DNA of 64,000 nt from Flavobacterium sp. 102 (GTDB lineage Bacteria > Bacteroidota > Bacteroidia > Flavobacteriales > Flavobacteriaceae). Where the stretch lies: NCBI RefSeq assembly GCF_003634615.1, contig NZ_RBKX01000001.1:3100001-3164000 (forward strand), read 5' to 3'. A program made the position numbers and the translations under genes. Positions 1-64,000 of the stretch are shown here, one piece after another. The notes beneath the pieces are model-generated. The model made no database searches and had not been told where the DNA came from. It saw only the letters and a list, made by a program, of their open reading frames with translations. How positions within the stretch are numbered: position 1 is the first letter of the stretch; each line of letters opens with the position of its first letter.

Positions 1-1062
1 TACGATTTGAGTTCCTACTATAACAAATTGGGATTAGAAAAAAGTAAGGAATACCAAAACCTCGAAATGATACCCTATTTCAATCATTCCGAAGGCATCA
101 ACCAATACTTCACAAAGAACTACCAAACCGCCATTAGCAGTCTTCAAAAAACAGTACCGGAAATCCATAAAAAGAAAGACTTCGCCAACGAAACCGTAGC
201 CTGGTTCTACATCGGAAAAAGTTACTGGGACTTAAAAAAGCAAAAGAAGGCTATTCCCTATTTCATCAAAGTAGACAAAGCCTACACAGACCACCAATAC
301 ACCCGCCCCGACCTAAGAGAAAATTACGAGTTGCTAATTGACTATTACACCAAACAACAAAAACCCGAATTACAATTAAAATACATTAATCGGCTACTAG
401 AGGTTGACAGCACCCTTAACCACAATTACAAATACCTTTCCAATAAAGTTCACAAAGAATACGACACAAAAAAGCTATTAGTGGCCAAAGAAGCAATAGA
501 ACAATCACTGATATCTTATAGAAAAATAGGAGGAATAACCATAGCTATTTTAGTTATAGCAATAGCGCTATTGTACAGACACCATCTAAACAAGCAAAAG
601 CGCATGAAACAAAAATTCGACGAATTCATAAAGGAACAAACCATAAAATTCCAACCACCACCACAATTCCCTCAGGAAAACTGCGATGACCTTAACCCGC
701 AATTGGTAGAAACCATCCTCAAAAACCTCGAAGAATTCGAAACAAACCACAAATACATCGAAAAAGACATGAGCCTGTCCAAACTGGCAGCACACCTAAA
801 AACCAACAAAAGATACGCTTACAAAGTGATACTAACCCACCGTGGCAAAAAAACCATCGAATACATAACCGACCTAAAAATAAACTACATCTTAAACCTC
901 CTAAAAACACAAAACAAATACCGCAACTATACCAACAAAGCCCTCGGCGAAGAAGCAGGCTTCGGCTCAACCCAAATCTTCACCAAAGCCTTCAACAAAA
1001 AAATGGGCATGTCACCCACCTTTTTCATTCGGGAACTAAAAAAATCCCAACAGGAGTTTTGA
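1..1062 (+). CDS. AraC-type regulator with TPR-like sensor and one membrane helix (5' partial)
   Basis: The reading frame is open to the first base, so the true start lies left of the window. The visible part starts with helical TPR-like repeats (for example a segment around residues 60-100 rich in Y, W and A). A single hydrophobic helix follows at about residues 175-192, then a basic linker and a C-terminal AraC-type helix-turn-helix ending in SPTFFIRELKK. This order (exported TPR sensor, one membrane span, cytoplasmic AraC domain) is a known Bacteroidetes regulator type. The ligand and targets are not visible. No partner gene lies directly downstream on this strand. Confidence 0.8.
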   Translation, partial: YDLSSYYNKLGLEKSKEYQNLEMIPYFNHSEGINQYFTKNYQTAISSLQKTVPEIHKKKDFANETVAWFYIGKSYWDLKKQKKAIPYFIKVDKAYTDHQYTRPDLRENYELLIDYYTKQQKPELQLKYINRLLEVDSTLNHNYKYLSNKVHKEYDTKKLLVAKEAIEQSLISYRKIGGITIAILVIAIALLYRHHLNKQKRMKQKFDEFIKEQTIKFQPPPQFPQENCDDLNPQLVETILKNLEEFETNHKYIEKDMSLSKLAAHLKTNKRYAYKVILTHRGKKTIEYITDLKINYILNLLKTQNKYRNYTNKALGEEAGFGSTQIFTKAFNKKMGMSPTFFIRELKKSQQEF

Positions 1063-1127
1063 TAGCAAACGAGAAAGCATATGAAAAAATTTAACCTAAT
1101 AAAACCATAAACAATTGAATGCACATT

Positions 1128-1163
1128 GTCACCCTGTCCCGATAGCTATCGGGAGTCGAAGGG
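1128..1163. repeat. CCCGATAGCTATCGGG intergenic palindrome
   Basis: A perfect 16-bp palindrome flanked by GTCACCCTGT and AGTCGAAGGG. The same unit, in either orientation, recurs in many gaps of this window (near 12.2, 17.4-17.8, 19.9, 20.2, 21.0, 23.1, 27.7, 29.2 and 30.6 kb). It is a REP-like dispersed repeat and may form a hairpin downstream of genes. Confidence 0.75.
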
Positions 1164-1302
1164 CACAACCCACAACTTATATTCAGAACTCCTCACTATT
1201 TCCTTCTTCCGTCTGTCATTCCCGAGAAGGCGGGAACCCATAACTTTTTACCTTTAACCTCTAACTTTAGTGCCTCAGCGCCTTAGACCCTAACTAAACA
1301 AC

Positions 1303-2079
1303 TCATCCCTTTCTCTGCCCAAACTCAGTCCGCAACGCCGAAAAATCCTGTCTGATACCTTGCAATATATCCTGCACACTCATTACACCTAAATCATCCT
1401 TCTCAAATTCCTGCGTGGCTATGCTACAGGCATAACGCCAAATTTCCAATACATCTGAAAATGAGACTTCATAAGGCTCATAAATAGGATTGTCAGAGTG
1501 TGCCATGACACCATCTTTGCCTTTTATATACAACCTTTTATAGGACATGCCGTTGTTTTTAGTGATTAGAATATAAGTTTTCCCATCAACAATATCACTA
1601 ATGCGTTCTACATACTCACCAACTACAAATGAGCCTTCCTTGTGTGGAGGCATCGAATCACCGGTAACCGGAAAGGCACGATACTTTCCCTTGGTCAAGA
1701 AGGGTAGCGAAATGCGTTGCAGGCTCTCAATAAACTCAGGATCACCATAACCGGCCAAGTAACCGGCTTGAGCTTTGGCACCAACAATCTCAATTCTGTT
1801 TTCACCATCACTGTCAACCGTAATCGGAAGTAAGATTCGGTTTTCTTCCAATTGAATTAAATTCTCATAAGGCACCCGCCGGATATCAAAAGACAACAAT
1901 AAATCAATACTAACATGAAAGTACCTGGAAATCTTTTGCAGACAATCCAATGGCGGGTCAGTAGTTCCTTCATATTTGGCATATCGTTCCCGCGGAATTC
2001 GCAATTCATCCGCTATTTTTTGTTGTGTCATACCACTTTTGACACGCAGGTACCTTAGGTTATCAGAAAATATAGACAT
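1303..2079 (-). CDS. LexA-like repressor: XRE helix-turn-helix plus S24 peptidase domain
   Basis: The N-terminal XRE DNA-binding domain covers about residues 5-65. The C-terminal half is an S24/LexA-type self-cleaving domain: Ala105-Gly106 fits the cleavage site, Ser142 (in GDSMPP) the nucleophile and Lys181 (in SYKRL) the general base. Such proteins repress target genes until RecA-stimulated autocleavage. It is divergent from a Y-family polymerase and a DnaE polymerase, so it is probably the damage-responsive switch of that cassette (inference). A 15-bp palindrome overlaps its predicted transcription start, which suggests autoregulation. A phage-type repressor is the other possibility, but no phage genes adjoin. 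Confidence 0.88.
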   Translation of the reverse strand: MSIFSDNLRYLRVKSGMTQQKIADELRIPRERYAKYEGTTDPPLDCLQKISRYFHVSIDLLLSFDIRRVPYENLIQLEENRILLPITVDSDGENRIEIVGAKAQAGYLAGYGDPEFIESLQRISLPFLTKGKYRAFPVTGDSMPPHKEGSFVVGEYVERISDIVDGKTYILITKNNGMSYKRLYIKGKDGVMAHSDNPIYEPYEVSFSDVLEIWRYACSIATQEFEKDDLGVMSVQDILQGIRQDFSALRTEFGQRKG

Positions 2080-2087
2080 GTGATTAT

Positions 2088-2102
2088 GTGAATTTAATTC
2101 AC
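2088..2102. promoter_or_regulatory. Palindromic operator candidate for the S24 repressor
   Basis: GTGAATTTAATTCAC is a perfect inverted repeat around a central T, in the 100-bp gap between the divergent repressor and polymerase genes. It overlaps the expected start site of the repressor transcript. A half-site-like AATTTTCAC lies at 2151-2159, close to the polymerase start site. Confidence 0.6.
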
Positions 2103-2104
2103 AA

Positions 2105-2112
2105 CAAATATA
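2105..2112 (-). promoter_or_regulatory. TAnnTTTG -7 box for the S24 repressor gene
   Basis: TATATTTG on the minus strand. The expected start site, a few bases downstream, falls inside the palindrome at 2088-2102. Confidence 0.5.
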
Positions 2113-2134
2113 ATAATCTTTGGTAATATCATTC

Positions 2135-2142
2135 TAATTTTG
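2135..2142 (+). promoter_or_regulatory. TAnnTTTG -7 box for the dinB polymerase gene
   Basis: TAATTTTG, 38 bases before the polymerase ATG. It is followed by AATTTTCAC, which resembles half of the operator palindrome. Confidence 0.5.
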
Positions 2143-2179
2143 TAAAAATTAATTTTCACTCAATAAATTACCACCTTAT

Positions 2180-3331
2180 ATGTCACGAGCCATTGTACAC
2201 ATGGATTTAGATACCTTTTTTGTCTCTTGCGTAAGACTGGAAAACCCTCAATTAAACGAGATTCCTCTAATCGTAGGTGGTGGCGAAAGAGGAGTCGTGG
2301 CATCCTGTTCTTATGAAGCAAGGTATTTTGGCGTGCGTTCCGCCATGCCAATTCGTATGGCAATGCAATTGTGTCCGCAAGCCAAAATTGTAAAAGGTGA
2401 CATGGAATTGTTTTCAAAAAAATCCCATGAAGTAACCCAAATCATCGAAGAAAATTCACCACTGGTGGAAAAAGCTAGCATCGACGAATTCTATCTCGAC
2501 ATTACCGGTATGGATAAATTTTATGGCTGTTACAAATGGACAAACGAATTGATACATACCATCACCAAAGAAACCGGACTACCGATAAGTTTTGCATTAT
2601 CCGTAAACAAAACGGTTTCCAAAATCGCTACCGGAGAAGGCAAACCCAAAGGCAATCTCGAAATTCCGCAGAACATGGTGAAGCCGTTTCTAAATCCATT
2701 ATCCATTCGTAAAATCCCAATGGTAGGCGAAGTAACTTTCAATCTCCTTTCCAGACTCGGAATTCGTAATATCGAAAAGTTATCCGAAACTCCGGCGGAG
2801 GTGCTACAAAGTATGATAGGAAAAAACGGTCTCGAACTATGGAAAAAAGCCAACGGCATCGACAACACCCCGGTGCAACCCTATACCGAAAGAAAATCCC
2901 TTTCAACAGAACACACTTATCTACAAGACACCATCGACATCAAAAAAGTAGAATCATTGATTTTAGGCATGGTCGAAAAACTAGCTTATCAAGCGCGTGC
3001 CGAACAATGGTTAGTATCAACACTAGTCATCAAAATACGCTACGCCAACTTTGACACCGAGAATCTCCAAAGAAAAATCGCCTACACCGCCTGCGATCAC
3101 ATCTTGTCCAAAATAGCCATAGAATTATTCAACAAACTATACAACCGCCGCATGCGAATCAGATTAGTCGGAGTATCATTCACCGGCTTAGTCCGTGGCA
3201 CCTACCAAATCAACATGTTCGAAGACACCGAAGAAATGGTAGCCCTATATCAGGCTTTAGACAAAATGAAAAACCGCTTCGGCTTCCAAGCCGTCGGCCG
3301 TGCCAACGCAATATTAAAAAACACAACTTAA
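2180..3331 (+). CDS. dinB: Y-family translesion DNA polymerase (Pol IV type)
   Basis: A Y-family polymerase of 383 residues. The metal-binding Asp9 and Asp11 are in MDLDTFF and the catalytic Asp102-Glu103 are in SIDEFYLD, so the active site is intact, unlike the inactive ImuB proteins of other mutagenesis cassettes. A C-terminal QINMF at residues 343-347 fits a sliding-clamp binding motif. The helix-hairpin-helix region is near residues 175-210. The product would copy past damaged bases at low fidelity. It is divergent from the S24 repressor and followed after 120 bp by a second DnaE polymerase, which supports a damage-induced mutasome role. Confidence 0.93.
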   Translation: MSRAIVHMDLDTFFVSCVRLENPQLNEIPLIVGGGERGVVASCSYEARYFGVRSAMPIRMAMQLCPQAKIVKGDMELFSKKSHEVTQIIEENSPLVEKASIDEFYLDITGMDKFYGCYKWTNELIHTITKETGLPISFALSVNKTVSKIATGEGKPKGNLEIPQNMVKPFLNPLSIRKIPMVGEVTFNLLSRLGIRNIEKLSETPAEVLQSMIGKNGLELWKKANGIDNTPVQPYTERKSLSTEHTYLQDTIDIKKVESLILGMVEKLAYQARAEQWLVSTLVIKIRYANFDTENLQRKIAYTACDHILSKIAIELFNKLYNRRMRIRLVGVSFTGLVRGTYQINMFEDTEEMVALYQALDKMKNRFGFQAVGRANAILKNTT

Positions 3332-3339
3332 TAATAAAA

Positions 3340-3445
3340 CCTTTGTCACCCTGAGCCTAGCCTGCACTGAGCACAGTCGAAAGGTCGTAGGGCCAAACTA
3401 ACAACTCAAAATTCAACATTCTCAATTCAACATTCAACATTCAAA
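3340..3445. repeat. Intergenic repeats between dinB and the DnaE gene
   Basis: Holds a GTCACCCTGAGCC...CAGTCGAAAGG unit of the REP-like family, followed by an AT-rich direct repeat of the form CAACATTC. No terminator is evident, so readthrough from dinB into the DnaE gene is possible. Confidence 0.5.
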
Positions 3446-3451
3446 ATTAAA

Positions 3452-6400
3452 ATGTACCTCAACTGCCACTCCTTCCACTCCCTCCGCTTCGGCACCATTC
3501 CACTAAACGAACTAGTGGAACAAGCAGTGCAATACGGCGTTACGGCAATGGCACTAACCGACATCAACACAGTAACAGGCATTTATGATTTTATAAAAGC
3601 TTGTGCTTTAGTAAACATTAAACCATTAGTAGGTATCGACTTCCGTAACAATGGTAAACAATTATTCATCGGACTCGCAAAAAACAGAAAAGGAATTGCA
3701 GAAATGAACCGCATAATAACAAACCATAATTTTGAAAACACACTACTTCCGGAACAAGCTCCCAATTTCGAAAATGTGTTTGTTATTTATCCATTAGATA
3801 ATGTCCCGGAGGAACTCAAGGAAAACGAATTTATAGGCATTAATGCAGAGCAATTACCCAAATTGTACAATTACGTCTGGAAAAGAAGAACTCTCAAAAT
3901 GGTCATACTACAATCCGTTACATATCGTACCAAAAAAGAATTCAACCTCCATAAAATACTCAGAGCAATCGACTTAAATATTATTGGTTCAAAATTGAAG
4001 GATACTGATTATTGTAAAGTATCCGAAGTCATGATACCAGTCAACAATCTTTTAGAAAAATTCACTGACTATCCTCAAATAATCCAAAATACACAAGCCA
4101 TAATCCAAGCCTGTAATTTCGAATATGATTTCAATACCCCTAAAAACAAAAAACACTATACGACCAACAAACACGATGATATTGCATTACTGACTAAACT
4201 CGCATCCGAAGGAATGATACGCCGTTATGGTCCTGCCAATGCAGAAGCCAAAGCCAGAGTCGAAAAGGAATTGAAAGTAATCAACGATTTAGAATTCAGC
4301 GGCTACTTTCTCATTACCTGGGATATTGTACAATACAGTATTAGCAAAGGCTTTTTGCATATTGGTCGGGGCAGCGGTGCCAACAGTATCATTGCGTATT
4401 GTCTCGACATTACTAACATTTGTCCCTTGGAACTCGACTTGTATTTCGAGCGTTTTTTAAACGTCAATCGCAAAACGCCACCCGATTTCGATATCGATTG
4501 GTCTTGGCGCGAACGCGATACCATCTTAGAATACATTTTCAATAAGTACGGCAGAGATCATGTGGCGTTCTGTGGGACCAATGTCGAATTCAAGTACCGC
4601 TCCATTTTCCGGGAAGTAGGCAAAGTGTTTGGCTTACCCAAAGAAGAACTCGATGAATTGGCCAAAAACCCAATGCAAAAGCACAACAAAAATGAAGTGG
4701 TCAAAATGGTTCAGGAATATGGTATGATGCTCGAAAAATACCCCAATCAAAGAAGTATGCATTCCTGTGGCATCATCATTTCAGAAGAACCCATAACCAA
4801 TTTCACCGCACTGGAAATGCCGCCAAAAGGATTTCCCATAGTCCAGTTTGACATGCACGTAGCGGAAGATATCGGGTTTGATAAATTCGATATCCTGAGC
4901 CAGCGGGGCATTGGCCACATCGACGATACTGTAAAGCTGATTAAAGAAAACCAAGGCATAACAGTCGATATACGGGATACTTCCCTTTCCAAAGACGAGA
5001 AAACCTGCAACGAACTCTTAAGCCAAGGCAAAACCATTGGCTGCTTCTACATTGAAAGTCCCGCCATGCGGGGTTTGCTCCGAAGATTAAAATGTAACAA
5101 TTACAAAGTATTAGTGGCGGCCTCCTCCATCATCCGTCCCGGAGTAGCACAATCCGGCATGATGAAAGAATACATTTTCCGCCACAACCATCCCGACCGT
5201 TTCGAATATTTCCACGAGGTGTTTAAAGAACAATTGGGAGAAACCTATGGCATTATGGTATACCAGGAAGATGTTATCAAGATTGCGTTACACTACGGCG
5301 GTCTTCCTGCCGCCGATGGCGATATCCTACGACGAGCCATGAGTGGAAAAGGACGCTCAAAAGCAGCACTGCAAAAAGTAAAAGACAACTTTTTTGATTC
5401 CTGCAAAAAGCAAGGACATCCCGACCAGTTAAGCCAGGAAATTTACCGCCAAATTGAGTCATTTGCAGGATACTCCTTTTGCAAAGCACACTCTGCCTCC
5501 TATGCTGTCGAGAGCTACCAAAGTCTGTATTTGAAAACCTATTATCCAATAGAGTTCATGACAGCGGTAATCAACAATTTTGGTGGGTTCTACCGTACCG
5601 AAGTCTACATTCACGAAGCCAAAATGTCAGGGGCAAAAATCCACAATCCTTGCGTCAATAAAAGCGAATACCAAACCAATGTATATGACAAAAATATTTA
5701 CTTAGGTTTTCAGCATCTTAAAAGCTTGGATTCTAAAACAGGAGAACTCATTGTAAAGGAACGCAAAGAAAATGGCCCGTATTTATCATTAGAAGACTTT
5801 ATCGATAGAATTCCCATCGGAATTGAAGGCATCCAAATACTAATCTTCATTGGCGCTTTCCGTTTTACAGGCAAACCAAAAAATGAATTATTAATAATAG
5901 CTCGGTTAATTTTAATCAATTTCAAACCCGAAAACCGCAACCTAATGTTACTCAAGGAACCGGTTAAGGAATATAAATTACCGGTTTTAGAACGTTCACC
6001 ATTCGAAGATGCTTTCGATGAAATTGAACTACTCGATTTTCCGGTCTCTGTGACACCCTTTAATCTACTCCAAACAAGATTCCGCGGCGATGTAATGGCA
6101 CGGGATTTGACCAAACACCATAAAAAAACAGTACGGATGTTGGCTTACTTAATTTCTCGCAAACACGTTCCCACCAAACGAGGCGATATGTATTTCGGAA
6201 CTTGGATAGATGCCGAAGGAGAATTTTTCGACACAGCCCATTTCGCCGATTGCCTACAACAATATCCTTTCAAAGGGGGTGGATGTTATTTGTTATTGGG
6301 TCAGGTAGAAGTCGATTACCACTTCCCAACCATTACCATTTCAAAAATGACCAAAATGCCATTCATTCCCGATCCTCGTTATTCAGCCACCGATGAAAAA

Positions 6401-6514
6401 CGTTTCCAAACACAACAGCAAATCCGCGAAGACGTCAGCATGACACAACGAGCACCTTACCCTCAGGAACACGAGATTAATTTACCCCGACAAAAAATGG
6501 GGCCGAGTGTATGA
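3452..6514 (+). CDS. dnaE2: DnaE-type DNA polymerase III alpha subunit, error-prone paralogue type
   Basis: A C-family polymerase of 1020 residues, shorter than replicative DnaE (about 1160-1500). The PHP domain starts at once (NCHSFHS, His6 and His9). The palm holds GRGSGANS and the catalytic PDFDID at residues 344-349. Helix-hairpin-helix and OB-fold regions follow, the latter near residue 890. Short DnaE paralogues beside a Y-family polymerase and a LexA-type gene are typical of DnaE2 mutagenesis cassettes. The dnaE2 symbol rests on this length and context, because sequence alone cannot exclude another DnaE class. It probably extends lesion-bypass products made by the upstream polymerase. 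Confidence 0.88.
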   Translation: MYLNCHSFHSLRFGTIPLNELVEQAVQYGVTAMALTDINTVTGIYDFIKACALVNIKPLVGIDFRNNGKQLFIGLAKNRKGIAEMNRIITNHNFENTLLPEQAPNFENVFVIYPLDNVPEELKENEFIGINAEQLPKLYNYVWKRRTLKMVILQSVTYRTKKEFNLHKILRAIDLNIIGSKLKDTDYCKVSEVMIPVNNLLEKFTDYPQIIQNTQAIIQACNFEYDFNTPKNKKHYTTNKHDDIALLTKLASEGMIRRYGPANAEAKARVEKELKVINDLEFSGYFLITWDIVQYSISKGFLHIGRGSGANSIIAYCLDITNICPLELDLYFERFLNVNRKTPPDFDIDWSWRERDTILEYIFNKYGRDHVAFCGTNVEFKYRSIFREVGKVFGLPKEELDELAKNPMQKHNKNEVVKMVQEYGMMLEKYPNQRSMHSCGIIISEEPITNFTALEMPPKGFPIVQFDMHVAEDIGFDKFDILSQRGIGHIDDTVKLIKENQGITVDIRDTSLSKDEKTCNELLSQGKTIGCFYIESPAMRGLLRRLKCNNYKVLVAASSIIRPGVAQSGMMKEYIFRHNHPDRFEYFHEVFKEQLGETYGIMVYQEDVIKIALHYGGLPAADGDILRRAMSGKGRSKAALQKVKDNFFDSCKKQGHPDQLSQEIYRQIESFAGYSFCKAHSASYAVESYQSLYLKTYYPIEFMTAVINNFGGFYRTEVYIHEAKMSGAKIHNPCVNKSEYQTNVYDKNIYLGFQHLKSLDSKTGELIVKERKENGPYLSLEDFIDRIPIGIEGIQILIFIGAFRFTGKPKNELLIIARLILINFKPENRNLMLLKEPVKEYKLPVLERSPFEDAFDEIELLDFPVSVTPFNLLQTRFRGDVMARDLTKHHKKTVRMLAYLISRKHVPTKRGDMYFGTWIDAEGEFFDTAHFADCLQQYPFKGGGCYLLLGQVEVDYHFPTITISKMTKMPFIPDPRYSATDEKRFQTQQQIREDVSMTQRAPYPQEHEINLPRQKMGPSV

Positions 6515-6603
6515 AAAGAGTCCGGTGGACTCTTTTAGCGAAGGAGCCAGGCGGCGCGAGGGCCAAAATAAAACAATAAATGATAAAACAAATGTTCTTA
6601 GAA

Positions 6604-6830
6604 AATAGCATTAGAATCTGGCAGGCGAGCGTCAAATATTTGAAGAATTCTTAAAATGAAAAGCTGTTTGATCCCGTTGCCAAACGGGAGAGTTCTTTTC
6701 ATTTAGACCCAAACCGTAGGTGAACGGTGCGAAGCAAATTCAAGAATAGATTTGACCGCCGAAGATTCAGAGCCTTGACTTTTTTGTTACTTTTTGTGTC
6801 AAGACAAAAAGTAAAGAACTTGAAAAATCA
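6604..6830. repeat. Long imperfect inverted repeat, copy 1
   Basis: The inner stem CCCGTTGCCAAACGGG lies inside AAATGAAAAG...CTTTTCATTT. Outer arms from TCTGGCAGG to GAAGATTCAGA pair imperfectly. The 3' tail CTTTTTGTGTCAAGACAAAAAG is a second hairpin. Copy 2 at 6905-7090 keeps the core and tail with other outer arms, which suggests a structure-conserved element. Confidence 0.55.
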
Positions 6831-6904
6831 GACATTCTAAAATGAAAAACAAAAAGTTCTAAGATCCCTTTCCGAAGGAAACGAAAGCAACAAATTCCGC
6901 TTAA

Positions 6905-7090
6905 AATGCCATTAGACTATGGCAGCCGGGCACCTGCACCACGAAGATGCAGAAAAAATAAAACGCTGTTTGATCCCGATGCCAATCGGGAGAGTTCGTT
7001 TTATTTCTGCTTCGAGTGTGAGCAGGTCGGCGAATAGTCCAAGGCTTGATTTTTTGTTTCTTTTGTATCAAGACAAAAGAAAATAATAAA
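6905..7090. repeat. Long imperfect inverted repeat, copy 2
   Basis: The inner stem CCCGATGCCAATCGGG lies within AAAACG...CGTTTT, then GCAGAAA...TTTCTGC, then CCTGC...GCAGG. The 3' tail CTTTTGTATCAAGACAAAAG matches copy 1 and a related element at 9752-9790. It ends just before the exonuclease/GIY-YIG gene. Confidence 0.55.
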
Positions 7091-7099
7091 ACAAAATAA

Positions 7100-8491
7100 A
7101 TGAAAAAAAAGGAATACGCTATAGTCGATATCGAAACCACAGGCGGCAACGCCAGTCACAGCCGCATTACCGAAATCGCCATTATCATCCATAATGGTAC
7201 CGAAGTAATCGACCATTGGGAAACACTAGTCAATCCCCAAAAAGAAATACCACCAGCCATTTTTGCACTAACAGGCATCAACAATGAAATGGTACGCTCA
7301 GCCCCTATCTTCGATGACATTTCAGAAAAAGTTTTAGAGATGCTCAACGACCGAATCTTTGTAGCACATAACGTCAATTTCGATTATTCATTCGTTCGTC
7401 ACGAACTCGAAAAGAGTGGTTTCAAATGGACAGCTAGAAAACTTTGTACCGTTCGTGCGGCTCGAAAAATCAAACCCGGTTTACCATCTTACAGCTTAGG
7501 CAGACTTTGTAATTCATTAGAAATTCCACTCCTAAACGCGCACCGCGCGGGAGGCGATGCATCGGCAACAGCCATCTTATTTACCCGACTGCTGGAATGG
7601 GACACCGAAGGCGAAATGTCAAAAATGATAAAAAAAACGGCACAAGACCAACGCTTACCACCTAATTTACCTCCGGCAGATTTTGAGCAATTACCAGAAA
7701 AACCGGGCGTTTATTATTTCTACAATCAAGAAAAAAAGGTAATCTATATTGGCAAGGCAATCAACATAAAGAAAAGGGTCGCTACCCATTTCAGCGGCCA
7801 TAAAATCACACCACAAAGGCAACAGTTCTTGCGCGATACCTATAGCATTTCATTTGAAGTTTGTGCTACCGAACTAATGGCATTACTGCTAGAGTGTTCA
7901 GAAATTAAAAAACTATGGCCTATATACAATAAGGCGTTAAAACGTTTTGAACCCAAATTTGGTCTTTACCAATATGAAGCCCGAAGTGGTTACAAATACT
8001 TGGCCATCGGAAAGCTAACCAAATTCCAATCCTGCATCGAACCTTTCAATAGTTTGTATGAAGGTATAAATCTATTGAAGAATCTGGCGGAGCAATTCGG
8101 CATTGACAATAGGTTCTGCAATTACGGTATGGTCAATAAGGGCGAAATTTTTCAAAATGCAGACCACACTGAGTTACCCGCTGTAGAGCTACACAATGAA
8201 CAAGTAACCAGCGCCCTTGATTTCTTATTAAATAACAGAAATACTTTTGCCATTGTAGACAAAGGCCGAACCAAAGAAGAGCACAGTTGCATTTGGGTCG
8301 AAAAGGGACACTTTTATGGCATGGGCTATATAAACGCTGAAACTGGTATTACCACTATCACAGAACTTAAGGAGTGTGTAACTCCGTATAAAAGCAATAA
8401 TTATATTATGCATTTAATTTACGCCTACGCCGAAAAATACCCCAATAAAGTGATCAAATCAACTGCTAAACAACTGGAGTACAAAAACTAA
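7100..8491 (+). CDS. DEDDh exonuclease fused to GIY-YIG nuclease domain
   Basis: The N-terminal DnaQ-like 3'-5' exonuclease (about residues 1-165) has Asp10/Glu12 in VDIETTG, a central AHNVNFD and a C-terminal HRAGGDA, so the DEDDh set looks complete. A UvrC/Cho-like GIY-YIG domain follows from about residue 200 (PGVYYFY, then IYIGKA). The family is known as epsilon-like proteins with a nuclease tail, related to Cho, which nicks DNA near bulky lesions. The last 170 residues have no motif I recognise. The position after two translesion polymerases suggests a repair role, though the 585-bp gap argues for separate transcription. Confidence 0.88.
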   Translation: MKKKEYAIVDIETTGGNASHSRITEIAIIIHNGTEVIDHWETLVNPQKEIPPAIFALTGINNEMVRSAPIFDDISEKVLEMLNDRIFVAHNVNFDYSFVRHELEKSGFKWTARKLCTVRAARKIKPGLPSYSLGRLCNSLEIPLLNAHRAGGDASATAILFTRLLEWDTEGEMSKMIKKTAQDQRLPPNLPPADFEQLPEKPGVYYFYNQEKKVIYIGKAINIKKRVATHFSGHKITPQRQQFLRDTYSISFEVCATELMALLLECSEIKKLWPIYNKALKRFEPKFGLYQYEARSGYKYLAIGKLTKFQSCIEPFNSLYEGINLLKNLAEQFGIDNRFCNYGMVNKGEIFQNADHTELPAVELHNEQVTSALDFLLNNRNTFAIVDKGRTKEEHSCIWVEKGHFYGMGYINAETGITTITELKECVTPYKSNNYIMHLIYAYAEKYPNKVIKSTAKQLEYKN

Positions 8492-8541
8492 AAAAAAGCA
8501 GTACAAAATAGTAAGTCTTTACAAATTCGATTAATTAAAAG

Positions 8542-8549
8542 TAACTTTG
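8542..8549 (+). promoter_or_regulatory. TAnnTTTG -7 box for the HD hydrolase gene
   Basis: TAACTTTG, 17 bases before the ATG at 8567. Confidence 0.5.
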
Positions 8550-8566
8550 CACCCACTTGACCGCTT

Positions 8567-9184
8567 ATGCTAACTGATACATTTCTACAACTCGTTAAAA
8601 AATACAACAAAGCCCACGAATTGGCTAATAACCTTTGGTTGGAAATATTTACCAAATATTCCGAATCCAAAAGGCATTATCATACGATCGAACATTTAGA
8701 AGCAATGATAGCCGATTTAAAAGAAATAAAAGATAAGATTACGGAATGGGACACCCTATTATTCGCCCTATTTTACCATGACATAATCTATAAAGCGTCA
8801 AGCAGTACAAATGAAATTGACAGTGCTAAAATAGCACGACAAAGACTAACAGAAATAGGATATCCGGATGAAAAGATGGAGAAATGTGTCGCTATAATTA
8901 ACGCCACAAAACAACATGAACTCTCAGACGACAGCGATACTAATTACCTTTTAGATGCCGACTTAGCCATTTTGGGTAAAAACCCAGAAGACTATCAAAG
9001 ATACACAGAACAAATCAGAGAAGAATATACAATCTATCCCGATTTTATGTATGCAAATGGAAGAAAAAAAGCACTACAACACTTTCTTCAAATGCAACAA
9101 ATCTATAAAACAGACTATTTCCAAAAAAAATACGAAAAACAAGCACGAGTAAATATCGCAAACGAACTCGAAACCTTACAATAA
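8567..9184 (+). CDS. HD-superfamily metal-dependent phosphohydrolase
   Basis: A protein of 205 residues. The first ligand fits YHTIEHLE near residue 38, the HD pair is in LFYHDIIY near residue 68, and a late Asp is in LLDADLAILG near residue 126. This is the pattern of the predicted small HD hydrolases that act on nucleotides or other phosphate esters. The substrate cannot be read from sequence. It has its own TAnnTTTG box and appears monocistronic. Confidence 0.8.
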   Translation: MLTDTFLQLVKKYNKAHELANNLWLEIFTKYSESKRHYHTIEHLEAMIADLKEIKDKITEWDTLLFALFYHDIIYKASSSTNEIDSAKIARQRLTEIGYPDEKMEKCVAIINATKQHELSDDSDTNYLLDADLAILGKNPEDYQRYTEQIREEYTIYPDFMYANGRKKALQHFLQMQQIYKTDYFQKKYEKQARVNIANELETLQ

Positions 9185-9318
9185 CAAACTAAAACAAACA
9201 CCAACCTTCTGCCATTTCCGCTCTGTCATTCCCGCGCAGACGGGAACCCACCTTCTGCCCACCTTCTGAAACCATCCAAACCAAAACCGCCACTTTTGCG
9301 ATAACCAAAAAGTGCAGT

Positions 9319-9609
9319 ATGAACTACCTAAGTCATTTTCTCAACAAAAGCCTATCCGACAACCTCAACCCATCCCACATTAGCCTATACCTAGCCATCT
9401 ACCACTGCTGGCAACACAACAACCAAATAAATCCGGTAAGCATCACAAGCAAAGAAATCATGCAACGCAGCAAAATCAATTCCCGCGCCACCTACCACAA
9501 ATGCCTAAAAGACCTTCACAACAAAAAATACCTAAACTACACCCCATCCTTCAACCCCTTCAAAAGCAGCCAGGTTTTTCTTTTACTTCCTAAACGAATC
9601 GCTAAGTAG
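9319..9609 (+). CDS. Small winged-helix DNA-binding protein
   Basis: A 96-residue protein with a helical N-terminus (LSLYLAIYHCW type) and a central winged-helix segment SITSKEIMQRSKINSRATYH, followed by LNYTPSF and a beta-like end. The pattern resembles the replication-initiator-like wHTH domains found in small mobile elements. No replication origin or partner is visible. It stands directly before a structured repeat and the convergent phage-like cassette. Confidence 0.55.
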   Translation: MNYLSHFLNKSLSDNLNPSHISLYLAIYHCWQHNNQINPVSITSKEIMQRSKINSRATYHKCLKDLHNKKYLNYTPSFNPFKSSQVFLLLPKRIAK

Positions 9610-9795
9610 GGGCTAAAAACCGCCCTCATAGGATTAGCGTAGTAAACAACGTAGATGTAAACGGCAGCGTACCACGAGATGAGCCTGAAAGGCGAACGGA
9701 TTGGTATGTGGAGTGAGCATCAAGGTAGTTTTCAAGCTAAAACTATGTAGGCTTGACTTTTTGTTTCTTTTGGGTCAAGCCAAAAGAAAGGAATG
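9610..9795. repeat. Structured intergenic repeat related to those at 6.6-7.1 kb
   Basis: Includes the hairpin TAGTTTT-CAAGC-TAAAACTA and ends with CTTGACTTTTTGTTTCTTTTG followed by the complementary GTCAAGCCAAAAG. The ending matches the tails of the repeats before the exonuclease gene; the 5' part differs. Confidence 0.5.
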
Positions 9796-9802
9796 AACCA
9801 AT

Positions 9803-9830
9803 AAAAAAACCCAAGCTTCTCAACTTGGGT
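9803..9830 (-). terminator. Rho-independent terminator of the phage-like cassette
   Basis: On the minus strand the stem ACCCAAG/CTTGGGT, with an 8-base loop, is followed by a run of Ts. It lies 16 bases past the stop of the last cassette gene. Confidence 0.75.
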
Positions 9831-9845
9831 CAAAAACAGTCTCAA

Positions 9846-10022
9846 CTATTTTTCGTGCTTCTTAAGGATACATTTCAGTACCGTCGAAATGGTAAAACTC
9901 ACTATGGCGCCAATCGCAGCCAAAACAATGGTTTTAATCAAATCATCACCTGAAATATTCGACAGTATACTCAAAAATGTTCCTCCTACAGTGCCGCAAA
10001 CAATAGAATGATTATTGGACAT
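9846..10022 (-). CDS. 58-residue membrane protein, holin-like
   Basis: A short frame starting ATGTCCAATAATC; its start overlaps the end of the preceding gene by 11 bases, which suggests translational coupling. The protein has a glycine-rich N-terminus, one clear hydrophobic helix at about residues 29-50 (IKTIVLAAIGAIVSF) and a basic tail LKKHEK. Size, single helix and charged tail resemble small holins or pore-forming peptides, but this is inference. It is the last gene before a terminator. Confidence 0.6.
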   Translation of the reverse strand: MSNNHSIVCGTVGGTFLSILSNISGDDLIKTIVLAAIGAIVSFTISTVLKCILKKHEK

Positions 10023-10248
10023 TCTTCTTCTTTACAGCGGCCTTTTCAGGCTCAATCGTCAGCTGGCTAATGGCTGTCGCCACTCCTCCGGCTACCGCTA
10101 CATAACCACCAATCGTAGTCACTATGGCAGGTAAAGCTACCGGAGCGGTTAACACAGCACCACTTACAGCGAGTAAAGCCAAACCTATAGTCCGAAGCAC
10201 TCTGAAAAACTTAGGGGTTGGAGCTTTCGCTCTGTTTACTACATTCAT
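10012..10248 (-). CDS. 78-residue two-helix membrane protein, holin-like
   Basis: The basic N-terminus is followed by two hydrophobic helices (about residues 20-38 and 40-60, rich in A, V, G and T) and a charged tail ending KKKNVQ. The layout resembles class II holins, though no family is assigned with certainty. It starts 10 bases after the DUF5675 gene stops and overlaps the next small membrane gene, so all four cassette genes appear to share one transcript. Confidence 0.6.
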   Translation of the reverse strand: MNVVNRAKAPTPKFFRVLRTIGLALLAVSGAVLTAPVALPAIVTTIGGYVAVAGGVATAISQLTIEPEKAAVKKKNVQ

Positions 10249-10258
10249 ATTAAAATAT

Positions 10259-10651
10259 TTAATGAATTATTAATTCTACCCTTTCTCCTTGGTCAAGGGC
10301 TTGATAAGTTAACGCCTTGAGTTGCCTAAAAGCTTTTCTCGACATCAACCCCAAACCCGAACCCGAAAGTTTCGTTACAGGAGCAATACAGCCTTGCAAT
10401 TCCTTAAGGGCATTGTTAGCAGGATGAAACAGTATATATTTTCTGTTAGTAACTCCCACAATCTCCAAATGCCATCGATACTTGGCACTGTATCGCTTTA
10501 CAATAAAATATTTCCCCTCCGGTATACAGGAAACTTTGGGTAAGTTATCCTTCCACGGCAGTTCAATCGTAAAACAAATAAACTTACCGTTACATTCCAG
10601 CTTCCCATTAGTACCAGCGGGGAAATAAGTTCTAGTGAGTATCAGAACCAT
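10259..10651 (-). CDS. DUF5675 family protein
   Basis: A 130-residue protein matching DUF5675: early R-T-Y-F...GTNGKL, then CFTIELPW, SCIPEGKY, and LFHPANN followed by QGCIAPV. The His...GCI arrangement is reminiscent of the His/Cys catalytic motif of L,D-transpeptidases, so a peptidoglycan-linked role is possible, but this is my inference. Its start codon shares one base with the stop of the upstream gene (TAATG), so translation is likely coupled. DUF5675 proteins occur in bacteria and phages. Confidence 0.75.
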   Translation of the reverse strand: MVLILTRTYFPAGTNGKLECNGKFICFTIELPWKDNLPKVSCIPEGKYFIVKRYSAKYRWHLEIVGVTNRKYILFHPANNALKELQGCIAPVTKLSGSGLGLMSRKAFRQLKALTYQALDQGERVELIIH

Positions 10652-11409
10652 TATACACCACTATCAACAGCAACAATAGACAACGGATTATAAGCACCAT
10701 TTTTCAAAGGATACATAGTGCCGTTGACTTCCTGATAAAATTCCACACCAACAGCCAATAATAATGGTTTGGTACTGTTTGGCGTTACAGGATTAGTATG
10801 AGCAATCACCGCTGTTGGAGTTGTGTCCCACGGCAATATGGCCGTCTCGGCAGTAGCAACCACATGGGTTTCTGCCTCAAAATCCAACTCAGCCCCTCCC
10901 GAAATAATCTTAAAATGGGTGGTTCCCGAAGGTGCCGCAACCATATTGATTGGAATAAAAGAAGCAATGTCAAGGGTAATATCACCGGTAACACGATCAA
11001 TACTTCCAACGATTGGAGCATACAAACTGTTACTCAACTTACCGTTGATATTGAACTCAAATCCAACCAACAACTCGGTCTCTCCGTCAATCACATTACG
11101 CTGCCCTCTCTCACTAACCAAATCCGCTTTAATGACTTTCATCATGGCTTGGGTCAAACGACCTACCATACGATTGTCTGCGGTATTTAGTAACAAGGGA
11201 CGCAAGGCCACTCTCAGTACTTTTCCTGCCTTGCCGGCTCTGCCAAACTCGTAACCGTTTTCTCGAGTTCGCTGAAAAGCAGGATCCGTAGCAATCCTGT
11301 TGCCTTCAATGGCGCTTTTCTCTTTCACAAGGTATCCATCCTTGGTTTTGTAAAAAGTAATATCACCGATAGTACCTTTTATTTTCAATATGCCTTTCTG
11401 TCTGGCCAT
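10651..11409 (-). CDS. Conserved Bacteroidetes protein of the MARQKG family, function unknown
   Basis: A 252-residue protein beginning MARQKGILKIKGTIGDITFY and containing FQRTRENGYEFGRAGKAGK, a basic conserved block I recognise from other Flavobacteria without an assigned function. The rest is beta-rich with Ser/Thr stretches and no signal peptide, membrane span or catalytic motif. The basic N-terminal half followed by a beta-rich half could suit a nucleic-acid-binding or virion-like structural protein (speculative). It is the first gene of the four-gene minus-strand cassette and is divergent from a small regulator-like gene. Confidence 0.7.
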   Translation of the reverse strand: MARQKGILKIKGTIGDITFYKTKDGYLVKEKSAIEGNRIATDPAFQRTRENGYEFGRAGKAGKVLRVALRPLLLNTADNRMVGRLTQAMMKVIKADLVSERGQRNVIDGETELLVGFEFNINGKLSNSLYAPIVGSIDRVTGDITLDIASFIPINMVAAPSGTTHFKIISGGAELDFEAETHVVATAETAILPWDTTPTAVIAHTNPVTPNSTKPLLLAVGVEFYQEVNGTMYPLKNGAYNPLSIVAVDSGV

Positions 11410-11564
11410 GATTTTAAAATTTAAAATGTGAATGAAACGAAATGTTTAAGGTACATTTCACCAAACCTCAGAATTCTGTTTTTTGATGCATCTGTAATTC
11501 GAATTACAACGCAAAGCTTATAAACAGCAGTCATTCAACAAAATACAGCTGACCAAAAAGGACC

Positions 11565-11610
11565 AGTTAGGACTACTTAATCCTATTTAATCCTATCAAT
11601 AATTTTAAAA
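11565..11610. promoter_or_regulatory. Repeated TTAATCCTAT boxes in divergent gap
   Basis: The stretch contains TTAATCCTATTTAATCCTAT preceded by an inverted-type TTAGGA. It lies between the divergent MARQKG gene and the small regulator-like gene, close to the latter's TAGTTTTG box, so it is a candidate operator. Confidence 0.35.
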
Positions 11611-11626
11611 TGTAATATTTTTTCTA

Positions 11627-11634
11627 TAGTTTTG
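11627..11634 (+). promoter_or_regulatory. TAnnTTTG -7 box for the small regulator-like gene
   Basis: TAGTTTTG. The first ATG (11645) would leave almost no leader; the ATG at 11678 leaves about 37 bases and is preferred. Confidence 0.5.
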
Positions 11635-11677
11635 ATTTGTCCCAATGAAAGGGTACAGGAGTAAACAAAGAAATTCT

Positions 11678-11884
11678 ATGGCCAAACCTGAACCTAAAAG
11701 AATTTGCATTTACCCCAAAGACGTTCAAAGAATTACGGGTCGAGGTTATAGATACTCTCGACTACTATTGCTTGAAATTCGGAAGCACTTCAACAAGCAA
11801 CCGCAACACTTGGTAGCCGTTGAAGAATTTTGTCAATACACCGGATTGCAAGTAGACCATGTAATGCCTCTGATTGTCGGGTAA
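11678..11884 (+). CDS. Small conserved regulator-like protein
   Basis: The chosen start gives 68 residues beginning MAKPEPKRICIYPKDVQRITG; an earlier ATG at 11645 would add 11 residues but sits too close to the promoter box. The protein is basic with a likely helix-turn-helix layout (KDVQRITGRGYRYSRLLL, then VEEFCQYTGL). Related small Flavobacterium proteins are common; I know no function. It is divergent from the phage-like cassette and could control it. Its 3' end and downstream region recur as a remnant at 55832-55945. Confidence 0.65.
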   Translation: MAKPEPKRICIYPKDVQRITGRGYRYSRLLLLEIRKHFNKQPQHLVAVEEFCQYTGLQVDHVMPLIVG

Positions 11885-12065
11885 GCAAGAACCAACCTAT
11901 CTGTGACACTTTCTTATTTATTCTTAAAACTTGTTCAATATTTGAACTTCCTTACCATAACTCCCAACTCATAACTCATAATTCATAATTCATAGCTCCA
12001 TACTTAATACCTCCCTTATAGGAAAGCCCTACTTACTATATGAGTAGTGTATCAAAACATACATT

Positions 12066-12191
12066 ATGTCAAATAGAGAAACGATAAAGAGGCTACTATT
12101 GATTTTGCGATTTATTGTTGAGTTTTTGAGAGGTCTAATTTGGCTTCATACTGCTTCCGATAGGCTAACCGTGTTTACTCAGAATGATTGA
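12066..12191 (+). CDS. Possible 41-residue small protein
   Basis: An open frame starting MSNRETIKRLLLILRFIVEF with one amphipathic or membrane-like helix and ending at TGA. There is no clear ribosome binding site and no homologue known to me. It may be chance. Confidence 0.2.
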   Translation: MSNRETIKRLLLILRFIVEFLRGLIWLHTASDRLTVFTQND

Positions 12192-12225
12192 TTGTAATTG
12201 GTTTTTGTGGGTATCAATAGTCCTT

Positions 12226-12300
12226 CAACTCCCGATAGTTATCAGGACAGGATGACAGTTGTGTAGACGATTGGGTTTTGTGGATAGTGAGGGAATTACG
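12226..12300. repeat. REP-like unit with GACGATTGGGTTTTGTGG tail
   Basis: CTTCAACTCCCGATAGTTATCAGGACAGGATGACAG followed by TGTAGACGATTGGGTTTTGTGG. The same composite appears at 17482-17629 and 19915-20064. Confidence 0.7.
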
Positions 12301-12344
12301 AATTTTATAACCGGAAAGCTTTTACGCACTTAAAAGATTAATGA

Positions 12345-12352
12345 TATATTTG
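12345..12352 (+). promoter_or_regulatory. TAnnTTTG -7 box for the defence-like cluster
   Basis: TATATTTG, 61 bases before the ATG of the DUF4062 gene. It is the first exact box found upstream of the cluster. Confidence 0.4.
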
Positions 12353-12412
12353 TTATAGTAAGTTATACTATATATTGTGATCTTAATTGAATTGAAAGAC
12401 AAAAAATAATCC

Positions 12413-13912
12413 ATGCCTAAAACAAGACTATTTATAAGCAGTGTACAAGCAGAATTTGCTGAAGAAAGACAGATGATTTTCGAATATATTTTGTCGGATC
12501 CTTTGTTGGGGAGGTTCTTTGATCCTTTTTTGTTTGAACGATTACCTGCCATTGATCAAAGAACTGATGCTATTTATCTGCTTGAAGTGCAACAATGTGA
12601 TGTTTATTTAGGTTTGTTGGGCACGCAATATGGTTTTGAAGATGCAGCAGGCGTTTCACCCACCGAACGTGAATTTGACCACGCTACACTACATCATAAA
12701 ACCAGATTGATTTTCTTAACCAGTCATAGTACCCGGGAACGACATGATAAAGAAAATGCCTTTATTCAAAAAGCACAACAGGTTTTAATCAGAAAACGAT
12801 TTACTACTATTGATGAATTAAAAGCTGCTGTTTATGCCGCTTTAGTTAATTACCTTATCGAAAAAGAGTTAATACGAGTTGGTCCTTTTGACGCTGCCAC
12901 AGATGCAAGCGCAAGTATTACTGATATAGACGAAAACAAAGTACGTGAATTTGTTCAAGTAGCCAGAGCTAAAAGAGGGTTTAAATTACAGGAAACCGCT
13001 TCGATTGAAGAAATTTTGGTCCATTTAAACCTAATGAAAGACGCAAAACTAACCCATGCGGCTTTGTTACTCTTTGGTAAAGAGCCACAGCGTTTCTTTA
13101 TTAATTCGGAGGTGCGTTGTGTACATTTTCACGGAACTATTGTAGAGAAACCCATTCCATCCTACAAAGTGTTCAAAGGCGATGTATTTGAACTGGTGGA
13201 TCAAGCAGTTGATTTTGTACTTTCAAAATTAGATTACTCTGTTGGTACTCGGAAAGAAAATATTGAAATTCCCGGAAAATATGAAATCCCCAAAGAAATC
13301 GTAGCCGAAGCCATTGTCAATGCGATTGCCCATAGAGATTATACTCATAACGGCAGTGTGCAAGTTATGTTATTTAGTGATCGCTTAGAGGTGATTAATC
13401 CCGGCGCTTTACCTTTGGGTTGGACGATTGAAAAGCTTAAAGGGCTACACACCTCGGTACCTGCCAATCCTTTATTGGCAGAACCTATGTATCTGAAAGG
13501 ATATATAGAACGCTTGGGTACAGGAACGGCTGATATGGTAAGAATTGCTAAAGAAAACAATCTTCCGGAACCAAATTTTGAGCAACAAGAAGCGTTCAAG
13601 GCTATTCTTTACCGACCAAGTACCGACCAAGTACCGACCAAGTACCCATCAAGTACCGACCAAGTACCGCAGGAGTACCGTAGTACTTCCGTAGAAGTTC
13701 GAAATTTGTTAAAAGTAATGGAAGGAGAAATGAGTAGGAAAGAAATACAACAGGCTCTGGAATTAAAACACGAGGGGAATTTCAGAGAAAATTATTTGGA
13801 GCCGGCTTTGGCTGCAGGAGTAATTACCATGAAATACCCGGATAGTCCAAACCATCCGAAACAGAGGTACCTACTTACAGCAAAAGGGAATGCTGTAAAG
13901 AGACAACTATAA
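12413..13912 (+). CDS. DUF4062 plus RecG-like/HATPase_c_4 ATP-binding protein
   Basis: The N-terminal DUF4062 domain (about residues 3-105, RLFISSVQAEFAEERQ, then CDVYLGLLGTQYG) resembles TIR-like sensor or effector domains. The middle is the ATP-binding module usually found behind AlbA_2/Schlafen domains (IPKEIVAEAIVNAIAHRDY, then RLEVINPGALP and RLGTGT). After residue 395 comes a linker encoded by an 11-bp tandem repeat, then a C-terminal winged helix. DUF4062 thus replaces the usual AlbA_2 domain. Its stop overlaps the next gene's ATG (TAATG). A role in phage or plasmid defence or in regulation is inferred, not shown. Confidence 0.8.
   Translation: MPKTRLFISSVQAEFAEERQMIFEYILSDPLLGRFFDPFLFERLPAIDQRTDAIYLLEVQQCDVYLGLLGTQYGFEDAAGVSPTEREFDHATLHHKTRLIFLTSHSTRERHDKENAFIQKAQQVLIRKRFTTIDELKAAVYAALVNYLIEKELIRVGPFDAATDASASITDIDENKVREFVQVARAKRGFKLQETASIEEILVHLNLMKDAKLTHAALLLFGKEPQRFFINSEVRCVHFHGTIVEKPIPSYKVFKGDVFELVDQAVDFVLSKLDYSVGTRKENIEIPGKYEIPKEIVAEAIVNAIAHRDYTHNGSVQVMLFSDRLEVINPGALPLGWTIEKLKGLHTSVPANPLLAEPMYLKGYIERLGTGTADMVRIAKENNLPEPNFEQQEAFKAILYRPSTDQVPTKYPSSTDQVPQEYRSTSVEVRNLLKVMEGEMSRKEIQQALELKHEGNFRENYLEPALAAGVITMKYPDSPNHPKQRYLLTAKGNAVKRQL
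13610..13680 (+). repeat. 11-bp tandem repeat inside the DUF4062 gene
   Basis: Six units of TACCGACCAAG (unit 4 is TACCCATCAAG, unit 6 TACCGCAGGAG) plus a partial seventh. Eleven is not a multiple of three, so gain or loss of one unit shifts the frame and removes the C-terminal winged helix. In protein, three units encode an 11-residue repeat around STDQVP. Confidence 0.9.
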
Positions 13913-14571
13913 TGAAAATCCTAACTTGGAATATACAAAGACCCAAAAAAGCAAAGCGTTTAATTCTGGACAAACTAGCCCAATATAACGCTGATATCGT
14001 AGTCTTAACTGAAACAAATATTATTATTACCCCCGGCAAAGAATACAATGCTATAGCCACAGAATCATTACCAAAAGGTCATGATGGTATTGCATATCAA
14101 GCAGGAGAAAACAGGACTACCATTTGGACCAAATATAAAATAGTATTGCAGCACAAAACGTATGATGCTTTTACTTCAGTTTGCGCTCAAATTGAAACCC
14201 CTGATGGCCTATTAAATGTTTATGCTACTATCATAGGCGTTTTTGGAGGAATGGGAGAACGCTTCAAAAGTGATTTAGGAAACCAACTTTTAGACTTTGA
14301 AAAGCTATCCCACGAAAACTCTCTTTGTATCGTTGGCGATTTAAACGTTACTTTTTCAGGAAGGGCTTATCCAAGTCACGATGCAAGAAATAAATTAAAC
14401 AACGCTTTTGAAAAAGGCAACCTTAAAAACCTGACTTCAGAAATTGAAAACAATGTTGACCAAATTGTATTGAGTAAAGACTTTATTAAAAATAAAAAAG
14501 TGACACTTGAGACTTGGAATCATGATAAACAGTTAAGTGACCATATTGGAATTTGCTTGACCTTGTCATAA
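13912..14571 (+). CDS. Endonuclease/exonuclease/phosphatase (EEP) family enzyme
   Basis: A 219-residue EEP-fold protein with the usual motifs: TWNIQ near residue 5, LTETN near 37, GDLNVTF near 142 and SDHIGI near 210. No signal peptide is present, so it should act in the cytoplasm. EEP enzymes cut nucleic acids or remove phosphates. The ATG overlaps the stop of the DUF4062-ATPase gene (TAATG), so the two are translated together, and this enzyme is the natural effector candidate of the pair (inference). Confidence 0.82.
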   Translation: MKILTWNIQRPKKAKRLILDKLAQYNADIVVLTETNIIITPGKEYNAIATESLPKGHDGIAYQAGENRTTIWTKYKIVLQHKTYDAFTSVCAQIETPDGLLNVYATIIGVFGGMGERFKSDLGNQLLDFEKLSHENSLCIVGDLNVTFSGRAYPSHDARNKLNNAFEKGNLKNLTSEIENNVDQIVLSKDFIKNKKVTLETWNHDKQLSDHIGICLTLS

Positions 14572-14713
14572 AATTACAATTATTGAGGTTGTTATCTGTG
14601 AGAAATTTTATATGTTTGATGAGATTCTACGCTTAGTGTTTTATCAAAAAAACATTATAGAAATAATGTCTCGTCTCAATAATTAAATAACCTACTAAAT
14701 ATAATTAAAAACA

Positions 14714-15343
14714 ATGAAGAAGTACTTCTTACACAACGGTTCAGAAAATATAGGCCCCTTTAACCTTGAACAATTAAAAGAAAAGAAAATCACAAAAGAC
14801 ACTCCCATATGGTATGAAGGTATAGCAGATTGGACTACTGCCGGAGAAGTTGCAGAGTTGAGAAGTATCCTTGTCAGTATTCCACCCTCTTTAACTAAGA
14901 AATCACCACCGAGTATTAAACAAGGAAAGAATAAAAAGAATAAGGAGAAAAAGTCTACAACTTTAAGAAACGTACTTATAGGCGTTGCTACCATAGTATT
15001 GGTGTTTTCCGGGTTGGCCATTTTTGCCATGATTAATGATAAACCAAATGATTCTTTTGAAAATATAATACCTGAGGAGGAAGCTGCTCCTGTAGCCCAA
15101 GAGATTGACTATAGTCAAATTAGAAACGCTATAGAAGAAAAAGTAACTGTTAGTACTAATCAGTATAGTTATGATCCCCTAGGTGGTATCAGTAATCTTG
15201 ATGTTACTGTTAACAATACTACTGATTATACCATTAATGAAGTGACGGTTGCTGTAGACTATATTAAAGACTCAGGAGGTGTTTATAAAACGGAGTATGT
15301 TACTTTAAAAAATATTCCGGCTCATCAGGATAAAACAGCATAG
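14714..15343 (+). pseudogene. GYF_2 (DUF4339) membrane protein cut by an in-frame TAG
   Basis: The N-terminal GYF_2 domain covers about residues 3-50 (GPFNLEQLK...TPIWYEGIADWTTAGE), followed by a Lys-rich linker, one membrane helix near residues 88-106 and an extracytoplasmic beta domain. The frame ends at TAG (15341-15343), but the same frame stays open to 15475 and encodes APDSERGTSVEV and further residues that look like the natural family C-terminus. So this is a nonsense mutation, a readthrough codon or a sequence error. GYF_2 domains mediate protein contacts in bacterial membrane proteins of largely unknown role. Confidence 0.7.
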
Positions 15344-15497
15344 GCACCTGATAGTGAAAGAGGCACTTCAGTAGAAGTTAAACCTATTACAATTAAATCA
15401 AAAAAGTTACATTTGTGTTTTGATGGCACAGTTGCCCCAGCTGCCGGAGACCCAGATCCTTTCTATTGTAATTAGTTTAATCCTAAAAAATATACTT

Positions 15498-16118
15498 ATG
15501 GCAAGTTGTATCATTTGCGGAGAGTATACCAAATTTAACGGTGGGCATTGTTTAACGTGCTATTCCAAACTGCAAAAAAAGACAGAGGAAAAAGTTAGTG
15601 CTGCTCTTGAAAAAGAAGATACTCACGGTCTATCAGACAAGGCAAGATTGTACCGTTATAATATGATTAAAGGTCGTATTGCTGAAACCTTAATACAAGA
15701 GCTATTTTTAAGTCTTGGGTACAATGTTTTCAGATATGGTATGGAAAACACCATACCCGGCATCATGGAATTATTAAAAGGAGTTCGTTCGGAAGTAGCC
15801 GAAGAGATTAAGCGAATGCCTGATTTTGTGATGCAAAGTCCCAAAAGCAAAGAAGTTTATTTTATAGAAGTAAAGTTTAGGGCTAGCGAAGAGTTTACCT
15901 TTAAAGATTTACCGAAAAACTATCCTTATGAAAATGCCTATATCATATTGGTTTCTAAAAAGCATATCAAATGCATTACTTATCAGGAATTAAAAGAAGG
16001 CAAGGAAATCTCCCCTACTTCACAAAACTATTTAGGCAGAAGAAAAGAATTTGATTTGGATAAAGAGGTTATTATTGATTTCTGTAATTTTGCTATACAG
16101 TTTTTTGAATCAGTGTAA
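15498..16118 (+). CDS. Zinc-finger PD-(D/E)XK nuclease-like protein
   Basis: The best start is ATG 15498, giving 206 residues; the longer frame from 15420 overlaps the tail of the upstream gene. Cys4, Cys7, Cys18 and Cys21 form a zinc ribbon. A restriction-endonuclease fold follows: GRIAETLIQELFLSLGYNVFRY, then MPDFVM, then VYFIEVKFR, giving the PD...E-x-K active-site pattern. The fold is found in restriction enzymes, Holliday resolvases and phage-defence effectors. Its place between the EEP and NERD genes fits a nuclease-rich accessory cluster. Confidence 0.7.
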   Translation: MASCIICGEYTKFNGGHCLTCYSKLQKKTEEKVSAALEKEDTHGLSDKARLYRYNMIKGRIAETLIQELFLSLGYNVFRYGMENTIPGIMELLKGVRSEVAEEIKRMPDFVMQSPKSKEVYFIEVKFRASEEFTFKDLPKNYPYENAYIILVSKKHIKCITYQELKEGKEISPTSQNYLGRRKEFDLDKEVIIDFCNFAIQFFESV

Positions 16119-16249
16119 TATTGAATATCTTATAAAATAAATCTCTTATACATTTGAATCTATCAAAATTATTTTAACTATCATACCACCCCAACTTTAC
16201 AGTTAATAAATTTACCCCTATATCTAATGATAACCCATCAGCAGAGCAT

Positions 16250-17353
16250 ATGTGTAGAATTTATAATACCATCGGCGCACTAAATGATATACGATTTCAT
16301 TTGGTAAGAAATAATCTTGACGAATTTAATTCGCTTGATGAGTTAATCCATTTCGAAAAGAGCTATCATTCTAAAGAACAAGAAGTTATATTAAAACACA
16401 CATTATTACTTCAACAAGAAAAAATAGTGCTTGAAAAAGATATAGCTACTCTAATTGAGGCTATTTCGAAAACGGAGAGCGAACATGAACAACAATTAAA
16501 GCAAAGACTTGACTTTTTAAAACAAGAGATTGAAAACCTGTCTATAGCCAATTCGGAAATTATACCAATGATTAAAGAGTATTGGTTGAATATGGTGATT
16601 TGGATAAAAATTTGGTTTACACCGCTCTTGTTTCGCTGTAGTATTATCATTACCAAAAGAAAGTATAAACTTTTACTTTCTAAAAATAATAACCGCTACC
16701 AACATCTCTCTAACAATTTCACGGTGGCGGTAAATGAGAGTAGTTCACTGCAGTTGCAAAAACTTCAGCTTAAAAGAACAGTTATTAAAGGTGTAAACAA
16801 TTCAATCTATGGCGCTCTAGGAGAACAGAAAGTTGTAGATGTTTTAGAAAGCTTGTCTGATGATTATATTCTGATAAATGATTTTCGCTGTACATTCTAT
16901 CCTCCAATATATAATCGAAAAGAAAATGACCATATAAAATCTGTTCAAATTGATCATTTGCTGATTTCACCATCGGGTATTTTTTTAATTGAAACCAAAA
17001 ATTGGAGCAACCATTCAATAGCCAATAAAGAGTTACGTTCGCCTGTTCAACAAGTGAAGAGAACCAACTATGCGCTATATAGGCTATTATCGAATGAAAT
17101 AAAAAAATCTAATTTGAGTTTCACAAGAAATCATTGGGGAGACAGAAAAATCCCTATCAGAAATCTTATTGTTTTCATTAATAATAAACCCAATGAGGAA
17201 TTTCAATTTACAAAGATTCTTGCCTTAGATGAATTGAATAAATATATTAAGTACTTTACTCCTAGTTTTACTAATAAAGAAACCGAAATGATTGCTGATA
17301 TTTTGCTTAAAATCTCAGACCGCAATGAAATATCATCAAAATTGAATGTTTGA
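16250..17353 (+). CDS. NERD domain protein with N-terminal coiled coil
   Basis: A 367-residue protein. Residues about 25-105 are Glu/Lys-rich and likely coiled coil, followed by a short hydrophobic patch near 110-130 (WIKIWFTPLLF). The NERD (nuclease-related) domain starts near residue 188 (GALGEQKVVDVLESL) and contains IDHLLISPSGIFLIETKNW, matching the D...ExK nuclease-like core. NERD proteins are predicted DNA-processing enzymes. A 28-bp perfect palindrome starts 3 bases after the stop codon. Confidence 0.78.
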   Translation: MCRIYNTIGALNDIRFHLVRNNLDEFNSLDELIHFEKSYHSKEQEVILKHTLLLQQEKIVLEKDIATLIEAISKTESEHEQQLKQRLDFLKQEIENLSIANSEIIPMIKEYWLNMVIWIKIWFTPLLFRCSIIITKRKYKLLLSKNNNRYQHLSNNFTVAVNESSSLQLQKLQLKRTVIKGVNNSIYGALGEQKVVDVLESLSDDYILINDFRCTFYPPIYNRKENDHIKSVQIDHLLISPSGIFLIETKNWSNHSIANKELRSPVQQVKRTNYALYRLLSNEIKKSNLSFTRNHWGDRKIPIRNLIVFINNKPNEEFQFTKILALDELNKYIKYFTPSFTNKETEMIADILLKISDRNEISSKLNV

Positions 17354-17355
17354 TT

Positions 17356-17383
17356 GTAGGGACAGGTCGCGACCTGTCCCTAC
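17356..17383. repeat. 28-bp perfect palindrome after the NERD gene
   Basis: GTAGGGACAGGTCG/CGACCTGTCCCTAC is perfectly self-complementary with no spacer. It may act as a terminator or be a mobile REP-type element; no T-run follows. Confidence 0.8.
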
Positions 17384-18009
17384 GGGGGGGAACAGGAACG
17401 AGAACCCTTCGACCCATTCCTTCGGCATCCCGATAGTTATCGGGACAGAATAAACTAGGCGCAGGATAAACTCAACTCAGCCCTTCAACTCCCGATAGTT
17501 ATCAGGACAGGATGACAGTGTGTAGACGATTGGGTTTTGTGGACTGGGGAGGGTTTCGATTTTTAAGGAAGGAAGTAGTGATTAGATGAGGGGTTTGGGA
17601 GAGGGATATTGGGGTGGTTTTGATTGTGAATTACGAATTAGAAATTACGAATTACGAGTTATGAGTTATGAGTTGGTCCTTCGACTCCCGATAGCTATTG
17701 GGACAGTCCTTCGACTCCCGATAGCTATCGGGACAGGATGACAAATGTGGGTGGCGATTGGCAATTGTGCTGAACGAAGGTCTTCGACTCCCGATAGTTA
17801 TCGGGATAAACTAAGGTGACTGTAGTAATAAGTAATGTCGTAATGCATTACTCACAACTTTTACTATTAGTTACACAAACAAAGTTTCCAGTTACATAAT
17901 TCACGGATTACATTACATTAAAAGGTAGTTTCCGCTGTTAGGCTTTTATTCAACCTACCTTTACCATGTAGCGATAATTAAATTGCTGCTTTGCCCCCAA
18001 ATCTATATT
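17384..18009. other. Repeat-rich gap before the ice-binding-like gene
   Basis: Contains REP-like units at about 17405-17455, 17677-17742 (two in tandem) and 17781-17812, the long repeat at 17482-17629, and tracts of the form GAATTACGAATTA and GAGTTATGAG. No gene is credible. A TACCTTTA near 17957 is a possible promoter box for the next gene. Confidence 0.6.
17482..17629 (+). repeat. Long direct repeat, left copy
   Basis: Begins with a REP-like unit and continues through GACGATTGGGTTTTGTGG, GGGGAGGGTTTCGAT and GGAAGGAAGTAGTGATTAG. It matches 19915-20064 nearly base for base in the same orientation, on the other side of the ice-binding-like gene. Confidence 0.85.
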
Positions 18010-19608
18010 ATGAATAAACATCTACTATTGGTAACCTCGGTTGCCCTATTCTCTTTTGCTGCCCATACAAATGCCCAGGCACCCGTACTGGGAACATCGG
18101 CTGGTTTTGCACTTTTTTCAACTAATGGAGCGGTCAGCAGTACCGGACTCTCACACATTACCGGTAATGTCGGCACCAATAACGGCTCGAGTACCAATTT
18201 CGGAAACGTAGACGGTGTCATGCATGACGCTGATGGAACTACGGCGAATGCAGCGGCTTCCCTTACGGTTGCTTATAACCAATTAGACGCAGCCATCCCA
18301 AACTTTTTTCCCGCACCGCTACTAGGAAACGGACAATCACTTAATGCAGGAACTTACTTTATAGGAGAAAGTGCCAGTCTGAATAATACCCTGACACTTA
18401 ACGCACAGGGAAATCCCAATGCCGTCTTTATCTTTCAGATAGAGGGTGCGTTTTCATCGGCAGCCGGAGCACAAGTACTACTTACGAATGGAGCCGTAGC
18501 CTGCAACGTGTTCTGGAAAATAGAAGGGCTTGTAGATTTAGCCACCAATACCGTCATGAAAGGAACCATCGTTGCCAATAATGCAGCCATCATACTTAAT
18601 ACAGGTGTTTCACTCGAAGGTCGTGCGCTTTCAACAACAGGTGCCATAACGGTTTCCGGAGTAACTGTAGTAATGCCGCTTGGTTGCGGAACTCCGGTGC
18701 TTACCGGACCTACTGCACCTGCGCTTAATACCGTTGCCTGCTATACGGTTTTTTCAGGAAATGGTGCCGTAGCCAATACAGGGGTTTCTTTTGTAACTGG
18801 CGATATTGGAACCAATGTTGGTCTTACAACGGGCTTTCAAACAGAAAACGTAACCGGGACAATACACCCAAACCCTGATGTATCGACTGCACAATGTGCC
18901 TTCGATTTGAACAATGTGTATACCTATCTTAGTACACTTCCTGTCGATATAGAGCTGCTTTATCCTGCAGCCTTTGGGCAGAATTTGGTGTTGACACCTC
19001 ATACCTATCTTATGAATGCTGCAACGGTATTAAACGGAACCGTTTTCCTAAACGCCCAGAATAATCCCGATGCCGTATTTGTAATCAAGATTGTCGGTGC
19101 ACTTTCAACCAGTACCTATGCCTCGGTAGTATTGCAGAATAGTGCACAGGCGAAAAATGTGTTCTGGAAAATTGATGGTGCCACCAGCCTGAATGATTAC
19201 GCTAGCTTTAGGGGAACCCTAATCGGTAACAATGGAGCCGTAATATTAAATACAGGAACCACTGTCGAAGGACGTGTCCTAAGTACAAGTGGTGGAATAT
19301 CCACCTTTGGAATCAATGCTCAGATGACACCGGGTTGTGGTGCTTTAGGCATAAACGATGTTATAAAAGCTAAGGCGCAATTCTATCCAAATCCGTTTAC
19401 TTCTTCTTTGAATGTAACTTTGGCTGATTTTGATTCCGGTTCATCCGAACTTACGATTTATAATGCATTGGGTATGGTAGTCCTAAAGACTTCACTAACG
19501 CAAAGCACCACTAGCATACCTATGAGTCTTGCTTCAGGGATTTACTATTACAAACTCTCAGGTGCTGATGGAACGCTTCAAAGCGGTAAGCTTATTTCAA
19601 GACAATAG
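18010..19608 (+). CDS. Exported protein with two ice-binding-like (DUF3494) domains and T9SS sorting tail
   Basis: Starting at ATG 18010, a signal peptide (LLLVTSVALFSFAAHTNA-QA) precedes two tandem DUF3494 domains (about residues 25-225 and 235-440). Both contain blocks such as LTLNAQGNPNAVFIFQI/VFLNAQNNPDAVFVIKI, N-x-FWKI and LEGRALS-type ends. The last 75 residues (FYPNPFTSSLNV...GKLISRQ) are a T9SS type A sorting domain. DUF3494 includes ice-binding proteins; actual ice binding is not provable here. The gene lies between two long direct repeats. The frame could start at 17983, but the signal peptide fixes the later ATG. Confidence 0.88.
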   Translation: MNKHLLLVTSVALFSFAAHTNAQAPVLGTSAGFALFSTNGAVSSTGLSHITGNVGTNNGSSTNFGNVDGVMHDADGTTANAAASLTVAYNQLDAAIPNFFPAPLLGNGQSLNAGTYFIGESASLNNTLTLNAQGNPNAVFIFQIEGAFSSAAGAQVLLTNGAVACNVFWKIEGLVDLATNTVMKGTIVANNAAIILNTGVSLEGRALSTTGAITVSGVTVVMPLGCGTPVLTGPTAPALNTVACYTVFSGNGAVANTGVSFVTGDIGTNVGLTTGFQTENVTGTIHPNPDVSTAQCAFDLNNVYTYLSTLPVDIELLYPAAFGQNLVLTPHTYLMNAATVLNGTVFLNAQNNPDAVFVIKIVGALSTSTYASVVLQNSAQAKNVFWKIDGATSLNDYASFRGTLIGNNGAVILNTGTTVEGRVLSTSGGISTFGINAQMTPGCGALGINDVIKAKAQFYPNPFTSSLNVTLADFDSGSSELTIYNALGMVVLKTSLTQSTTSIPMSLASGIYYYKLSGADGTLQSGKLISRQ

Positions 19609-19642
19609 TGTCTATTTAAAGTAGACCTCTTTTATAAAATAT

Positions 19643-19672
19643 AAAAACCGATTGGGAAACTAATCGGTTTTT
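19643..19672 (+). terminator. Terminator after the ice-binding-like gene
   Basis: AAAAACCGATT, an 8-base loop, then AATCGGTTTTT with a following T-rich run. Confidence 0.8.
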
Positions 19673-19914
19673 CTTTTGGGAACTTGAGACAACAGTACGT
19701 TCGTCAGTTCGAGTATCCCGTCTCGTTTAGAAAAAGAGACGGGATGTATCGAGAACCCTCGTATAACAAAAAGACTGACAATCGCCTCATCCCTCTTCCC
19801 TCTTTGTCCTAATATGCGCTTGCTTGTCATTTTGCAAGACAAGTGTTCTCTAATTTTGCCTCATCAAAACAAGATTATTCATAGTGCTTGCGATTGGGTT
19901 TTGTGATAACGAGG

Positions 19915-20064
19915 GTCTTCGACTCCCGATAGCTATCGGGACAGGGTGACAGTGTGTAGACGATTGGGTTTTGTGGACTGGGGAGGGTTTCGATTTTTAA
20001 GGAAGGAAGTAGTGATTAGATGATGGGATTGGGAGAAGGATATTGGGGTGGTTTGGTGTGAAGT
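19915..20064 (+). repeat. Long direct repeat, right copy
   Basis: Nearly identical to 17482-17629 and in the same orientation. Together the two copies bracket the ice-binding-like gene. Confidence 0.85.
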
Positions 20065-20072
20065 TGTTATGC

Positions 20073-20142
20073 AAAGGTTCTGAGGTTCTGAGGCACTGAG
20101 GTACTAAGGTTCTGAGGCTCTAAGGTTCTGAGGCTCTAAGGT
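20073..20142. repeat. Tandem GAGGTTCTGAG-type repeat
   Basis: About eight degenerate units of GGTTCTGA, GGCACTGA or GGCTCTAA. A shorter run of GGTACTGA occurs at about 23014-23033. Confidence 0.7.
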
Positions 20143-20392
20143 TTTTATTTGGTAGTTAACTTAGATGATTTTTTTTCTTGGTGGTTGCCCTTTGATTTTA
20201 GATAGCTATCGGGACAGGATGACAGTGTGGTGGATGATTGAGGTAAATTGGCAACTTTCTATCCATCAGCGGCATACTTATTGCGATTTCTTAATTTACT
20301 GAGAAACCAGAAAATGAATTAGGTGGCTTTTGGTTCTTAAGAGACATACTTTAGAAAACAAATGAGAACACCTCTTTTTTATTATTTTTTTA

Positions 20393-20400
20393 TACCTTTG
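20393..20400 (+). promoter_or_regulatory. TAnnTTTG -7 box before the AbiE-like antitoxin
   Basis: TACCTTTG, ending only 5 bases before the GTG start at 20405. If real, the transcript would be leaderless or nearly so. Confidence 0.4.
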
Positions 20401-20404
20401 TATT

Positions 20405-20692
20405 GTGAAACAGCAGATTAACATAGCGACTATTTTCCCTAAACACCTTTTTTGGGATATGGATTATAATAAACTTAATCTTGACAGAGATAAGGATATT
20501 ATTATTCCAAGGGCTATGTTTGCCACTACACCAGCAACCTTTGAAGAGGATATTAAAAAACTTGAGCAATTGTATACTCCAAGGGTTATTGTAAAATATC
20601 TTAAAGCAACCAAAGAGCGTATTAGTAATAGTGTATGTAAAATGGTGTCGGAAAGATATAATGTGGAGTTATTCCATCGTTTCAAAGTATGA
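20405..20692 (+). CDS. DUF6922-like antitoxin-type protein
   Basis: Ninety-five residues from a GTG start. The N-terminal IFPKHLFWDMDYNKLN is the part I associate with DUF6922-type proteins, which stand directly before AbiEii-like nucleotidyltransferase toxins. The start is unusual: GTG lies 5 bases past a TACCTTTG box, yet the next ATG (20459) would delete the conserved segment. Its TGA overlaps the ATG of the broken toxin gene (ATGA), so the two were translationally coupled. Confidence 0.6.
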   Translation: MKQQINIATIFPKHLFWDMDYNKLNLDRDKDIIIPRAMFATTPATFEEDIKKLEQLYTPRVIVKYLKATKERISNSVCKMVSERYNVELFHRFKV

Positions 20693-20910
20693 GTGCAGTT
20701 GCTGCCGATTTAATCTTACTAATCAAAGAACTTCAAATTTTACCCAGCTTGGCTGAATTTTCATTAGCCGGTGGTACCAACTTGGCCTTACGTTATAATC
20801 ACAATAAAATCGATTGATATTGATTTAATTGTTCCTAAGATCGTAGGTAAAATTGGTTATGACAATATCATTAACGATGTACTACATCATTTTGGAGAAA
20901 AAATTGCATA
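20689..20910 (+). pseudogene. AbiEii-like nucleotidyltransferase toxin, frameshifted and truncated
   Basis: Starts MSAVAADLILLIKELQ and contains the typical FSLAGGTNLALRYNHNK, then hits a stop near 20818. Reading one base over, the next codons give SIDIDLIVPKI, which restores the catalytic D-x-D motif of the family. One extra A in an AAAA run explains the shift. The restored frame stops again near 20910, far short of the usual length of about 250-300 residues. Toxin activity is therefore lost, while the coupled antitoxin frame stays intact. Confidence 0.75.
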
Positions 20911-21313
20911 ATCATTTAGGCAAAGATTTTCCAAAACCAGAAGGGACTGAAATTTAAAACTCTAATTTGGCTACTACTTCTAAAAAAACATTAAAATTTA
21001 TTGGCACGGTGAGTTGTGAATTGGCCCTTTGACACTTCCCTTCGTCATCCCGATAGCTATCAGGACAGGGTAAACTCAGCTCAGGATGACAAAGTGATTA
21101 TGATTGTTTTTGTGGTTAAAGAATAAGTGGCGTTGCAGCTTCTCCTGAAAATCAGACACTTTCTAAAGAGTCCCTAGTTTAAATTTTTCCAAATCAACGG
21201 CGATTACCGCCGCAAAAAGAAGAATTGGCAAACTATTTTTGTCACAAATAGTTACCAAATTTGTGACCCATTTAAAAGTGTAATTAGGTAACGTTTATAC
21301 CATTTAGAGTTAA
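20911..21313. other. 403-bp gap between broken toxin and hipA
   Basis: Mostly unrecognised sequence with a REP-like unit near 21040-21095 and two inverted repeats, CGGCG-ATTAC-CGCCG near 21198-21212 and GTCACAAAT...ATTTGTGAC at 21241-21267. The latter may end hipA transcription. I see no gene. Confidence 0.45.
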
Positions 21314-22546
21314 TTATAATTTCAAAGTGCTTTGCATCTTCTTTTCAATCAGATCCATCGATTCTTTGGTGACACCTGCTTCTTTGGCATACCGTTTCCA
21401 TTGGGATATAGCATGCTTAACCTGCTCTATGATTACAGCTCCATTTTTCAATCTAAATTCATTCGCCAATTCAAGCAAATGGCTTTTTCCCGGATTCGTG
21501 CCTTCTCTGGCTATAGTAGTACTGTGCATTCCGTGTAAAGAATTGGAATAAGTTAAATCATAAGCGGGTGCCAGTTGCCATTTTCCTGCTGCATCCATCA
21601 GATAGGATATGTTTTTACTGTGATCGTCCCGGTTATGAGCAAAAACATTAAAAGCAGCTATCCTTAGTATTTTCTCCTGTCCGGCTACATCCTGTTCCAG
21701 TCGAAAAGTGGCATCCATCAAATTACCGTAATCCATGGTACTATACCTAAAGTTGTCATTCAGCATACCGGCTGCCGAATGCAAATGAAGTCGGCCATTT
21801 TCGCTTCTGTCAAATCGTTTAGTGCCAAAAAACACCTTTCCCGATTCGGTTTCAAATAACTTACAAGGATTCATATTAATTCCTGCAGTTAGCGCCATTT
21901 TATGATATGCATATTCTATTGAAGCAATATCGGTTCTGTCATTGGATGATGGAAATTTTATAAGCCAGTGTTCATATCCCTTCGGCAAAGGCTCTATACC
22001 ATGAATCAAATGTTCGGTTTTAGGATGATATCCAACAAGTATCTTAGGTCTTGCCCCTCCCGAGGAACCACCCATTTCATATAATTCATCAATCGCTAAA
22101 GAACTAGCACCTTGTAATACCACAGTCATTTCTTTGGCAATCGCCTCTAAATCAACTAGTAATGTTTCTTGAGCAGCCGTTTCAATTTGAGGACGATAAA
22201 GCAACGCTCCCATACCCTTTAAACCAACATAGGACAATCGCTGTAAAGGCGTAATATCTTGTACTAGAATACCTTTTGCAGTCAAGGTTCTGTCCAATAA
22301 TAAACGTCCCCATCCGTCAGGCAATGAATCCGAAAACACACCAAACAATCCTTCAAAGGGTTGCACGGGCGCAGTATATATACTATCATTCAACGGTAAA
22401 TAAAAAGGAGAAAGTTCAAGTCCTGTTTTAATAAATTCCGTATAATATTTAAAATAAATACCTCTGCCTTCCTTTATCAATTCTCCAACTTGCAGTTCTT
22501 TATCACCAAAATCAAGGGAAACGGTAACTTTTTGAATGGGTTTCAT
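21314..22546 (-). CDS. hipA: HipA family serine/threonine kinase toxin
   Basis: A 410-residue HipA-like kinase. The glycine-rich loop is GGSSGGARPKI near residue 158, the catalytic segment is AHNRDDHSKNISY at about 303-315, and the metal-binding AYDL is at 330-333, so the kinase looks intact. HipA toxins phosphorylate targets such as glutamyl-tRNA synthetase and induce dormancy; the target here is unknown. It starts 2 bases after the stop of the hipB-like antitoxin gene on the same strand. Confidence 0.9.
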   Translation of the reverse strand: MKPIQKVTVSLDFGDKELQVGELIKEGRGIYFKYYTEFIKTGLELSPFYLPLNDSIYTAPVQPFEGLFGVFSDSLPDGWGRLLLDRTLTAKGILVQDITPLQRLSYVGLKGMGALLYRPQIETAAQETLLVDLEAIAKEMTVVLQGASSLAIDELYEMGGSSGGARPKILVGYHPKTEHLIHGIEPLPKGYEHWLIKFPSSNDRTDIASIEYAYHKMALTAGINMNPCKLFETESGKVFFGTKRFDRSENGRLHLHSAAGMLNDNFRYSTMDYGNLMDATFRLEQDVAGQEKILRIAAFNVFAHNRDDHSKNISYLMDAAGKWQLAPAYDLTYSNSLHGMHSTTIAREGTNPGKSHLLELANEFRLKNGAVIIEQVKHAISQWKRYAKEAGVTKESMDLIEKKMQSTLKL

Positions 22547-22548
22547 TA

Positions 22549-22836
22549 CTATCTGGTTTTATCACTGAATAATTTGGCTACACTTCCTAAATCAGCATCA
22601 ATACTGAATACAGGGGTAAAATCGTCAAGACGGTTAAAAAAATAAGCCAATTTCAATAGTGATTCCAACGAAATTTGACCCGTTGTTTCAAAACGCTTGA
22701 TGCTTCCAAAAGATACACCAGATCGTTTAGACAATTCAAGCTGAGATATTCCGTTTTTTTTTCGCAATTGCTGAACCTTCAGGACTAGTTCTTCCATCAC
22801 AGCAGTTGGCGTTTTTGTGGCACTGTATTTTGACAT
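22549..22836 (-). CDS. hipB: HipB-like XRE antitoxin
   Basis: A 95-residue protein with an XRE helix-turn-helix at about residues 15-70 (ISQLELSKRSGVSFGSIKRFE). It precedes hipA with a 2-base gap, the usual antitoxin-first order. HipB proteins bind and neutralise HipA and repress their own operon. Two copies of the palindrome ATAATATATTAT lie upstream, centred 39 bp apart, and are the likely operators. Confidence 0.9.
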   Translation of the reverse strand: MSKYSATKTPTAVMEELVLKVQQLRKKNGISQLELSKRSGVSFGSIKRFETTGQISLESLLKLAYFFNRLDDFTPVFSIDADLGSVAKLFSDKTR

Positions 22837-22843
22837 AAATATA

Positions 22844-22857
22844 TAATATATTATACA
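22844..22857. promoter_or_regulatory. HipB operator candidate 1
   Basis: TATAATATATTATA is a perfect 14-bp palindrome directly upstream of the hipB start. Confidence 0.55.
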
Positions 22858-22875
22858 AATATAGCAAAATAATCT

Positions 22876-22985
22876 GAAAATAGATAATATATTATATACT
22901 ATTTACAAATAAATAGTAGCAAAACTGAAACTTATATTAAATTAGTACTATGCTAAAATTACTTTTCAGCGCATTTCGATGAAGA
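22876..22985. repeat. Segment shared with 47.57 kb
   Basis: The stretch GATAATATATTATATACT ... TTAGTACTATGCTAAAATTACTTTTCA-CGCATTT matches 47572-47725. The copy here lacks about 45 bases between CGCATTT and CGATGA. Confidence 0.75.
22884..22895. promoter_or_regulatory. HipB operator candidate 2
   Basis: ATAATATATTAT has the same core as site 1, with centres 39 bp apart (about four helical turns). The identical core recurs at 47579-47590 inside a duplicated segment. Confidence 0.5.
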
Positions 22986-23157
22986 TATGAGTTGTGAGTT
23001 ATGAGTTGTCATGCAAAGGTACTGAGGTACTGAGGTTTGCATTTTGTGATTAGCGAGGTTCTTCGACATCCTGATAGCTATCGGGACACTCGCAGTGACG
23101 TTTAAAATAGTTGTCCACTAATTGAAAATTGATATATTTGCTATATACCTTAAAACT

Positions 23158-25026
23158 ATGATTCGAAAATTACTCATTTTACTGTCACTAAGCTTCTTTG
23201 CTCCCATTTTGGCTCAGCCGCTTTCCGGCGTTTATACCGTTGGAGGCACTTCTCCGGACTATGCCACTGTGGTTACTGCAGTAGCGGCCCTGGAAACCAA
23301 TGGCGTTTCAGGTCCTGTAACCTTCAATATCAGATCGGGCACTTATGCTTCCCAGTCTTTTACACTTACGGAAATAACCGGGCAATCACCCACTAACACC
23401 GTCACTTTTCAATCTGAGACAGCCAACGCCTCAGACGTTACTTTTACCTCGTCAACCTTCACTTTTACTCAGGGGTCCCAATATGTAACCGTTAAAAATA
23501 TCGGGTTAAGTGGTGGCACCAGAAAAATATATATAAACGGTAATACGTACGTCGGTCATTTTAACATCCTCAATTGCATTTTCACCAACACGCTCACATT
23601 GAGCGTTGACAGCCTCAACAACATTAATGTTGCAAACGCGGTAACCCAGATAGCTGTAATCAATGGATATGATATTGTCATAGACGGAAATACTTTTAAC
23701 AATGCCGGTGTGTGCATCAATAAATCGGGTTCGCTTACCGATAATTTTACTTTTAGCAATAACATCATCAACGGTGGGATTATGCCTATTTCTATTTATC
23801 AGGGACGGGATGTAACCATTAGTGGTAATGAATATTCGGGTAATATCCTCAGGAATATTATGTCGGTCACCAATTCAGATGACAATCTCATCATATCCGG
23901 AAACCGGTTCAAAGCCAATACAACGACAACCGGTCTTACTTTGTCAACGATAAGTGGTAATTATACTGTTGGTACTAATCTTAACCTGTACAATAACTTT
24001 TTTTCGATGGCAAAGGAACTTGAGGTTCAAGGTTTCTATGATACAAACATCAGGTTTAACTCCTTTAGTTCAAGCAACAGTATTTGCCTTTCCATTACTG
24101 AATCCTCTGACCTGAACGCTTATAATATTTATAATAACATTTTTAAAAACCCTTACGACAAAGCGAGTATTAGGGCACATATGCCGGCTACATTGACCAA
24201 ATTACATATGAACTATAATGCATTCCGCAATCACTCCTTAGTTATTCACAGGTACTATTCGGGTGAAGGGATAGAGTCCTTTTATAATTTCAGTGATTGG
24301 AAAGTTTTATCAGGGGAAGACATGAACAGCAAAATTTCGGGCAACGTTTTTGGTTCAGAACCCGATCTTCACGCTCCGAATTCAATAGTAATTAATGGGG
24401 CAGGAACGCCAATCAGTGGCATATTGACCGACATTGATGGCCAGCCCAGAAATGCCGTTAATCCTGATATTGGTGCCGATGAATTCGATATGGATCCCGC
24501 AACATTCCGTGACCTGGGAATAACGTTAGTTACTCCTGCCAGTATTTGTGATGTCTCAGCCCTTCAGGTTTTGGTTACCAATAATTCACCTTTTGAATTA
24601 ACAGGCTTCGATATAGAATGTGTAATCAACAGCAACCGTGGTAATTTTAACCATTATACCAATACACTTGCTCCCGGCGAATCAGTTAGTATTGCGGTCA
24701 CAGGATGTGCGATTACACCTAATACCTGGTACGAAGAATTAGAGGTTAACGTGGCCAATCCGAGTGGAGGCATTGATAACAATTTTTCCAACGACCGGAT
24801 TATCCTTGAAGATTTATTTCAATTAGGGCCCTTTGAAATTGGCATAGAAAGTAACGATTGCAACACTGCTACTAAATTATATATTCCTCAATTTTATGGC
24901 ATGACGCAAGTTTGGTCCACCGGAGCAGTAACACCACTTATTACGGTTCAGAATCCCGGAACCTATTCTGTTACCATCACCGATATCGGTGGCTGTACTA
25001 TCACTAAATCAATAACTGTTAACTAA
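23158..25026 (+). CDS. Exported parallel beta-helix protein
   Basis: Starting at ATG 23158, a signal peptide (KLLILLSLSFFAPILA-QP) precedes a right-handed beta-helix region rich in N and I ladders (for example SNNIINGG, SGNRFKANT) at about residues 60-400, then a beta-sandwich-like part. It ends with WSTGAVTP...GTYSVTITDIGG, the start of an SprB-type adhesin repeat, and has no T9SS sorting domain, which is odd for this protein class. The next gene starts 1 base after its stop and does carry a sorting domain, so the two are co-transcribed and perhaps cooperate at the surface. Confidence 0.75.
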   Translation: MIRKLLILLSLSFFAPILAQPLSGVYTVGGTSPDYATVVTAVAALETNGVSGPVTFNIRSGTYASQSFTLTEITGQSPTNTVTFQSETANASDVTFTSSTFTFTQGSQYVTVKNIGLSGGTRKIYINGNTYVGHFNILNCIFTNTLTLSVDSLNNINVANAVTQIAVINGYDIVIDGNTFNNAGVCINKSGSLTDNFTFSNNIINGGIMPISIYQGRDVTISGNEYSGNILRNIMSVTNSDDNLIISGNRFKANTTTTGLTLSTISGNYTVGTNLNLYNNFFSMAKELEVQGFYDTNIRFNSFSSSNSICLSITESSDLNAYNIYNNIFKNPYDKASIRAHMPATLTKLHMNYNAFRNHSLVIHRYYSGEGIESFYNFSDWKVLSGEDMNSKISGNVFGSEPDLHAPNSIVINGAGTPISGILTDIDGQPRNAVNPDIGADEFDMDPATFRDLGITLVTPASICDVSALQVLVTNNSPFELTGFDIECVINSNRGNFNHYTNTLAPGESVSIAVTGCAITPNTWYEELEVNVANPSGGIDNNFSNDRIILEDLFQLGPFEIGIESNDCNTATKLYIPQFYGMTQVWSTGAVTPLITVQNPGTYSVTITDIGGCTITKSITVN

Positions 25027-25027
25027 G

Positions 25028-26848
25028 ATGATCAAAAAATACTTTTATCTGCTTTTTGGAGTTTTGGCAACACTACCGGCAGTATCGCAAAATTGCGACA
25101 TCATGTTTACCTCTGCCAAGACACCAAATGGCATAGTAATCGTGGGCGAAATTCCAGGAGATATTTATACAATTGCCGCCATACCGGTGGTGTCATTGAT
25201 TTCACCCGATGGTGAAACGCTTTGGCGCATTGAGAATACGATTAATCCTTATCTGAATATTAAGCTAATAGACATTCCTTATTTTGATGATTCCTATGTT
25301 TATATAAGAATATTGATTAATGAAACCCACCAGAACAGTATAACCAGAACCCAAATCTGGAAAATGTCGCTGCAAACCGGCGATATCATTTGGAAATCAG
25401 CAATGTTTTTATCAGATGATGATGAGGAAGCGACGATACAAAACTACAACGATAACCAGTTCTTATTCTACTATGGCATCCGTGACAATAATGGTGGCAC
25501 TATTGCCGGTTATCGCATTTTGCTGATGAACAAATCGGATGCGGCAACCACACAAATCAATGAGCACATTGGTAGCCTGCAAACGTTCAAGCCTAAATTG
25601 GACAAGAACAACAATTTACTGATTGGCTACAAAACGGGTACTTATGCGACCCTACGCAAAATAAACGGTCTCAACCTTCAAAGTGTCATTTGGCAGAAAA
25701 CCTATATCCATGGTTCGAGCCAGGCCAGCCTTGAAGATATTGACAGGATGATTGTTGACAAATTCAATAATTTTTATGTTTTGGGCGCAGGTGATATGTT
25801 CAGGATCAATGTGGATAATGGTGCCGAAATGTGGAGTATACAATCGTTAACAGTTGATAGTCGAATTACCGATTACCATTTTTTTGATAATTACTTTTAC
25901 TTTAGTTCTGCCCATAATTATGTCGGCTCTGTTTCCACGCAATTCCGGGTTTCAAAAATTAACCTGACCAACGGGACAACCCTATGGACCAGCTGGGACG
26001 CGAACATGACACCTGTTGGTGCTCCGATTCCCTCGACTACGGGCGAAAATGAAGCCGTGCTTTCCTTTGACCTCGATTGCCAAGGGAATGTTTTTGCAAC
26101 AGGCTACTACGGCTCTGCCAATTATGCCCCGGGAGCCTGGGGTATTATGAAAATATCCGGACAAACAGGACTAAAGATGACTGACCTTACCGTGACCAAT
26201 AATCCTGTCACGCTAAATTTAATGAGTTGTGGACTTTCATCGTATATTTATAATGATAATCCTGTATTTATAGGAAACCTGCAATATTCGACTCTTCAGG
26301 CGGTTCGCGTTTTCGTAAAATCAGATAATAATTTGGCCGGAATCAATACAAAAGTTTACCAATGTTTAGTTGATAGTGATAATGACAGTGTGGCCGATTG
26401 GGACGAAGATGTTAATGGCGTGAATTTCCTTGCTGATGATAATACGGATAACACCGGGCAACCCAATTATCTTGACAACGATGACGACGGCGACGGAATA
26501 CCTACAATTTTGGAAGATGCCAATGGTGACGGTAACCCATTAAATGATTTTTCAGATCCCTTACACCCTAACCTTCCCGATTATCTGAATCCGGCAATTA
26601 CGTTGTCGGTAAATGAGCATAATTTAGGTTTTAGGATTTATCCTAACCCCACAAGAGACCGATTGAATATTGAGTCTTATGGACAGCCAATAAAGTCTGC
26701 CGTAATTTATGCCGTAGGAGGTATAGAGGTTTTACATTGTACCGAAAATTGCTACTCGTTTGACCTTTCTCATCTTGCATCAGGTCTTTACTTTATAAAA
26801 ATCAGCGACGGCGAAAACAGCATAACGAAAAAAATCATCATAAAGTAA
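25028..26848 (+). CDS. Exported repeat protein with Ca-binding segment and T9SS type A tail
   Basis: The signal peptide ends near VSQN. A large beta-propeller-like part follows, with repeats of the form G-x-x-x-W (TLWRIE, IIWKSA, MWSIQS, TLWTSW) like PQQ or quinoprotein blades, to about residue 440. Acidic DSDNDS and DNDDDGDG segments near residues 455-490 fit calcium-binding thrombospondin type 3 repeats. The last 70 residues (FRIYPNPTRDRLNI...KKIIIK) are a T9SS type A sorting domain. It is likely surface-anchored; the ligand is unknown. Confidence 0.82.
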   Translation: MIKKYFYLLFGVLATLPAVSQNCDIMFTSAKTPNGIVIVGEIPGDIYTIAAIPVVSLISPDGETLWRIENTINPYLNIKLIDIPYFDDSYVYIRILINETHQNSITRTQIWKMSLQTGDIIWKSAMFLSDDDEEATIQNYNDNQFLFYYGIRDNNGGTIAGYRILLMNKSDAATTQINEHIGSLQTFKPKLDKNNNLLIGYKTGTYATLRKINGLNLQSVIWQKTYIHGSSQASLEDIDRMIVDKFNNFYVLGAGDMFRINVDNGAEMWSIQSLTVDSRITDYHFFDNYFYFSSAHNYVGSVSTQFRVSKINLTNGTTLWTSWDANMTPVGAPIPSTTGENEAVLSFDLDCQGNVFATGYYGSANYAPGAWGIMKISGQTGLKMTDLTVTNNPVTLNLMSCGLSSYIYNDNPVFIGNLQYSTLQAVRVFVKSDNNLAGINTKVYQCLVDSDNDSVADWDEDVNGVNFLADDNTDNTGQPNYLDNDDDGDGIPTILEDANGDGNPLNDFSDPLHPNLPDYLNPAITLSVNEHNLGFRIYPNPTRDRLNIESYGQPIKSAVIYAVGGIEVLHCTENCYSFDLSHLASGLYFIKISDGENSITKKIIIK

Positions 26849-26868
26849 TACGATGTTTAAAGTTTAAT

Positions 26869-26900
26869 AAAAAAGGACAGCTGTTATCTGTCCTTTTTTT
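26869..26900 (+). terminator. Terminator after the two exported-protein genes
   Basis: AAAAAAGGACAG, a 7-base loop, then CTGTCCTTTTTTT. Confidence 0.85.
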
Positions 26901-27058
26901 ATTGGCTCTACAACTTACTCCGTAACTGTTGTTTTATTATGTCCCAAAATCCCATAACATTTCCCAAAATTCCTTGACAACCGATTGTCATAATACACTG
27001 GCTAAGTTTAGAATTTTATTATCTTTATCCCTAATCGTAAAATGCTCTCCTAACAACA

Positions 27059-27529
27059 ATGAATTGGAATAAATATCTTTTTACAGAAGACGAATTTATC
27101 TTGGAGATGGATAGCCTGACCGTTAAAAGAATTCTTACCAAAAATGATTTTCTAAAATTTACAGCGGTGTTTGAAGACGGCCAGTATGTGATTCGGTCCA
27201 ATATATCAGTTGGGGTTTTAATTATCAACGGCTATAAAGGCATGAGTGTTTCAACCCATGCAAAAATAACGGCAGATGAAGAGAAAACAATTGTGCATCT
27301 AAAATCCTCGGTCAGACCTGAATATTACCTAATCACTTTCGCTTTTATCTTTTTTTTAGCCATAGGATTTATAAAAGATTTCGGATGGAGTAGTCTTGGA
27401 CTTTCTGTGTTTTTCATTATTACATTTCTATGGTTTAGATTAATTATTCAGTCGCAGGAGGAATCACTTCACCAAGTAATAAAGACTTACTTTCAAAACC
27501 TTGATGACCTGAAAACTAATAAAGGTTAA
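27059..27529 (+). CDS. Small two-helix membrane protein
   Basis: A 156-residue protein with a soluble N-terminal half and two hydrophobic helices at about residues 97-113 and 118-135, then a short soluble tail. I recognise no family. The N-terminal part has beta-strand-like alternation and might be a PH-like domain, but I cannot confirm this. It is monocistronic as far as can be seen. Confidence 0.6.
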   Translation: MNWNKYLFTEDEFILEMDSLTVKRILTKNDFLKFTAVFEDGQYVIRSNISVGVLIINGYKGMSVSTHAKITADEEKTIVHLKSSVRPEYYLITFAFIFFLAIGFIKDFGWSSLGLSVFFIITFLWFRLIIQSQEESLHQVIKTYFQNLDDLKTNKG

Positions 27530-27917
27530 AGGAACTGAAAGCAGAGGAATATCGCTTTTTTTGAACAAGATGGGTTCCCACCTGTGCGGGAATGACAATA
27601 AGGTGAAGTAGCTTCTCGATTTCCTTCGGCAGTCGGCTTCGCCTCGTGTGCTTCGCTCCGTTCGGCTAAAGCCTCGGGTCATCTCGATAGCTATCGGGAC
27701 AGCCTTCGACAAGCTCAGGGTGACAGTGTGGTGGCGATTGGGTTTTGTGGTTAGTGAGGGAGTTATAAGTTGGGAGTTGGAGCTTCAACTCCCGATAGCG
27801 GGGGTGTACTTGGAATCTTTGATTTACTGATGCCAACTAAAGACGGAACATTAGCTACAATAACTTTGTGCTTTTGCGAAAAAAAAGTACTTATGATAAT
27901 ATCAAATGATAGTATCA
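27530..27917. repeat. Repeat cluster
   Basis: Several units follow one another: GGGTTCCCACCTGTGCGGGAATGAC (27570-27595), TTCGGCTTCGCCTCG...GCTCCGTTCGGCTAAAGCC, TCGATAGCTATCGGGACAG, CTTCGACAAGCTCAGGGTGAC, and a GGCGATTGGGTTTTGTGG tail. This is a nested insertion zone of REP-like elements with no gene. Confidence 0.6.
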
Positions 27918-28122
27918 ATGAAACCACATTACGACCTAACTCCGAAAATCTTAAAATTAATAAGTTTCATTTCAGAAAAAATTGGAAAAGTAAATGCTAC
28001 TTATCAACGTATTCAAAGATTTGTCGTCTGCGACAGCCAGCAGAGATTTGAAAAAAGGAATTGAACTGAATATGTTTGACAGTATTGGTACTCTGAACAA
28101 AACGAAATATATAGTAAAATAA
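27918..28122 (+). pseudogene. Fic-family protein remnant: fused N- and C-terminal ends
   Basis: From ATG 27918 the frame reads MKPHYDLTPKILKLISFIS and on to KVNAT, a typical Fic-protein N-terminus. About 10 codons later the sequence shifts one frame and reads VFKDLSSATASRDLKKGIEL...TKYIVK, a typical Fic C-terminal winged helix, ending at TAA 28122. The catalytic HPFxxGNG core is missing, so an internal deletion removed some 250 residues or more. Fic enzymes AMPylate proteins. Confidence 0.7.
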
Positions 28123-28201
28123 TGCAACAGTCTAAACAATTCAAAGTAAACACCTAAAAATCAATAATAAAGACTACCTTCGCCACTTAATAATCATTTT
28201 T

Positions 28202-28393
28202 ATGAACGAAGGAACAATTAAATTTTTCAATGAAGCCAAAGGCTTCGGATTTATTACGCCAAGCAATGGCGGAGCAGACTTATTTGTACATGCAACCGGT
28301 CTTAATGGCGCGGTGCAGGAAAACGACAAAGTGTCTTATGATGTAACGGACGGTCAAAAAGGGCCAACCGCAACCAATGTAAACGTTATCTAA
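28202..28393 (+). CDS. Cold shock domain protein
   Basis: Sixty-three residues covering one cold shock domain: RNP1 is KGFGFI (residues 14-19) and RNP2 is DLFVH (residues 27-31). Such proteins bind single-stranded RNA and melt structures at low temperature or after growth shift. It has a strong terminator and no operon partner. Confidence 0.93.
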   Translation: MNEGTIKFFNEAKGFGFITPSNGGADLFVHATGLNGAVQENDKVSYDVTDGQKGPTATNVNVI

Positions 28394-28416
28394 GATATAT
28401 TTTACCAGTGTTTGTT

Positions 28417-28448
28417 AAAAGCCAATCCTTCTGATTGGCTTTTTTTTT
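28417..28448 (+). terminator. Terminator after the cold shock gene
   Basis: AAAAGCCAATC, loop CTTCT, then GATTGGCTTTT and a T-run. Confidence 0.88.
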
Positions 28449-28575
28449 GTTTTAAGTAGCCCCCGGACTAATAATACTTTTCCAAAAATAAAAAATACAG
28501 GGTTCCAATAGTACACAACTTGTTTTCTAAATCTTTTAAAATCCGTAACTTAGCACATCGCTAAACTTAACGGTT

Positions 28576-29196
28576 ATGAGAGTCATTCTTGTTTTTATCC
28601 TGCTCTTAACACTACTGTCCTGTGCTACAAAAAAGTATACCAAGGCAAGGCTGTTGCCTGACGGTATAAAAACAGCCACCGAAGAAGTATATACAGTTAA
28701 AGGCCATGAGAAAAAGCTTTTGCATACCAAGCAAATGGTCTTTACTAAAAATGGCCGCATCAAATACTCCAAAACAGTTGATGCCACAGGCAATACACTG
28801 CAAGAAACCCAAAAAAAATTATGGTTTGTGGTAGAATCGTATCCTGATAAAGAACCGTATTACTGCAAAACACGTTGGCAACCCAATCAGCGGGAACGCA
28901 TTAGTTGCTATTCGAGAAAAAAATACAAACAAAATGAAGCCATATACCATTACAATCCCGATGGTACTATTGCAAAAATAACAGACAATTTTACCCCTTT
29001 TTATACCCGGTATTTTTATTATACCAACCATGAACTCTCAAAAATTGTAGTTCGAGACAAAAATGATCAACTCATTGACGAAGTTTTAATATCCTGTGCT
29101 TCAAAAGATGAAAAAGGAGCTTGTTTAAAAGAGATTAGGATTTCGACTAAAACAAACCATAAAGAAGAGATACGCTTCTCTGTTGAATATGATTGA
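28576..29196 (+). CDS. Putative lipoprotein of unknown function
   Basis: A 206-residue protein with a short signal sequence and lipobox LLSC (Cys16). The mature part has repeats resembling MORN- or YD-type strands (KNGRIKYSKTVDATGNTL, YHYNPDGTIAKI, YTNHELSKIVVRDKNDQL), as in toxin-antitoxin-like YwqK proteins, though membership is unsure. It is probably anchored in the outer or inner membrane. No operon partner is evident. Confidence 0.65.
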   Translation: MRVILVFILLLTLLSCATKKYTKARLLPDGIKTATEEVYTVKGHEKKLLHTKQMVFTKNGRIKYSKTVDATGNTLQETQKKLWFVVESYPDKEPYYCKTRWQPNQRERISCYSRKKYKQNEAIYHYNPDGTIAKITDNFTPFYTRYFYYTNHELSKIVVRDKNDQLIDEVLISCASKDEKGACLKEIRISTKTNHKEEIRFSVEYD

Positions 29197-29351
29197 TAGA
29201 GCGTTATGAGTTGGGAGTTGGCCCTTCCCTTCGACTCCCGATAGCTATCGGGACAGGGTGGCAATAGTAGAATCAATCGGTTCCTTTTTTATGATTTCTT
29301 TAAGCTTAGCCGCTAATAATCTTTCCTATTTTTATGCTAAGAAAAACGCCC

Positions 29352-30254
29352 ATGAAAATACTTTACTCCTTACTAATGTTTTGTTTTGTTCATCAGGTAT
29401 ATGCTGATCAGCCCAGAATGACATTTTCTTTTAAAAGTAAAAATGAAAGGTTTGAATTAAGGCCTTGTGATACTATTTTTTCAGATAACAAGTTATATAC
29501 CGATTCTATTTATAATAGTGTTACTAAGAACTATCAAAAAACCTCTTATTCCTATCCTGACCGCTACTATTGGGGGTTATATGATAAGCAAACCAATCAA
29601 AAACTTTACACCATAAAAAATGACAGTTTATTTATAGAAATGAGGACCGCTGTCATTTCAGATGATGGGCAAAACATTATTATTATTGACGATTTTAGTG
29701 GTGCCTATGGTATAAAACAGTTTGAGATGGTCACTTTTTATCAAAGAGATGAGTTAATCAAAATTCTGACCTTGGGTGATTTGCTGGATAGTATGTGTAG
29801 CGTCACTTATTCCACAAGTCATATGCGATGGTGTTCTTATTTTGGTTTCAATGATAAGGAGGAATTCACCATTAAAACTTATGAATTTTACCATTACACT
29901 TTTAATAAAAAAGGCATTCTTCTGTATAGACAAAGTGATGCCTTAATTGGCCCAGATGATACTTTAGCAGACGGAAAAATTAAGCGAATAAAAAGGAATA
30001 GGTATCAAATTAAAATAGACTATTGCATACGAGGCAATCTAAAAGCAGAAGAAATTTTAGAAGTGCAATGCAAAGACAGCGCTATGAAAAAAATATATGG
30101 AAGACTTTACGGTTTTTTAAAATCAAGAAAAAAAGCATTGAAGAAAGAATTTACACGAACATTTTTAATAAAAAACGGTAGCTTACAAAAGCCTAATTTT
30201 GCTATACCTATTTACAATTCGCCCAACCATTGCAACAGATTGAATTCAATGTAA
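29352..30254 (+). CDS. Putative exported protein, unknown function
   Basis: The preferred start is ATG 29352 because it gives a signal peptide (ILYSLLMFCFVHQVYA-DQ); ATG 29334 adds six residues. The mature part, about 280 residues, has a segment AVISDDGQNIIIIDDFSG that resembles a beta-propeller blade, and a basic C-terminus. I recognise no family. Confidence 0.6.
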   Translation: MKILYSLLMFCFVHQVYADQPRMTFSFKSKNERFELRPCDTIFSDNKLYTDSIYNSVTKNYQKTSYSYPDRYYWGLYDKQTNQKLYTIKNDSLFIEMRTAVISDDGQNIIIIDDFSGAYGIKQFEMVTFYQRDELIKILTLGDLLDSMCSVTYSTSHMRWCSYFGFNDKEEFTIKTYEFYHYTFNKKGILLYRQSDALIGPDDTLADGKIKRIKRNRYQIKIDYCIRGNLKAEEILEVQCKDSAMKKIYGRLYGFLKSRKKALKKEFTRTFLIKNGSLQKPNFAIPIYNSPNHCNRLNSM

Positions 30255-30329
30255 TTACGAAAAACCTAATACTACTCATTTCCTCATCTCGATAGCGCAA
30301 AATTCCAATCCTCACAACAACCTAAATCC

Positions 30330-30362
30330 ACACCTATCAGGTTTCAAAAACCTGTCAGGTGT
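30330..30362. repeat. Inverted repeat ACACCTATCAGGTTT
   Basis: Two 15-base arms with a 3-base spacer and one mismatch. It may act as a terminator for the exported-protein gene ending at 30254. Confidence 0.7.
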
Positions 30363-30409
30363 AATATTTTCTCCAAAAACCAACTTTCCAACATTTCCAA
30401 GCCTTCCCA

Positions 30410-30590
30410 GCCCTCAAACGAGCTTCGGACTCCTTCAAACGAGCTTCGGACTCACAAGAAAAAGCTTCGGACTTCTTCAAACGATCTTCTGACTTGCATT
30501 TAACATCTTCGGAGGGTTTCAAACCAGCTTCGGGAGGCTTCAACTGGTTATCGGAAGGTTTCAAACGAGCTTCGGAGGGTTACGGAAGGA
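30410..30590. repeat. TTCAAACGAGCTTCGGA minisatellite
   Basis: About nine degenerate units of 17-21 bases. The left half has the form CTTCAAACGAGCTTCGGACT and the right half GGTTTCAAACGAGCTTCGGAGG. The minus strand reads as a repetitive ESEARLK-like peptide, which I consider an artefact. Confidence 0.8.
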
Positions 30591-30961
30591 CTGCTGAGGA
30601 CGACAGAAGTCCTTCGACTCCCCATAATTATTGGGATAGGATGACAATGTGGTGTGCGATTCTTTTAGCTTTTTAAAAGTCTAAAGACTTTTAAACCTGA
30701 CTGCCACCGGCAGTCCTCCTTTTAATTTCAAATACTCAGGGTGACATATTGTACACCGAGATTGTCTTTGGTTTTGAAAAAGAGGTTTCCTTTTCTTTTA
30801 CAAAAGCAATTGACCCCAGCTCCGCAAATACTGCAACAACTAAATAAATGCCATGGGAATTGGGATTTGTAGACATCAGTAGTTCAAGATGTGTTATTAT
30901 TCCAGTTTTTGATTTCAATTATCAATATAAAATCGGATGCAACCTCAAGCAAAAAAAGCAT

Positions 30962-33900
30962 CTACCTCAACAAAGAAAAATGACCTTTATATTCTTTACC
31001 GTCTTGTCTTTTTACCACAAACCAGTAATCGTCAGCAAATAGTTCTCTGCCATTGTAAGTACCATCCCAGCCAAAATCAGAACCTTTAAAAATGGTTATT
31101 AATTTACCATAGCGGTCAAAAATATGTAACTCCATCAGTGGCTCAACCATTGAGAATTTGATCTGCCAAGTGTCATTACGTCCATCTCCGTTAGGAGTAA
31201 AAAATCGTGGATACATTAATAGAAATACACTATCAGTTGCTGTTCCACAACCTTTTTTATCTCTAACATAAACCATGTATTGTCCACTTGTCAAGCCTGA
31301 GAAAACATTACTATCCTGATAGACTACACCATTAAGCGAAAACTCATAATCACCATCACCCGTAACTTGAACTGCGATCGAATTTTGTTCGTCTGTCCAA
31401 TCGTTAATCTCAATCGCTGTTATGGTCGCTACATTTGAATTATATACCACAAAATCTTTAGTAGTACTACATTGTATCGTGCCATAATCTTCAATCACTG
31501 TGACAGAATAGTTTCCGGCTGTTGGTATCGTTACACTTGAAGTTACACTTCCTGTGGACCAACTATAACTAGAAAAACCAGCAGGTGCTGTTATGATTAT
31601 GGGATGACCTTCACAGATGGTATAACTATCCTCCATTGATAAAACAGGTTCTGCTTTGACGTGCAATTGAAAAGAAGTTGTTGCATAACAAGTATTACTC
31701 AATCTATTTACAATCCTTACATAGATAGTTTGTGGTGTTATAGTGTTTGCAAAATTAGCTGCCAAAGGATTACTTCCTGTATTCGCATCATTCTGAGAAC
31801 TATGATAAGTTACTATAAAATCAATTGCGGATTGAGATCCTAAAACAACTGAAGTCTGTTGGTTCAAATCAAAAATCTCAACTCCGTCACTCCCATCATC
31901 ACAAGCATATAAATTATCTGGTAGACTAGCTATTACCGGCATTGAATACAATCCTATCTTAAATGAGGTAGTTGCAAAACAAGTGGCATTTTGATTGTTT
32001 TCAACCCTAACATAAACCGTTTGAGGATTACTTATGTTTTGATAATTGAGTGCTAAAGGGTTATTATTGCTATTGGCATCATTTTGATCCAAATGAAAGC
32101 TAACATTGAAACTACTAGGATTTTGATTTCCTAAAACACTCGCTTTTACACTTTGCAAATTAAACATGCCCAAACCATCATTTACTACATCATCACAAAT
32201 AAAAATATCATTAGGAATATTAGCAACCGGTGAAGAAAACAAACCAATTGTGAAATTGGTTAAAGCAAAACACTGGTTATTAGCCAAACCATAGACTTTA
32301 GCATAAATAACTGTAGTTCCTATCGGTAAAGAATAATTAGTAGCCAATACATTTGAATGATTACCAGCATCGGTCACATTTGAAAAATAAGCCACTCCAA
32401 AAGCTGTCGCAGATTGGCTACCCAAAAGTGTATTATTAAATTGGGCTAAATCGTAATTCATGTTTGGAGTTCCGCAAACTGATTGATTTGATATGCTATT
32501 GGCTATAACAGGTATTGCAGAAATGGTTATAGTCCTTGATTTAGTTATTGTTCCATTAGCTGAGGTGGCAGTCAACGTAACTATATAATTACCGGAAGCG
32601 GAATATTGATGACTGGGATTAATCATATTGGACAAAGGGCTGCCATCACCAAAATTCCAACTTGCACTTGTAACTGCCGTTGAGCTATTCAGGGTAAATT
32701 GTGTTGTTGATCCTAAACAGAAATTTTCTGCCGTGAAAGAAGCATTAAAAAATGAGGTAATAAAAGGCGGTAATCCCGATTTTACTAATTTAGTTGGAGA
32801 TAAAGATTGCCCTACCTGAACATAATTACAGGCTAATCCTAAATCATTTGGATTGTTAATCACCCCTAAAGTGCCTAAATACCCTGTGGCACAATAAATC
32901 TTACTATTTGGTGCTAACTGTAGGGCAAATAAGTAACTATAGGTATTATAAATGACAATTTTTGATGCCGTAATATTGGGGCTTAACAAATCAAACTGAG
33001 CCAGTTCCATGTACTGGTTGACAGCAACACGATACGTTGCATACAGTTTTTCAGAATTCGGAGAAAACTCAACACCATAGGCCTGAACATTTGGCATTAC
33101 ATAGATAGGATTACTTACTATGCCAGTTACCCCATCAAAATCAAATAGCTCAACACTACCGCTACTAAAAGCAGCTTGTCCTACTGTTGTCCCGTTTTGT
33201 TGATGTGCCATAGCCAGTTTTTCTCCATTAGGAGAAGCTTTAAGATAACCAATGGCATTTCTGCGATAACCCAAAAGTGTTTGATTAGAACCTGCTGTAG
33301 AAACCACCGGAGTGGAAACCACCCCGGAAGCAGTTACTTTAAAAGCATAAAACTTATTGGTAAAATGAGTGATTACCCAATAGCTACCGTCAGTATCATT
33401 TTTAATCGCCGTGATTTTTTCCGCACACTTATACTTTATCTCTTCACCATTTGGATCAGTGTTATAAGTTATCAAATGATTGTTTCTTGAAACTACATTA
33501 CCAATACTCCCATTACTTCCTGTTGCGCTTAAGTCTACAACACTATAATTAAAACCGTTATTTTTCCCATCATCATTTAAGGGTGTTTGGCCGCTATCGG
33601 TTTCCGTATAGCTGCCACTAAAAGCGTTCGGATAAGCAGCCGCATTTTGGTAATGAGGCTCATCAACTGTAAAAATATAATAGATATTTGGATCACCCGG
33701 TTTTGGAACTATAATCCCCGATTGTGTACTGGAGCCATCTCCGAAAAGTTCAGTCCCAAGATCAAAACTACCGTTTGGCATTTGAATGTGATTTCTGTCC
33801 CAAACAGTCCTGCCATCAGTGTAAAAAAGTAAGTTCCCATTGGCATCAGCTATAGAACTACAGCCTTCTTCAGTATTGAGCTGACCATCGGATAAAGGAG

Positions 33901-34021
33901 TAACTGTTCCATTAGTTTGGAACTTCAATCCGGCATTTTGCCCAAAATACCAAACACTCGCTTCCTGTTGGGAGAAGGCGAGTGTTGTTGTAAGGATGAA
34001 TATGGTTATTAGCTTTTTCAA
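30962..34021 (-). CDS. Large exported PKD-domain protein with T9SS type B tail
   Basis: A 1019-residue protein starting at TTG; no ATG is available because a stop codon lies just upstream, and a TATATTTG box precedes it. After a signal peptide (LITIFILTTTLAFS) there is a propeller-like part to about residue 430, a PKD domain (SASWNFGDGSPLSN), and three similar repeats with ...VYVRVENNQNATCFATTSFKIG. The last 90 residues (FFTPNGDGRNDTW...FDRYGKLI...HFSLLR) are the type B (gliding-motility type) sorting domain. Expected at the cell surface, possibly an adhesin. Confidence 0.85.
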   Translation of the reverse strand: MKKLITIFILTTTLAFSQQEASVWYFGQNAGLKFQTNGTVTPLSDGQLNTEEGCSSIADANGNLLFYTDGRTVWDRNHIQMPNGSFDLGTELFGDGSSTQSGIIVPKPGDPNIYYIFTVDEPHYQNAAAYPNAFSGSYTETDSGQTPLNDDGKNNGFNYSVVDLSATGSNGSIGNVVSRNNHLITYNTDPNGEEIKYKCAEKITAIKNDTDGSYWVITHFTNKFYAFKVTASGVVSTPVVSTAGSNQTLLGYRRNAIGYLKASPNGEKLAMAHQQNGTTVGQAAFSSGSVELFDFDGVTGIVSNPIYVMPNVQAYGVEFSPNSEKLYATYRVAVNQYMELAQFDLLSPNITASKIVIYNTYSYLFALQLAPNSKIYCATGYLGTLGVINNPNDLGLACNYVQVGQSLSPTKLVKSGLPPFITSFFNASFTAENFCLGSTTQFTLNSSTAVTSASWNFGDGSPLSNMINPSHQYSASGNYIVTLTATSANGTITKSRTITISAIPVIANSISNQSVCGTPNMNYDLAQFNNTLLGSQSATAFGVAYFSNVTDAGNHSNVLATNYSLPIGTTVIYAKVYGLANNQCFALTNFTIGLFSSPVANIPNDIFICDDVVNDGLGMFNLQSVKASVLGNQNPSSFNVSFHLDQNDANSNNNPLALNYQNISNPQTVYVRVENNQNATCFATTSFKIGLYSMPVIASLPDNLYACDDGSDGVEIFDLNQQTSVVLGSQSAIDFIVTYHSSQNDANTGSNPLAANFANTITPQTIYVRIVNRLSNTCYATTSFQLHVKAEPVLSMEDSYTICEGHPIIITAPAGFSSYSWSTGSVTSSVTIPTAGNYSVTVIEDYGTIQCSTTKDFVVYNSNVATITAIEINDWTDEQNSIAVQVTGDGDYEFSLNGVVYQDSNVFSGLTSGQYMVYVRDKKGCGTATDSVFLLMYPRFFTPNGDGRNDTWQIKFSMVEPLMELHIFDRYGKLITIFKGSDFGWDGTYNGRELFADDYWFVVKRQDGKEYKGHFSLLR

Positions 34022-34034
34022 AATTTAATTTCAA

Positions 34035-34042
34035 CAAATATA
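34035..34042 (-). promoter_or_regulatory. TAnnTTTG -7 box for the PKD/T9SS gene
   Basis: TATATTTG on the minus strand, 13 bases before the TTG start. Confidence 0.45.
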
Positions 34043-34086
34043 TGCTGATTTTATACTAAAATGTCAACTCAGTAGACAGATGAAAA

Positions 34087-34521
34087 TTACATCTTTTCAA
34101 ACCTAATAGCTTTAGCATCGTTAATATCTACCATAAAATTTAAATCTGTTGGAACAGCATATTCTATTGTAAAACCAGAACTAGAAAGATGAGTGACGGT
34201 TGCTTCATCGAAAATTACGCCTCCTGCATATATTAAACCATCTGAATCCATACTATAGTCAGAAGTGCCCCAATTCTGCGTATCAACGCAATCCGGATAA
34301 TAATTATACGTCGTAATCTTTCGATAAGCGAATATTTGCAGGTAATCCTGTTTAGTGGAGCAATGCCCTTCAAAAGGAACTACTGCTCCATCGGCTCTTG
34401 TTATAGATTTAAACTTCCATAATCCCGCAAGGGTTTGATAAGTGGGTTTGATGTCGCCATCGTCTTTGCTGCAGGATGCTAGCAGGGTTACTGCTGTGAG
34501 TAAGATTATGATTTTTTTCAT
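34087..34521 (-). CDS. Lipocalin-like lipoprotein
   Basis: A 144-residue protein with a signal peptide and lipobox LASC (Cys17), followed by KDDGD. The mature part shows the pattern LAGLWKFKSITRADG...EGHCSTKQDYLQIF...TIEYAVP, typical of small Bacteroidetes lipocalin-like lipoproteins that fold as a beta-barrel. The ligand is unknown. Confidence 0.75.
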   Translation of the reverse strand: MKKIIILLTAVTLLASCSKDDGDIKPTYQTLAGLWKFKSITRADGAVVPFEGHCSTKQDYLQIFAYRKITTYNYYPDCVDTQNWGTSDYSMDSDGLIYAGGVIFDEATVTHLSSSGFTIEYAVPTDLNFMVDINDAKAIRFEKM

Positions 34522-34620
34522 TTTTCTATTTAGTGTTGTTTTTATGATATGATTTTTTTATTTCAAGCTAATTATCAAATAAAGGTGTCGAAAGTTGATA
34601 CATGAGTAATATTAAAAAGT

Positions 34621-34698
34621 TTACCAAGATGTAATGATATTAGGACTTCGATAGTGAAAATATGATTTCCCATCCCAAGATGCGTTTTCAAATTCACT
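34621..34698 (-). pseudogene. C-terminal gene remnant ending ...YRSPNIITSW
   Basis: The minus-strand frame reads ASWDGKSYFHYRSPNIITSW then TAA, with no start codon. The ending matches the remnant at 35194-35290 (YFQYRTPNVFTSW), so both derive from one small gene family. It lies just downstream of the lipoprotein gene at 34700-35200. Confidence 0.55.
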
Positions 34699-34699
34699 G

Positions 34700-35200
34700 T
34701 TACCAATCTGGCTGCCAATCTATCCAATCAGGATCAACATTTTTTACCTTTAAATAATAATATTCTACATTTTTAACTAAAATTATTAATGTGTCTTTTT
34801 TGAAATTCATGACACCGGCACCACCACCTCCAGCAACACCACCACCATTATAAAAAGTGCAGTATGTTTTTTTCTTTTTTACAAAATAAGTCCCTTGCAG
34901 TCCTCTCGCGGGTCTAAAATATTCTTTACTTAAAGCAATTCTTGAAGCATAACTGATTAATTTTCCTTTACCGTAAAATCTGATAAATGAATCTTCTTTT
35001 GGTATAAAAAAATCTCCAATGGTTTTATATTTTATTAACTGATATAATGCTAAAGTATCTAATGCTTTATAAATGCTATCAGGGGTGTTTAATTTTTTAT
35101 TATCAATTATTCTTGCGGGTACATGATACTCATTGTATTGCACCTTATAACATGAACAAAATAACGATAAAACAAAAGCAAATAAAATTAATTTTACCAT
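34700..35200 (-). CDS. Putative lipoprotein of unknown function
   Basis: A 166-residue protein with a short signal sequence and lipobox CSC (Cys17). The mature part has a Gly/Ala-rich stretch FYNGGGVAGGGGAGVMNF followed by beta-like strands and ends DWIDWQPDW. I recognise no family. Its ATG lies inside the last codons (TCATGGTAA) of the upstream gene remnant, so it once overlapped a neighbour, as in tightly packed toxin/immunity-type pairs (inference). Confidence 0.6.
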   Translation of the reverse strand: MVKLILFAFVLSLFCSCYKVQYNEYHVPARIIDNKKLNTPDSIYKALDTLALYQLIKYKTIGDFFIPKEDSFIRFYGKGKLISYASRIALSKEYFRPARGLQGTYFVKKKKTYCTFYNGGGVAGGGGAGVMNFKKDTLIILVKNVEYYYLKVKNVDPDWIDWQPDW

Positions 35201-35290
35201 GATGTAAAGACATTAGGAGTTCTGTATTGAAAATAAGTGCTAGTACTGTTATAGGCTCAGTAAAAAAATAAAGGTGAATAAATTTTTCAT
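35194..35290 (-). pseudogene. Remnant with signal-peptide start joined to ...YRTPNVFTSW end
   Basis: From ATG at 35290 the frame reads MKNLFTFIFLLSL, a signal-peptide start, and stops. One frame over, the sequence reads TYFQYRTPNVFTSW and TAA at 35194-35196. This is a gene with most of its middle deleted. Confidence 0.55.
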
Positions 35291-36067
35291 AATATATGAT
35301 TTAAGTATTGTTGTAAAATGCTTAAAATTCAATATAATTTGGGTACCATATTAACGCCAGCAAACAATCATCTACAAAGCATTTGATAGAATCAGCTGAA
35401 GAGGTAAATAATTAGTTAACTAAATATTTGCCAAAAAGCTACCTCCATTTACTTAGTAAATGTGAAAGTGGACTTAAAATGGAATCTTAATTGAAATCTG
35501 TTCTTTTTTTGAAAAAAGAAATAAAACCCGCAAGTGGTATTTTGGCCTTATTTAATACGAAAGTATATAAAAATTTGTAAGAAAAAAATATATTGTCAAC
35601 TATTTGACATCCATTACTCCAAAATGCATATTGAAGTTCAAAAAAAGTAGTTTCAAAAAATTAGAAAGTAACCAGCTGAGCCTCAAAACCAAAGAAAACA
35701 CTTCTCATCCTATCTACTCCTTAGCTCTTAAAAAAAATACCGTCACAATTATTGAAATAACTTTTCAAAGCTATTCGTCCTTCCATTAAAAATCAATAGA
35801 CACTTCGGGAAAAACATTAATACACACTACGCGACTTGCGACGGACATGCCCACAGCATCTACGAGCTCCTTTAGAAGACAAATAAGTACGCATTTCGCA
35901 AAATTTTTATTCTAAGCTTATTTAAATAATGTGGAAATCGAGTATTAAACCTAACTCTGCGTCCTCTATTTTTTCTATACTAACAGATACTTTTTCCATA
36001 AGGATTAAGACTTTATGATAAAGTCACTATCTAGATATTTAAAACAATAAATATTTTTAAAAAAAAC
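35291..36067. other. Gap of about 780 bp without a clear gene
   Basis: AT-rich, with a doubtful 61-codon frame at 35604-35789 and a dispersed repeat at 35802-35938 that recurs at 47378-47514. I see no other function. Confidence 0.5.
35802..35938. repeat. Dispersed repeat A, copy 1
   Basis: Conserved blocks are CGACTTGCG-CGGACATGCCCAC, ACGAGCTCCTTTA-AAGACAAATAA and AAGCTTA-TT-AATAATGTGG. Copy 2 at 47378-47514 matches throughout at roughly three bases in four (by eye). No transposase is nearby. Confidence 0.7.
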
Positions 36068-36081
36068 AGACCGATTGGTTT
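36068..36081. promoter_or_regulatory. TetR operator, copy 1 (before tetR)
   Basis: AGACCGATTGGTTT is an imperfect palindrome of the classic TetR type (AGACCG...CGGTCT). It is 9 bases upstream of the tetR -7 box. A more symmetric copy lies at 36734-36747. Confidence 0.7.
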
Positions 36082-36089
36082 ATTTTAAT

Positions 36090-36097
36090 TACTTTTG
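36090..36097 (+). promoter_or_regulatory. TAnnTTTG -7 box for tetR
   Basis: TACTTTTG. A TTG that could serve as an upstream start codon (36095) is part of this box, which rules it out. Confidence 0.55.
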
Positions 36098-36118
36098 ACT
36101 AAATTAATTCCATTTATA

Positions 36119-36715
36119 ATGATACTTTCAAAAGCAGACCGCACTAAACAATTCATAATAGAAAAAACAGCACCTATTTTCAATGAAAAAGGATTTCTCG
36201 GAACTTCTATGAGTGATATTTTAGAGGCTACAGGCTTGAGTAAAGGGTGTGTTTATGGCAATTTCGAAAACAAAGATGAAATAGCACTAGCTGCTTTTGA
36301 TGAAAATTATAATACAATTGTGGCCTATTTAAGAAAACAAATCGAAGTTAGACCTAACATGATTGATAGATTATTAGTATATCCCGAGACCTATAGAAAA
36401 TTTTTAGAACTACCATTCTTAAAAGCGGGATGCCCCATATTGAATACTTCAACGGAAGCCGATGATACGCATCCCTTGTTAAGGCAAAAAGCGATTACCG
36501 CACTTAATTTTTGGAAAAAAGCCATTGAAAAATCAATCGCAACAGGTATTGAAAGAAAGGAGATTAAAGCATCTACCAACGCAAATGAATTTTCATATAT
36601 ATTAATGTCATTAATAGAAGGTGCCATGATGCAATCTAAAGTTACTGGAAGTTCTGAAGCCCTTGTAGTTACTATGAAATATTTGGAAGAAATGATTAAA
36701 AATTTAAAGGAATAA
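36119..36715 (+). CDS. TetR family repressor
   Basis: A 198-residue protein from ATG 36119. The N-terminal TetR domain has KADRTKQFIIEKTAPIFNEKGF, TSMSDILEATGLSKGCVYGNF and NKDEI. The helical C-terminal ligand pocket contains Cys at FLKAGCPILN, which could sense electrophiles (inference). Operator-like palindromes lie before it and before the next gene, so it likely represses itself and the following twelve-gene run. Confidence 0.9.
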   Translation: MILSKADRTKQFIIEKTAPIFNEKGFLGTSMSDILEATGLSKGCVYGNFENKDEIALAAFDENYNTIVAYLRKQIEVRPNMIDRLLVYPETYRKFLELPFLKAGCPILNTSTEADDTHPLLRQKAITALNFWKKAIEKSIATGIERKEIKASTNANEFSYILMSLIEGAMMQSKVTGSSEALVVTMKYLEEMIKNLKE

Positions 36716-36733
36716 AAAAATTTACAACAAAAA

Positions 36734-36747
36734 AGACCAATCGGTCT
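36734..36747. promoter_or_regulatory. TetR operator, copy 2 (before the DinB-fold operon)
   Basis: AGACCAATCGGTCT is symmetric except for the centre and matches copy 1 in the other orientation. It lies 20 bases before the ATG of the first structural gene. Confidence 0.75.
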
Positions 36748-36766
36748 ATTGTTAAAACACTCATAA

Positions 36767-37279
36767 ATGGAAATTAAAACAGTAGAATCATTTCTAAACT
36801 ACTTCGAAAAAGTCCGTGAAGGAACAAATCGAATTATTCACGTCATTCCAAAAGACAAAATGAATTGGACTTATAAATCCGGAAAATTCACAATTGCAGA
36901 TATAATCAGACACATTGCTGCAATTGAAAGAAACGTGTTTGCAGAACTAGTATCAGGCAATATACCTTCTTATCAAGGATGTGGAAAAGAACTAGCAGAT
37001 GGTTATGATGAGGTACACTATTACTTCAATGAAATGCACAAACAATCTCTACAAATTTTCAACTCGTTAAGTGATGAAGATCTCAATAAAAAAATAACAA
37101 CATTAAGCAATGCTGAAACCAAAATAAGTAGTTTCTTAAGAGCGCTAGTAATTCACGAAATTCATCATTGTGGTGCACTATGTATCTATTTAAACCTATT
37201 AGATGTAGCAACACCTTCAATATTTGGGCTAACTGAAAAACAAGTGATTGAAAAATGCAATGTTATAAAAAACGAATAG
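36767..37279 (+). CDS. DinB/DfsB-fold protein 1
   Basis: A 170-residue four-helix-bundle protein of the DinB superfamily (not the polymerase). The metal ligands fit His49 in DIIRHIAAIER and two His in HEIHHCGAL near residue 128. The family includes thiol (bacillithiol, mycothiol) S-transferases and isomerases that conjugate toxic electrophiles. It is the first gene after the TetR operator. The substrate is unknown. Confidence 0.85.
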   Translation: MEIKTVESFLNYFEKVREGTNRIIHVIPKDKMNWTYKSGKFTIADIIRHIAAIERNVFAELVSGNIPSYQGCGKELADGYDEVHYYFNEMHKQSLQIFNSLSDEDLNKKITTLSNAETKISSFLRALVIHEIHHCGALCIYLNLLDVATPSIFGLTEKQVIEKCNVIKNE

Positions 37280-37304
37280 TAGAAACCTTTAAAATTTTAA
37301 AAAT

Positions 37305-37883
37305 ATGAATACAACATATTTAGAAAGTGTAAAAAAACAATTTGAGTATTACAAAATGCTCGGTGATAAAACCCTTGCTCAAATACCAGACGAAAAACTC
37401 TTTTGGCAATACAACGACGAAAGCAACAGTATTGCAATTATTGTAAATCACCTAAGTGGAAATATGTTGTCCCGTTGGACAGATTTTCTTACTTCCGACG
37501 GTGAAAAAGAATGGAGAAATCGGGATCAAGAATTTGAAAACAGCATTAAAACTAAAGATGAACTGCTACAAAAATGGAATGATGGCTGGACTTGCTTTTT
37601 CAATGCACTAAGCACTATACAAGAGGATGATTGGTCCACAATAATTTATATACGCAATCAAGGCCACACGGTTTTAGAAGCTATCAACAGACAACTGGCA
37701 CACTACCCCTACCACGTAGGTCAGATGGTGTTTATTGGAAAAATGATTCAAAATGAAAAGTGGGTTTCACTTTCTATTCCAAAAGGAAATTCTAGCACTT
37801 TCAATGCCGAAAAATTTTCTAAAGAAAAAAACAGAGAACATTTTACAAATGAGTTTTTAAATAAATCAAATAAAGATGAATAA
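37305..37883 (+). CDS. DinB-fold (DUF1572-type) protein 2
   Basis: A 192-residue member of the DUF1572/DinB group: IAIIVNHLSGNM near residue 45 gives the first His, and LAHYPYHVGQMVFIGKM near residue 135 the second and third. It overlaps the next gene by 8 bases. The second of five such proteins in this run, it is divergent in sequence from the first, so this is not a recent tandem duplication. Confidence 0.87.
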   Translation: MNTTYLESVKKQFEYYKMLGDKTLAQIPDEKLFWQYNDESNSIAIIVNHLSGNMLSRWTDFLTSDGEKEWRNRDQEFENSIKTKDELLQKWNDGWTCFFNALSTIQEDDWSTIIYIRNQGHTVLEAINRQLAHYPYHVGQMVFIGKMIQNEKWVSLSIPKGNSSTFNAEKFSKEKNREHFTNEFLNKSNKDE

Positions 37884-38397
37884 AAGCGAAATAATAACCA
37901 ACCTTATGGATTACCATGCCAAATTTTGGGAAACAGCAATTCAATTACCTAACCCAACTATTGGCATCAAGGGCAAATGGTCAGTATATCAAAATGTAGA
38001 TCACATTAACATTTCAATAATGAGATTAGGCAATTATCTGGCACTGCCAAAATCGCAAATCGAAACACTCTGTGGTTTATCAGAAAGAAGGTCAACTACC
38101 TATGAAAAACTTGTCAAAATATACCTTAATGCTATGTCAAGTGGCGTAAAAGCAACAGATGCTTTTATCCCGGAATTAAATCTCAACGGAGATATTAAAG
38201 AGTTAATCAACCATGGTAAAAATCTACTCGAAATATTCATTTCTAATTTGAATGATTGGACAGAAGAGGAGCTAGACCTATACCATTGCCCACACCCGGC
38301 TCTTGGAACAATAACGGTCAGAGAAACACTGTATTTTACTATTTACCATGTGCAACATCACGAGAAAATAATAATGAATCATTATTTAAAAAATTGA
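37876..38397 (+). CDS. DinB-fold protein 3
   Basis: A 173-residue protein with DHINISIMRLGNYL near residue 42 and FTIYHVQHHEKIIM near residue 155, giving the His triad of the DinB superfamily. It overlaps the preceding gene by 8 bases and lies 12 bases before a GNAT gene, so it is part of the same transcript. Confidence 0.82.
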   Translation: MNKSEIITNLMDYHAKFWETAIQLPNPTIGIKGKWSVYQNVDHINISIMRLGNYLALPKSQIETLCGLSERRSTTYEKLVKIYLNAMSSGVKATDAFIPELNLNGDIKELINHGKNLLEIFISNLNDWTEEELDLYHCPHPALGTITVRETLYFTIYHVQHHEKIIMNHYLKN

Positions 38398-38409
38398 AAA
38401 AAATAAGCC

Positions 38410-38937
38410 ATGAATATTCGATTTTTAGAAGAAAATGATGCAGTGATTTATCGCCAATTAAGACTTAGCAGTCTTCAAGAATCTCCTTTTGCGTTTAGTG
38501 ATAGTTATGAAGACCAAGTAAAAAATTCAATCATAGATTTTGAGTTGGAAATCAAGAAAACAGGTAATCCATTAGAAAGTTTCACTTTAGGTATATTTTC
38601 AAATCAAGACCAACTAATTGGCTTTGTGAAATTTAAAAGAGACCATCGTTCAAAAGCAAGACATCGGGCTTCTTTATTTTCGCTCTATGTTCAACCTAAT
38701 CATAGAGGAAAAGGAATCGCAAAAAAACTTATAAGTAGTTTGTTAAGCACCATCGGACCTATAACAGAGATTGAACAATTACAACTTTCTACTATCATTT
38801 CTAAAGATTCATTAATTGACTTTTATAAAAGCTTTGGTTTTGAAATACTGGGTGATGTAATTAAAAATGATTTAATTATTGATAATCAATATGTTGATGC
38901 AATCTATATGGTAAAGCATTTAAAAAATAAAAACTGA
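38410..38937 (+). CDS. GNAT acetyltransferase 1
   Basis: A 175-residue GNAT-fold protein. The acetyl-CoA-binding motif is LYVQPNHRGKGIAKKLI near residue 100, followed by FYKSFGFEILG near 140. It probably acetylates a small molecule or a protein N-terminus; the acceptor is unknown. It is in series with the DinB-fold genes, and could inactivate a toxic compound. Confidence 0.88.
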   Translation: MNIRFLEENDAVIYRQLRLSSLQESPFAFSDSYEDQVKNSIIDFELEIKKTGNPLESFTLGIFSNQDQLIGFVKFKRDHRSKARHRASLFSLYVQPNHRGKGIAKKLISSLLSTIGPITEIEQLQLSTIISKDSLIDFYKSFGFEILGDVIKNDLIIDNQYVDAIYMVKHLKNKN

Positions 38938-38967
38938 TATACAATGACATTTTAAAACAACACAAAT

Positions 38968-39486
38968 ATGAGCAATGGTTATGAAATTTTAAACACCGAG
39001 CATAGTGATTTAAAAATAATTTATCAATTGTTTGAAGAGGCAATCGATTATATAAAAAGGAATAATTATATCGGATGGACGACCTATGATAAGACCTACT
39101 TAATTAAGGATTTAGAAAACAAACTTCAATTCAAAATAACAGCAAACGATGAAATACTCGCAGTTTTTAGCATCTGCTTCAGTGATGCCCTTATTTGGAG
39201 AGAAATGGAAAATGGCGACGCAATCTATTTGCATAGAATTGTAGTTAATCCGGTGTTTAAAGGACAAAAGCAAATTGATAAAATTCTGCATTGGATAAAA
39301 GAATTTGCTGCAGAAAAGGGATTGAAATACATCCGTATGGATACTTGGGCAGCCAATCCAAACATAATTGAATACTATAAAAGCTTTGGCTTTATTCATA
39401 TTGAAGATTACACAACGCCAAATACACCAGAGCTTCCCGATCAACATCGAAATCTCAAAGTGGCTTTATTAGAAATGGAGTTATAA
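38968..39486 (+). CDS. GNAT acetyltransferase 2
   Basis: A 172-residue GNAT protein with IVVNPVFKGQKQIDKIL in place of the more standard Q/R-x-x-G-x-G/A loop, and EYYKSFGFIHIEDY near residue 130. The loop is atypical (GQKQ rather than GxGxG), so activity may be altered. It differs from the neighbouring GNAT and is not its tandem copy. Confidence 0.82.
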   Translation: MSNGYEILNTEHSDLKIIYQLFEEAIDYIKRNNYIGWTTYDKTYLIKDLENKLQFKITANDEILAVFSICFSDALIWREMENGDAIYLHRIVVNPVFKGQKQIDKILHWIKEFAAEKGLKYIRMDTWAANPNIIEYYKSFGFIHIEDYTTPNTPELPDQHRNLKVALLEMEL

Positions 39487-39504
39487 CCAATTTATTCAAG
39501 CGAT

Positions 39505-40026
39505 ATGAAACAAACAAAATGGTTTGACAGGAGTTTTAATTTTGATAATCAACAAAATATTTTTCCATCTATTTTAGAACGCCTTTCAGGAACTCCAATC
39601 AGATTGGAAGAGAAGGTTAAAGATGTGACAGAAAATATTTTGATATTTTCTGATGATAATACTTGGTCAATAAAAGAGAACATCGGGCATTTAATCGACC
39701 TTGAAACACTTTGGCAAGGAAGGCTTGATGATATTAAAAATGACCAACTAGAGCTACGACCAACTGATCTGCAAAACACTAAAACCGATTTAGCAAATCA
39801 CAATGCCAAATCAATACAAGATCTTCTCTCTGATTTTAGAAAAATAAGAACACAAACTTTACTAACCCTTCGAGCTATTGATGATGAAACAGTCTTCAAA
39901 TCAGCACTTCATCCCAGATTAAAAATACCCATGCGAACTATGGATCTTTATTTATTCGTAGCAGAACATGACGATCATCACTTGGCCAGAATAACGGAAT
40001 TAATTGAAACTTTAAAAAGAAATTAA
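39505..40026 (+). CDS. DinB-fold protein 4
   Basis: A 173-residue DinB-family protein: ENIGHLIDLETLW near residue 53 carries the first His and VAEHDDHHLARITEL near residue 150 the others. It lies 12 bases before a racemase-like gene. By its EHDDHHLARI signature it belongs to a different DinB subgroup than the DUF1572-type proteins in the same run. Confidence 0.88.
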   Translation: MKQTKWFDRSFNFDNQQNIFPSILERLSGTPIRLEEKVKDVTENILIFSDDNTWSIKENIGHLIDLETLWQGRLDDIKNDQLELRPTDLQNTKTDLANHNAKSIQDLLSDFRKIRTQTLLTLRAIDDETVFKSALHPRLKIPMRTMDLYLFVAEHDDHHLARITELIETLKRN

Positions 40027-40038
40027 AACACGAATAAC

Positions 40039-40719
40039 ATGAAAAAAATAGGTTTAGTTGGAGGCATAAGTTGGGTGTCCACAATGGATTATTATAAATT
40101 GATAAACGAAGGCATTAACAAAAAGCTAGGAGGGCTAAATGCCGCTGAATGTGTAATCTATTCACTGAACTTTGGGGATGTACAGGCTCTTAGTTGGACC
40201 AATGCCTACGATTTATTACTCAATGCTTGCGAAAGTTTAAAAAAAAGTGGGGTTGATTGCATAGTACTTTGCGCCAATACAGCACATTTATTTGCCGATA
40301 AATTACAAGAAAACATACAGTTACCCATGATTCATATTGTTGAGGAAACGGCAAAAGTTTTAAATGAAAAAGGCATCAAAAAAGCAGGGCTTTTAGGAAC
40401 TAAATTCACTATGGAAATGGACTTCTACAGTAAAAAATTACAGGAGTTTGGTATCGAAGTAATCATTCCCGATCGTCAAGAGACAAGAGATTACATACAG
40501 CAGACCATTAAAGAAGAATTGGGTATAGGCTTTATTAATCCCGATACCAAATTAAGATATATTGATATTGCAAATGAATTAATTAAAAATGGTGTGGAGT
40601 GCATTATTCTGGGTTGTACAGAAATACCAACCTTAATCTCCCAAAATGACTTTTCATTCCCCATTATCGATACAGCAAAAGTACACTCAGATGCGATAGT
40701 TGATTACGCAACGAACTAG
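40039..40719 (+). CDS. Aspartate/glutamate racemase family protein
   Basis: A 226-residue protein with the two catalytic-cysteine segments: VLCANTAHLFAD near residue 75 and IILGCTEIPTLIS near 190, as in cofactor-independent amino-acid racemases of the Asp/Glu family. The usual length is 230-250, so it is complete. The product could be D-aspartate, or the enzyme may act on a hydantoin-type compound. Confidence 0.88.
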   Translation: MKKIGLVGGISWVSTMDYYKLINEGINKKLGGLNAAECVIYSLNFGDVQALSWTNAYDLLLNACESLKKSGVDCIVLCANTAHLFADKLQENIQLPMIHIVEETAKVLNEKGIKKAGLLGTKFTMEMDFYSKKLQEFGIEVIIPDRQETRDYIQQTIKEELGIGFINPDTKLRYIDIANELIKNGVECIILGCTEIPTLISQNDFSFPIIDTAKVHSDAIVDYATN

Positions 40720-40763
40720 CAATAACAAGTAACATATAAAATCAAATTTAGAGCAATTATATC

Positions 40764-41342
40764 ATGAAAAAAGCAGTAATTGTAGCATTCGATAAATTCA
40801 CAGACATCGATATTTTTTTGGCTTGGGACTTACTCAATCGGGTAAAATTTCGCGACAAAGAATTTCAAGTAAAAATCATCGGCACAGGATCATCTCACAA
40901 ATCCGTTTGCGGACTTGACATAACCACTCACGGACTTATTGAAGAATGTAATGAGGCTGACCTAGTCTTTTTCGGTAGTGGTCAGGAAACACGAAATTTA
41001 GTCAAAGACAACCTTTATCTCGAACGTTTTAAATTAAATCCAAGCAAACAAATAATCTGTTCAATGTGCTCGGGAGCGTTAATTATAGCGGCTCTCGGAC
41101 ACCTAAACGGCCTTTCGGCTACCACTTACCCATCTGCGTTCGAAGATTTAGAAAACTATGGTGTTAAGGTACATAAAGACAAACATCTGGTGACTCACGG
41201 AAATATAGGAACAGCCGCCGGTTGCTTAGCTGCGATTGACTTATTTGGGTGGGCAATTGAAAAACTTTATGATAGTAAGGTGAAAGATGCAGTTATCGCT
41301 TCTGTCTTACCAATTGGACAAGGACAGGTTTGTATTTATTAA
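40764..41342 (+). CDS. DJ-1/PfpI family protein
   Basis: A 192-residue protein. The nucleophilic elbow is CSMCSGALIIAALG near residue 108, and the flavodoxin-like fold is plain. The family includes stress-response deglycases, isonitrile hydratases and amidases. In this TetR-regulated run with DinB-fold proteins, a role against reactive carbonyl compounds is plausible (inference). Confidence 0.85.
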   Translation: MKKAVIVAFDKFTDIDIFLAWDLLNRVKFRDKEFQVKIIGTGSSHKSVCGLDITTHGLIEECNEADLVFFGSGQETRNLVKDNLYLERFKLNPSKQIICSMCSGALIIAALGHLNGLSATTYPSAFEDLENYGVKVHKDKHLVTHGNIGTAAGCLAAIDLFGWAIEKLYDSKVKDAVIASVLPIGQGQVCIY

Positions 41343-41416
41343 TTCTATCCTCAAACAGTCTTTCATAATCTCATTCAAAAAGGACAATCAAACAAAATTA
41401 ACCGAATTATTAAAGT

Positions 41417-42379
41417 ATGAATGATACTAAAAAAACAAGAATTGCGATTGCAGGTATTGGCGGAATTGGTGGATATATTGGTGGGAAATTAGCATATCAT
41501 TATTTGAATACTGAGAATGTAGAAATTATATTTATAGCAAGAGGAGAAATAGCAGCAGCCATTAACAAAAATGGTTTGTGGCTAGATTCTAATGACACTT
41601 CCTATCAATGTATACCAACCTTAACTTCTGACAATCCCTCTGAAATCGGGATAATAGATATACTCATAGTCTGTACAAAAACCTTTTCTGTAGAAGAAAT
41701 ATTTATAAAATATGCGGTTAACCTCTCGTCAGATGTAACAATAATTACCACACAAAACACAGTAAATGGAAAAGAAAAGTTAACGCCTTACTTACCAGAA
41801 CTGGCAACACTTATGGAAGGAAGTATTTACATAGCTTCAAACATCGTTAAACCGGGTAAAATACAACACGTTAGTGGCCCTGCAAAACTTTTTTTTGGTA
41901 CAGAAGGAGAAAGCAATAGTAAAGGACATAAGATTGCCAAAATCCTTAATGATGCAGGTATAAATGCAACCTACACTACTAATATAAATTCTGTTGTGTG
42001 GAAGAAGTTTATGTTCGTTTCTCCAGCGGCCATCGTCACAGCGATTTTCGAAATTACTTTTTCTGAAATATTGGAAACTACAAAATCAGAATATTTGTTT
42101 ATCAATTTAACTTCTGAATTAATGCAATTGGCTGCTGCAAAAAAGATTGCTTTTGATGATAATACAGTGCTTAACAATATGAATTTACTCCTCAATTTTA
42201 AAAGACATGGAAAATCTTCGTTTCAACTGGATTTAGAGAAAAACAAACAAACGGAAGTGGATTCACTAATAAAATATGTTATTGAAGAAGCCAAATTATT
42301 TCAGATTCCAACACCTCATTTTGAAAGCGGATTAACTCAATTGATTGAAAAACATAATACGTTATCAAATAGTTTTTAA
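41417..42379 (+). CDS. 2-Dehydropantoate 2-reductase-like protein
   Basis: A 320-residue ketopantoate-reductase-like enzyme: the Rossmann motif GIGGIGGYIGGKLA begins near residue 14, IARG near 44, and NSVVWKKFMFVSPAAIVTA near 195 carries the catalytic Lys. It would reduce a 2-oxo acid with NADPH. Within this operon it may be a paralogue with another substrate, not the pantothenate pathway enzyme (inference). Confidence 0.85.
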   Translation: MNDTKKTRIAIAGIGGIGGYIGGKLAYHYLNTENVEIIFIARGEIAAAINKNGLWLDSNDTSYQCIPTLTSDNPSEIGIIDILIVCTKTFSVEEIFIKYAVNLSSDVTIITTQNTVNGKEKLTPYLPELATLMEGSIYIASNIVKPGKIQHVSGPAKLFFGTEGESNSKGHKIAKILNDAGINATYTTNINSVVWKKFMFVSPAAIVTAIFEITFSEILETTKSEYLFINLTSELMQLAAAKKIAFDDNTVLNNMNLLLNFKRHGKSSFQLDLEKNKQTEVDSLIKYVIEEAKLFQIPTPHFESGLTQLIEKHNTLSNSF

Positions 42380-42447
42380 AAAATATCAATCGAAGATTCT
42401 AATAAAATCAAGGCAAATTACAATTTCATTTTTATTGACTTTATAAA

Positions 42448-42888
42448 ATGATTACAAACACATTATCATTACTTTTTGATCTAAATCTAAAAAAATTAAT
42501 TTCCGAAATTGAGCTTTATAAAAATGAAGACGATATATGGCGAATAGAAAAAAATATTTCTAATTCCGCCGGAAATTTAGTGTTACATATAATTGGAAAC
42601 TTAAACACTTACATTGGAAAGGAAATTGCAAAAAATAATTATGTTAGAAATAGAGAGCTTGAATTTTCTACTAAAAATATTCCAAGAAAAGATTTAATTG
42701 AAAGTATTACTGAAATTAGACAAGTCATTAACAAATCACTTAAAACGCTAACTCATAAAGACCTAAAAAGAGAATACCCTCTTTTAGTTTTATCAGAAAT
42801 GACAACCACTGAGTACCTACTGGTTCATTTAGCAACTCATTTATCATATCATCTCGGACAAATTAATTACCACAGAAGATTTATTTAA
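42448..42888 (+). CDS. DinB-fold (DUF1572-type) protein 5
   Basis: A 146-residue protein with NLVLHIIGNLNTYIGKE near residue 45 and LATHLSYHLGQINYHRRF at the C-terminus, the DUF1572/DinB metal-binding pattern. It is the fifth member of the superfamily in about 6 kb. It lies 21 bases before an esterase gene. Confidence 0.85.
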   Translation: MITNTLSLLFDLNLKKLISEIELYKNEDDIWRIEKNISNSAGNLVLHIIGNLNTYIGKEIAKNNYVRNRELEFSTKNIPRKDLIESITEIRQVINKSLKTLTHKDLKREYPLLVLSEMTTTEYLLVHLATHLSYHLGQINYHRRFI

Positions 42889-42909
42889 GCACAAATATAT
42901 TCAGATAAA

Positions 42910-43752
42910 ATGATTAGAATTATTTTAATAGTCGTTATAGCAACAGCATCACTTGGTTTTGGCCAAAATCAAAAACAATTTGTATTAGGCAATATTGACG
43001 AAATTTATTCCAAAGAATTAAACGAAAAAAGAACTTTAAATATTTACCTTCCGGAAGGTTATAATTTAAATGACACCATACAATATCCGGTTATTTACCT
43101 TCTTGACGGTTCGGCGAACGAAGATTTTATTCACATTGTAGGAATAGTGCAATTCAATAATTTTGAATGGGTAAATCAAGTGCCAAAGTCTATCGTGGTA
43201 GGTATCGCAACGGTTGACAGACGTAGAGATTTTACATTTCCTACTACTATTGATAAAGATTTATTAGCATATCCAACTTCTGGCAACTCCAATAAATTTA
43301 TTGCATTTATTGAAAACGAATTACAGCCGTTTATTGAAAAGAAGTATAAAACAAATTCGACCAAGACAATAATTGGACAATCTTTAGGGGGCTTGTTAGC
43401 TACACAAATTTTAATAACCAAACCAGTACTTTTTACTAAATATATTATTATAAGCCCAAGTTTGTGGTGGAATAATGGTTCAATTTTAAATCAAGAAATA
43501 CAATGGTGGCAAACCAATTTGGCTCAAAAAACTGACGTCTACATTGCTGTTGGAAAAGAAGGTTTCACACCAACTGAAATTCCCAGAGTAATGGAAGTGG
43601 ATGCAAATCTATTAGCTGAGAAAATACGAAATATTCAAAACACAAACTTTTCTGTTTTTTTTGATTATTTACCACAAGAAAATCACGCTACAATAATGCA
43701 TCAGGCAGTATTAAATGCATTTAAGGTGTTAGATTCAAAAAATAAGAAATAG
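42910..43752 (+). CDS. Exported esterase D-like alpha/beta hydrolase
   Basis: A 280-residue protein with a signal peptide (IILIVVIATASLGFG-QN). The esterase-D pattern includes YPVIYLLDG near residue 60, the nucleophile elbow IGQSLGGLLA near 158 and a late His in ENHATIMHQ. The family includes siderophore esterases and carbohydrate esterases. It closes the run of twelve genes. The next 745 bp hold gene remnants only. Confidence 0.83.
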   Translation: MIRIILIVVIATASLGFGQNQKQFVLGNIDEIYSKELNEKRTLNIYLPEGYNLNDTIQYPVIYLLDGSANEDFIHIVGIVQFNNFEWVNQVPKSIVVGIATVDRRRDFTFPTTIDKDLLAYPTSGNSNKFIAFIENELQPFIEKKYKTNSTKTIIGQSLGGLLATQILITKPVLFTKYIIISPSLWWNNGSILNQEIQWWQTNLAQKTDVYIAVGKEGFTPTEIPRVMEVDANLLAEKIRNIQNTNFSVFFDYLPQENHATIMHQAVLNAFKVLDSKNKK

Positions 43753-43805
43753 GTTCATCACGAAGCCTCTTCTACAATCCGTATCGTGCTGTAATAATAC
43801 TCAGG

Positions 43806-43952
43806 CTATCCTTCGGGTTGGCTTTCTTCGTCAGCATGTAGCTCCTGCACCCTATTCAAAAACTCAGGCACGTCATTGGGAATAAGTTGTATTGCCAGCT
43901 CCATGATATTGGCCAGGTCAATATTAGGATTGCCTACCGTCGATGAAGGTTA
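43806..43952 (-). pseudogene. C-terminal gene fragment of unknown family
   Basis: The minus-strand frame reads SSTVGNPNIDLANIMELAIQ and ends VQELHADEESQPEG-stop. It lacks a start and is closed upstream by TAA. Codon use looks protein-like, but I recognise no family. Confidence 0.4.
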
Positions 43953-43974
43953 CACATTCGTCTGGCTGAAATGT

Positions 43975-44314
43975 CTACTTTTTTATTGCCTTAAGTTCTA
44001 TTTTCCCGTAACAGTCATTTTCCCAAACGGTTTCAGAAGGTAGCATAAATTCCATAAAAATCGGCAAAGCCTCTACTAACTAAATTAACTTGTCCGATAT
44101 GTGTATTGAGATAATTAATATTTTGTCCTGTAACTCCATCCTCCACAAAAAACAAATTTCCAATTCCTGTCCTCGCAAAAAGATTGCATTTTCAGAAATA
44201 TTAGGGAATTTTCTACCTAATACATTGTAGTCGTCCGGATTTACCAGCCAAAACAAGCCCTCCCTATAAACATTCTTCAGGTTGTGTAATTTGTAGAATT
44301 TCTTCTATAGCCAT
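43975..44314 (-). pseudogene. Frameshifted DUF1851-type protein (immunity-like)
   Basis: Four frames read in order on the minus strand: MAIEEILQIT from ATG 44314; LKNVYREGLFWLVNPDDYNV; TGIGNLFFVEDGVTGQNINY followed by LNTHIGQVNLVSRGF; and LPSETVWENDCYGKIELKA up to TAG 43975. This is the body of a DUF1851 domain protein (related to T6SS immunity protein Tdi1) broken by three or more indels. The N-terminal third is missing. Confidence 0.65.
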
Positions 44315-44497
44315 GCTAGAAATTTTATTTTATGTTTCTTTTAAACTATTTAAATAGCCAATTACTTCATTTCCAGACATGAAGCTACTCTTTTGAAATA
44401 ACCTAAAAATTGTTCTGATTAAATCCATTTATGGGTTTATTTGATACTCTCTCAAACTACATTCGTCAGTTGGCTCAAGATATCGTTTTGTTATTCA

Positions 44498-45103
44498 TTA
44501 AATCTTCGTCCGTCCCTCCATGCGATCTTGGACGGTTACACCTTTTTCCTTAATAAAATCAAACATGCTTACTAAATCGCCAACGGCCTCATCTTTTGAA
44601 ATACCAAGACTGGGGTTTGATTTTAATGTTGCTTTGGCAATTGATTTAAAAATAAAAAACTGGCCTTTAAGCAAAACGTCAACATCTTTAAAAAACACCC
44701 GCAATATTGGATTGGAAATATGTCCTCTCAATTCAACGTGCTCTATGTTATCCCAGGACACAAAAGCCTTTCGTAACAATTGCTGATTGATAAACAAACC
44801 TTCATTGCTAACACCGACTGCTGGTTGTTTTAGGTCTTGCTTAAAGAACAAATACGCCAAAAAAAGAGGAAAGGCTACCAATCCCCAACTTCCAATAGAA
44901 AACAATGTAGCCGGCCAACCCACCTCTGCATTTATCCGAGCTCCTTTTCTATACACTATTGCTTCATGTACGCGTCCTTCGTAAAACAATCTGGCAACAA
45001 TCATCAAAACTATACACAATACTATAAGTATAAGTAAATTTCGCATTCCTTTTTTTATATTTTTGGAGTGTTGGGCCACCGCAATTAATTCCAAATCCTT
45101 CAT
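44498..45103 (-). CDS. Two-helix membrane protein, STM3941-like
   Basis: A 201-residue protein with hydrophobic helices at about residues 21-43 and 68-87, then a soluble C-terminal part with VGVSNEGLFINQQLLRKAFVSWDNIEHVEL, typical of the PH-like domain of STM3941-type proteins. Function unknown. On the same strand as two other minus-strand genes with gaps of about 50-115 bp, so co-transcription is possible but not shown. Confidence 0.6.
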   Translation of the reverse strand: MKDLELIAVAQHSKNIKKGMRNLLILIVLCIVLMIVARLFYEGRVHEAIVYRKGARINAEVGWPATLFSIGSWGLVAFPLFLAYLFFKQDLKQPAVGVSNEGLFINQQLLRKAFVSWDNIEHVELRGHISNPILRVFFKDVDVLLKGQFFIFKSIAKATLKSNPSLGISKDEAVGDLVSMFDFIKEKGVTVQDRMEGRTKI

Positions 45104-45156
45104 ATTCCTTTTAATTAAATCTGTACTTTCCTGAAAACATTATACACCAATCATTG

Positions 45157-45798
45157 TTATTTTTCAATACATGTAGCTTCATAAATGTCAACAATCTTGG
45201 CAAATTCAGTATTCTTCAGGTCTGCTTTTTTCAATGCTTCCAAAAACAAGGGGCAGGTGTCCTTAAAATTAAATTCCACAACCTGATAAAGGTTAAAGCC
45301 TGTCATAAAATTGAGATCAGATTGCCATATACCAATAGCAAACGCAAAATCTTCCTTGCTTCGTTGCATATAATAGGCTTCAGACTCGTATTTTGTATTA
45401 TTCATCCCAACGCTGCTATTGCCTTTGAGTGAGCCTTTTAAAAAGCGTAATCCATAGATAGTAATTCTTCCCTGTTTAATAATCCTGACAACCGATTTTT
45501 TCGAATCAAGGTTAAACGACTTTGGATTCAATATTTTATTGTTCCCAAGGATCATAGTCGTGTAATGCTCTGTCACATTATCAGCATTTATCAGCTGGAA
45601 ACTTTTAATTTCTTCGGTTTTAAATTTCTCTTCTTTTGCTTTTTCATCAGCTTTAAATACTACTTTTTGGTCTTTGCCCTTTGGTTCTTCAATAAGCCCA
45701 GTTTTTGTGGTTCCATTAACAAATGTTATGGTACCCGGATAAAAATCTGCCATAGCGGTAAATGGCAGTAAAAGAAGTAAAAGTGCTATTCTTTTCAT
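45157..45798 (-). CDS. Exported protein of unknown function
   Basis: The signal peptide (RIALLLLLLPFTAMA-DF) fixes the start at ATG 45798, not the upstream in-frame start at 45843. The mature part is about 195 residues: a beta-rich N-terminal half (GTITFVNGTTKTGLIEEP) and an alpha-helical end with two Cys. I recognise no family. Confidence 0.6.
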   Translation of the reverse strand: MKRIALLLLLLPFTAMADFYPGTITFVNGTTKTGLIEEPKGKDQKVVFKADEKAKEEKFKTEEIKSFQLINADNVTEHYTTMILGNNKILNPKSFNLDSKKSVVRIIKQGRITIYGLRFLKGSLKGNSSVGMNNTKYESEAYYMQRSKEDFAFAIGIWQSDLNFMTGFNLYQVVEFNFKDTCPLFLEALKKADLKNTEFAKIVDIYEATCIEK

Positions 45799-45957
45799 TG
45801 TGTCTGTTTTTTTTAAAATTAGGTTATTTATAATTCTTCGCATATTATTTAATCACGCTCTAAAATTTAAGTAAATGAATCAAGTACTTAATTGCGTTGT
45901 CTAATATACTAAACCTCTTTCAATTCAATACCGTTTCGGGGCTTTGTGTATGGTTAT

Positions 45958-47166
45958 TTATTTGTCCATTTCGTCTATTGGGGTACTTGCCCTTGAATTA
46001 CTTATCAAAATCGCATAATCAAAATAATCTGTCGTTGTTTTACCTTTCAAATCATTTTTGTTTGACTTTTTCAGAAACAATTTGATTTCCATCAAATCTG
46101 TTTCATTTTTGGTATATGGTGAATTTTCTTTGTTCAGGCTATAAAGTGTTAAGTTGGATAATCTGTTTCTTTTGAGCTTATTTATTCCTTTAAAATATTC
46201 TTTCCAATAATCTCCTATTCCATAACCTCCTTCTGTTGTGTAACCAATATATTTCTTTTTGTCGTCAAATTTCAAGTCCCATAGCACACGGCTTTTGGTT
46301 AAAAACCCTGCGATTGCAACAATCTCTTCTTTTTTATATACGTTACTTTCTATCAACCTCGTGAAGAATGATGGATTATTGTTTTCTCTCTCTTTTTCGA
46401 TATGAAAAAATCCCATTCTGACAAACTGCGCATTTGAACTAAAATTATAGAGTTCACTTAGTGACAAATAATTATCGAAAATGGTTTTTTCCCTATCCCT
46501 CTTTTTAAAAGTCAGGGATATATTGTCAATCAGATTATCTGTGATTTTTTGATTTTTTGAAATGGATTGAAAATAGGCCTTATTATTTTCATAATCAGAT
46601 ACAAACGCTTTTAAGACATTTTTCGAGTAGCTGTCATAATTTGGGGAATAATCGGTTGTATCAATCTTTAACATTGCCGCTAAATTATCGTATGAAACAA
46701 ATTTTCCTTTTCCGGTTTCAAATAATTCAATCAACAGTTTTGAAGTGTATTTATAAGTTACAATTAAATCAATTCCAACCACTTCAATCTTATCCGCTGC
46801 CGATTGATTATCATTTATTTTTTTTATGTTTTTCCATTTATTGTATGTTTCAATGCTCCTCTCTTGTGGCACCCTGCTCCCATAATGCTTAACCAGATCT
46901 TTTAATAATAGCGTGTCACCCGATTTTAAATACTGGTTAAAATAATAGGCTATTCCAAAATCGGTTTCAGGCAGGTAATATTTAATTTTATGCTTTCTGA
47001 TTAGTTGTTCCAGTATTATTTTTTCGGCATTTTCTGTTTCCTGGCTTCCGTGATAAGCACCAAAGCCCATTATCTTAAAACCGCTGTGAGGGAATTCAAA
47101 ACTTGCATCTAATATATCGTACCGATTACTTTGCAAATAATCGTTTTTGGATTGAGAAAATCCCAA
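45958..47166 (-). CDS. Erythromycin-esterase-like protein with damaged or alternative start
   Basis: A protein of about 400 residues whose N-terminal core (FKIMGFGAYHGSQETENAEKI, then KYYLPETDFGIAYYFNQYL) matches the erythromycin esterase/EreA-like fold. The frame has no ATG near its 5' end: the first possible start is TTG 47166, and upstream codons (FYIKKFAQLGFSQ) look like the end of a signal peptide but run into a stop. Either TTG is used or the signal peptide has been lost by mutation. Family members include hydrolases with varied roles. Confidence 0.55.
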   Translation of the reverse strand: MGFSQSKNDYLQSNRYDILDASFEFPHSGFKIMGFGAYHGSQETENAEKIILEQLIRKHKIKYYLPETDFGIAYYFNQYLKSGDTLLLKDLVKHYGSRVPQERSIETYNKWKNIKKINDNQSAADKIEVVGIDLIVTYKYTSKLLIELFETGKGKFVSYDNLAAMLKIDTTDYSPNYDSYSKNVLKAFVSDYENNKAYFQSISKNQKITDNLIDNISLTFKKRDREKTIFDNYLSLSELYNFSSNAQFVRMGFFHIEKERENNNPSFFTRLIESNVYKKEEIVAIAGFLTKSRVLWDLKFDDKKKYIGYTTEGGYGIGDYWKEYFKGINKLKRNRLSNLTLYSLNKENSPYTKNETDLMEIKLFLKKSNKNDLKGKTTTDYFDYAILISNSRASTPIDEMDK

Positions 47167-47377
47167 TTGTGCAAATTTTTTTATGTAAAAGAAAACGTTA
47201 TTGCTTTGTTTTTTTTACCAGTGGTTTTTGGACCGATTTTTCAGTGCAATGATAGCGAATATGGATGGGTAATTTTTCGCGGATGTACAAGCGTAGTATC
47301 CTGACGGATTTCCGTCAGGAAAACCGGGAAAACCGTTTTGGTTTTAAAGCCACAAGGTGTATTTTTTAAAAGCCTTT

Positions 47378-47514
47378 GATCGGAAAAAACAACAACACGT
47401 ACACTGCGTGACTTGCGCCAGACCTGCCCACGGCATCGGCGAGCTCCTTTAAAGACAAATAAATACGCCGTGAGCAAATTTTTCCTCCCAAGCTTAGTTA
47501 CATAATGTGGCGTT
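47378..47514. repeat. Dispersed repeat A, copy 2
   Basis: Matches 35802-35938 along its length (ACTTGCGCCAGACCTGCCCAC, GGCGAGCTCCTTTAAAGACAAATAAATACG, AAGCTTAGTTACATAATGTGG). The end abuts the GTTATAGTTCAT inverted repeat. Confidence 0.7.
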
Positions 47515-47568
47515 ATAGTTCATAAAGAAACTCCCTGCATCTATAGAAACCAAATCATGAACTATAAC
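47512..47568. repeat. 12-bp inverted repeat GTTATAGTTCAT
   Basis: GTTATAGTTCAT (47512-47523) and ATGAACTATAAC (47557-47568), with 33 bases between. The pair joins two dispersed repeats, so it may mark an element end. Confidence 0.7.
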
Positions 47569-47571
47569 ACA

Positions 47572-47725
47572 AAAATAGATAATATATTATATACTGTTTA
47601 CAAGTGAATCTTTAACATAAGTGAACCTTATACTACATTAGTACTATGCTAAAATTACTTTTCACCGCATTTTTGCGGTTAATAGGAAGTACAATCACCC
47701 CATTTACCACATTTCGATGAAAAGG
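47572..47725. repeat. Segment shared with the hipB upstream region
   Basis: Carries ATAATATATTAT (47579-47590) and CATTAGTACTATGCTAAAATTACTTTTCA, as at 22876-22985. Here about 45 further bases (TTGCGGTTAATAGGAAGTAC and more) separate the shared ends. Confidence 0.75.
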
Positions 47726-47877
47726 TGTACAATAACTAATCCCTGTTTTAGGTTATGAGGTACTTAATTTTCCCATCGACCTTTCGGCATCCCGATAGTG
47801 TTTTGTCCTGAAATAGTTGGACTTTTTTTTTTGTTATTAATTCAGGTTGGACAATTAACATCATAGTTATTGATATA

Positions 47878-48203
47878 ATGGCCATCAAAAAAGCAATACT
47901 ACTGCAATAGCATTAGCATTAGCATCCGTATCAAACACGAATACCTTGAAGAAACCAGCCTTAGCTGTAGAGGCTGATGCCCCGATAACAATAACCGCTA
48001 TCTATAAAAAAACAATAGAAGAAGTAATTGCCGAGGACAACAAAATCATCGAAAGTGACATCGAAAACAGCACCACTTCAGCGATTGAAAGCACCTTGAA
48101 AAAAGTGATTTGGGAAGACAATCAAATTATCGAAAGTAACATCACCAACGAGGTTTTTCCGTTAGATTTTGAGAACCTGAATAAGGCAAACACGAGATTT
48201 TAA
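47878..48203 (+). pseudogene. Small exported-type protein, frameshifted in its signal peptide
   Basis: The clean frame (47946-48203) encodes LAVEADAPITITAIYKKTIEE and two related segments with EDNKIIESDI and EDNQIIESNI. Upstream in the same frame is ATTAIALALASVS-like code without a start. ATG 47878 starts MAIKKA and is out of frame by one base; one more A in the AAAAAA run at 47887-47892 would give MAIKKSNTTAIALALASV, a proper signal peptide. The family is common in Flavobacteria, function unknown. Either a decayed gene or a sequence error. Confidence 0.5.
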
Positions 48204-48214
48204 AAAAACTTATT

Positions 48215-48222
48215 TATCTTTG
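48215..48222 (+). promoter_or_regulatory. TAnnTTTG -7 box for the AraC gene
   Basis: TATCTTTG, 20 bases before the GTG start. Confidence 0.55.
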
Positions 48223-48242
48223 AAAGGAGTAAAAAATACAGC

Positions 48243-49103
48243 GTGGAAAACATTCCGATACGACGAATAAAGGGACAAAATGAACCCCAACTCTCCGGTA
48301 GTTTTACTATCAGGGATATCACGCCTTTGTTGCTTGAAAAAGACATGATTCAGGAATTGCACCGACATGATTTTTACTATATACTGGTGGTAAAAAAAGG
48401 AACCGGCAGCCACGAAATTGACTTTACCACTTACGACGTAAACGACCATACTGTTTTTATGATGCGTCCCGGTCAAGTGCACCAACTTGCGTTGAAAGCC
48501 AACAGCACGGGCTATCTGATACAATTTAAAACAGATTTTTTATACTCCCATAACAGTGCCTCGCAAAACCATTTAACCAAATTGATCCAATACAATACCT
48601 ACCAACTGGAACCGGAAGGATTTGCTAAAATCGAAGGGGTTTTAGGGGAAGCAATAAAGGAATATACCGAGAAAGCCAAAGGATACCAGGAAGTACTGAA
48701 AGCCAACCTGAGTATTTTCCTTATCGAATTGCTGAGACAACGGCAGCTTAAAGTAATGCCTGCCGCGCAAAGCAGTCCTTATGCACAGGAAAAATTGGAA
48801 CAATTTCTGGAACTCGTAGAAGCCAAGTGTACAACACACAAACAGGTCTCTCAGTACACCGACTTACTACACCTGTCTTCCTATCAACTCAGTGCCATCA
48901 CAAAGAACTTATTAAACAAAACACCCTCTGAGATTATAAATGATTATCTCATACTGGAGGCCAAGCGCCAACTTTTGGCGACTTCCAATCAAATCAACCA
49001 AATTGCCTACAATCTGGGCTATGAAGATGCTTCTTATTTTACCCGATTTTTTAAGAAACATACTGCCGCTTCACCGGAAGCCTTCCGACAAAACTCTAAA
49101 TAA
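48243..49103 (+). CDS. AraC family regulator with cupin-type sensor
   Basis: A 286-residue protein from a GTG start. The N-terminal AraC-binding cupin covers about residues 20-100 (LHRHDFYYILVV...MMRPGQVHQLAL). The C-terminal AraC helix-turn-helix ends with NQIAYNLGYEDASYFTRFFKKHTAASPEAFRQ. It likely responds to a small ligand and controls nearby genes, perhaps the flavoprotein or SDR genes downstream (inference). Confidence 0.9.
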   Translation: MENIPIRRIKGQNEPQLSGSFTIRDITPLLLEKDMIQELHRHDFYYILVVKKGTGSHEIDFTTYDVNDHTVFMMRPGQVHQLALKANSTGYLIQFKTDFLYSHNSASQNHLTKLIQYNTYQLEPEGFAKIEGVLGEAIKEYTEKAKGYQEVLKANLSIFLIELLRQRQLKVMPAAQSSPYAQEKLEQFLELVEAKCTTHKQVSQYTDLLHLSSYQLSAITKNLLNKTPSEIINDYLILEAKRQLLATSNQINQIAYNLGYEDASYFTRFFKKHTAASPEAFRQNSK

Positions 49104-49152
49104 GTACTAGTCATCTTCATTTTTGTCCTATTCTCTAGGTTTCTTCTCGAAG

Positions 49153-49160
49153 TAATTTTG
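49153..49160 (+). promoter_or_regulatory. TAnnTTTG -7 box before the small membrane gene
   Basis: TAATTTTG, about 30 bases before the first possible start (49192). Confidence 0.5.
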
Positions 49161-49278
49161 TCCTGTAAAATTATTTCAAAATGAAATCGATATGAAATCA
49201 AAGATTATTTCATCCGTTCGCCTTTCAGGCTCGGGTCACGAACTCCAAAAAAACAATTTTAAAGGGAGTAAAACAAAA

Positions 49279-49488
49279 ATGAAACTAATGGCTTCCTTAA
49301 AAATATGGTTGGCCATTTATCCGTCCATCACACTCTTCTTATTCTTTTTTGGTAAAGCACTAAATGCGCTTGCCTTATACCAAAGAACCTTTATTCTAAC
49401 CATCGCTTTAGTACCGTGGATTGTATTTGTTGGTGTTCCGGTGGTAGACTTTATCATGCGTCAGTTTACCACAAAAGACAAAAAATAA
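49279..49488 (+). CDS. Small two-helix membrane protein
   Basis: From ATG 49279 the product is 69 residues with two helices (WLAIYPSITLFLFFFGKAL and LTIALVPWIVFVGVPVV). GGGAG lies 11 bases upstream of this ATG. The longer frame from 49192 adds 29 hydrophilic residues with GSGHELQKNNF, which I think is untranslated. The TAA stop overlaps the ATG of the flavoprotein gene (TAATG), so the two are coupled. Confidence 0.6.
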   Translation: MKLMASLKIWLAIYPSITLFLFFFGKALNALALYQRTFILTIALVPWIVFVGVPVVDFIMRQFTTKDKK

Positions 49489-50495
49489 TGGCAAAAAACA
49501 ATATCCCCAGACGAGAGTTTATTAAACAAACAGGATTGGGAATGATAGCTTTTAACCTCCCCTTTCCATTTAAAGATTTTGATATGAAAACAGATAGCAA
49601 ACAGTTTGACGCCATTATTATCGGCGGAAGCTATTCGGGTTTAGCAGCAGGCATGGCACTAGGAAGAGCTTTAAAACAAGTCTTAATTATTGACAGTGGT
49701 AAGCCATGCAATGTCCAAACACCTCACTCACACAATTTCCTTACTCAGGATGGTAATACTCCAAAAGGAATTGCCTCTTTAGGAAAACAACAAGTAGAAA
49801 AATATCCTAATGTCACGTTTTTTAATGGGATTGCTGCTACCGGAAGTAAAATTGAAAAAGGATTTGAAATCATTACAGAAACAGGCGAAAAATTCTTGGC
49901 ATCAAAACTAATCTTCGCCACAGGCATTAAAGATGTAATGCCAAAAATTGATGGATTCTCAGAATGCTGGGGAATAACCACTATACATTGCCCCTACTGT
50001 CATGGTTATGAAGTGCGCAATACAAAAACAGGAATTTTAGGAAATGGTGATTATGCTTATGAGCTTTCCAAAATGATTTCCAATTGGACAAAAGATTTGA
50101 CCATTTATACCAATGGCCAATCCATTTTAACGGTGGAGCAAAGAACTAAGTTGCAAAAACACAACATTGCAGTAGTAGATAAAGAAATCCTAAAACTGGA
50201 CCACACCAAAGGACAACTGCAAAATGTGGTGTTTACCGATGGAACAAAAACACCATTAACTGCCTTGTATTCGCCCAGACCATTTGTACAACATTGTACC
50301 ATTCCCGAATCCTTAGGATGCGAAATAACTGAAGATGGCTATATCAAAGTTAATGGATTTCAGGAAACCACTGTAGCCGGTGTTTACGCTTGTGGTGACA
50401 ATACCACCCGCATGAGAACCGTGGCCAATGCCGTAGCCATGGGAACTACTGCAGGCATGTCTGCCAGCAAAAAACTGATTTTAGAACAATTTTAA
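49488..50495 (+). CDS. Thioredoxin-reductase-like flavoprotein with Tat-like N-terminus
   Basis: A 335-residue NAD(P)/FAD oxidoreductase with GGSYSGLAAGMALGRA (FAD site) near residue 42, CPYCHGYEV near 165 as redox-type Cys pair, and CGDNTTRM near 300. The N-terminus (IPRREFIKQTGLGMIAFNL) carries a twin-arginine motif followed by a hydrophobic patch, unusual for this class. An internal ATG at about residue 33 (MKTDSKQFDAIIIGG) gives the ordinary cytoplasmic form. It starts on the overlapping stop codon of the small membrane protein. Confidence 0.82.
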   Translation: MAKNNIPRREFIKQTGLGMIAFNLPFPFKDFDMKTDSKQFDAIIIGGSYSGLAAGMALGRALKQVLIIDSGKPCNVQTPHSHNFLTQDGNTPKGIASLGKQQVEKYPNVTFFNGIAATGSKIEKGFEIITETGEKFLASKLIFATGIKDVMPKIDGFSECWGITTIHCPYCHGYEVRNTKTGILGNGDYAYELSKMISNWTKDLTIYTNGQSILTVEQRTKLQKHNIAVVDKEILKLDHTKGQLQNVVFTDGTKTPLTALYSPRPFVQHCTIPESLGCEITEDGYIKVNGFQETTVAGVYACGDNTTRMRTVANAVAMGTTAGMSASKKLILEQF

Positions 50496-50583
50496 AAACC
50501 AATAAATGAGGACAGCGCAAATTATTTAAAATCTATCCTATCCAACTCAGTTTTTGTCCTAGCACAAGGTGGAGAACCCGAAA

Positions 50584-50591
50584 TATCTTTG
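50584..50591 (+). promoter_or_regulatory. TAnnTTTG -7 box for the SDR gene
   Basis: TATCTTTG, 48 bases before the ATG at 50632. Confidence 0.5.
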
Positions 50592-50631
50592 TCAAAGAAA
50601 AACAAACCGTTAATTTTTAAAACTTAAAATC

Positions 50632-51225
50632 ATGAAAATCATTATTGTAGGCGCAACCGGTACCATGGGAACCCACTTAGTAAAAGCCTTAGAAAACGAG
50701 CACGAAATAATCAAAGTAGCTTCTAAAGGCGGCGACATCGAAGCGGATATCACCTCAACAGCATCCATCGAAAAGATGTTCCAACAAGTAGGCACATTTG
50801 ATGCTTTAATTTCAACGGCCGGACCAACATTCGTAGGGCCTTGGGCCAAATTAAACGACACTACGTTCAGACAAGGGGTAGAAGGTAAAATGATGGGGCA
50901 AATCAACTTAGTACTGATTGGTCAGAAATACATTAATCCAAAAGGGTCGTTTACTTTAATCACAGGAGCTTTAACCCACGAACCTCAGGTAAACTTTGCC
51001 AATGCCTCAGCGGCCAATGGTGCGGTGGAAGGATTTGTTCGTGGAGCAGCCATTGAATTAGAAAACGGTATCCGTATCAATGCGGTTAGCCCAACGGTTA
51101 TCGAAAACTCACCACAGTACTTCCCTTACTTCCCGGGAGAAATGCCAACCACCATGAGACAACTGGAATTCATGTTCCGCAAAAGTGTGTTTGGAAAAGT
51201 AACCGGACAGGTAATCACACCTTAA
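50632..51225 (+). CDS. Short-chain dehydrogenase/reductase
   Basis: A 197-residue SDR of the short atypical type: cofactor motif GATGTMGTHLVKAL near residue 7, then STAGPTFVGPW, FTLITGALTHEPQ, and NASAANGAVEGFVRG. A canonical YxxxK triad is not evident: the position where YxxxK should be reads ASAANGAVEG, so catalysis may differ. It lies downstream of the AraC/flavoprotein group with its own promoter box. Confidence 0.85.
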   Translation: MKIIIVGATGTMGTHLVKALENEHEIIKVASKGGDIEADITSTASIEKMFQQVGTFDALISTAGPTFVGPWAKLNDTTFRQGVEGKMMGQINLVLIGQKYINPKGSFTLITGALTHEPQVNFANASAANGAVEGFVRGAAIELENGIRINAVSPTVIENSPQYFPYFPGEMPTTMRQLEFMFRKSVFGKVTGQVITP

Positions 51226-51385
51226 TCGCCAACGCGATTACTTCCACGGGTCATTATTCGCAATGGTAATGGCCTGTGGTTTGGAACCAGTTTCACCCGA
51301 GGCTTTGCCGAATGGTTTGGAGCAAAGAGGAAAAAATCACAATCAAATTATATCAGAATAAAAAAACTTACTCCAGTAACGAAAA

Positions 51386-51901
51386 ATGAAAAATTTAGAA
51401 TTTAAAGCCTCAATCAGCAATCTTAAGGAGTATGAAGAAAAATTACTAACGCTACATCCTAAATTTCTAGGAACCGAACTACAAACGGACACCTACTTCA
51501 ACGCTACAAACGGCCGCCTGAAATTAAGGGAAAGCAATTTAAAAAACATATTAATCAACTACTACCGAGAAGAAAGTTCAGGGACAAAAATTGCAGAAGT
51601 AATGCTCTACCAACATGATCCTAACATAATGCTGAAAGAAATACTCACAGAACAATTGGGTGTAAAAGTAATTGTCAACAAAAAGCGAAAAAAATACAGT
51701 ATCAAGAATGCTGTTTTTCATTTCGATATTGTGGCTGATTTAGGTACCTTCTTAGAGGTTGAAGTAACAGAGACAGAGGAATTATTTTCACTCGAAAAAA
51801 TGCAAATAGAAATTGATCAATACCTGCAGTTTTTCGAACTGAAAAAAGACCAACTGATCAGTGCGTCTTACAGTGAGTTGTTGATGGACATAGAAAAATA
51901 A
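51386..51901 (+). CDS. CYTH domain protein (class IV adenylate cyclase/thiamine-triphosphatase type)
   Basis: A 171-residue protein with the CYTH signature NLEFKA at the N-terminus, LKLRES near residue 51, KKRKKYSI near 96 and LEVEV near 123. These form the acidic and basic tunnel that binds a triphosphate. The substrate (ATP, thiamine triphosphate or polyphosphate) cannot be told. It ends 13 bases before an outer-membrane protein gene. Confidence 0.85.
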   Translation: MKNLEFKASISNLKEYEEKLLTLHPKFLGTELQTDTYFNATNGRLKLRESNLKNILINYYREESSGTKIAEVMLYQHDPNIMLKEILTEQLGVKVIVNKKRKKYSIKNAVFHFDIVADLGTFLEVEVTETEELFSLEKMQIEIDQYLQFFELKKDQLISASYSELLMDIEK

Positions 51902-51914
51902 ACTGGAAATAAAA

Positions 51915-53288
51915 ATGAAAAAATATATAGTGAAAACTGTAATGATTGGTTGGTTGGCAATAACAACAACCTCAGCCCAAAACAAAATCAGCTGGCTGCG
52001 TTACGACGATGACTTTACCACACTAAAAAAAGACACCGTTAAAAAGGGATTAGATAAAGTAAAGTACATCTCCTTAGGAAACAACAACAACATCTCTTTT
52101 GGTGGCGAATTTCGCGATCAGCTGCAGTACTATGATAACCTTAATTTTGGCGATGTTCCTCCAACCTATGCCAAAACCGATGTCTTCCAACACCTACGCC
52201 GAATTATGATACATACCAATATAGAACTGGGAAATCATTTTCGCTTTTTCATGCAGCTAAACCACACCTCGCGAGATTTTAATGACAATCCTGTGACACC
52301 CGAAATTGATGAAAACCAACTCAGCCTCCATCAAGCCTTTGGCGAATTGAAATTAACCCATTGGAATTTCCGTTTAGGACAGCAGGAAATATTCTACGGC
52401 AATCATCGTTTAATCACTTTCAGAGAAGGACCCAATACCCGTCAGGCTTTTGATGGATTGGTCATAAAAAGAAAATTTAAAAAGGGTACGCTTGACTTCT
52501 TTGCCGTTTCTAAAGTCATTTCAAAACAATATGTCTTTGATGATGAAAGCATGCACGATGGCTTATTAGGAATTTATGGCACACAGTTCTATGCCAATCA
52601 CAAACTTGGGTTGGACTACTATTTGGTCAACTTTCAATCACGTAACAGAATGTACAATTATCAAGCGGGGTACGAAAACAGACAAACCGGCGGTATCCGC
52701 TTCTTTTCCAACTTAAAAACTGTAAACTTTGAATTCGAAGGAGCATACCAAACAGGGACATTCAATGACCTAACCATTGCGGCCTATACTGTCTTAGCAG
52801 ATATAAACCTTTCCGTATTCCCTTCAAAAAAAGGAGTAATTGGATTCGCTGCAAATATAGCTTCCGGAGACAAAGACAATACTGATGATAAATTGAATAC
52901 TTATAATTTATTATACGCCAAACCGGCTTATGGCCTGGTAGCACCAATCGGAGCCACCAATATGGTCAGTTTGTCTCCTTATTTGAAAATCAATCCGATA
53001 CAAAAGCTGAATGTCTTGGCGCAAGTATTTTTCTTGGGAAGAAACAGCAACCAAGACGGTACCTATTCCCCGGGGATGGTTCAAAACCGTCCTACACCCA
53101 ATGCGTTTTTAGCTTCAGACAAGAAAACATTGGGACAACTCTATGTCATGGAAACTACCTACCAGCAAACAAAAAAATTATCTTTATCTTTGGATACATC
53201 TTATTCCAAAGCAGGAAGTTACCCTAAAGCTACAGGGAATGGTGCTGATATTCTATATCTGTCCCTTAAATCAACGTTTAGATTTTAA
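51915..53288 (+). CDS. Alginate-export-type outer-membrane beta-barrel
   Basis: A 457-residue protein with a signal peptide (VKTVMIGWLAITTTSA-QN) and repeated amphipathic strands (for example FRLGQQEIFYGNHRLI, GVIGFAANIASGDKD, LSLSLDTSYSKAGSY), ending in aromatic F as outer-membrane barrels do. It matches the alginate_export family. It lies 13 bases past the CYTH gene. It probably moves a small solute or glycan across the outer membrane. Confidence 0.82.
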   Translation: MKKYIVKTVMIGWLAITTTSAQNKISWLRYDDDFTTLKKDTVKKGLDKVKYISLGNNNNISFGGEFRDQLQYYDNLNFGDVPPTYAKTDVFQHLRRIMIHTNIELGNHFRFFMQLNHTSRDFNDNPVTPEIDENQLSLHQAFGELKLTHWNFRLGQQEIFYGNHRLITFREGPNTRQAFDGLVIKRKFKKGTLDFFAVSKVISKQYVFDDESMHDGLLGIYGTQFYANHKLGLDYYLVNFQSRNRMYNYQAGYENRQTGGIRFFSNLKTVNFEFEGAYQTGTFNDLTIAAYTVLADINLSVFPSKKGVIGFAANIASGDKDNTDDKLNTYNLLYAKPAYGLVAPIGATNMVSLSPYLKINPIQKLNVLAQVFFLGRNSNQDGTYSPGMVQNRPTPNAFLASDKKTLGQLYVMETTYQQTKKLSLSLDTSYSKAGSYPKATGNGADILYLSLKSTFRF

Positions 53289-53414
53289 TATGTTTAAAGC
53301 ATTAATTTGTGACTAAAAACAAATCATTTTAAAAACAGAACAACCCAAAAAAATCATAAACTTAACTGTCCGTTCATGACACTTTATTGTCAGTAAGACA
53401 CAAAACAGCTACTA

Positions 53415-53422
53415 TACCTTTG
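53415..53422 (+). promoter_or_regulatory. TAnnTTTG -7 box for the acyltransferase gene
   Basis: TACCTTTG, 32 bases before the ATG. Confidence 0.5.
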
Positions 53423-53453
53423 CACTATTATTTTAAAATTAAAACAAAAAATC

Positions 53454-54593
53454 ATGCAAGAAAGACGATACGACCTCGATTGGCTGAGAGTAATAGCCAT
53501 CTTACTGTTACACCTGTTTCACTGTGCCATGCCATTCATTGCAGAGTGGGACTGGCACTTAAAAAACAAAGAAACGAGTTACTTGGTGTTAGAATGCAAT
53601 TACTTTTTGTCACGTTGGCGCATGCCAATATTGTTTTTCATCTCAGGTATCGGAACCATCTTTGTACTTAATCAGAAATCTGTTTTACATTTCATTTGGC
53701 AAAGAACAAAGCGACTATTAATTCCGTTGCTTTTCGGTATGCTGATGATAGTTCCGGCGCAAGTCTATTTTGAAAGAATATATAAAGGGGCAAACTACAC
53801 TTCTTACCTTGATTTTTACCCTTCTATTTTTACCACAACCGTTTATCCTGAAGGGAATCTAAGTTGGCACCATCTTTGGTTTATAGCCTATCTATTCGTT
53901 TATTCCTTACTTGCTATACCCTTTATTCTTTTTTTTAAGTCGGCAAAGGGAATAACTTTCACCAATAAGGTAGCCACTTTATGTGATAAGATTGGCATGA
54001 TTGGATTTGGTGTAATCCTTGCCATAGCCGGCTTCTTGTATTTTTTGTATCCTAATGAAACTCATGCCTTTGTTGATGATTGGGCAGGCTTTACAAAATA
54101 TTTCTTGTACTTTATATTTGGTGCTTTCATCGGTATTAATCCTATTTTTTGGAAGAATTTGGAGCATAGTAGAAAACTAAATTTGAAAATTGCCTTTTTT
54201 AGTATGCTGCTCATCAACTATCTACGTTGGAATGATAAAGAACCTATTTGGGCCATTGATACTCCAAATGTGTTGTTTCTATCATTGTTGGTATTAAGCG
54301 CATGGTTTTGGGTAATCGCATTCTTAGGGTATGCCAAAAAATATTTAAACTTTACTAATAAATTTTTGCAATTTGCTAATGAGGCTATTTACCCGTTTTA
54401 CATTTTGCACCAAACATTCATAGTAATAATTGCTTACTACATTATCCAAACACAAGACGATATACTTAGTAAATACCTGTTTTTAACTTTTGTTTCTTTT
54501 ATTCTGTCATTCGGTTTTTATGTGTTTTTAATCAAACCCTACAAGATAACCAGATTCTTGTTTGGGATGAAAACCCATCAGGATAAAAAATAG
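53454..54593 (+). CDS. Membrane acyltransferase (acyltransferase 3 family)
   Basis: A 379-residue protein with about ten hydrophobic helices. It starts with RRYDLDWLRVIAILLLHLFH, the family signature, and has RTKRLLIPLLFG near 83 and FANEAIYPFYILHQTFIVI near 305. These proteins acylate cell-envelope glycans or small molecules. The substrate is unknown. Monocistronic. Confidence 0.88.
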   Translation: MQERRYDLDWLRVIAILLLHLFHCAMPFIAEWDWHLKNKETSYLVLECNYFLSRWRMPILFFISGIGTIFVLNQKSVLHFIWQRTKRLLIPLLFGMLMIVPAQVYFERIYKGANYTSYLDFYPSIFTTTVYPEGNLSWHHLWFIAYLFVYSLLAIPFILFFKSAKGITFTNKVATLCDKIGMIGFGVILAIAGFLYFLYPNETHAFVDDWAGFTKYFLYFIFGAFIGINPIFWKNLEHSRKLNLKIAFFSMLLINYLRWNDKEPIWAIDTPNVLFLSLLVLSAWFWVIAFLGYAKKYLNFTNKFLQFANEAIYPFYILHQTFIVIIAYYIIQTQDDILSKYLFLTFVSFILSFGFYVFLIKPYKITRFLFGMKTHQDKK

Positions 54594-54792
54594 AGCGGCT
54601 CCGGATTTTTTATTATTTAAAAGAAGTAAGAACATTAACTACAGGAAATTAATTTTGTAACGAACTGTATTATAATTCATTCCGTCAAAAATTTGTAATT
54701 TAGTCATTATTATGCTACTTTCTTGTAACATTGGTCAGTCAAAACAAACTAACTGAGCATCTTATAAACCTAACCTGATAACGTGTTAAACC

Positions 54793-55800
54793 ATGAAAAA
54801 ATATCTATTCTTTCTTTCATTAAGCTTGCTGTTACTTAGTACTCAATACTCAATAGCACAAAGCTGTGGTACGCGACAATTAAACCCTGAAATCGCCTAT
54901 TTCCTAAAATTGATTGGCTATCAGGATTTGACACTGGAACAACTGCGCAAAATGCCCATTGAGCAAATTAAATTTGCAGGACCACCCGCCATGCCCTATC
55001 CTAAAACCGATGTGCAGCGAATTAAAATAACCGCCGACAGTATTCCTGTCTTGGTTTTCAATCCAACCCATGGCAAAAACCTTCCTGTAATTATCAATTA
55101 CCATGGTGGCGGATTCATCTCGCCTTTGTTACCCTCTTTGGAACAGCCTTTATGGCAGGAAGCCAAAAACTTAGAAGCCATTGTCTTCGCCATTGATTAC
55201 AGAGTAGCACCCGAACACAAATTCCCTGCGGCAGTAAACGACAGTTACAACGCATTCAAATGGATTGCCGAACATGGTAGTGAATTTGGAGGAGATATCA
55301 ATCGTATAGTTTTAGAAGGCAATAGTGCCGGTGCGAATCTCGTTGCTGTAATTGCTCAAAAAGCAAAAAAAGAAGGGATTAGTAACAAAATAAAACTACA
55401 AGTAATGAACGGGCTTCCTATTGACTTGAGCCCAAAAAACATGGAAACCTCCGCTTCTTATCAGGAAAATGCCGTGGGCTACTTTCAAACCAAAGCAGCC
55501 TGTTATTTTGCGTTAGAAACTTATGCGCCGGGACAGTTCAACAATCCAGAAGTTTCACCAATACTTACCGAAGATTTAAAAGGCTTACCACCTGCCGTAA
55601 TTATTAACGCAGAATTTGATCCGCTTAGAGATGATGGGATTTTGTACGCGGCTAAATTAAGGAAATCAGGTGTTAAGGTTTGGGAGAAATGCTTTCCGGG
55701 TCAAATTCACTGCTTAATTGGATTATTGCCCGAAGCCAAAGAACTAAAGGAATATGAAGCGATAGTTAAAGCCGCAATGATGGAGTGTTTTAAAAAATAA
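54793..55800 (+). CDS. Exported alpha/beta hydrolase, HSL-type
   Basis: A 335-residue esterase-like protein with a signal peptide (LFFLSLSLLLLSTQYSIA-QS). The HSL-family motif YHGGGF is near residue 104, the nucleophile elbow GNSAGANL near 177 (S in NSAG rather than DSAG), Asp in AEFDPLRDD near 280 and His in GQIHCLIG near 308. So the catalytic triad looks complete. It probably cleaves short-chain esters in the periplasm. Confidence 0.87.
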   Translation: MKKYLFFLSLSLLLLSTQYSIAQSCGTRQLNPEIAYFLKLIGYQDLTLEQLRKMPIEQIKFAGPPAMPYPKTDVQRIKITADSIPVLVFNPTHGKNLPVIINYHGGGFISPLLPSLEQPLWQEAKNLEAIVFAIDYRVAPEHKFPAAVNDSYNAFKWIAEHGSEFGGDINRIVLEGNSAGANLVAVIAQKAKKEGISNKIKLQVMNGLPIDLSPKNMETSASYQENAVGYFQTKAACYFALETYAPGQFNNPEVSPILTEDLKGLPPAVIINAEFDPLRDDGILYAAKLRKSGVKVWEKCFPGQIHCLIGLLPEAKELKEYEAIVKAAMMECFKK

Positions 55801-55831
55801 TCGTACAGTATTTCTATTCTACAATTCGTAT

Positions 55832-55945
55832 GGTAGCCATTACACGGATTGCAAGTAGAGCATCTAATGCCTTTGATTGTCAGGTAAGCAAGAACCTACT
55901 ATAGCGTAACCCTTTCCCACTTAATCTTAAAACCTGTTCAATATT
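55832..55945 (+). pseudogene. Remnant of the small regulator-like gene of 11.7 kb
   Basis: The sequence TGGTAGCC-(gap)-CACGGATTGCAAGTAGA-CAT-TAATGCCT-TGATTGTC-GGTAAGCAAGAACC and a further TCTTAAAAC-TGTTCAATATT matches the end of the gene at 11678-11884 and its downstream region. Two dozen bases or so are missing before CACGGATTGC. No start or full frame remains. Confidence 0.8.
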
Positions 55946-56155
55946 TAACACGCTACAAAAAAACATAATCAATTACCGGTACCTTTATTTCAGTATAGGT
56001 TAGTATAATTACATTTGGATTTATTTAATACACTGTATCACTATTTTAGGACTAGTCAACAATTGAAATAGTCGGAGTTTAAGAAGTAGATTAAGTGTAG
56101 AAAATAATTGTAATCGCTTTTTCAGAAGCTTCTCGAGAACTCTTGTACCAGCTAA
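55946..56155. other. Unassigned AT-rich gap
   Basis: No gene, repeat or terminator that I can support. Confidence 0.4.
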
Positions 56156-56398
56156 TTAGCGGAAGACCAAATTGAAACCGTACTCTGAAATGACAAGTTT
56201 GTGGGTAGTGCCAAACAGTAGGTTTTTGTTAATCATCTCTTGGGTTTCTTCGTGCGAAGGGAAAGCCAGTTCAAAAAGACCGGGATTCAGGTCAAAAAAT
56301 AAAGCAGGATCTTCTAATTTTTCTCCTTTATAAAAATACTCTAACACCAATGGGTTATCGATGCTTTGACAATACTCTAAAACAGTAGTTACAGACAT
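56156..56398 (-). CDS. Small acidic protein of unknown function
   Basis: An 80-residue protein with no membrane span or known motif: VTTVLEYCQSIDNPLVLEYFYKG, then a beta-like end GFNLVFR. It stands alone between the remnant above and the divergent membrane-protein genes. Confidence 0.5.
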   Translation of the reverse strand: MSVTTVLEYCQSIDNPLVLEYFYKGEKLEDPALFFDLNPGLFELAFPSHEETQEMINKNLLFGTTHKLVISEYGFNLVFR

Positions 56399-56706
56399 AG
56401 GTTTAAGTTGTTATGGTTTGGGACTATAAAAATAGTGTATTTTCTAATGCCAAAGTGTTAAAGAAGCTGCGACAGGGTGTTAAAAAAAACAGTAGTTCAT
56501 CGATAATAGAAATACATTTTGAATAAGAAACCTTGGAACTTTCAGGTTGGGCAGTACTGAAAATGAGCAGAAGAGAAATATATCAATACCTACATAGGAT
56601 GACACCTTGTATAAGTGCTACGCTAAAAAAATATGGTGCTAAAATCCAAAAACAAAAAAGTCATATTTCAAAGAAAATAATATATTTACAATTCAAAGCC
56701 AAAACC
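56399..56706. other. Intergenic region, 308 bp
   Basis: The frame of the next gene is open back to 56533 with poor codon use; I place that gene's start at 56707, so this gap is non-coding. No promoter box is certain. Confidence 0.4.
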
Positions 56707-57186
56707 ATGACTGCCGAAACCTATCAAAAAATAGCCAAAGTATTTTTAATAATTCCTCTAATAGCCGGTTTGCTTACTATAGTAGAACAGTTTTTACCGT
56801 TGCAAAAAGTGACTACAATTGTAGAGAGCAAAAGGATAAGCGAGAGCACAAAATCGGGTCTTACCTACTCTATTGATTTCTCAGATAACAACGACCAGTT
56901 TATCCCCGAGATTTATAATCAAGTAAAGCAAGGCGATAAAGTAAACTTGGAAATACTATATTTTACCAAAGAAGTAAAGACATTGCAATTGCCCGAAAGT
57001 GGGATTGTTTTGGAGAATAGCACTAATGAGGTTTATTTTCAGTTGGGGATAGCGTTGGTTTTTGTTGTTTTCAGTGGGTACTTTTTGCGTAAAAATTTCT
57101 TTACCAATAAAAATTACCGATATATCGTTATCCTATGTTTGATAGGAATAGTGACGCTTATCAGGATAATCAGTTTAAACTTTTAA
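56707..57186 (+). CDS. Small membrane protein with three helices
   Basis: From ATG 56707 the product is 159 residues: an N-terminal helix (VFLIIPLIAGLLTIVEQFL), a soluble periplasmic-like part with TYSIDFSDNNDQFIPEI, and two C-terminal helices (LGIALVFVVFSGYFL, YIVILCLIGIVTLIRII). The layout resembles DUF3592-type proteins. It lies 10 bases before the Tim44-like gene, so the two share a transcript. Confidence 0.6.
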   Translation: MTAETYQKIAKVFLIIPLIAGLLTIVEQFLPLQKVTTIVESKRISESTKSGLTYSIDFSDNNDQFIPEIYNQVKQGDKVNLEILYFTKEVKTLQLPESGIVLENSTNEVYFQLGIALVFVVFSGYFLRKNFFTNKNYRYIVILCLIGIVTLIRIISLNF

Positions 57187-57196
57187 ATCATAAAAT

Positions 57197-57913
57197 ATGT
57201 CTAGAAAAGAATGGTTGATTTTGCTTACTGTGGTGGTGATACTATTTACCATAGATCCTGTTTATGCCGGTCCGGGTGGTACCGTAGCCAAAGCATTTTT
57301 TAAAACATGGTGGGGAAAACTGATTCTCATTGTGCTCACCATAGTGCTTTTGCCTTTAATTATCTACATCAGATTAATTGAATTTAGAAAAGCCCGAAAG
57401 ATTAAGAAAGTCTTGGCGCAACTGAGCGTCCAACACAAATCATTTCACTGGTTGCAACTGCACAAAGAATTTTCTAATATCATCAGAAGGGTTTACAACG
57501 CTTGGTCTGAAGAAGATTTAAGTGAAGTAAAAAATTATGTAAACCATTGGTATTGGCAAAACCAACAAGCCGTATTTTTAGACCAATGGAAAAAGGAAAA
57601 CCTCAAAAATGTATCTAATTTAAAAGAGATCTCCAAAATAAAACCGTTGTACTTAGAACTAACCGAAGACCCTAACTTGGAAGGTTCCAGAATTGCCATT
57701 GCAATCAACGTGATTGCCCAAGATTATTTGGTAGACCGCGATACGCAAAAGGTCGTGCAAGGCAAATCGGGGTATGACGATTTAGAATATGTATGGTTTT
57801 TAGAATACACCGAAGGCAAATGGCTTTTAGACGATATCCAAGAAGGCGGCCTTTCGCTTGAAATTGCCAAAACACCCGATGTGATTCCGGAGAGTATTGG
57901 CGTGACATTGTAA
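57197..57913 (+). CDS. Tim44-like domain membrane protein
   Basis: A 238-residue protein with a signal or anchor segment (LILLTVVVILFTIDPVYA), a second hydrophobic helix at about residues 41-58, and a Tim44-like domain from about 80 to 230 (YNAWSEEDLSEVKNYV...DYLVDRDTQKVVQG...YVWFLEYTEGKWLLDDI). In bacteria such proteins may hold lipids or protein partners at the membrane. It pairs with the membrane protein just upstream. Confidence 0.8.
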   Translation: MSRKEWLILLTVVVILFTIDPVYAGPGGTVAKAFFKTWWGKLILIVLTIVLLPLIIYIRLIEFRKARKIKKVLAQLSVQHKSFHWLQLHKEFSNIIRRVYNAWSEEDLSEVKNYVNHWYWQNQQAVFLDQWKKENLKNVSNLKEISKIKPLYLELTEDPNLEGSRIAIAINVIAQDYLVDRDTQKVVQGKSGYDDLEYVWFLEYTEGKWLLDDIQEGGLSLEIAKTPDVIPESIGVTL

Positions 57914-57943
57914 GGACAGGTTGCGAATTGTCTATAAGTTGCA

Positions 57944-58498
57944 TTAATGACAATAATCCACTTTAAAGTAATTTTGGAGAAATAAAGTAAGATGATTTTC
58001 AATTGCCGCTTGGTCATCTTTGAATGGCACAAAGAAGAAAGGCACAAATTTCATGTAGGACTCCAGCGCTGCCTCAACCTCAGCATCAGGAAGTAATAGC
58101 TTATTGTTTTTAGCCTCCTCAATAAGCGGGCGAATACTACTTAATTTATAGTCATTGATATGCTGCTGTGTCACACTTTTCAAGTGGATAATTTTTCTCA
58201 GGTCAAAGTAAAAAGTACTGTGAAATTGAGAAAGGTATCCGATGGTAACATTGTAGGTTTTGATTAGTTTTAAGACAGGATTCTCAACATTAGATTGGGC
58301 AACAGTCAATAAATCTTTTAAGGTATCATACATAAAATGCAAACAGGCTAACAAAAGTTCGTCTTTGGTCTTGAAATGAAAGTACAATGCCTTTTTGGGT
58401 ATACGAAGCCGAATCGAAATTTCAGCTAAAGTCAAACTCTTAATGCCATACCTTTTTATAAAAGTGGCTGTTTTTTCTATTATTTGCGCTCTTTCCAT
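57944..58498 (-). CDS. TetR family regulator
   Basis: A 184-residue TetR protein; ATG 58498 is taken as start because the first codon of the longer frame is TTG with no other support. The DNA-binding region is SLTLAEISIRLRIPKKALYFHFKTKDEL. The gene lies 12 bases past the stop of the DUF417 gene, so it appears to be the second gene of that operon, possibly an autoregulated pair. Confidence 0.88.
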   Translation of the reverse strand: MERAQIIEKTATFIKRYGIKSLTLAEISIRLRIPKKALYFHFKTKDELLLACLHFMYDTLKDLLTVAQSNVENPVLKLIKTYNVTIGYLSQFHSTFYFDLRKIIHLKSVTQQHINDYKLSSIRPLIEEAKNNKLLLPDAEVEAALESYMKFVPFFFVPFKDDQAAIENHLTLFLQNYFKVDYCH

Positions 58499-58510
58499 CA
58501 AAATTTAATC

Positions 58511-59092
58511 TTAGGCCCATCTTTCCTTGTATAAAATTCGTTTGGCACTATCTGCGGCACAAATTAGACCAGCGGCTAACATAATAATATCCTTTAAAAC
58601 CAATCGTCCCGCGGCTGACAAATAAGGAAATCCATATTCGGGTGTCGGAAAATCACCACCAAGATTGGGAACATATACTTCGGGCGTCGTGATTAAAAAG
58701 GTCAGAGTGACTATAGACATTCCAAAGGTCAGCAGTCCGCCAATCATTCCGATTTTATCAAACCAAATGCCCATTAAAGTTAATAGACCGATTAACACAA
58801 TTACAGCTCCTAATCCGTAAGCGAAAAGATAGGTATTGTTTGCCTTATGCCAATCCACATTCTTTTGAACCGTTTTCCCTTCAGGATTTTTATAATCTTG
58901 GTATTCCTGTACTTCTTTAGTATAAAAGAAAGACATCAAAGGACTGTGAACCACAAAGGGTACAATACCTTCTGCTTCATATTGGAACACTTTTAATCCG
59001 CCAATCCAAACCATTACGACAAAGATAGAGATTCGGCTTAAGTTGATAAAGTGGGATTGACTATTCGCTAAGAATTTAATTAGTTTTTTCAT
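58511..59092 (-). CDS. DUF417 (YkgB/RclC-like) membrane protein
   Basis: A 193-residue protein with four helices (ISIFVVMVWIGGLKVFQYE, YGLGAVIVLIGLLTLMGIW, GGLLTFGMSIVTLTFLITT, LVLKDIIMLAAGLICAA). The first helix and FVVHSPLMSFFYT fit DUF417. RclC of E. coli, a relative, helps in reactive chlorine resistance. It is followed by a TetR gene on the same strand. Confidence 0.85.
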   Translation of the reverse strand: MKKLIKFLANSQSHFINLSRISIFVVMVWIGGLKVFQYEAEGIVPFVVHSPLMSFFYTKEVQEYQDYKNPEGKTVQKNVDWHKANNTYLFAYGLGAVIVLIGLLTLMGIWFDKIGMIGGLLTFGMSIVTLTFLITTPEVYVPNLGGDFPTPEYGFPYLSAAGRLVLKDIIMLAAGLICAADSAKRILYKERWA

Positions 59093-59175
59093 ATCATTTT
59101 TATAATAGACGCTGTTCTTTTAGTTTTCATGATAATCTGGCAAAAGATAACTCTTTTATTGACAAGTTGAGCAAA

Positions 59176-59199
59176 AAAACACCGCCTGAGCGGTGTTTT
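59176..59199 (-). terminator. Terminator of the sigma-54 operon
   Basis: AAAACACCGC, loop CTGA, then GCGGTGTTTT. On the minus strand a T-run follows, so it ends the operon reading from 61.6 kb. It may also function on the other strand. Confidence 0.82.
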
Positions 59200-59254
59200 C
59201 AACCAATTAACTAATCAACCTAAGTAATCTAAAAATAACTTGTCAAAAAAGAGT

Positions 59255-59668
59255 TTAGTTTTTCGGATTCTCCTTGTTTATCTTTAGTAATAACTTCTTT
59301 TTAAGTTTACTGTAAATCGAAAAATGCTGTTCAATTCTGTCTCTAAAGGCAAGATGCATGACCATATAATAATTGTCACATTGCATATCTTGACATTCTA
59401 CATACCCTTCAAATTGTATCCCAAGAGCAAAAAGTTCTTTCTTTATTTGATTGTTTTCATTTTTTAGCAATCTTAACTTCTCAATAATATTATTGTATTT
59501 TGATTGATAAGAAGCATCAACATCGTTCAAAATAGAAATGAATAAATTTTGACAAAACTCAATTTCTACAGTGACTATATTCAGTTCTTCTGTCCAACTG
59601 ATAAAATCCTTGTCGATGAAAATATTTTCCAAATCACAGGCTTTAAAATTATTTTGCGTCTTTTTCAT
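59255..59668 (-). CDS. Small coiled-coil protein
   Basis: A 137-residue, mainly helical protein with heptad-like segments (NIIEKLRLLKNENNQIKKEL) and Cys residues in VECQDMQCDN. No family known to me. It is the last gene of the sigma-54 operon, 18 bases after the GreA/B-like gene. Confidence 0.55.
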   Translation of the reverse strand: MKKTQNNFKACDLENIFIDKDFISWTEELNIVTVEIEFCQNLFISILNDVDASYQSKYNNIIEKLRLLKNENNQIKKELFALGIQFEGYVECQDMQCDNYYMVMHLAFRDRIEQHFSIYSKLKKKLLLKINKENPKN

Positions 59669-59686
59669 TCTATTTGGTATTTAAGG

Positions 59687-60079
59687 TTAATTATCTTGAT
59701 CCACTTGAATTATCCTGATAGTATTCGGTCCCGATGGGAACTGCCACTCCACTACATCATCTTGTGAGTAGCCAAATAAAGCAAGTCCCATTGGTGATAG
59801 TATGGATAACTTATTTTGAGCAATATCACTTTGCTCCGGTGAAACAATCTTGAATCTCTTTCTGAATAAATCCGCAATAACAAAAGTTACAGTTGAATTT
59901 AAACGTACAGCGTCGCTGGGCATATCGGCTGAAGAGAGCAATTTGGCAGACTTCAACTCAGTCAATAATTTTTCGATGGCTATTTTCTGTGCTCTATCGG
60001 CTGCTTTTGCCTCCTTTGAGGTTATCTTCTTGACTATTTCATACTCTTTTTTTTCTACTACTAATCCTCCGTATTTCAT
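59687..60079 (-). CDS. GreA/GreB C-terminal-domain protein
   Basis: A 130-residue protein. The C-terminal half (RLNSTVTFVIADLFRKRFKIV and LSILSPMGLALFGYSQDDVVEW) is the FKBP-like domain shared by GreA, GreB and Rnk. The N-terminal half (KEAKAADRAQKIAIEKLLTEL) is a short helix pair and may not form the long coiled coil of GreA, so it is closer to Rnk-type RNA-polymerase-binding factors. Third gene of the sigma-54 operon. Confidence 0.82.
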   Translation of the reverse strand: MKYGGLVVEKKEYEIVKKITSKEAKAADRAQKIAIEKLLTELKSAKLLSSADMPSDAVRLNSTVTFVIADLFRKRFKIVSPEQSDIAQNKLSILSPMGLALFGYSQDDVVEWQFPSGPNTIRIIQVDQDN

Positions 60080-60104
60080 ATCTCATTATTTTGTAAATTA
60101 CTGT

Positions 60105-61379
60105 TTAAGGGAAAATTCCTCTTTGCTTGTATGCGGTTTCAATTCGGGTGATCGCCAAAATGAAAGCGGCAGAACGCCAATCTATATTACCTTCTTTCAC
60201 AATAGATTCCACTTTTCTAAATACCTCGGTCATCTTTTTTTCTAACTTGCTCATTACCTCTTCCAAATGCCATATTTCACCATTTCGGTTTTGAAGCCAT
60301 TCAAAATAGCTACCAATTACGCCACCCGAATTGCATAAAATATCAGGGATAATAATGATGTCTTTATTCAATAATATAGCTTCACCTTCTGCATCTGTTG
60401 GTCCGTTGGCTCCTTCCGCAACAAGATTAGCTTTAATCTTATAGGCGTTATCGCTTGTAATTTGATTTCCCATGGCAGCAGGTATGAGAATATTGCAATC
60501 CAAACCAAAAAAATCAGCAGCAGAAATTTCTTTAGCACCGTTAAAACCTTTTATAGACCCTTTTCGCGGTTTACAATGATTGTGTAAATCAACGACATCA
60601 ATACCTTCTTTATGGTACAATGTCGCATGAGCATCTTGTACCCCAATTAAAACAGCGCCTTCTCCGCTTAAAAAATGAGAGACCCAATACCCAACATTTC
60701 CAAAACCTTGTACTATAAATGTTTTTCCTTTCAGGCTTTCATTTTTACTTTGATACCATAACTTGATATTCAAAAAAACTCCAAAACCGGTCGCCCTGTC
60801 CCTGCCCTCGAGCCCTCCTGAACCAACCGGTTTACCGGTTACGACATGTTTACTTCTGGACCTTTCTGAGGCAGACTTTGTTGACATGTAGGTGTCGGCA
60901 ATCCACGCCATCGTTTGTTCATTGGTGTTTACATCAGGAGCCGGAATATCATATTCTGGTCCAATATTATCGCCCAAAGCATAAGTAAACCTTCTACTGA
61001 TTCGCTCTAATTCTGAAAGAGAATAGTCCCTTGGATCTAATTGTATTCCTCCTTTGGCACCTCCATAAGGCAATCCTACTAAAGAGGTTTTCCAAGTCAT
61101 CCACATGGCTAAGGCTTTAGCATCGTTTATATCTAATGACGGATGATAGCGCAATCCTCCTTTGTATGGTCCTAGCACATTATTGTGTTGTACTCTGTAT
61201 CCTGTGAAAATTTTTATCTTGCCATCATCCAGCTTCACCGGAAAATGAACTACAATTTCATTGGTAGTCGCTTCCAAAATCTTTCTAATTTCAGAATCCA
61301 GTTTAATGGCATCAGCGGTTTTATTAAATTGCTGCATGACCGTATCATACATCGTCTTTTTCTCTACAATATTGTTCAT
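60105..61379 (-). CDS. Glutamate dehydrogenase (Glu/Leu/Phe/Val dehydrogenase family)
   Basis: A 424-residue protein, the length of RocG/GudB-type NAD-linked enzymes. It has the substrate-site block KTSLVGLPYGGAKGGI near residue 93, the Rossmann GFGNVG near residue 216 and ILIPAAMGNQI near 290. It interconverts glutamate and 2-oxoglutarate plus ammonia. Control by a sigma-54 promoter and NtrC-type activator fits a nitrogen or carbon stress role. Confidence 0.92.
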   Translation of the reverse strand: MNNIVEKKTMYDTVMQQFNKTADAIKLDSEIRKILEATTNEIVVHFPVKLDDGKIKIFTGYRVQHNNVLGPYKGGLRYHPSLDINDAKALAMWMTWKTSLVGLPYGGAKGGIQLDPRDYSLSELERISRRFTYALGDNIGPEYDIPAPDVNTNEQTMAWIADTYMSTKSASERSRSKHVVTGKPVGSGGLEGRDRATGFGVFLNIKLWYQSKNESLKGKTFIVQGFGNVGYWVSHFLSGEGAVLIGVQDAHATLYHKEGIDVVDLHNHCKPRKGSIKGFNGAKEISAADFFGLDCNILIPAAMGNQITSDNAYKIKANLVAEGANGPTDAEGEAILLNKDIIIIPDILCNSGGVIGSYFEWLQNRNGEIWHLEEVMSKLEKKMTEVFRKVESIVKEGNIDWRSAAFILAITRIETAYKQRGIFP

Positions 61380-61385
61380 GATTCT

Positions 61386-61610
61386 TTATTGATATTGTTC
61401 ACAGTATATTTTATTATTCTCTTCCCATTGGCAATTACCTCTATTATCACAAGAAACGCATAAGCCTTCTGTCAATGTTTTTTCTTTAGATTCATTTACT
61501 GTAATGCCTGCATTATAAGTATCTATAATTCCATTCAATAGCCCTTTAGTGCTACTGACACTTTCTAAGGTGTTATACCCATTCTTTTTAACCTCTTCTT
61601 TTAAATTCAT
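61386..61610 (-). CDS. Small Cys-rich protein, first gene of the sigma-54 operon
   Basis: The start is ATG 61610 (the longer frame starts at TTG 61616); AGGAG lies about 20 bases upstream. The product, 74 residues, ends with CVSCDNRGNCQWEENNKIYC, a four-Cys segment that could bind zinc or an iron-sulfur cluster. I know no family. It precedes gdh by 6 bases. Confidence 0.65.
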   Translation of the reverse strand: MNLKEEVKKNGYNTLESVSSTKGLLNGIIDTYNAGITVNESKEKTLTEGLCVSCDNRGNCQWEENNKIYCEQYQ

Positions 61611-61641
61611 AATCAATTAGTTTTTATTTCTATCTCCTAAA

Positions 61642-61657
61642 GGCAAGGTGCATGCCA
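61642..61657 (-). promoter_or_regulatory. Sigma-54 promoter (-24/-12)
   Basis: Minus-strand TGGCATGCACCTTGCC has the GG and GC elements with exactly 10 bases between them, matching TGGCAC-N5-TTGC. The start site would be about 61631, some 20 bases before the first ATG. Confidence 0.78.
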
Positions 61658-61688
61658 ATAACACCAGACGTTTTTGAACACGCTGATA

Positions 61689-61714
61689 TACAACACATTA
61701 TAAACTATGTTGTA
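61689..61714. promoter_or_regulatory. Upstream activator site for the NtrC-type regulator
   Basis: TACAACA (61689-61695) and TGTTGTA (61708-61714) form a 7+7 inverted repeat with 12 bases between. It lies at about -58 to -83 from the predicted start, the usual place for an enhancer-type site. Confidence 0.6.
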
Positions 61715-61782
61715 AAAAAACAAATAAAATGAGGTGAGGAGAAATTACCCGATTGAGGAAATATTACTCTCTTTTTAGGGGT

Positions 61783-63117
61783 TTATAAAAGCTTATGTCT
61801 AAGTGTTTTTCTGTCTATTTGTAGAATTTCAGCAGCTTTACTCTTATTGTTATCCACTGCCGCCAATACTTTAAGGATATGCTCTTTTTCCACTTCTTTA
61901 AGCGATTTTAATCCATTGGCTTCTGATGGTAACGTATACTTGAGATAACTCGGTATATCTGCTACGTCTAAACTTGATCCACCCAATATTATCATGCGTT
62001 GAATTACATTTTCTAATTCTCGTACATTTCCCGGCCATGGGTGTCTGACTAGTAGATCAACGGCTTTTTCAGATAGTGAAATATCATTTTTCTGATATTC
62101 AGCACCATATTTCTTTAAAAGCATAGTAACAATAGGAAGTATATCTTTTGGACGTTCTCTCAACGGAGAAGTCTCTATTTGAACCACATTTAGGCGATAA
62201 TACAAATCTTCTCTGAAAGTTCCTTTTTGACACATTTCAAATAAGTTATTATTGGTAGCAGAAATAATCCTTACGTCAATCTTTTGAGGTTTCTGTGAAC
62301 CAATCATCGTAATCTCTTTTTCTTGTAAAGCCCTTAACAATCTGGTTTGTACCGCAAAAGAAGCCGTGCCTATCTCATCTAAAAACAAGGTACCGCCTTG
62401 AGCAGCTTGAAACAAACCGGTTCTGTTCTCATTTGCTCCGGTAAAAGCTCCTTTTACATACCCAAATAGCTCTGACTCCATCAGATGTTCCGGAATGGCT
62501 CCGCAGTTTACAGGTATAAAAGGTTTATTGGCAAACACGCCTTGATAATGTATGGCTCTGGCCACTAATTCTTTACCGGTTCCACTTTCGCCCAAAATTA
62601 AAACCGTAGCGCTGTTGTTTTTAACGCGTTCAATGACATCAATCATTTTCAAAAACTGTTCTGATTTACCCACCATGCCTCCATAATGGTTCTCTGGTAT
62701 AGCGGCAACTTTTGTCATCTTCGAATCGACCGTTCTATTGCCATCCACTCGATGTAAAACATTTTGAATGGCTTTTTTTAACTCTTCACTCGTAAATGGT
62801 TTAACTAAATAATCTTTAGCTCCGGCTTTAATGGAATCTAATGCACTGGTAACCGTCGGAAAACCTGTTATGACGAGCTTAGGAAGACTCGGATAATGTT
62901 CTTCTGTGTACTTTAACAACTCTATACCGTTCATCCCCGGCATTTGAAGGTCGGTTATCAATAAATCAATAGTACTTTCTTCCAAGACACCAATAGCCTC
63001 GGCTACTGATGAGGCTTTGTAAGTGTGATAATTTTGTGCTTTTAAATTGCGCTGCAATAGTTCAAGCATATCATAATTATCATCGACAATAAGTACATTT
63101 TCTTTATTCAGTTTCAT
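61783..63117 (-). CDS. NtrC-family sigma-54-dependent response regulator
   Basis: A 444-residue protein with three domains. The receiver has Asp56 (LLITDLQMPG) and Lys106 (LVKPF). The AAA+ domain has Walker A GESGTGKE at 176-183 and the sigma-54 contact loop GAFTGA at 223-228. A Fis-type helix-turn-helix ends the protein (KAAEILQIDRKTLRHKL). It starts 2 bases after the histidine kinase stop. It most likely activates the divergent-looking operon at 59255-61610 (same strand, next downstream) through the palindrome at 61689. Confidence 0.95.
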   Translation of the reverse strand: MKLNKENVLIVDDNYDMLELLQRNLKAQNYHTYKASSVAEAIGVLEESTIDLLITDLQMPGMNGIELLKYTEEHYPSLPKLVITGFPTVTSALDSIKAGAKDYLVKPFTSEELKKAIQNVLHRVDGNRTVDSKMTKVAAIPENHYGGMVGKSEQFLKMIDVIERVKNNSATVLILGESGTGKELVARAIHYQGVFANKPFIPVNCGAIPEHLMESELFGYVKGAFTGANENRTGLFQAAQGGTLFLDEIGTASFAVQTRLLRALQEKEITMIGSQKPQKIDVRIISATNNNLFEMCQKGTFREDLYYRLNVVQIETSPLRERPKDILPIVTMLLKKYGAEYQKNDISLSEKAVDLLVRHPWPGNVRELENVIQRMIILGGSSLDVADIPSYLKYTLPSEANGLKSLKEVEKEHILKVLAAVDNNKSKAAEILQIDRKTLRHKLL

Positions 63118-63119
63118 GC

Positions 63120-64000
63120 TTATAAGTATAAAGGAAGCGTTATTTTAAAAATGGCTCCGTTTGGTTTATTATCTGAAATTTCAATGGCGCCTTTATGGCT
63201 TTTTATAATACCGTGCACCACACTTAAACCCAATCCGGTTCCATCTCCCAAAGGCTTTGTGGTAAAAAAAGGTTCAAAAATACTCGATTTGATTTCAATG
63301 GAAACTCCCGGTCCTTCATCAATTATTTCAAGATAAAAGAACTTTTCATCATTAAAAACCTTGATATATATAGTACTGCCAACAGGTGAAACATACAGGG
63401 AATTTAATAGTAGATTGAACAAAACTTGTGTAAACTGAATATTGTCCAATCGCGCTTCCAATTTAGAATTTTCAAAGTCAAGTTGGTAGGACACCTGTTG
63501 CATTTTAAATTTCGGTTCCAAAAAAGAGAGCACCTGAGTCACTATAGGTTCAATTTTGAGCATCTCCATACTGCGAGGCATTTCACAGGAAAAAAACATA
63601 AGCTTCTTGACTATTTCTCTAGAGTATATAGCCGCGCTGATGATCTTCTTTAAATCTTGTGCACTTTGTTCATCCAATTCTTTTTGGGAAATCAATTCAG
63701 AAAATCCTAAAATATTACCCAATGGTGTGTTCAGTTCATGAGCAATACCGGCTGTTATTTCTCCGAGTATAGAAAGTCGGTCAACCCGTTCCGCATTTTG
63801 TTTTACAAAAGCTTCTCTTTCTTTGTTTAAATGCTTTTCATAATACCCATTGATATCATTGGCAATGGTAAACAACAAAATAAGTTCTTCGGACAAAAAG
63901 TTGTCTTGTGAAAATTGGGGTGATGGATAATGCACTTTAAGATAACCCATTTCCTGTTTGAAGATTAAAATCTTAGCATATTGAAAAACCGTTTTTGGAG
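63120..64000 (-). CDS. Sensor histidine kinase (5' partial)
   Basis: The frame is open through the last base, so the start lies to the right of the window; ATG 63950 is only an internal Met. The visible part has a coiled linker, the H-box IAHELNTPLGNILGFSELI and a full ATPase (NLLLNSLYV, DEGPGVS, FEPFFTTKPLGDGTGLGLSVV). The part before the H-box resembles the end of a GAF-type sensor. It pairs with the NtrC-type regulator 2 bases downstream. Confidence 0.9.
   Translation of the reverse strand, partial: PKTVFQYAKILIFKQEMGYLKVHYPSPQFSQDNFLSEELILLFTIANDINGYYEKHLNKEREAFVKQNAERVDRLSILGEITAGIAHELNTPLGNILGFSELISQKELDEQSAQDLKKIISAAIYSREIVKKLMFFSCEMPRSMEMLKIEPIVTQVLSFLEPKFKMQQVSYQLDFENSKLEARLDNIQFTQVLFNLLLNSLYVSPVGSTIYIKVFNDEKFFYLEIIDEGPGVSIEIKSSIFEPFFTTKPLGDGTGLGLSVVHGIIKSHKGAIEISDNKPNGAIFKITLPLYL

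Follow-up and report, generated by a model that had tools for sequence, protein, structure and literature searches.

A NemR-like TetR repressor gene and two matching palindromes at the head of a DinB-rich, putative detoxification array in Flavobacterium sp. 102

The best-known bacillithiol transferases are those of Firmicutes, and in Bacillus subtilis the genes for BstA to BstH are scattered. In Bacteroidota, which are important both in the environment and in the gut, thiol-based detoxification is, to our knowledge, hardly charted. According to PMC5815605, the conserved residues of the eight B. subtilis enzymes form a His plus HxxxH pattern. As for regulators, NemR of Escherichia coli K-12 is a PF16925 TetR autorepressor whose gene, preceded by an AGACC-N4-GGTCT palindrome, heads the nemR-nemA-gloA detoxification operon, which responds to electrophiles and bleach. 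Its Cys21 and Cys116 are tied to electrophile sensing in a review (PMC7464077), while the sulfenamide role of Lys175 is disputed, a Lys-to-Ala exchange in the NemR-based biosensor Hypocrates being reported to keep sensitivity (PMC8748444). In PMC13178969, AltR, from the alt allicin-tolerance cluster, is described as a NemR-related TetR with one essential cysteine, which uses inverted repeats as operators to repress its own gene along with ten further genes for thiol stress.

The locus here considered belongs to Flavobacterium sp. 102 and lies within a window, the whole stretch of DNA analysed, of 64,000 nucleotides, where tetR (36119..36715, + strand) is followed by eleven co-directional + strand ORFs (36767-43752). 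It resembles nemR-nemA-gloA in the type of autorepressor and the palindrome before its gene, in the equivalents of Cys106 and Lys175, in the repressor gene heading a detoxification-type operon and, for 11 of 84 related arrays, in a VOC (glyoxalase-superfamily) protein. On the contrary, it has a second operator before the array, where a separate promoter probably lies, a mosaic cargo of eleven genes that is rich in DinB folds and contains no NemA, a TetR without Cys21 and Cys116, and a host of the bacillithiol type. The alt cluster likewise has a NemR-related repressor, inverted repeats as operators, and a gene set of thiol-stress type, but differs in operator sequence and gene content. With BstA-H and Staphylococcus aureus BstA (5wk0), the DinB/YfiT fold and the three-His site are shared, and with BstA-H also the presence of several divergent paralogues per genome, whereas in the window five such genes are gathered behind a single operator in an array that resembles an operon. 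The original prediction had not recognised this unit from the literature, and no description of it was found in the searchable literature, subscription papers lying outside that scope.

Layout of the array and its DinB-fold proteins

The predicted DinB array with its tetR and palindromes was confirmed as an overall observation, except that the twelve genes announced after the palindrome are eleven behind the second one, and twelve only when tetR is counted. For tetR itself, an alternative TTG start at 36095 falls within the -7 element described below, so the ATG at 36119 is preferred. Intergenic gaps from tetR onwards amount to 51, 25, -8, 12, 30, 18, 12, 44, 74, 68, and 21 bp, and the five terminator-like sites seen within 35200-44500 are at chance level (4.3 expected). 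The array, all on the + strand, opens with DinB1 (36767..37279; DinB_2 family, 62.5 bits; His49 and H130xxxH134), DinB2 (37305..37883; DUF1572 of the DinB clan, 260.4 bits, and DinB_2, 40.2 bits; His49 and H133xxxH137), and DinB3 (37876..38397; DinB_2 family, 36.1 bits; H158xxxH162), the latter two overlapping by 8 bp, as they also do in L051. Two GNAT acetyltransferases assigned by Pfam (38410..38937 and 38968..39486, the second from a cluster, C7, present in 13 loci) precede DinB4 (39505..40026; DinB_2 family, 47.8 bits; His62 and H155xxxH159). Then follow an aspartate/glutamate-type racemase (40039..40719; Asp/Glu racemase, 133 bits; TIGR00035, 210 bits against a cut-off of 93.1), a DJ-1/PfpI protein (40764..41342; DJ-1_PfpI, 57.6 bits), an ApbA/PanE-type ketoacid reductase (41417..42379; ApbA and ApbA_C), the short DUF1572-like DinB5 (42448..42888; DUF1572, 38.4 bits, cut-off 23), and a putative esterase (PF00756; 42910..43752; 85.4 bits) with an N terminus that looks signal-like by eye. 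All the non-DinB families named beforehand, namely both GNATs, racemase, DJ-1/PfpI protein, ketoacid reductase-like enzyme, and esterase, were thereby recovered as family matches.

The five DinB/DfsB-superfamily members are equally real, each exceeding the cut-off of a DinB-clan Pfam family; DinB5 reaches just 21.7 bits with DinB_2, below the cut-off of 24.8, and passes with DUF1572. They are mutually divergent, as predicted, at 19-27% pairwise identity, and each has closer relatives in the arrays of other species, on which grounds their tandem duplication was rejected. A His plus HxxxH metal-site pattern is present as a sequence motif in 5/5 of them, and a positional three-His rule holds for 81 of 92 DinB-HMM matches, the 11 misses being eight small ABM proteins of 93-96 aa, L095_1, L161_3, and, in L164, a fragment of 128 aa. 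Fold searches, carried out for DinB2 and DinB5 and giving one match each at E ≤0.001 with many DinB folds just above, returned S. aureus BstA 5wk0 as best match of DinB5, with ClbS-type self-resistance proteins (6anr, 7mtl) also among its matches, and mycothiol transferase 8f5v and YfiT 1rxq for DinB2. Scores with the NCBIfam YfiT equivalog (DinB1, 31 bits; DinB4, 28 bits) stay far below its cut-off of 160. The same genome carries bshC (454.7 bits), bshA (572.9 bits), and bshB1 (310 bits), all over curated cut-offs. On these grounds, transferase activity is predicted for the window DinBs, each presumably with its own substrate, and bacillithiol would be their co-substrate.

A NemR-like TetR and its putative operators

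The window TetR was compared within a set of 99 TetRs that includes it, 14 TetRs of less than 50% identity, and near-copies, for example L164, which nearly duplicates L051; four duplicates (L032, L034, L035, L082) were dropped before this count, and L129 gave no TetR call. It matches TetR_N with 41.3 and TetR_C_13 (PF16925) with 91.1 bits (cut-offs 24 and 27), the same domains that E. coli NemR matches with 39.1 and 40.7 bits. Similarity to the NemR structure 4yze is low (41 bits by profile), and in the alignments two closer relatives of known structure, 3eup and 3qbm, carry Arg in place of Lys174. Cys105, aligned with NemR Cys106, is a cysteine in 99/99 TetRs, while Lys174, aligned with NemR Lys175, is a lysine in 92/99; among the 85 TetRs with 50% identity or more it is kept in 84, and the remaining one is truncated. 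The columns of NemR Cys21 and Cys116 hold Phe and Asp, neither cysteine being conserved, so the chemistry sensed may differ from that of NemR. The protein is probably a cysteine-sensing NemR-like regulator.

Matching palindromes had been predicted before both the repressor gene and the array, and they are indeed found at 36068..36081 (operator 1, AGACCGATTGGTTT, upstream of tetR) and 36734..36747 (operator 2, AGACCAATCGGTCT, which separates tetR from the array and presumably falls within a promoter spacer). Operator 1 places an AGACC-N4-GGTCT palindrome upstream of the repressor's own gene and differs at two positions from its counterpart before nemR (AGACCGACTGGTCT). Judged within the window alone, the palindromes mildly exceed chance: the longer form gives three matches where 0.37 are expected, one site being counted twice, once per strand, and 2 of 100 shuffled windows also reach three, and the 14-mer with up to three mismatches occurs seven times against 3.6 expected. 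Across the 3.8-Mb genome the two operators are the sole sites within one mismatch of the pattern built from them; a genome-wide regulon was accordingly rejected at that tolerance. The decisive evidence for these putative operators is the comparison across relatives, since a palindrome lies between tetR and the next gene in 87 of 99 TetR loci, the window included, versus 61 of 4532 control stretches. Upstream of tetR it is present in 72 of 98 loci and absent in 26.

Eight bp after operator 1, TACTTTTG (36090..36097, + strand) matches TAnnTTTG, which we take to be the Bacteroidetes -7 element consensus and which, at the upstream sites of relatives, is commonest at +19 to +24. At the downstream sites, TTTG stands 14 bp before the palindrome core in 36 of 86, and TAnnTTT begins at +10 in 29 of 86, which would leave a 20-nt spacer containing the operator. 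At the +10 offset the element coincides in part with T-type palindromes, namely with their final two bases, so the operator itself accounts for part of that signal. A strict Bacteroidetes-type promoter pattern has a single match on the + strand of 35900-43800, at 43136 inside the last gene, and none at the promoter of either operator; the elements there are less regular, those at operator 2 being degenerate. In general, control of the operon by the TetR/operator arrangement appears well supported and points to one controlled transcript, and the array is probably expressed as such in vivo.

Residue 44 of the recognition helix tracks the outer base of the operator, with Cys accompanying G-type and Ser T-type sites in 78/80, a correlation which argues that window-type TetRs read these sites. 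The rule is broken in L041/L042 and in NemR, which combines Ser44 with a G-type site. On a weakly resolved tree (24 of 94 inner branches starred, long branches among distant rows, the truncated tetR of L125 left out), residue 44 changes four times and the site five times, and the independent-pairs test, with two pairs on starred branches and four on the best tree, is not significant alone. Two TetR copies of one genome conform to the pattern, the window protein pairing Cys44 with GACC and its paralogue G000:C1:3208067 pairing Ser44 with TACC.

Cargo of the related arrays and competing readings

The related loci derive from a collection scan that gave at least 80 of them and is biased to close TetRs, 2/80 (L053, L056) being labelled Limnohabitans MAG, perhaps through an error in binning. 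Genes in relatives were called mechanically (longest ORFs, same strand, gap ≤250 bp), so some arrays extend into unrelated genes or end at contig ends; 4 of 84 arrays, without any called gene, count as one list, L069 was left out of the array comparison, and L181-L187 lie outside the counts. DinB-per-array figures exclude proteins of less than 120 aa (93-aa ABM proteins are caught via DUF1572-ABM fusions) and include L076_7 as a DinB, though its 22.3 bits fall just below the Pfam cut-off of 24.8. Refuting the array on the ground of no conservation, as the original prediction had envisaged, found no support, as arrays made up of a tetR, an operator, and a mosaic cargo are widespread among Bacteroidota. 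A conserved chromosomal site was rejected, the genes flanking the array matching eight of the compared loci, in one- or two-gene pieces.

Downstream of tetR, shared families form a mosaic, the 84 arrays showing 66 distinct gene lists and the exact list of the window being its own alone. Ten of its eleven cargo genes recur in other arrays, the nearest array differing by gene; none of the other arrays compared contains a full-length relative of the DJ-1/PfpI protein. No DinB is found in 29 of the 80 arrays with cargo, and many relatives have a thioesterase and a thiolase instead, a poor obvious fit to electrophile conjugation. DinB1 and DinB4 have relatives that stand apart from any window-type TetR, too (L181, L185-L187). 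Thiolase, 4HBT thioesterase, SDR, and ketoacyl synthase genes in related arrays would rather suit an operon that is ligand-induced, not redox-sensed, and that takes up and modifies a single class of compounds (acyl, lactone, or plant-derived) in a loose catabolic or specialised-metabolism route, its TetR binding an acyl- or butyrolactone-like ligand. The regulator also matches the NCBIfam ScbR and AcuR models (70 and 52 bits), far below their cut-offs of 150 and 247, which leaves room for other ligand classes, and an LmrA/YxaF-like Pfam C-domain (43.7 bits, cut-off 27). Nonetheless, the NemR cysteine and lysine are retained, and a fixed pathway would keep its enzymes, whereas the lists differ as stated and even the array of the nearest TetR (84%, L160) overlaps only partly in cargo (Jaccard 0.38); we regard such an operon as unlikely. 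As for the predicted "inducible detoxification or specialised-metabolism unit", its detoxification character is supported, while specialised metabolism becomes less likely because gene content varies freely while the regulator stays.

The sporadic distribution across 398 Flavobacterium genomes, where TetR relatives (E ≤1e-55) occur in 45 and relatives (E ≤1e-25) of DinB1 and DinB4 in six and three, own genome included for these two, would also be expected of an island that confers resistance to the natural antibiotics competitors make, with DinBs as self-resistance proteins, GNATs acetylating drugs, and TetR sensing the drug. The ClbS-type matches of DinB5 and the recurrence of GNAT, MBL-fold, VOC, and methyltransferase genes are in line with it, yet 0/12 proteins encoded by tetR and the array pass the cut-off for any NCBIfam resistance family, and we hold it improbable; it overlaps with the detoxification reading, since thiol conjugation inactivates drugs too. 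Passive accretion, in which unrelated small genes of no common purpose gather at a strong, regulated promoter next to a site prone to recombination, could draw on the tyrosine recombinase genes near the operator in L160 (ending ~10 bp before it), L051 (ending right at it), and L053 (1.7 kb upstream), on cargo relatives behind an AraC/DJ-1-type (L163) or a MocR-type regulator (L185), on cargo relatives in arrays without window-type TetR (L185-L187), and on a gene order versus L160 with three pairs alike and three opposite. Against it, 325 of 397 cargo genes fall into 37 recurring families, order is kept for 10/10 gene pairs versus both L050 and L055, and fusions join GNAT with DinB (L085, L095) and DUF1572 with ABM (L033), thus linking the partners. 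Considering (i) this family recurrence, (ii) the partly kept order, and (iii) the fusions, selection for particular functions is suggested, and passive accretion appears very improbable.

Integrase relatives lie near 7 of 99 TetR loci. Mobile integron cassette arrays likewise pool small genes on one strand, GNAT and DinB among them, but the window array is headed by one operator, its genes overlap or lie very close together, and attC-like spacers do not recur in it. No attC repeats or intI were found in the window array, whose gaps span -8 to 74 bp with no intergenic repeat family common to the array among those listed, and an integron cassette array was rejected for the window given its overlapping genes and lack of repeated spacers. 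The integrase of L160 and the recombinases of L182/L184 have no match among window ORFs. Integron-like arrays adjoin related tetR genes in L182 and L184.

Proposed mechanism and implications

The reading to which we give slightly better than even chances is that a NemR-type autorepressor controls an eleven-gene polycistron for bacillithiol-dependent and other detoxification, released by electrophiles or reactive chlorine, with cargo exchanged between lineages. TetR would sit on two similar palindromes, at its own promoter and inside that of the array, keeping the polycistron off until an electrophile or a reactive chlorine species modifies Cys105, perhaps with tuning by Lys174; the dimer would then leave both operators, allowing transcription of tetR and the array. 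The five BstA-like transferases would conjugate different electrophiles using bacillithiol or N-methyl-bacillithiol, the GNATs would cap amines, and the DJ-1, ApbA, racemase, and esterase proteins would act on derivatives of carbonyl, acid, and ester type. The set of genes carried would be a local hand from a phylum-wide detoxification pool, exchanged behind a conserved regulator and operator. More tentatively, at somewhat less than even chances, the locus may represent a phylum-wide plug-in for chemical defence, in which a conserved, cysteine-sensing NemR-like repressor with a two-operator switch governs enzymes dealt differently in most species from a shared pool, which sometimes travel with integrases and have even been moved behind other regulators (L163, L185), with residue 44 resetting operator choice. 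If this is true, the two TetR copies of the genome need not cross-talk. The residue-44/operator link would be open to direct test as a switch of specificity within this NemR-related branch of TetRs.

One sensor kept throughout while its enzymes are swapped would also point to a whole set of proteins yet to be characterised (DinB, GNAT, thioesterase, and ApbA) with an expected common inducer, so that identifying the inducer once would annotate the whole class. The locus would also exemplify conservation of regulator and operator with turnover of cargo, outside integrons.

Operators and regulator of the array

The array lies on a single contig of 3.8 Mb and is formed by tetR (36119-36715, + strand, an ORF call) and eleven cargo genes on the same strand, the last ending at 43752, with intergenic gaps of -8 to 74 bp. 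The cargo order is DinB1, DinB2 (DUF1572), DinB3, GNAT1, GNAT2, DinB4, an Asp/Glu-type racemase, a DJ-1/PfpI protein, an ApbA/PanE-type reductase, DinB5 (short and DUF1572-like) and an esterase. GC content is 32.4% in the array versus 37.4% in the remaining window, the 2 kb preceding the array being equally low (30.7%). Elsewhere in the window, a further TetR_N protein with no recognised C-domain is encoded on the minus strand (57944-58498), and a HipA-like protein adjoins a 95-aa ORF that looks like an HTH protein by eye (21314-22836), a possible HipAB-type pair.

Two palindromes accompany the regulator gene: operator 1 (36068-36081) ends 37 bp ahead of the tetR ATG, and operator 2 (36734-36747) is placed between tetR and DinB1. 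Upon scanning the own genome with AAGACCNATYGGTYTATT, a pattern drawn from both operators, no further place was found at up to one mismatch, and 12 matches including those of the array itself were found at up to two mismatches, compared with 6 for the reversed control. Named genomes were scanned with an alignment of five TetRs, yielding at least 80 loci; among those listed, 78 belong by their titles to Bacteroidota (Flavobacterium, Chryseobacterium, Chitinophagaceae, Sphingobacterium, Cytophagales, Saprospiria and others) and two to Limnohabitans MAGs. These loci, together with those from the relatives' genomes and after removal of duplicates, gave 99 TetRs. In 87 of the 99, an xACC-N4-GGTx palindrome lies in the gap between tetR and the gene that follows; one is present before tetR in 72/98 and at both places in 64/98, the control being 61 of 4532 stretches of 200 bp. 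TTTG stands 14 bp ahead of the palindrome core in 36 of 86 downstream sites, and TAnnTTT begins at +10 in 29 of the 86. At these offsets, the operator would occupy the spacer of a Bacteroidetes-type promoter in many arrays. In the window the matching elements are degenerate (TTTA at 36721-36724 and TATTGTTA at 36747-36754).

The TetR of the window shares the TetR_C_13 domain with E. coli NemR, the repressor responding to electrophiles and bleach, and the palindrome before nemR, AGACCGACTGGTCT, differs from operator 1, AGACCGATTGGTTT, at two positions. The closest solved structures are 3eup and 3qbm, annotated merely as TetR-family regulators, and NemR (4yze) scores 41 bits. When NemR was aligned with the 99 TetRs, window included, Cys105 of the window protein fell on NemR Cys106, with cysteine in all 99, and Lys174 on NemR Lys175, with lysine in 92/99; the latter comprise 84 of the 85 TetRs at least 50% identical (the remaining one is truncated) and 8 of the 14 below 50%. 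NemR Cys21 and Cys116 are not conserved. A review assigns hypochlorite sensing by NemR to Cys106 and electrophile sensing to Cys21/Cys116 (PMC7464077), a Cys106-Lys175 bond has been proposed, but is contested (PMC8748444), and for the NemR relative AltR one cysteine is described as required for derepression of a thiol-stress cluster (PMC13178969).

At its outer position the operator has G in the window (GACC, G-type) and T in L160 (TACC, T-type), the locus of the nearest relative (TetR 84% identical), and the context of residue 44 reads KGCVYGNF vs KGSIYGNF. Going by helix placement in the TetR family, this residue is located in the recognition helix. Cys44 goes with G-type and Ser44 with T-type sites in 78 of the 80 TetRs showing both traits, L041 and L042 being the exceptions. 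A tree made without column 44 implies 4 changes of the residue and 5 of the site. The association is strong by count, though limited in independent events, as starred branches carry just two of the independent pairs. NemR itself combines Ser44 with a G-type site, and the rule is therefore confined to the branch of the window TetR. The own genome encodes another TetR from this branch, 54% identical and combining Ser44 with a TACC site. It is followed by a 292-aa exported-looking protein of the C11 family and a 4HBT thioesterase (L031:12627-14655, corresponding to G000:C1:3206626-3208654), with a T-type operator.

Mosaic cargo and neighbouring elements

The cargo comparison covers 84 arrays whose TetRs show at least 50% identity, including 4 in which no gene was called, with family names taken from one representative per family. 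Among them 66 distinct gene lists were found, and 325 of 397 cargo genes fall in 37 families, each present in at least two arrays. The commonest are 4HBT thioesterase (37 arrays), the DinB4 family (33), DUF1572 (24), thiolase (17) and DinB1 (17), followed by dihydrolipoyl dehydrogenase (14) and VOC protein (11), as well as GNATs. Cargo order is partly kept: gene pairs stand in the same vs opposite order in 481 vs 34 cases at TetR identities of 70-85% and in 87 vs 54 at 50-60%, and the window gives 10 vs 0 with each of L050 and L055, and 3 vs 3 with L160. Of the 80 arrays with cargo, 51 encode DinB-type proteins no shorter than 120 aa: the number is one in 28 arrays, two in 15 and three in 7, and only the window has five. 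Of 10 sampled proteins of this type, 9 exceed Pfam cut-offs.

For ten of the eleven cargo genes of the window, other arrays contain relatives, the nearest array behind this TetR differing gene by gene: L053 for DinB1 (81%), L160 for DinB2 (81%) and DinB3 (62%), L064 for GNAT1 (63%) and the esterase (55%), L050 for GNAT2 (69%), L054 for DinB4 (78%), L072 for the racemase (65%), L162 for ApbA (69%) and L081 for DinB5 (53%). For the DJ-1 protein, no full-length relative was found in other arrays behind this TetR. In L160, despite its nearest TetR, DinB4 and ApbA are just 33% and 25% identical to those of the window. L183 (TetR 58%) has six of the eleven window cargo families in common.

Cargo relatives also occur outside these arrays. 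A racemase relative (71% identical, L166) and a DinB4 relative (69%, L181) lie in fetched stretches from which this TetR is absent. Among 398 Flavobacterium genomes, own included, TetR relatives (E up to 1e-55) are found in 45, DinB1 relatives (E up to 1e-25) in 6 and DinB4 relatives (E up to 1e-25) in 3; DUF1572 (E up to 1e-15) is found in 239/398, most matches listed being 60-70% identical. At the one own-genome DUF1572 place inspected (L170), no TetR of the array kind adjoins. DinB1 was located at seven places: four in arrays headed by this TetR (window, L050, L033, L183) and three, L185-L187, not preceded by it. The array with the DinB1 relative in L185 has a gene for a MocR-type regulator next to it. 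One genome carries the same cargo start (ABM, DUF1572, DinB3) both behind an AraC/DJ-1 regulator (L163:8117-13464) and behind this TetR (L164:8458-13030).

A 416-aa tyrosine recombinase (Arm-DNA-bind_5, Phage_int_SAM_5, Phage_integrase) immediately precedes tetR in L051 and L160. A search for it over 99 array loci matched 7: these two; L053, where the match (77%) lies 1.7 kb upstream; L056 and L162, which contain pieces; and, more distantly related, L085 and L119. In L182 (7574-8629) and L184 (5333-6382), XerC/integron-integrase-like recombinases of 351 and 349 aa, 67% alike, lie a short way past a related tetR plus one gene of its array, and beyond each comes a series of small ORFs, most of them on one strand and ~150-200 bp apart. 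These series are integron-like arrays in Flavobacterium; the L184 recombinase scores 182 bits against TIGR02249, below the cut-off of 265. No integrase of either kind was found in the window. Small same-strand genes (DUF1572, GNAT, Crp-like, PhzF-like) are also seen in L169:1-19901, and in L166 and L167, with repeated stretches of ~165 nt in L169, some with inverted repeats. A 96-aa ORF of the window (9319-9609), 52% identical to part of a 282-aa protein after the L160 array and 51% to the L163 relative of that protein, may be left over from a mobile element of the same kind. Separately, an AraC-like ORF (by eye), a small ORF and a Pyr_redox_2 protein form one block at 48345-50495, with relatives (66-75%) in L052 (19202-20585), downstream of the TetR array there.

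DinB-fold proteins and bacillithiol

The five DinB proteins, mutually 19-27% identical in pairs, all pass a DinB-clan Pfam cut-off, DinB5 over that of DUF1572 only, a family with three conserved histidines that a published study places in the DinB clan (PMC4520260). All five carry the sequence motif of an upstream histidine plus HxxxH: 49/130/134 in DinB1, 49/133/137 in DinB2, one of several upstream plus 158/162 in DinB3, 62/155/159 in DinB4, and 47 plus 127/131 or 131/135 in DinB5. In B. subtilis, three histidines are reported as the sole residues conserved across eight bacillithiol transferases, each of them metal-dependent (PMC5815605). Predicted structures of DinB2 (mean pLDDT 78) and DinB5 (83) match DinB/YfiT-fold PDB structures, with one match each reaching E 0.001: the mycothiol S-transferase of Mycobacterium tuberculosis for DinB2 (8f5v, E 8.8e-4, TM 0.61 by query) and the bacillithiol transferase BstA of S. 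aureus for DinB5 (5wk0, E 1.3e-4, TM 0.73). The own genome contains bshA, bshB1 and bshC, each above its curated cut-off, and N-methyl-bacillithiol is reported as measured in the bacteroidete Polaribacter (PMC6282198).

Proposed working and standing

In the most likely working, the repressor would sit on the paired operators, holding both promoters, until an electrophile or reactive chlorine species modified Cys105 and so freed them; the released array would then yield several bacillithiol transferases with different pockets, along with acetyl-transfer, reductase, racemase and ester-hydrolysing activities. Rival explanations would see in the array a ligand-induced metabolic operon, an antibiotic-resistance island or a collecting site without function. 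For the working preferred here, the regulation step has a strong comparative basis. An electrophile or reactive chlorine would be the inducer in view of the equivalence of residue and operator to NemR, with two NemR cysteines missing, and the putative enzyme chemistry is based on family, motif, fold and presence of the genes for the thiol.

The separate elements of the array are all already known, and in the literature searched no account was found of a phylum-wide array in which exchangeable cargo, often including DinB genes, stands under a NemR-type regulator with an operator-tracking residue. It is accordingly taken as a variant of the NemR/AltR-like inducible detoxification operons.
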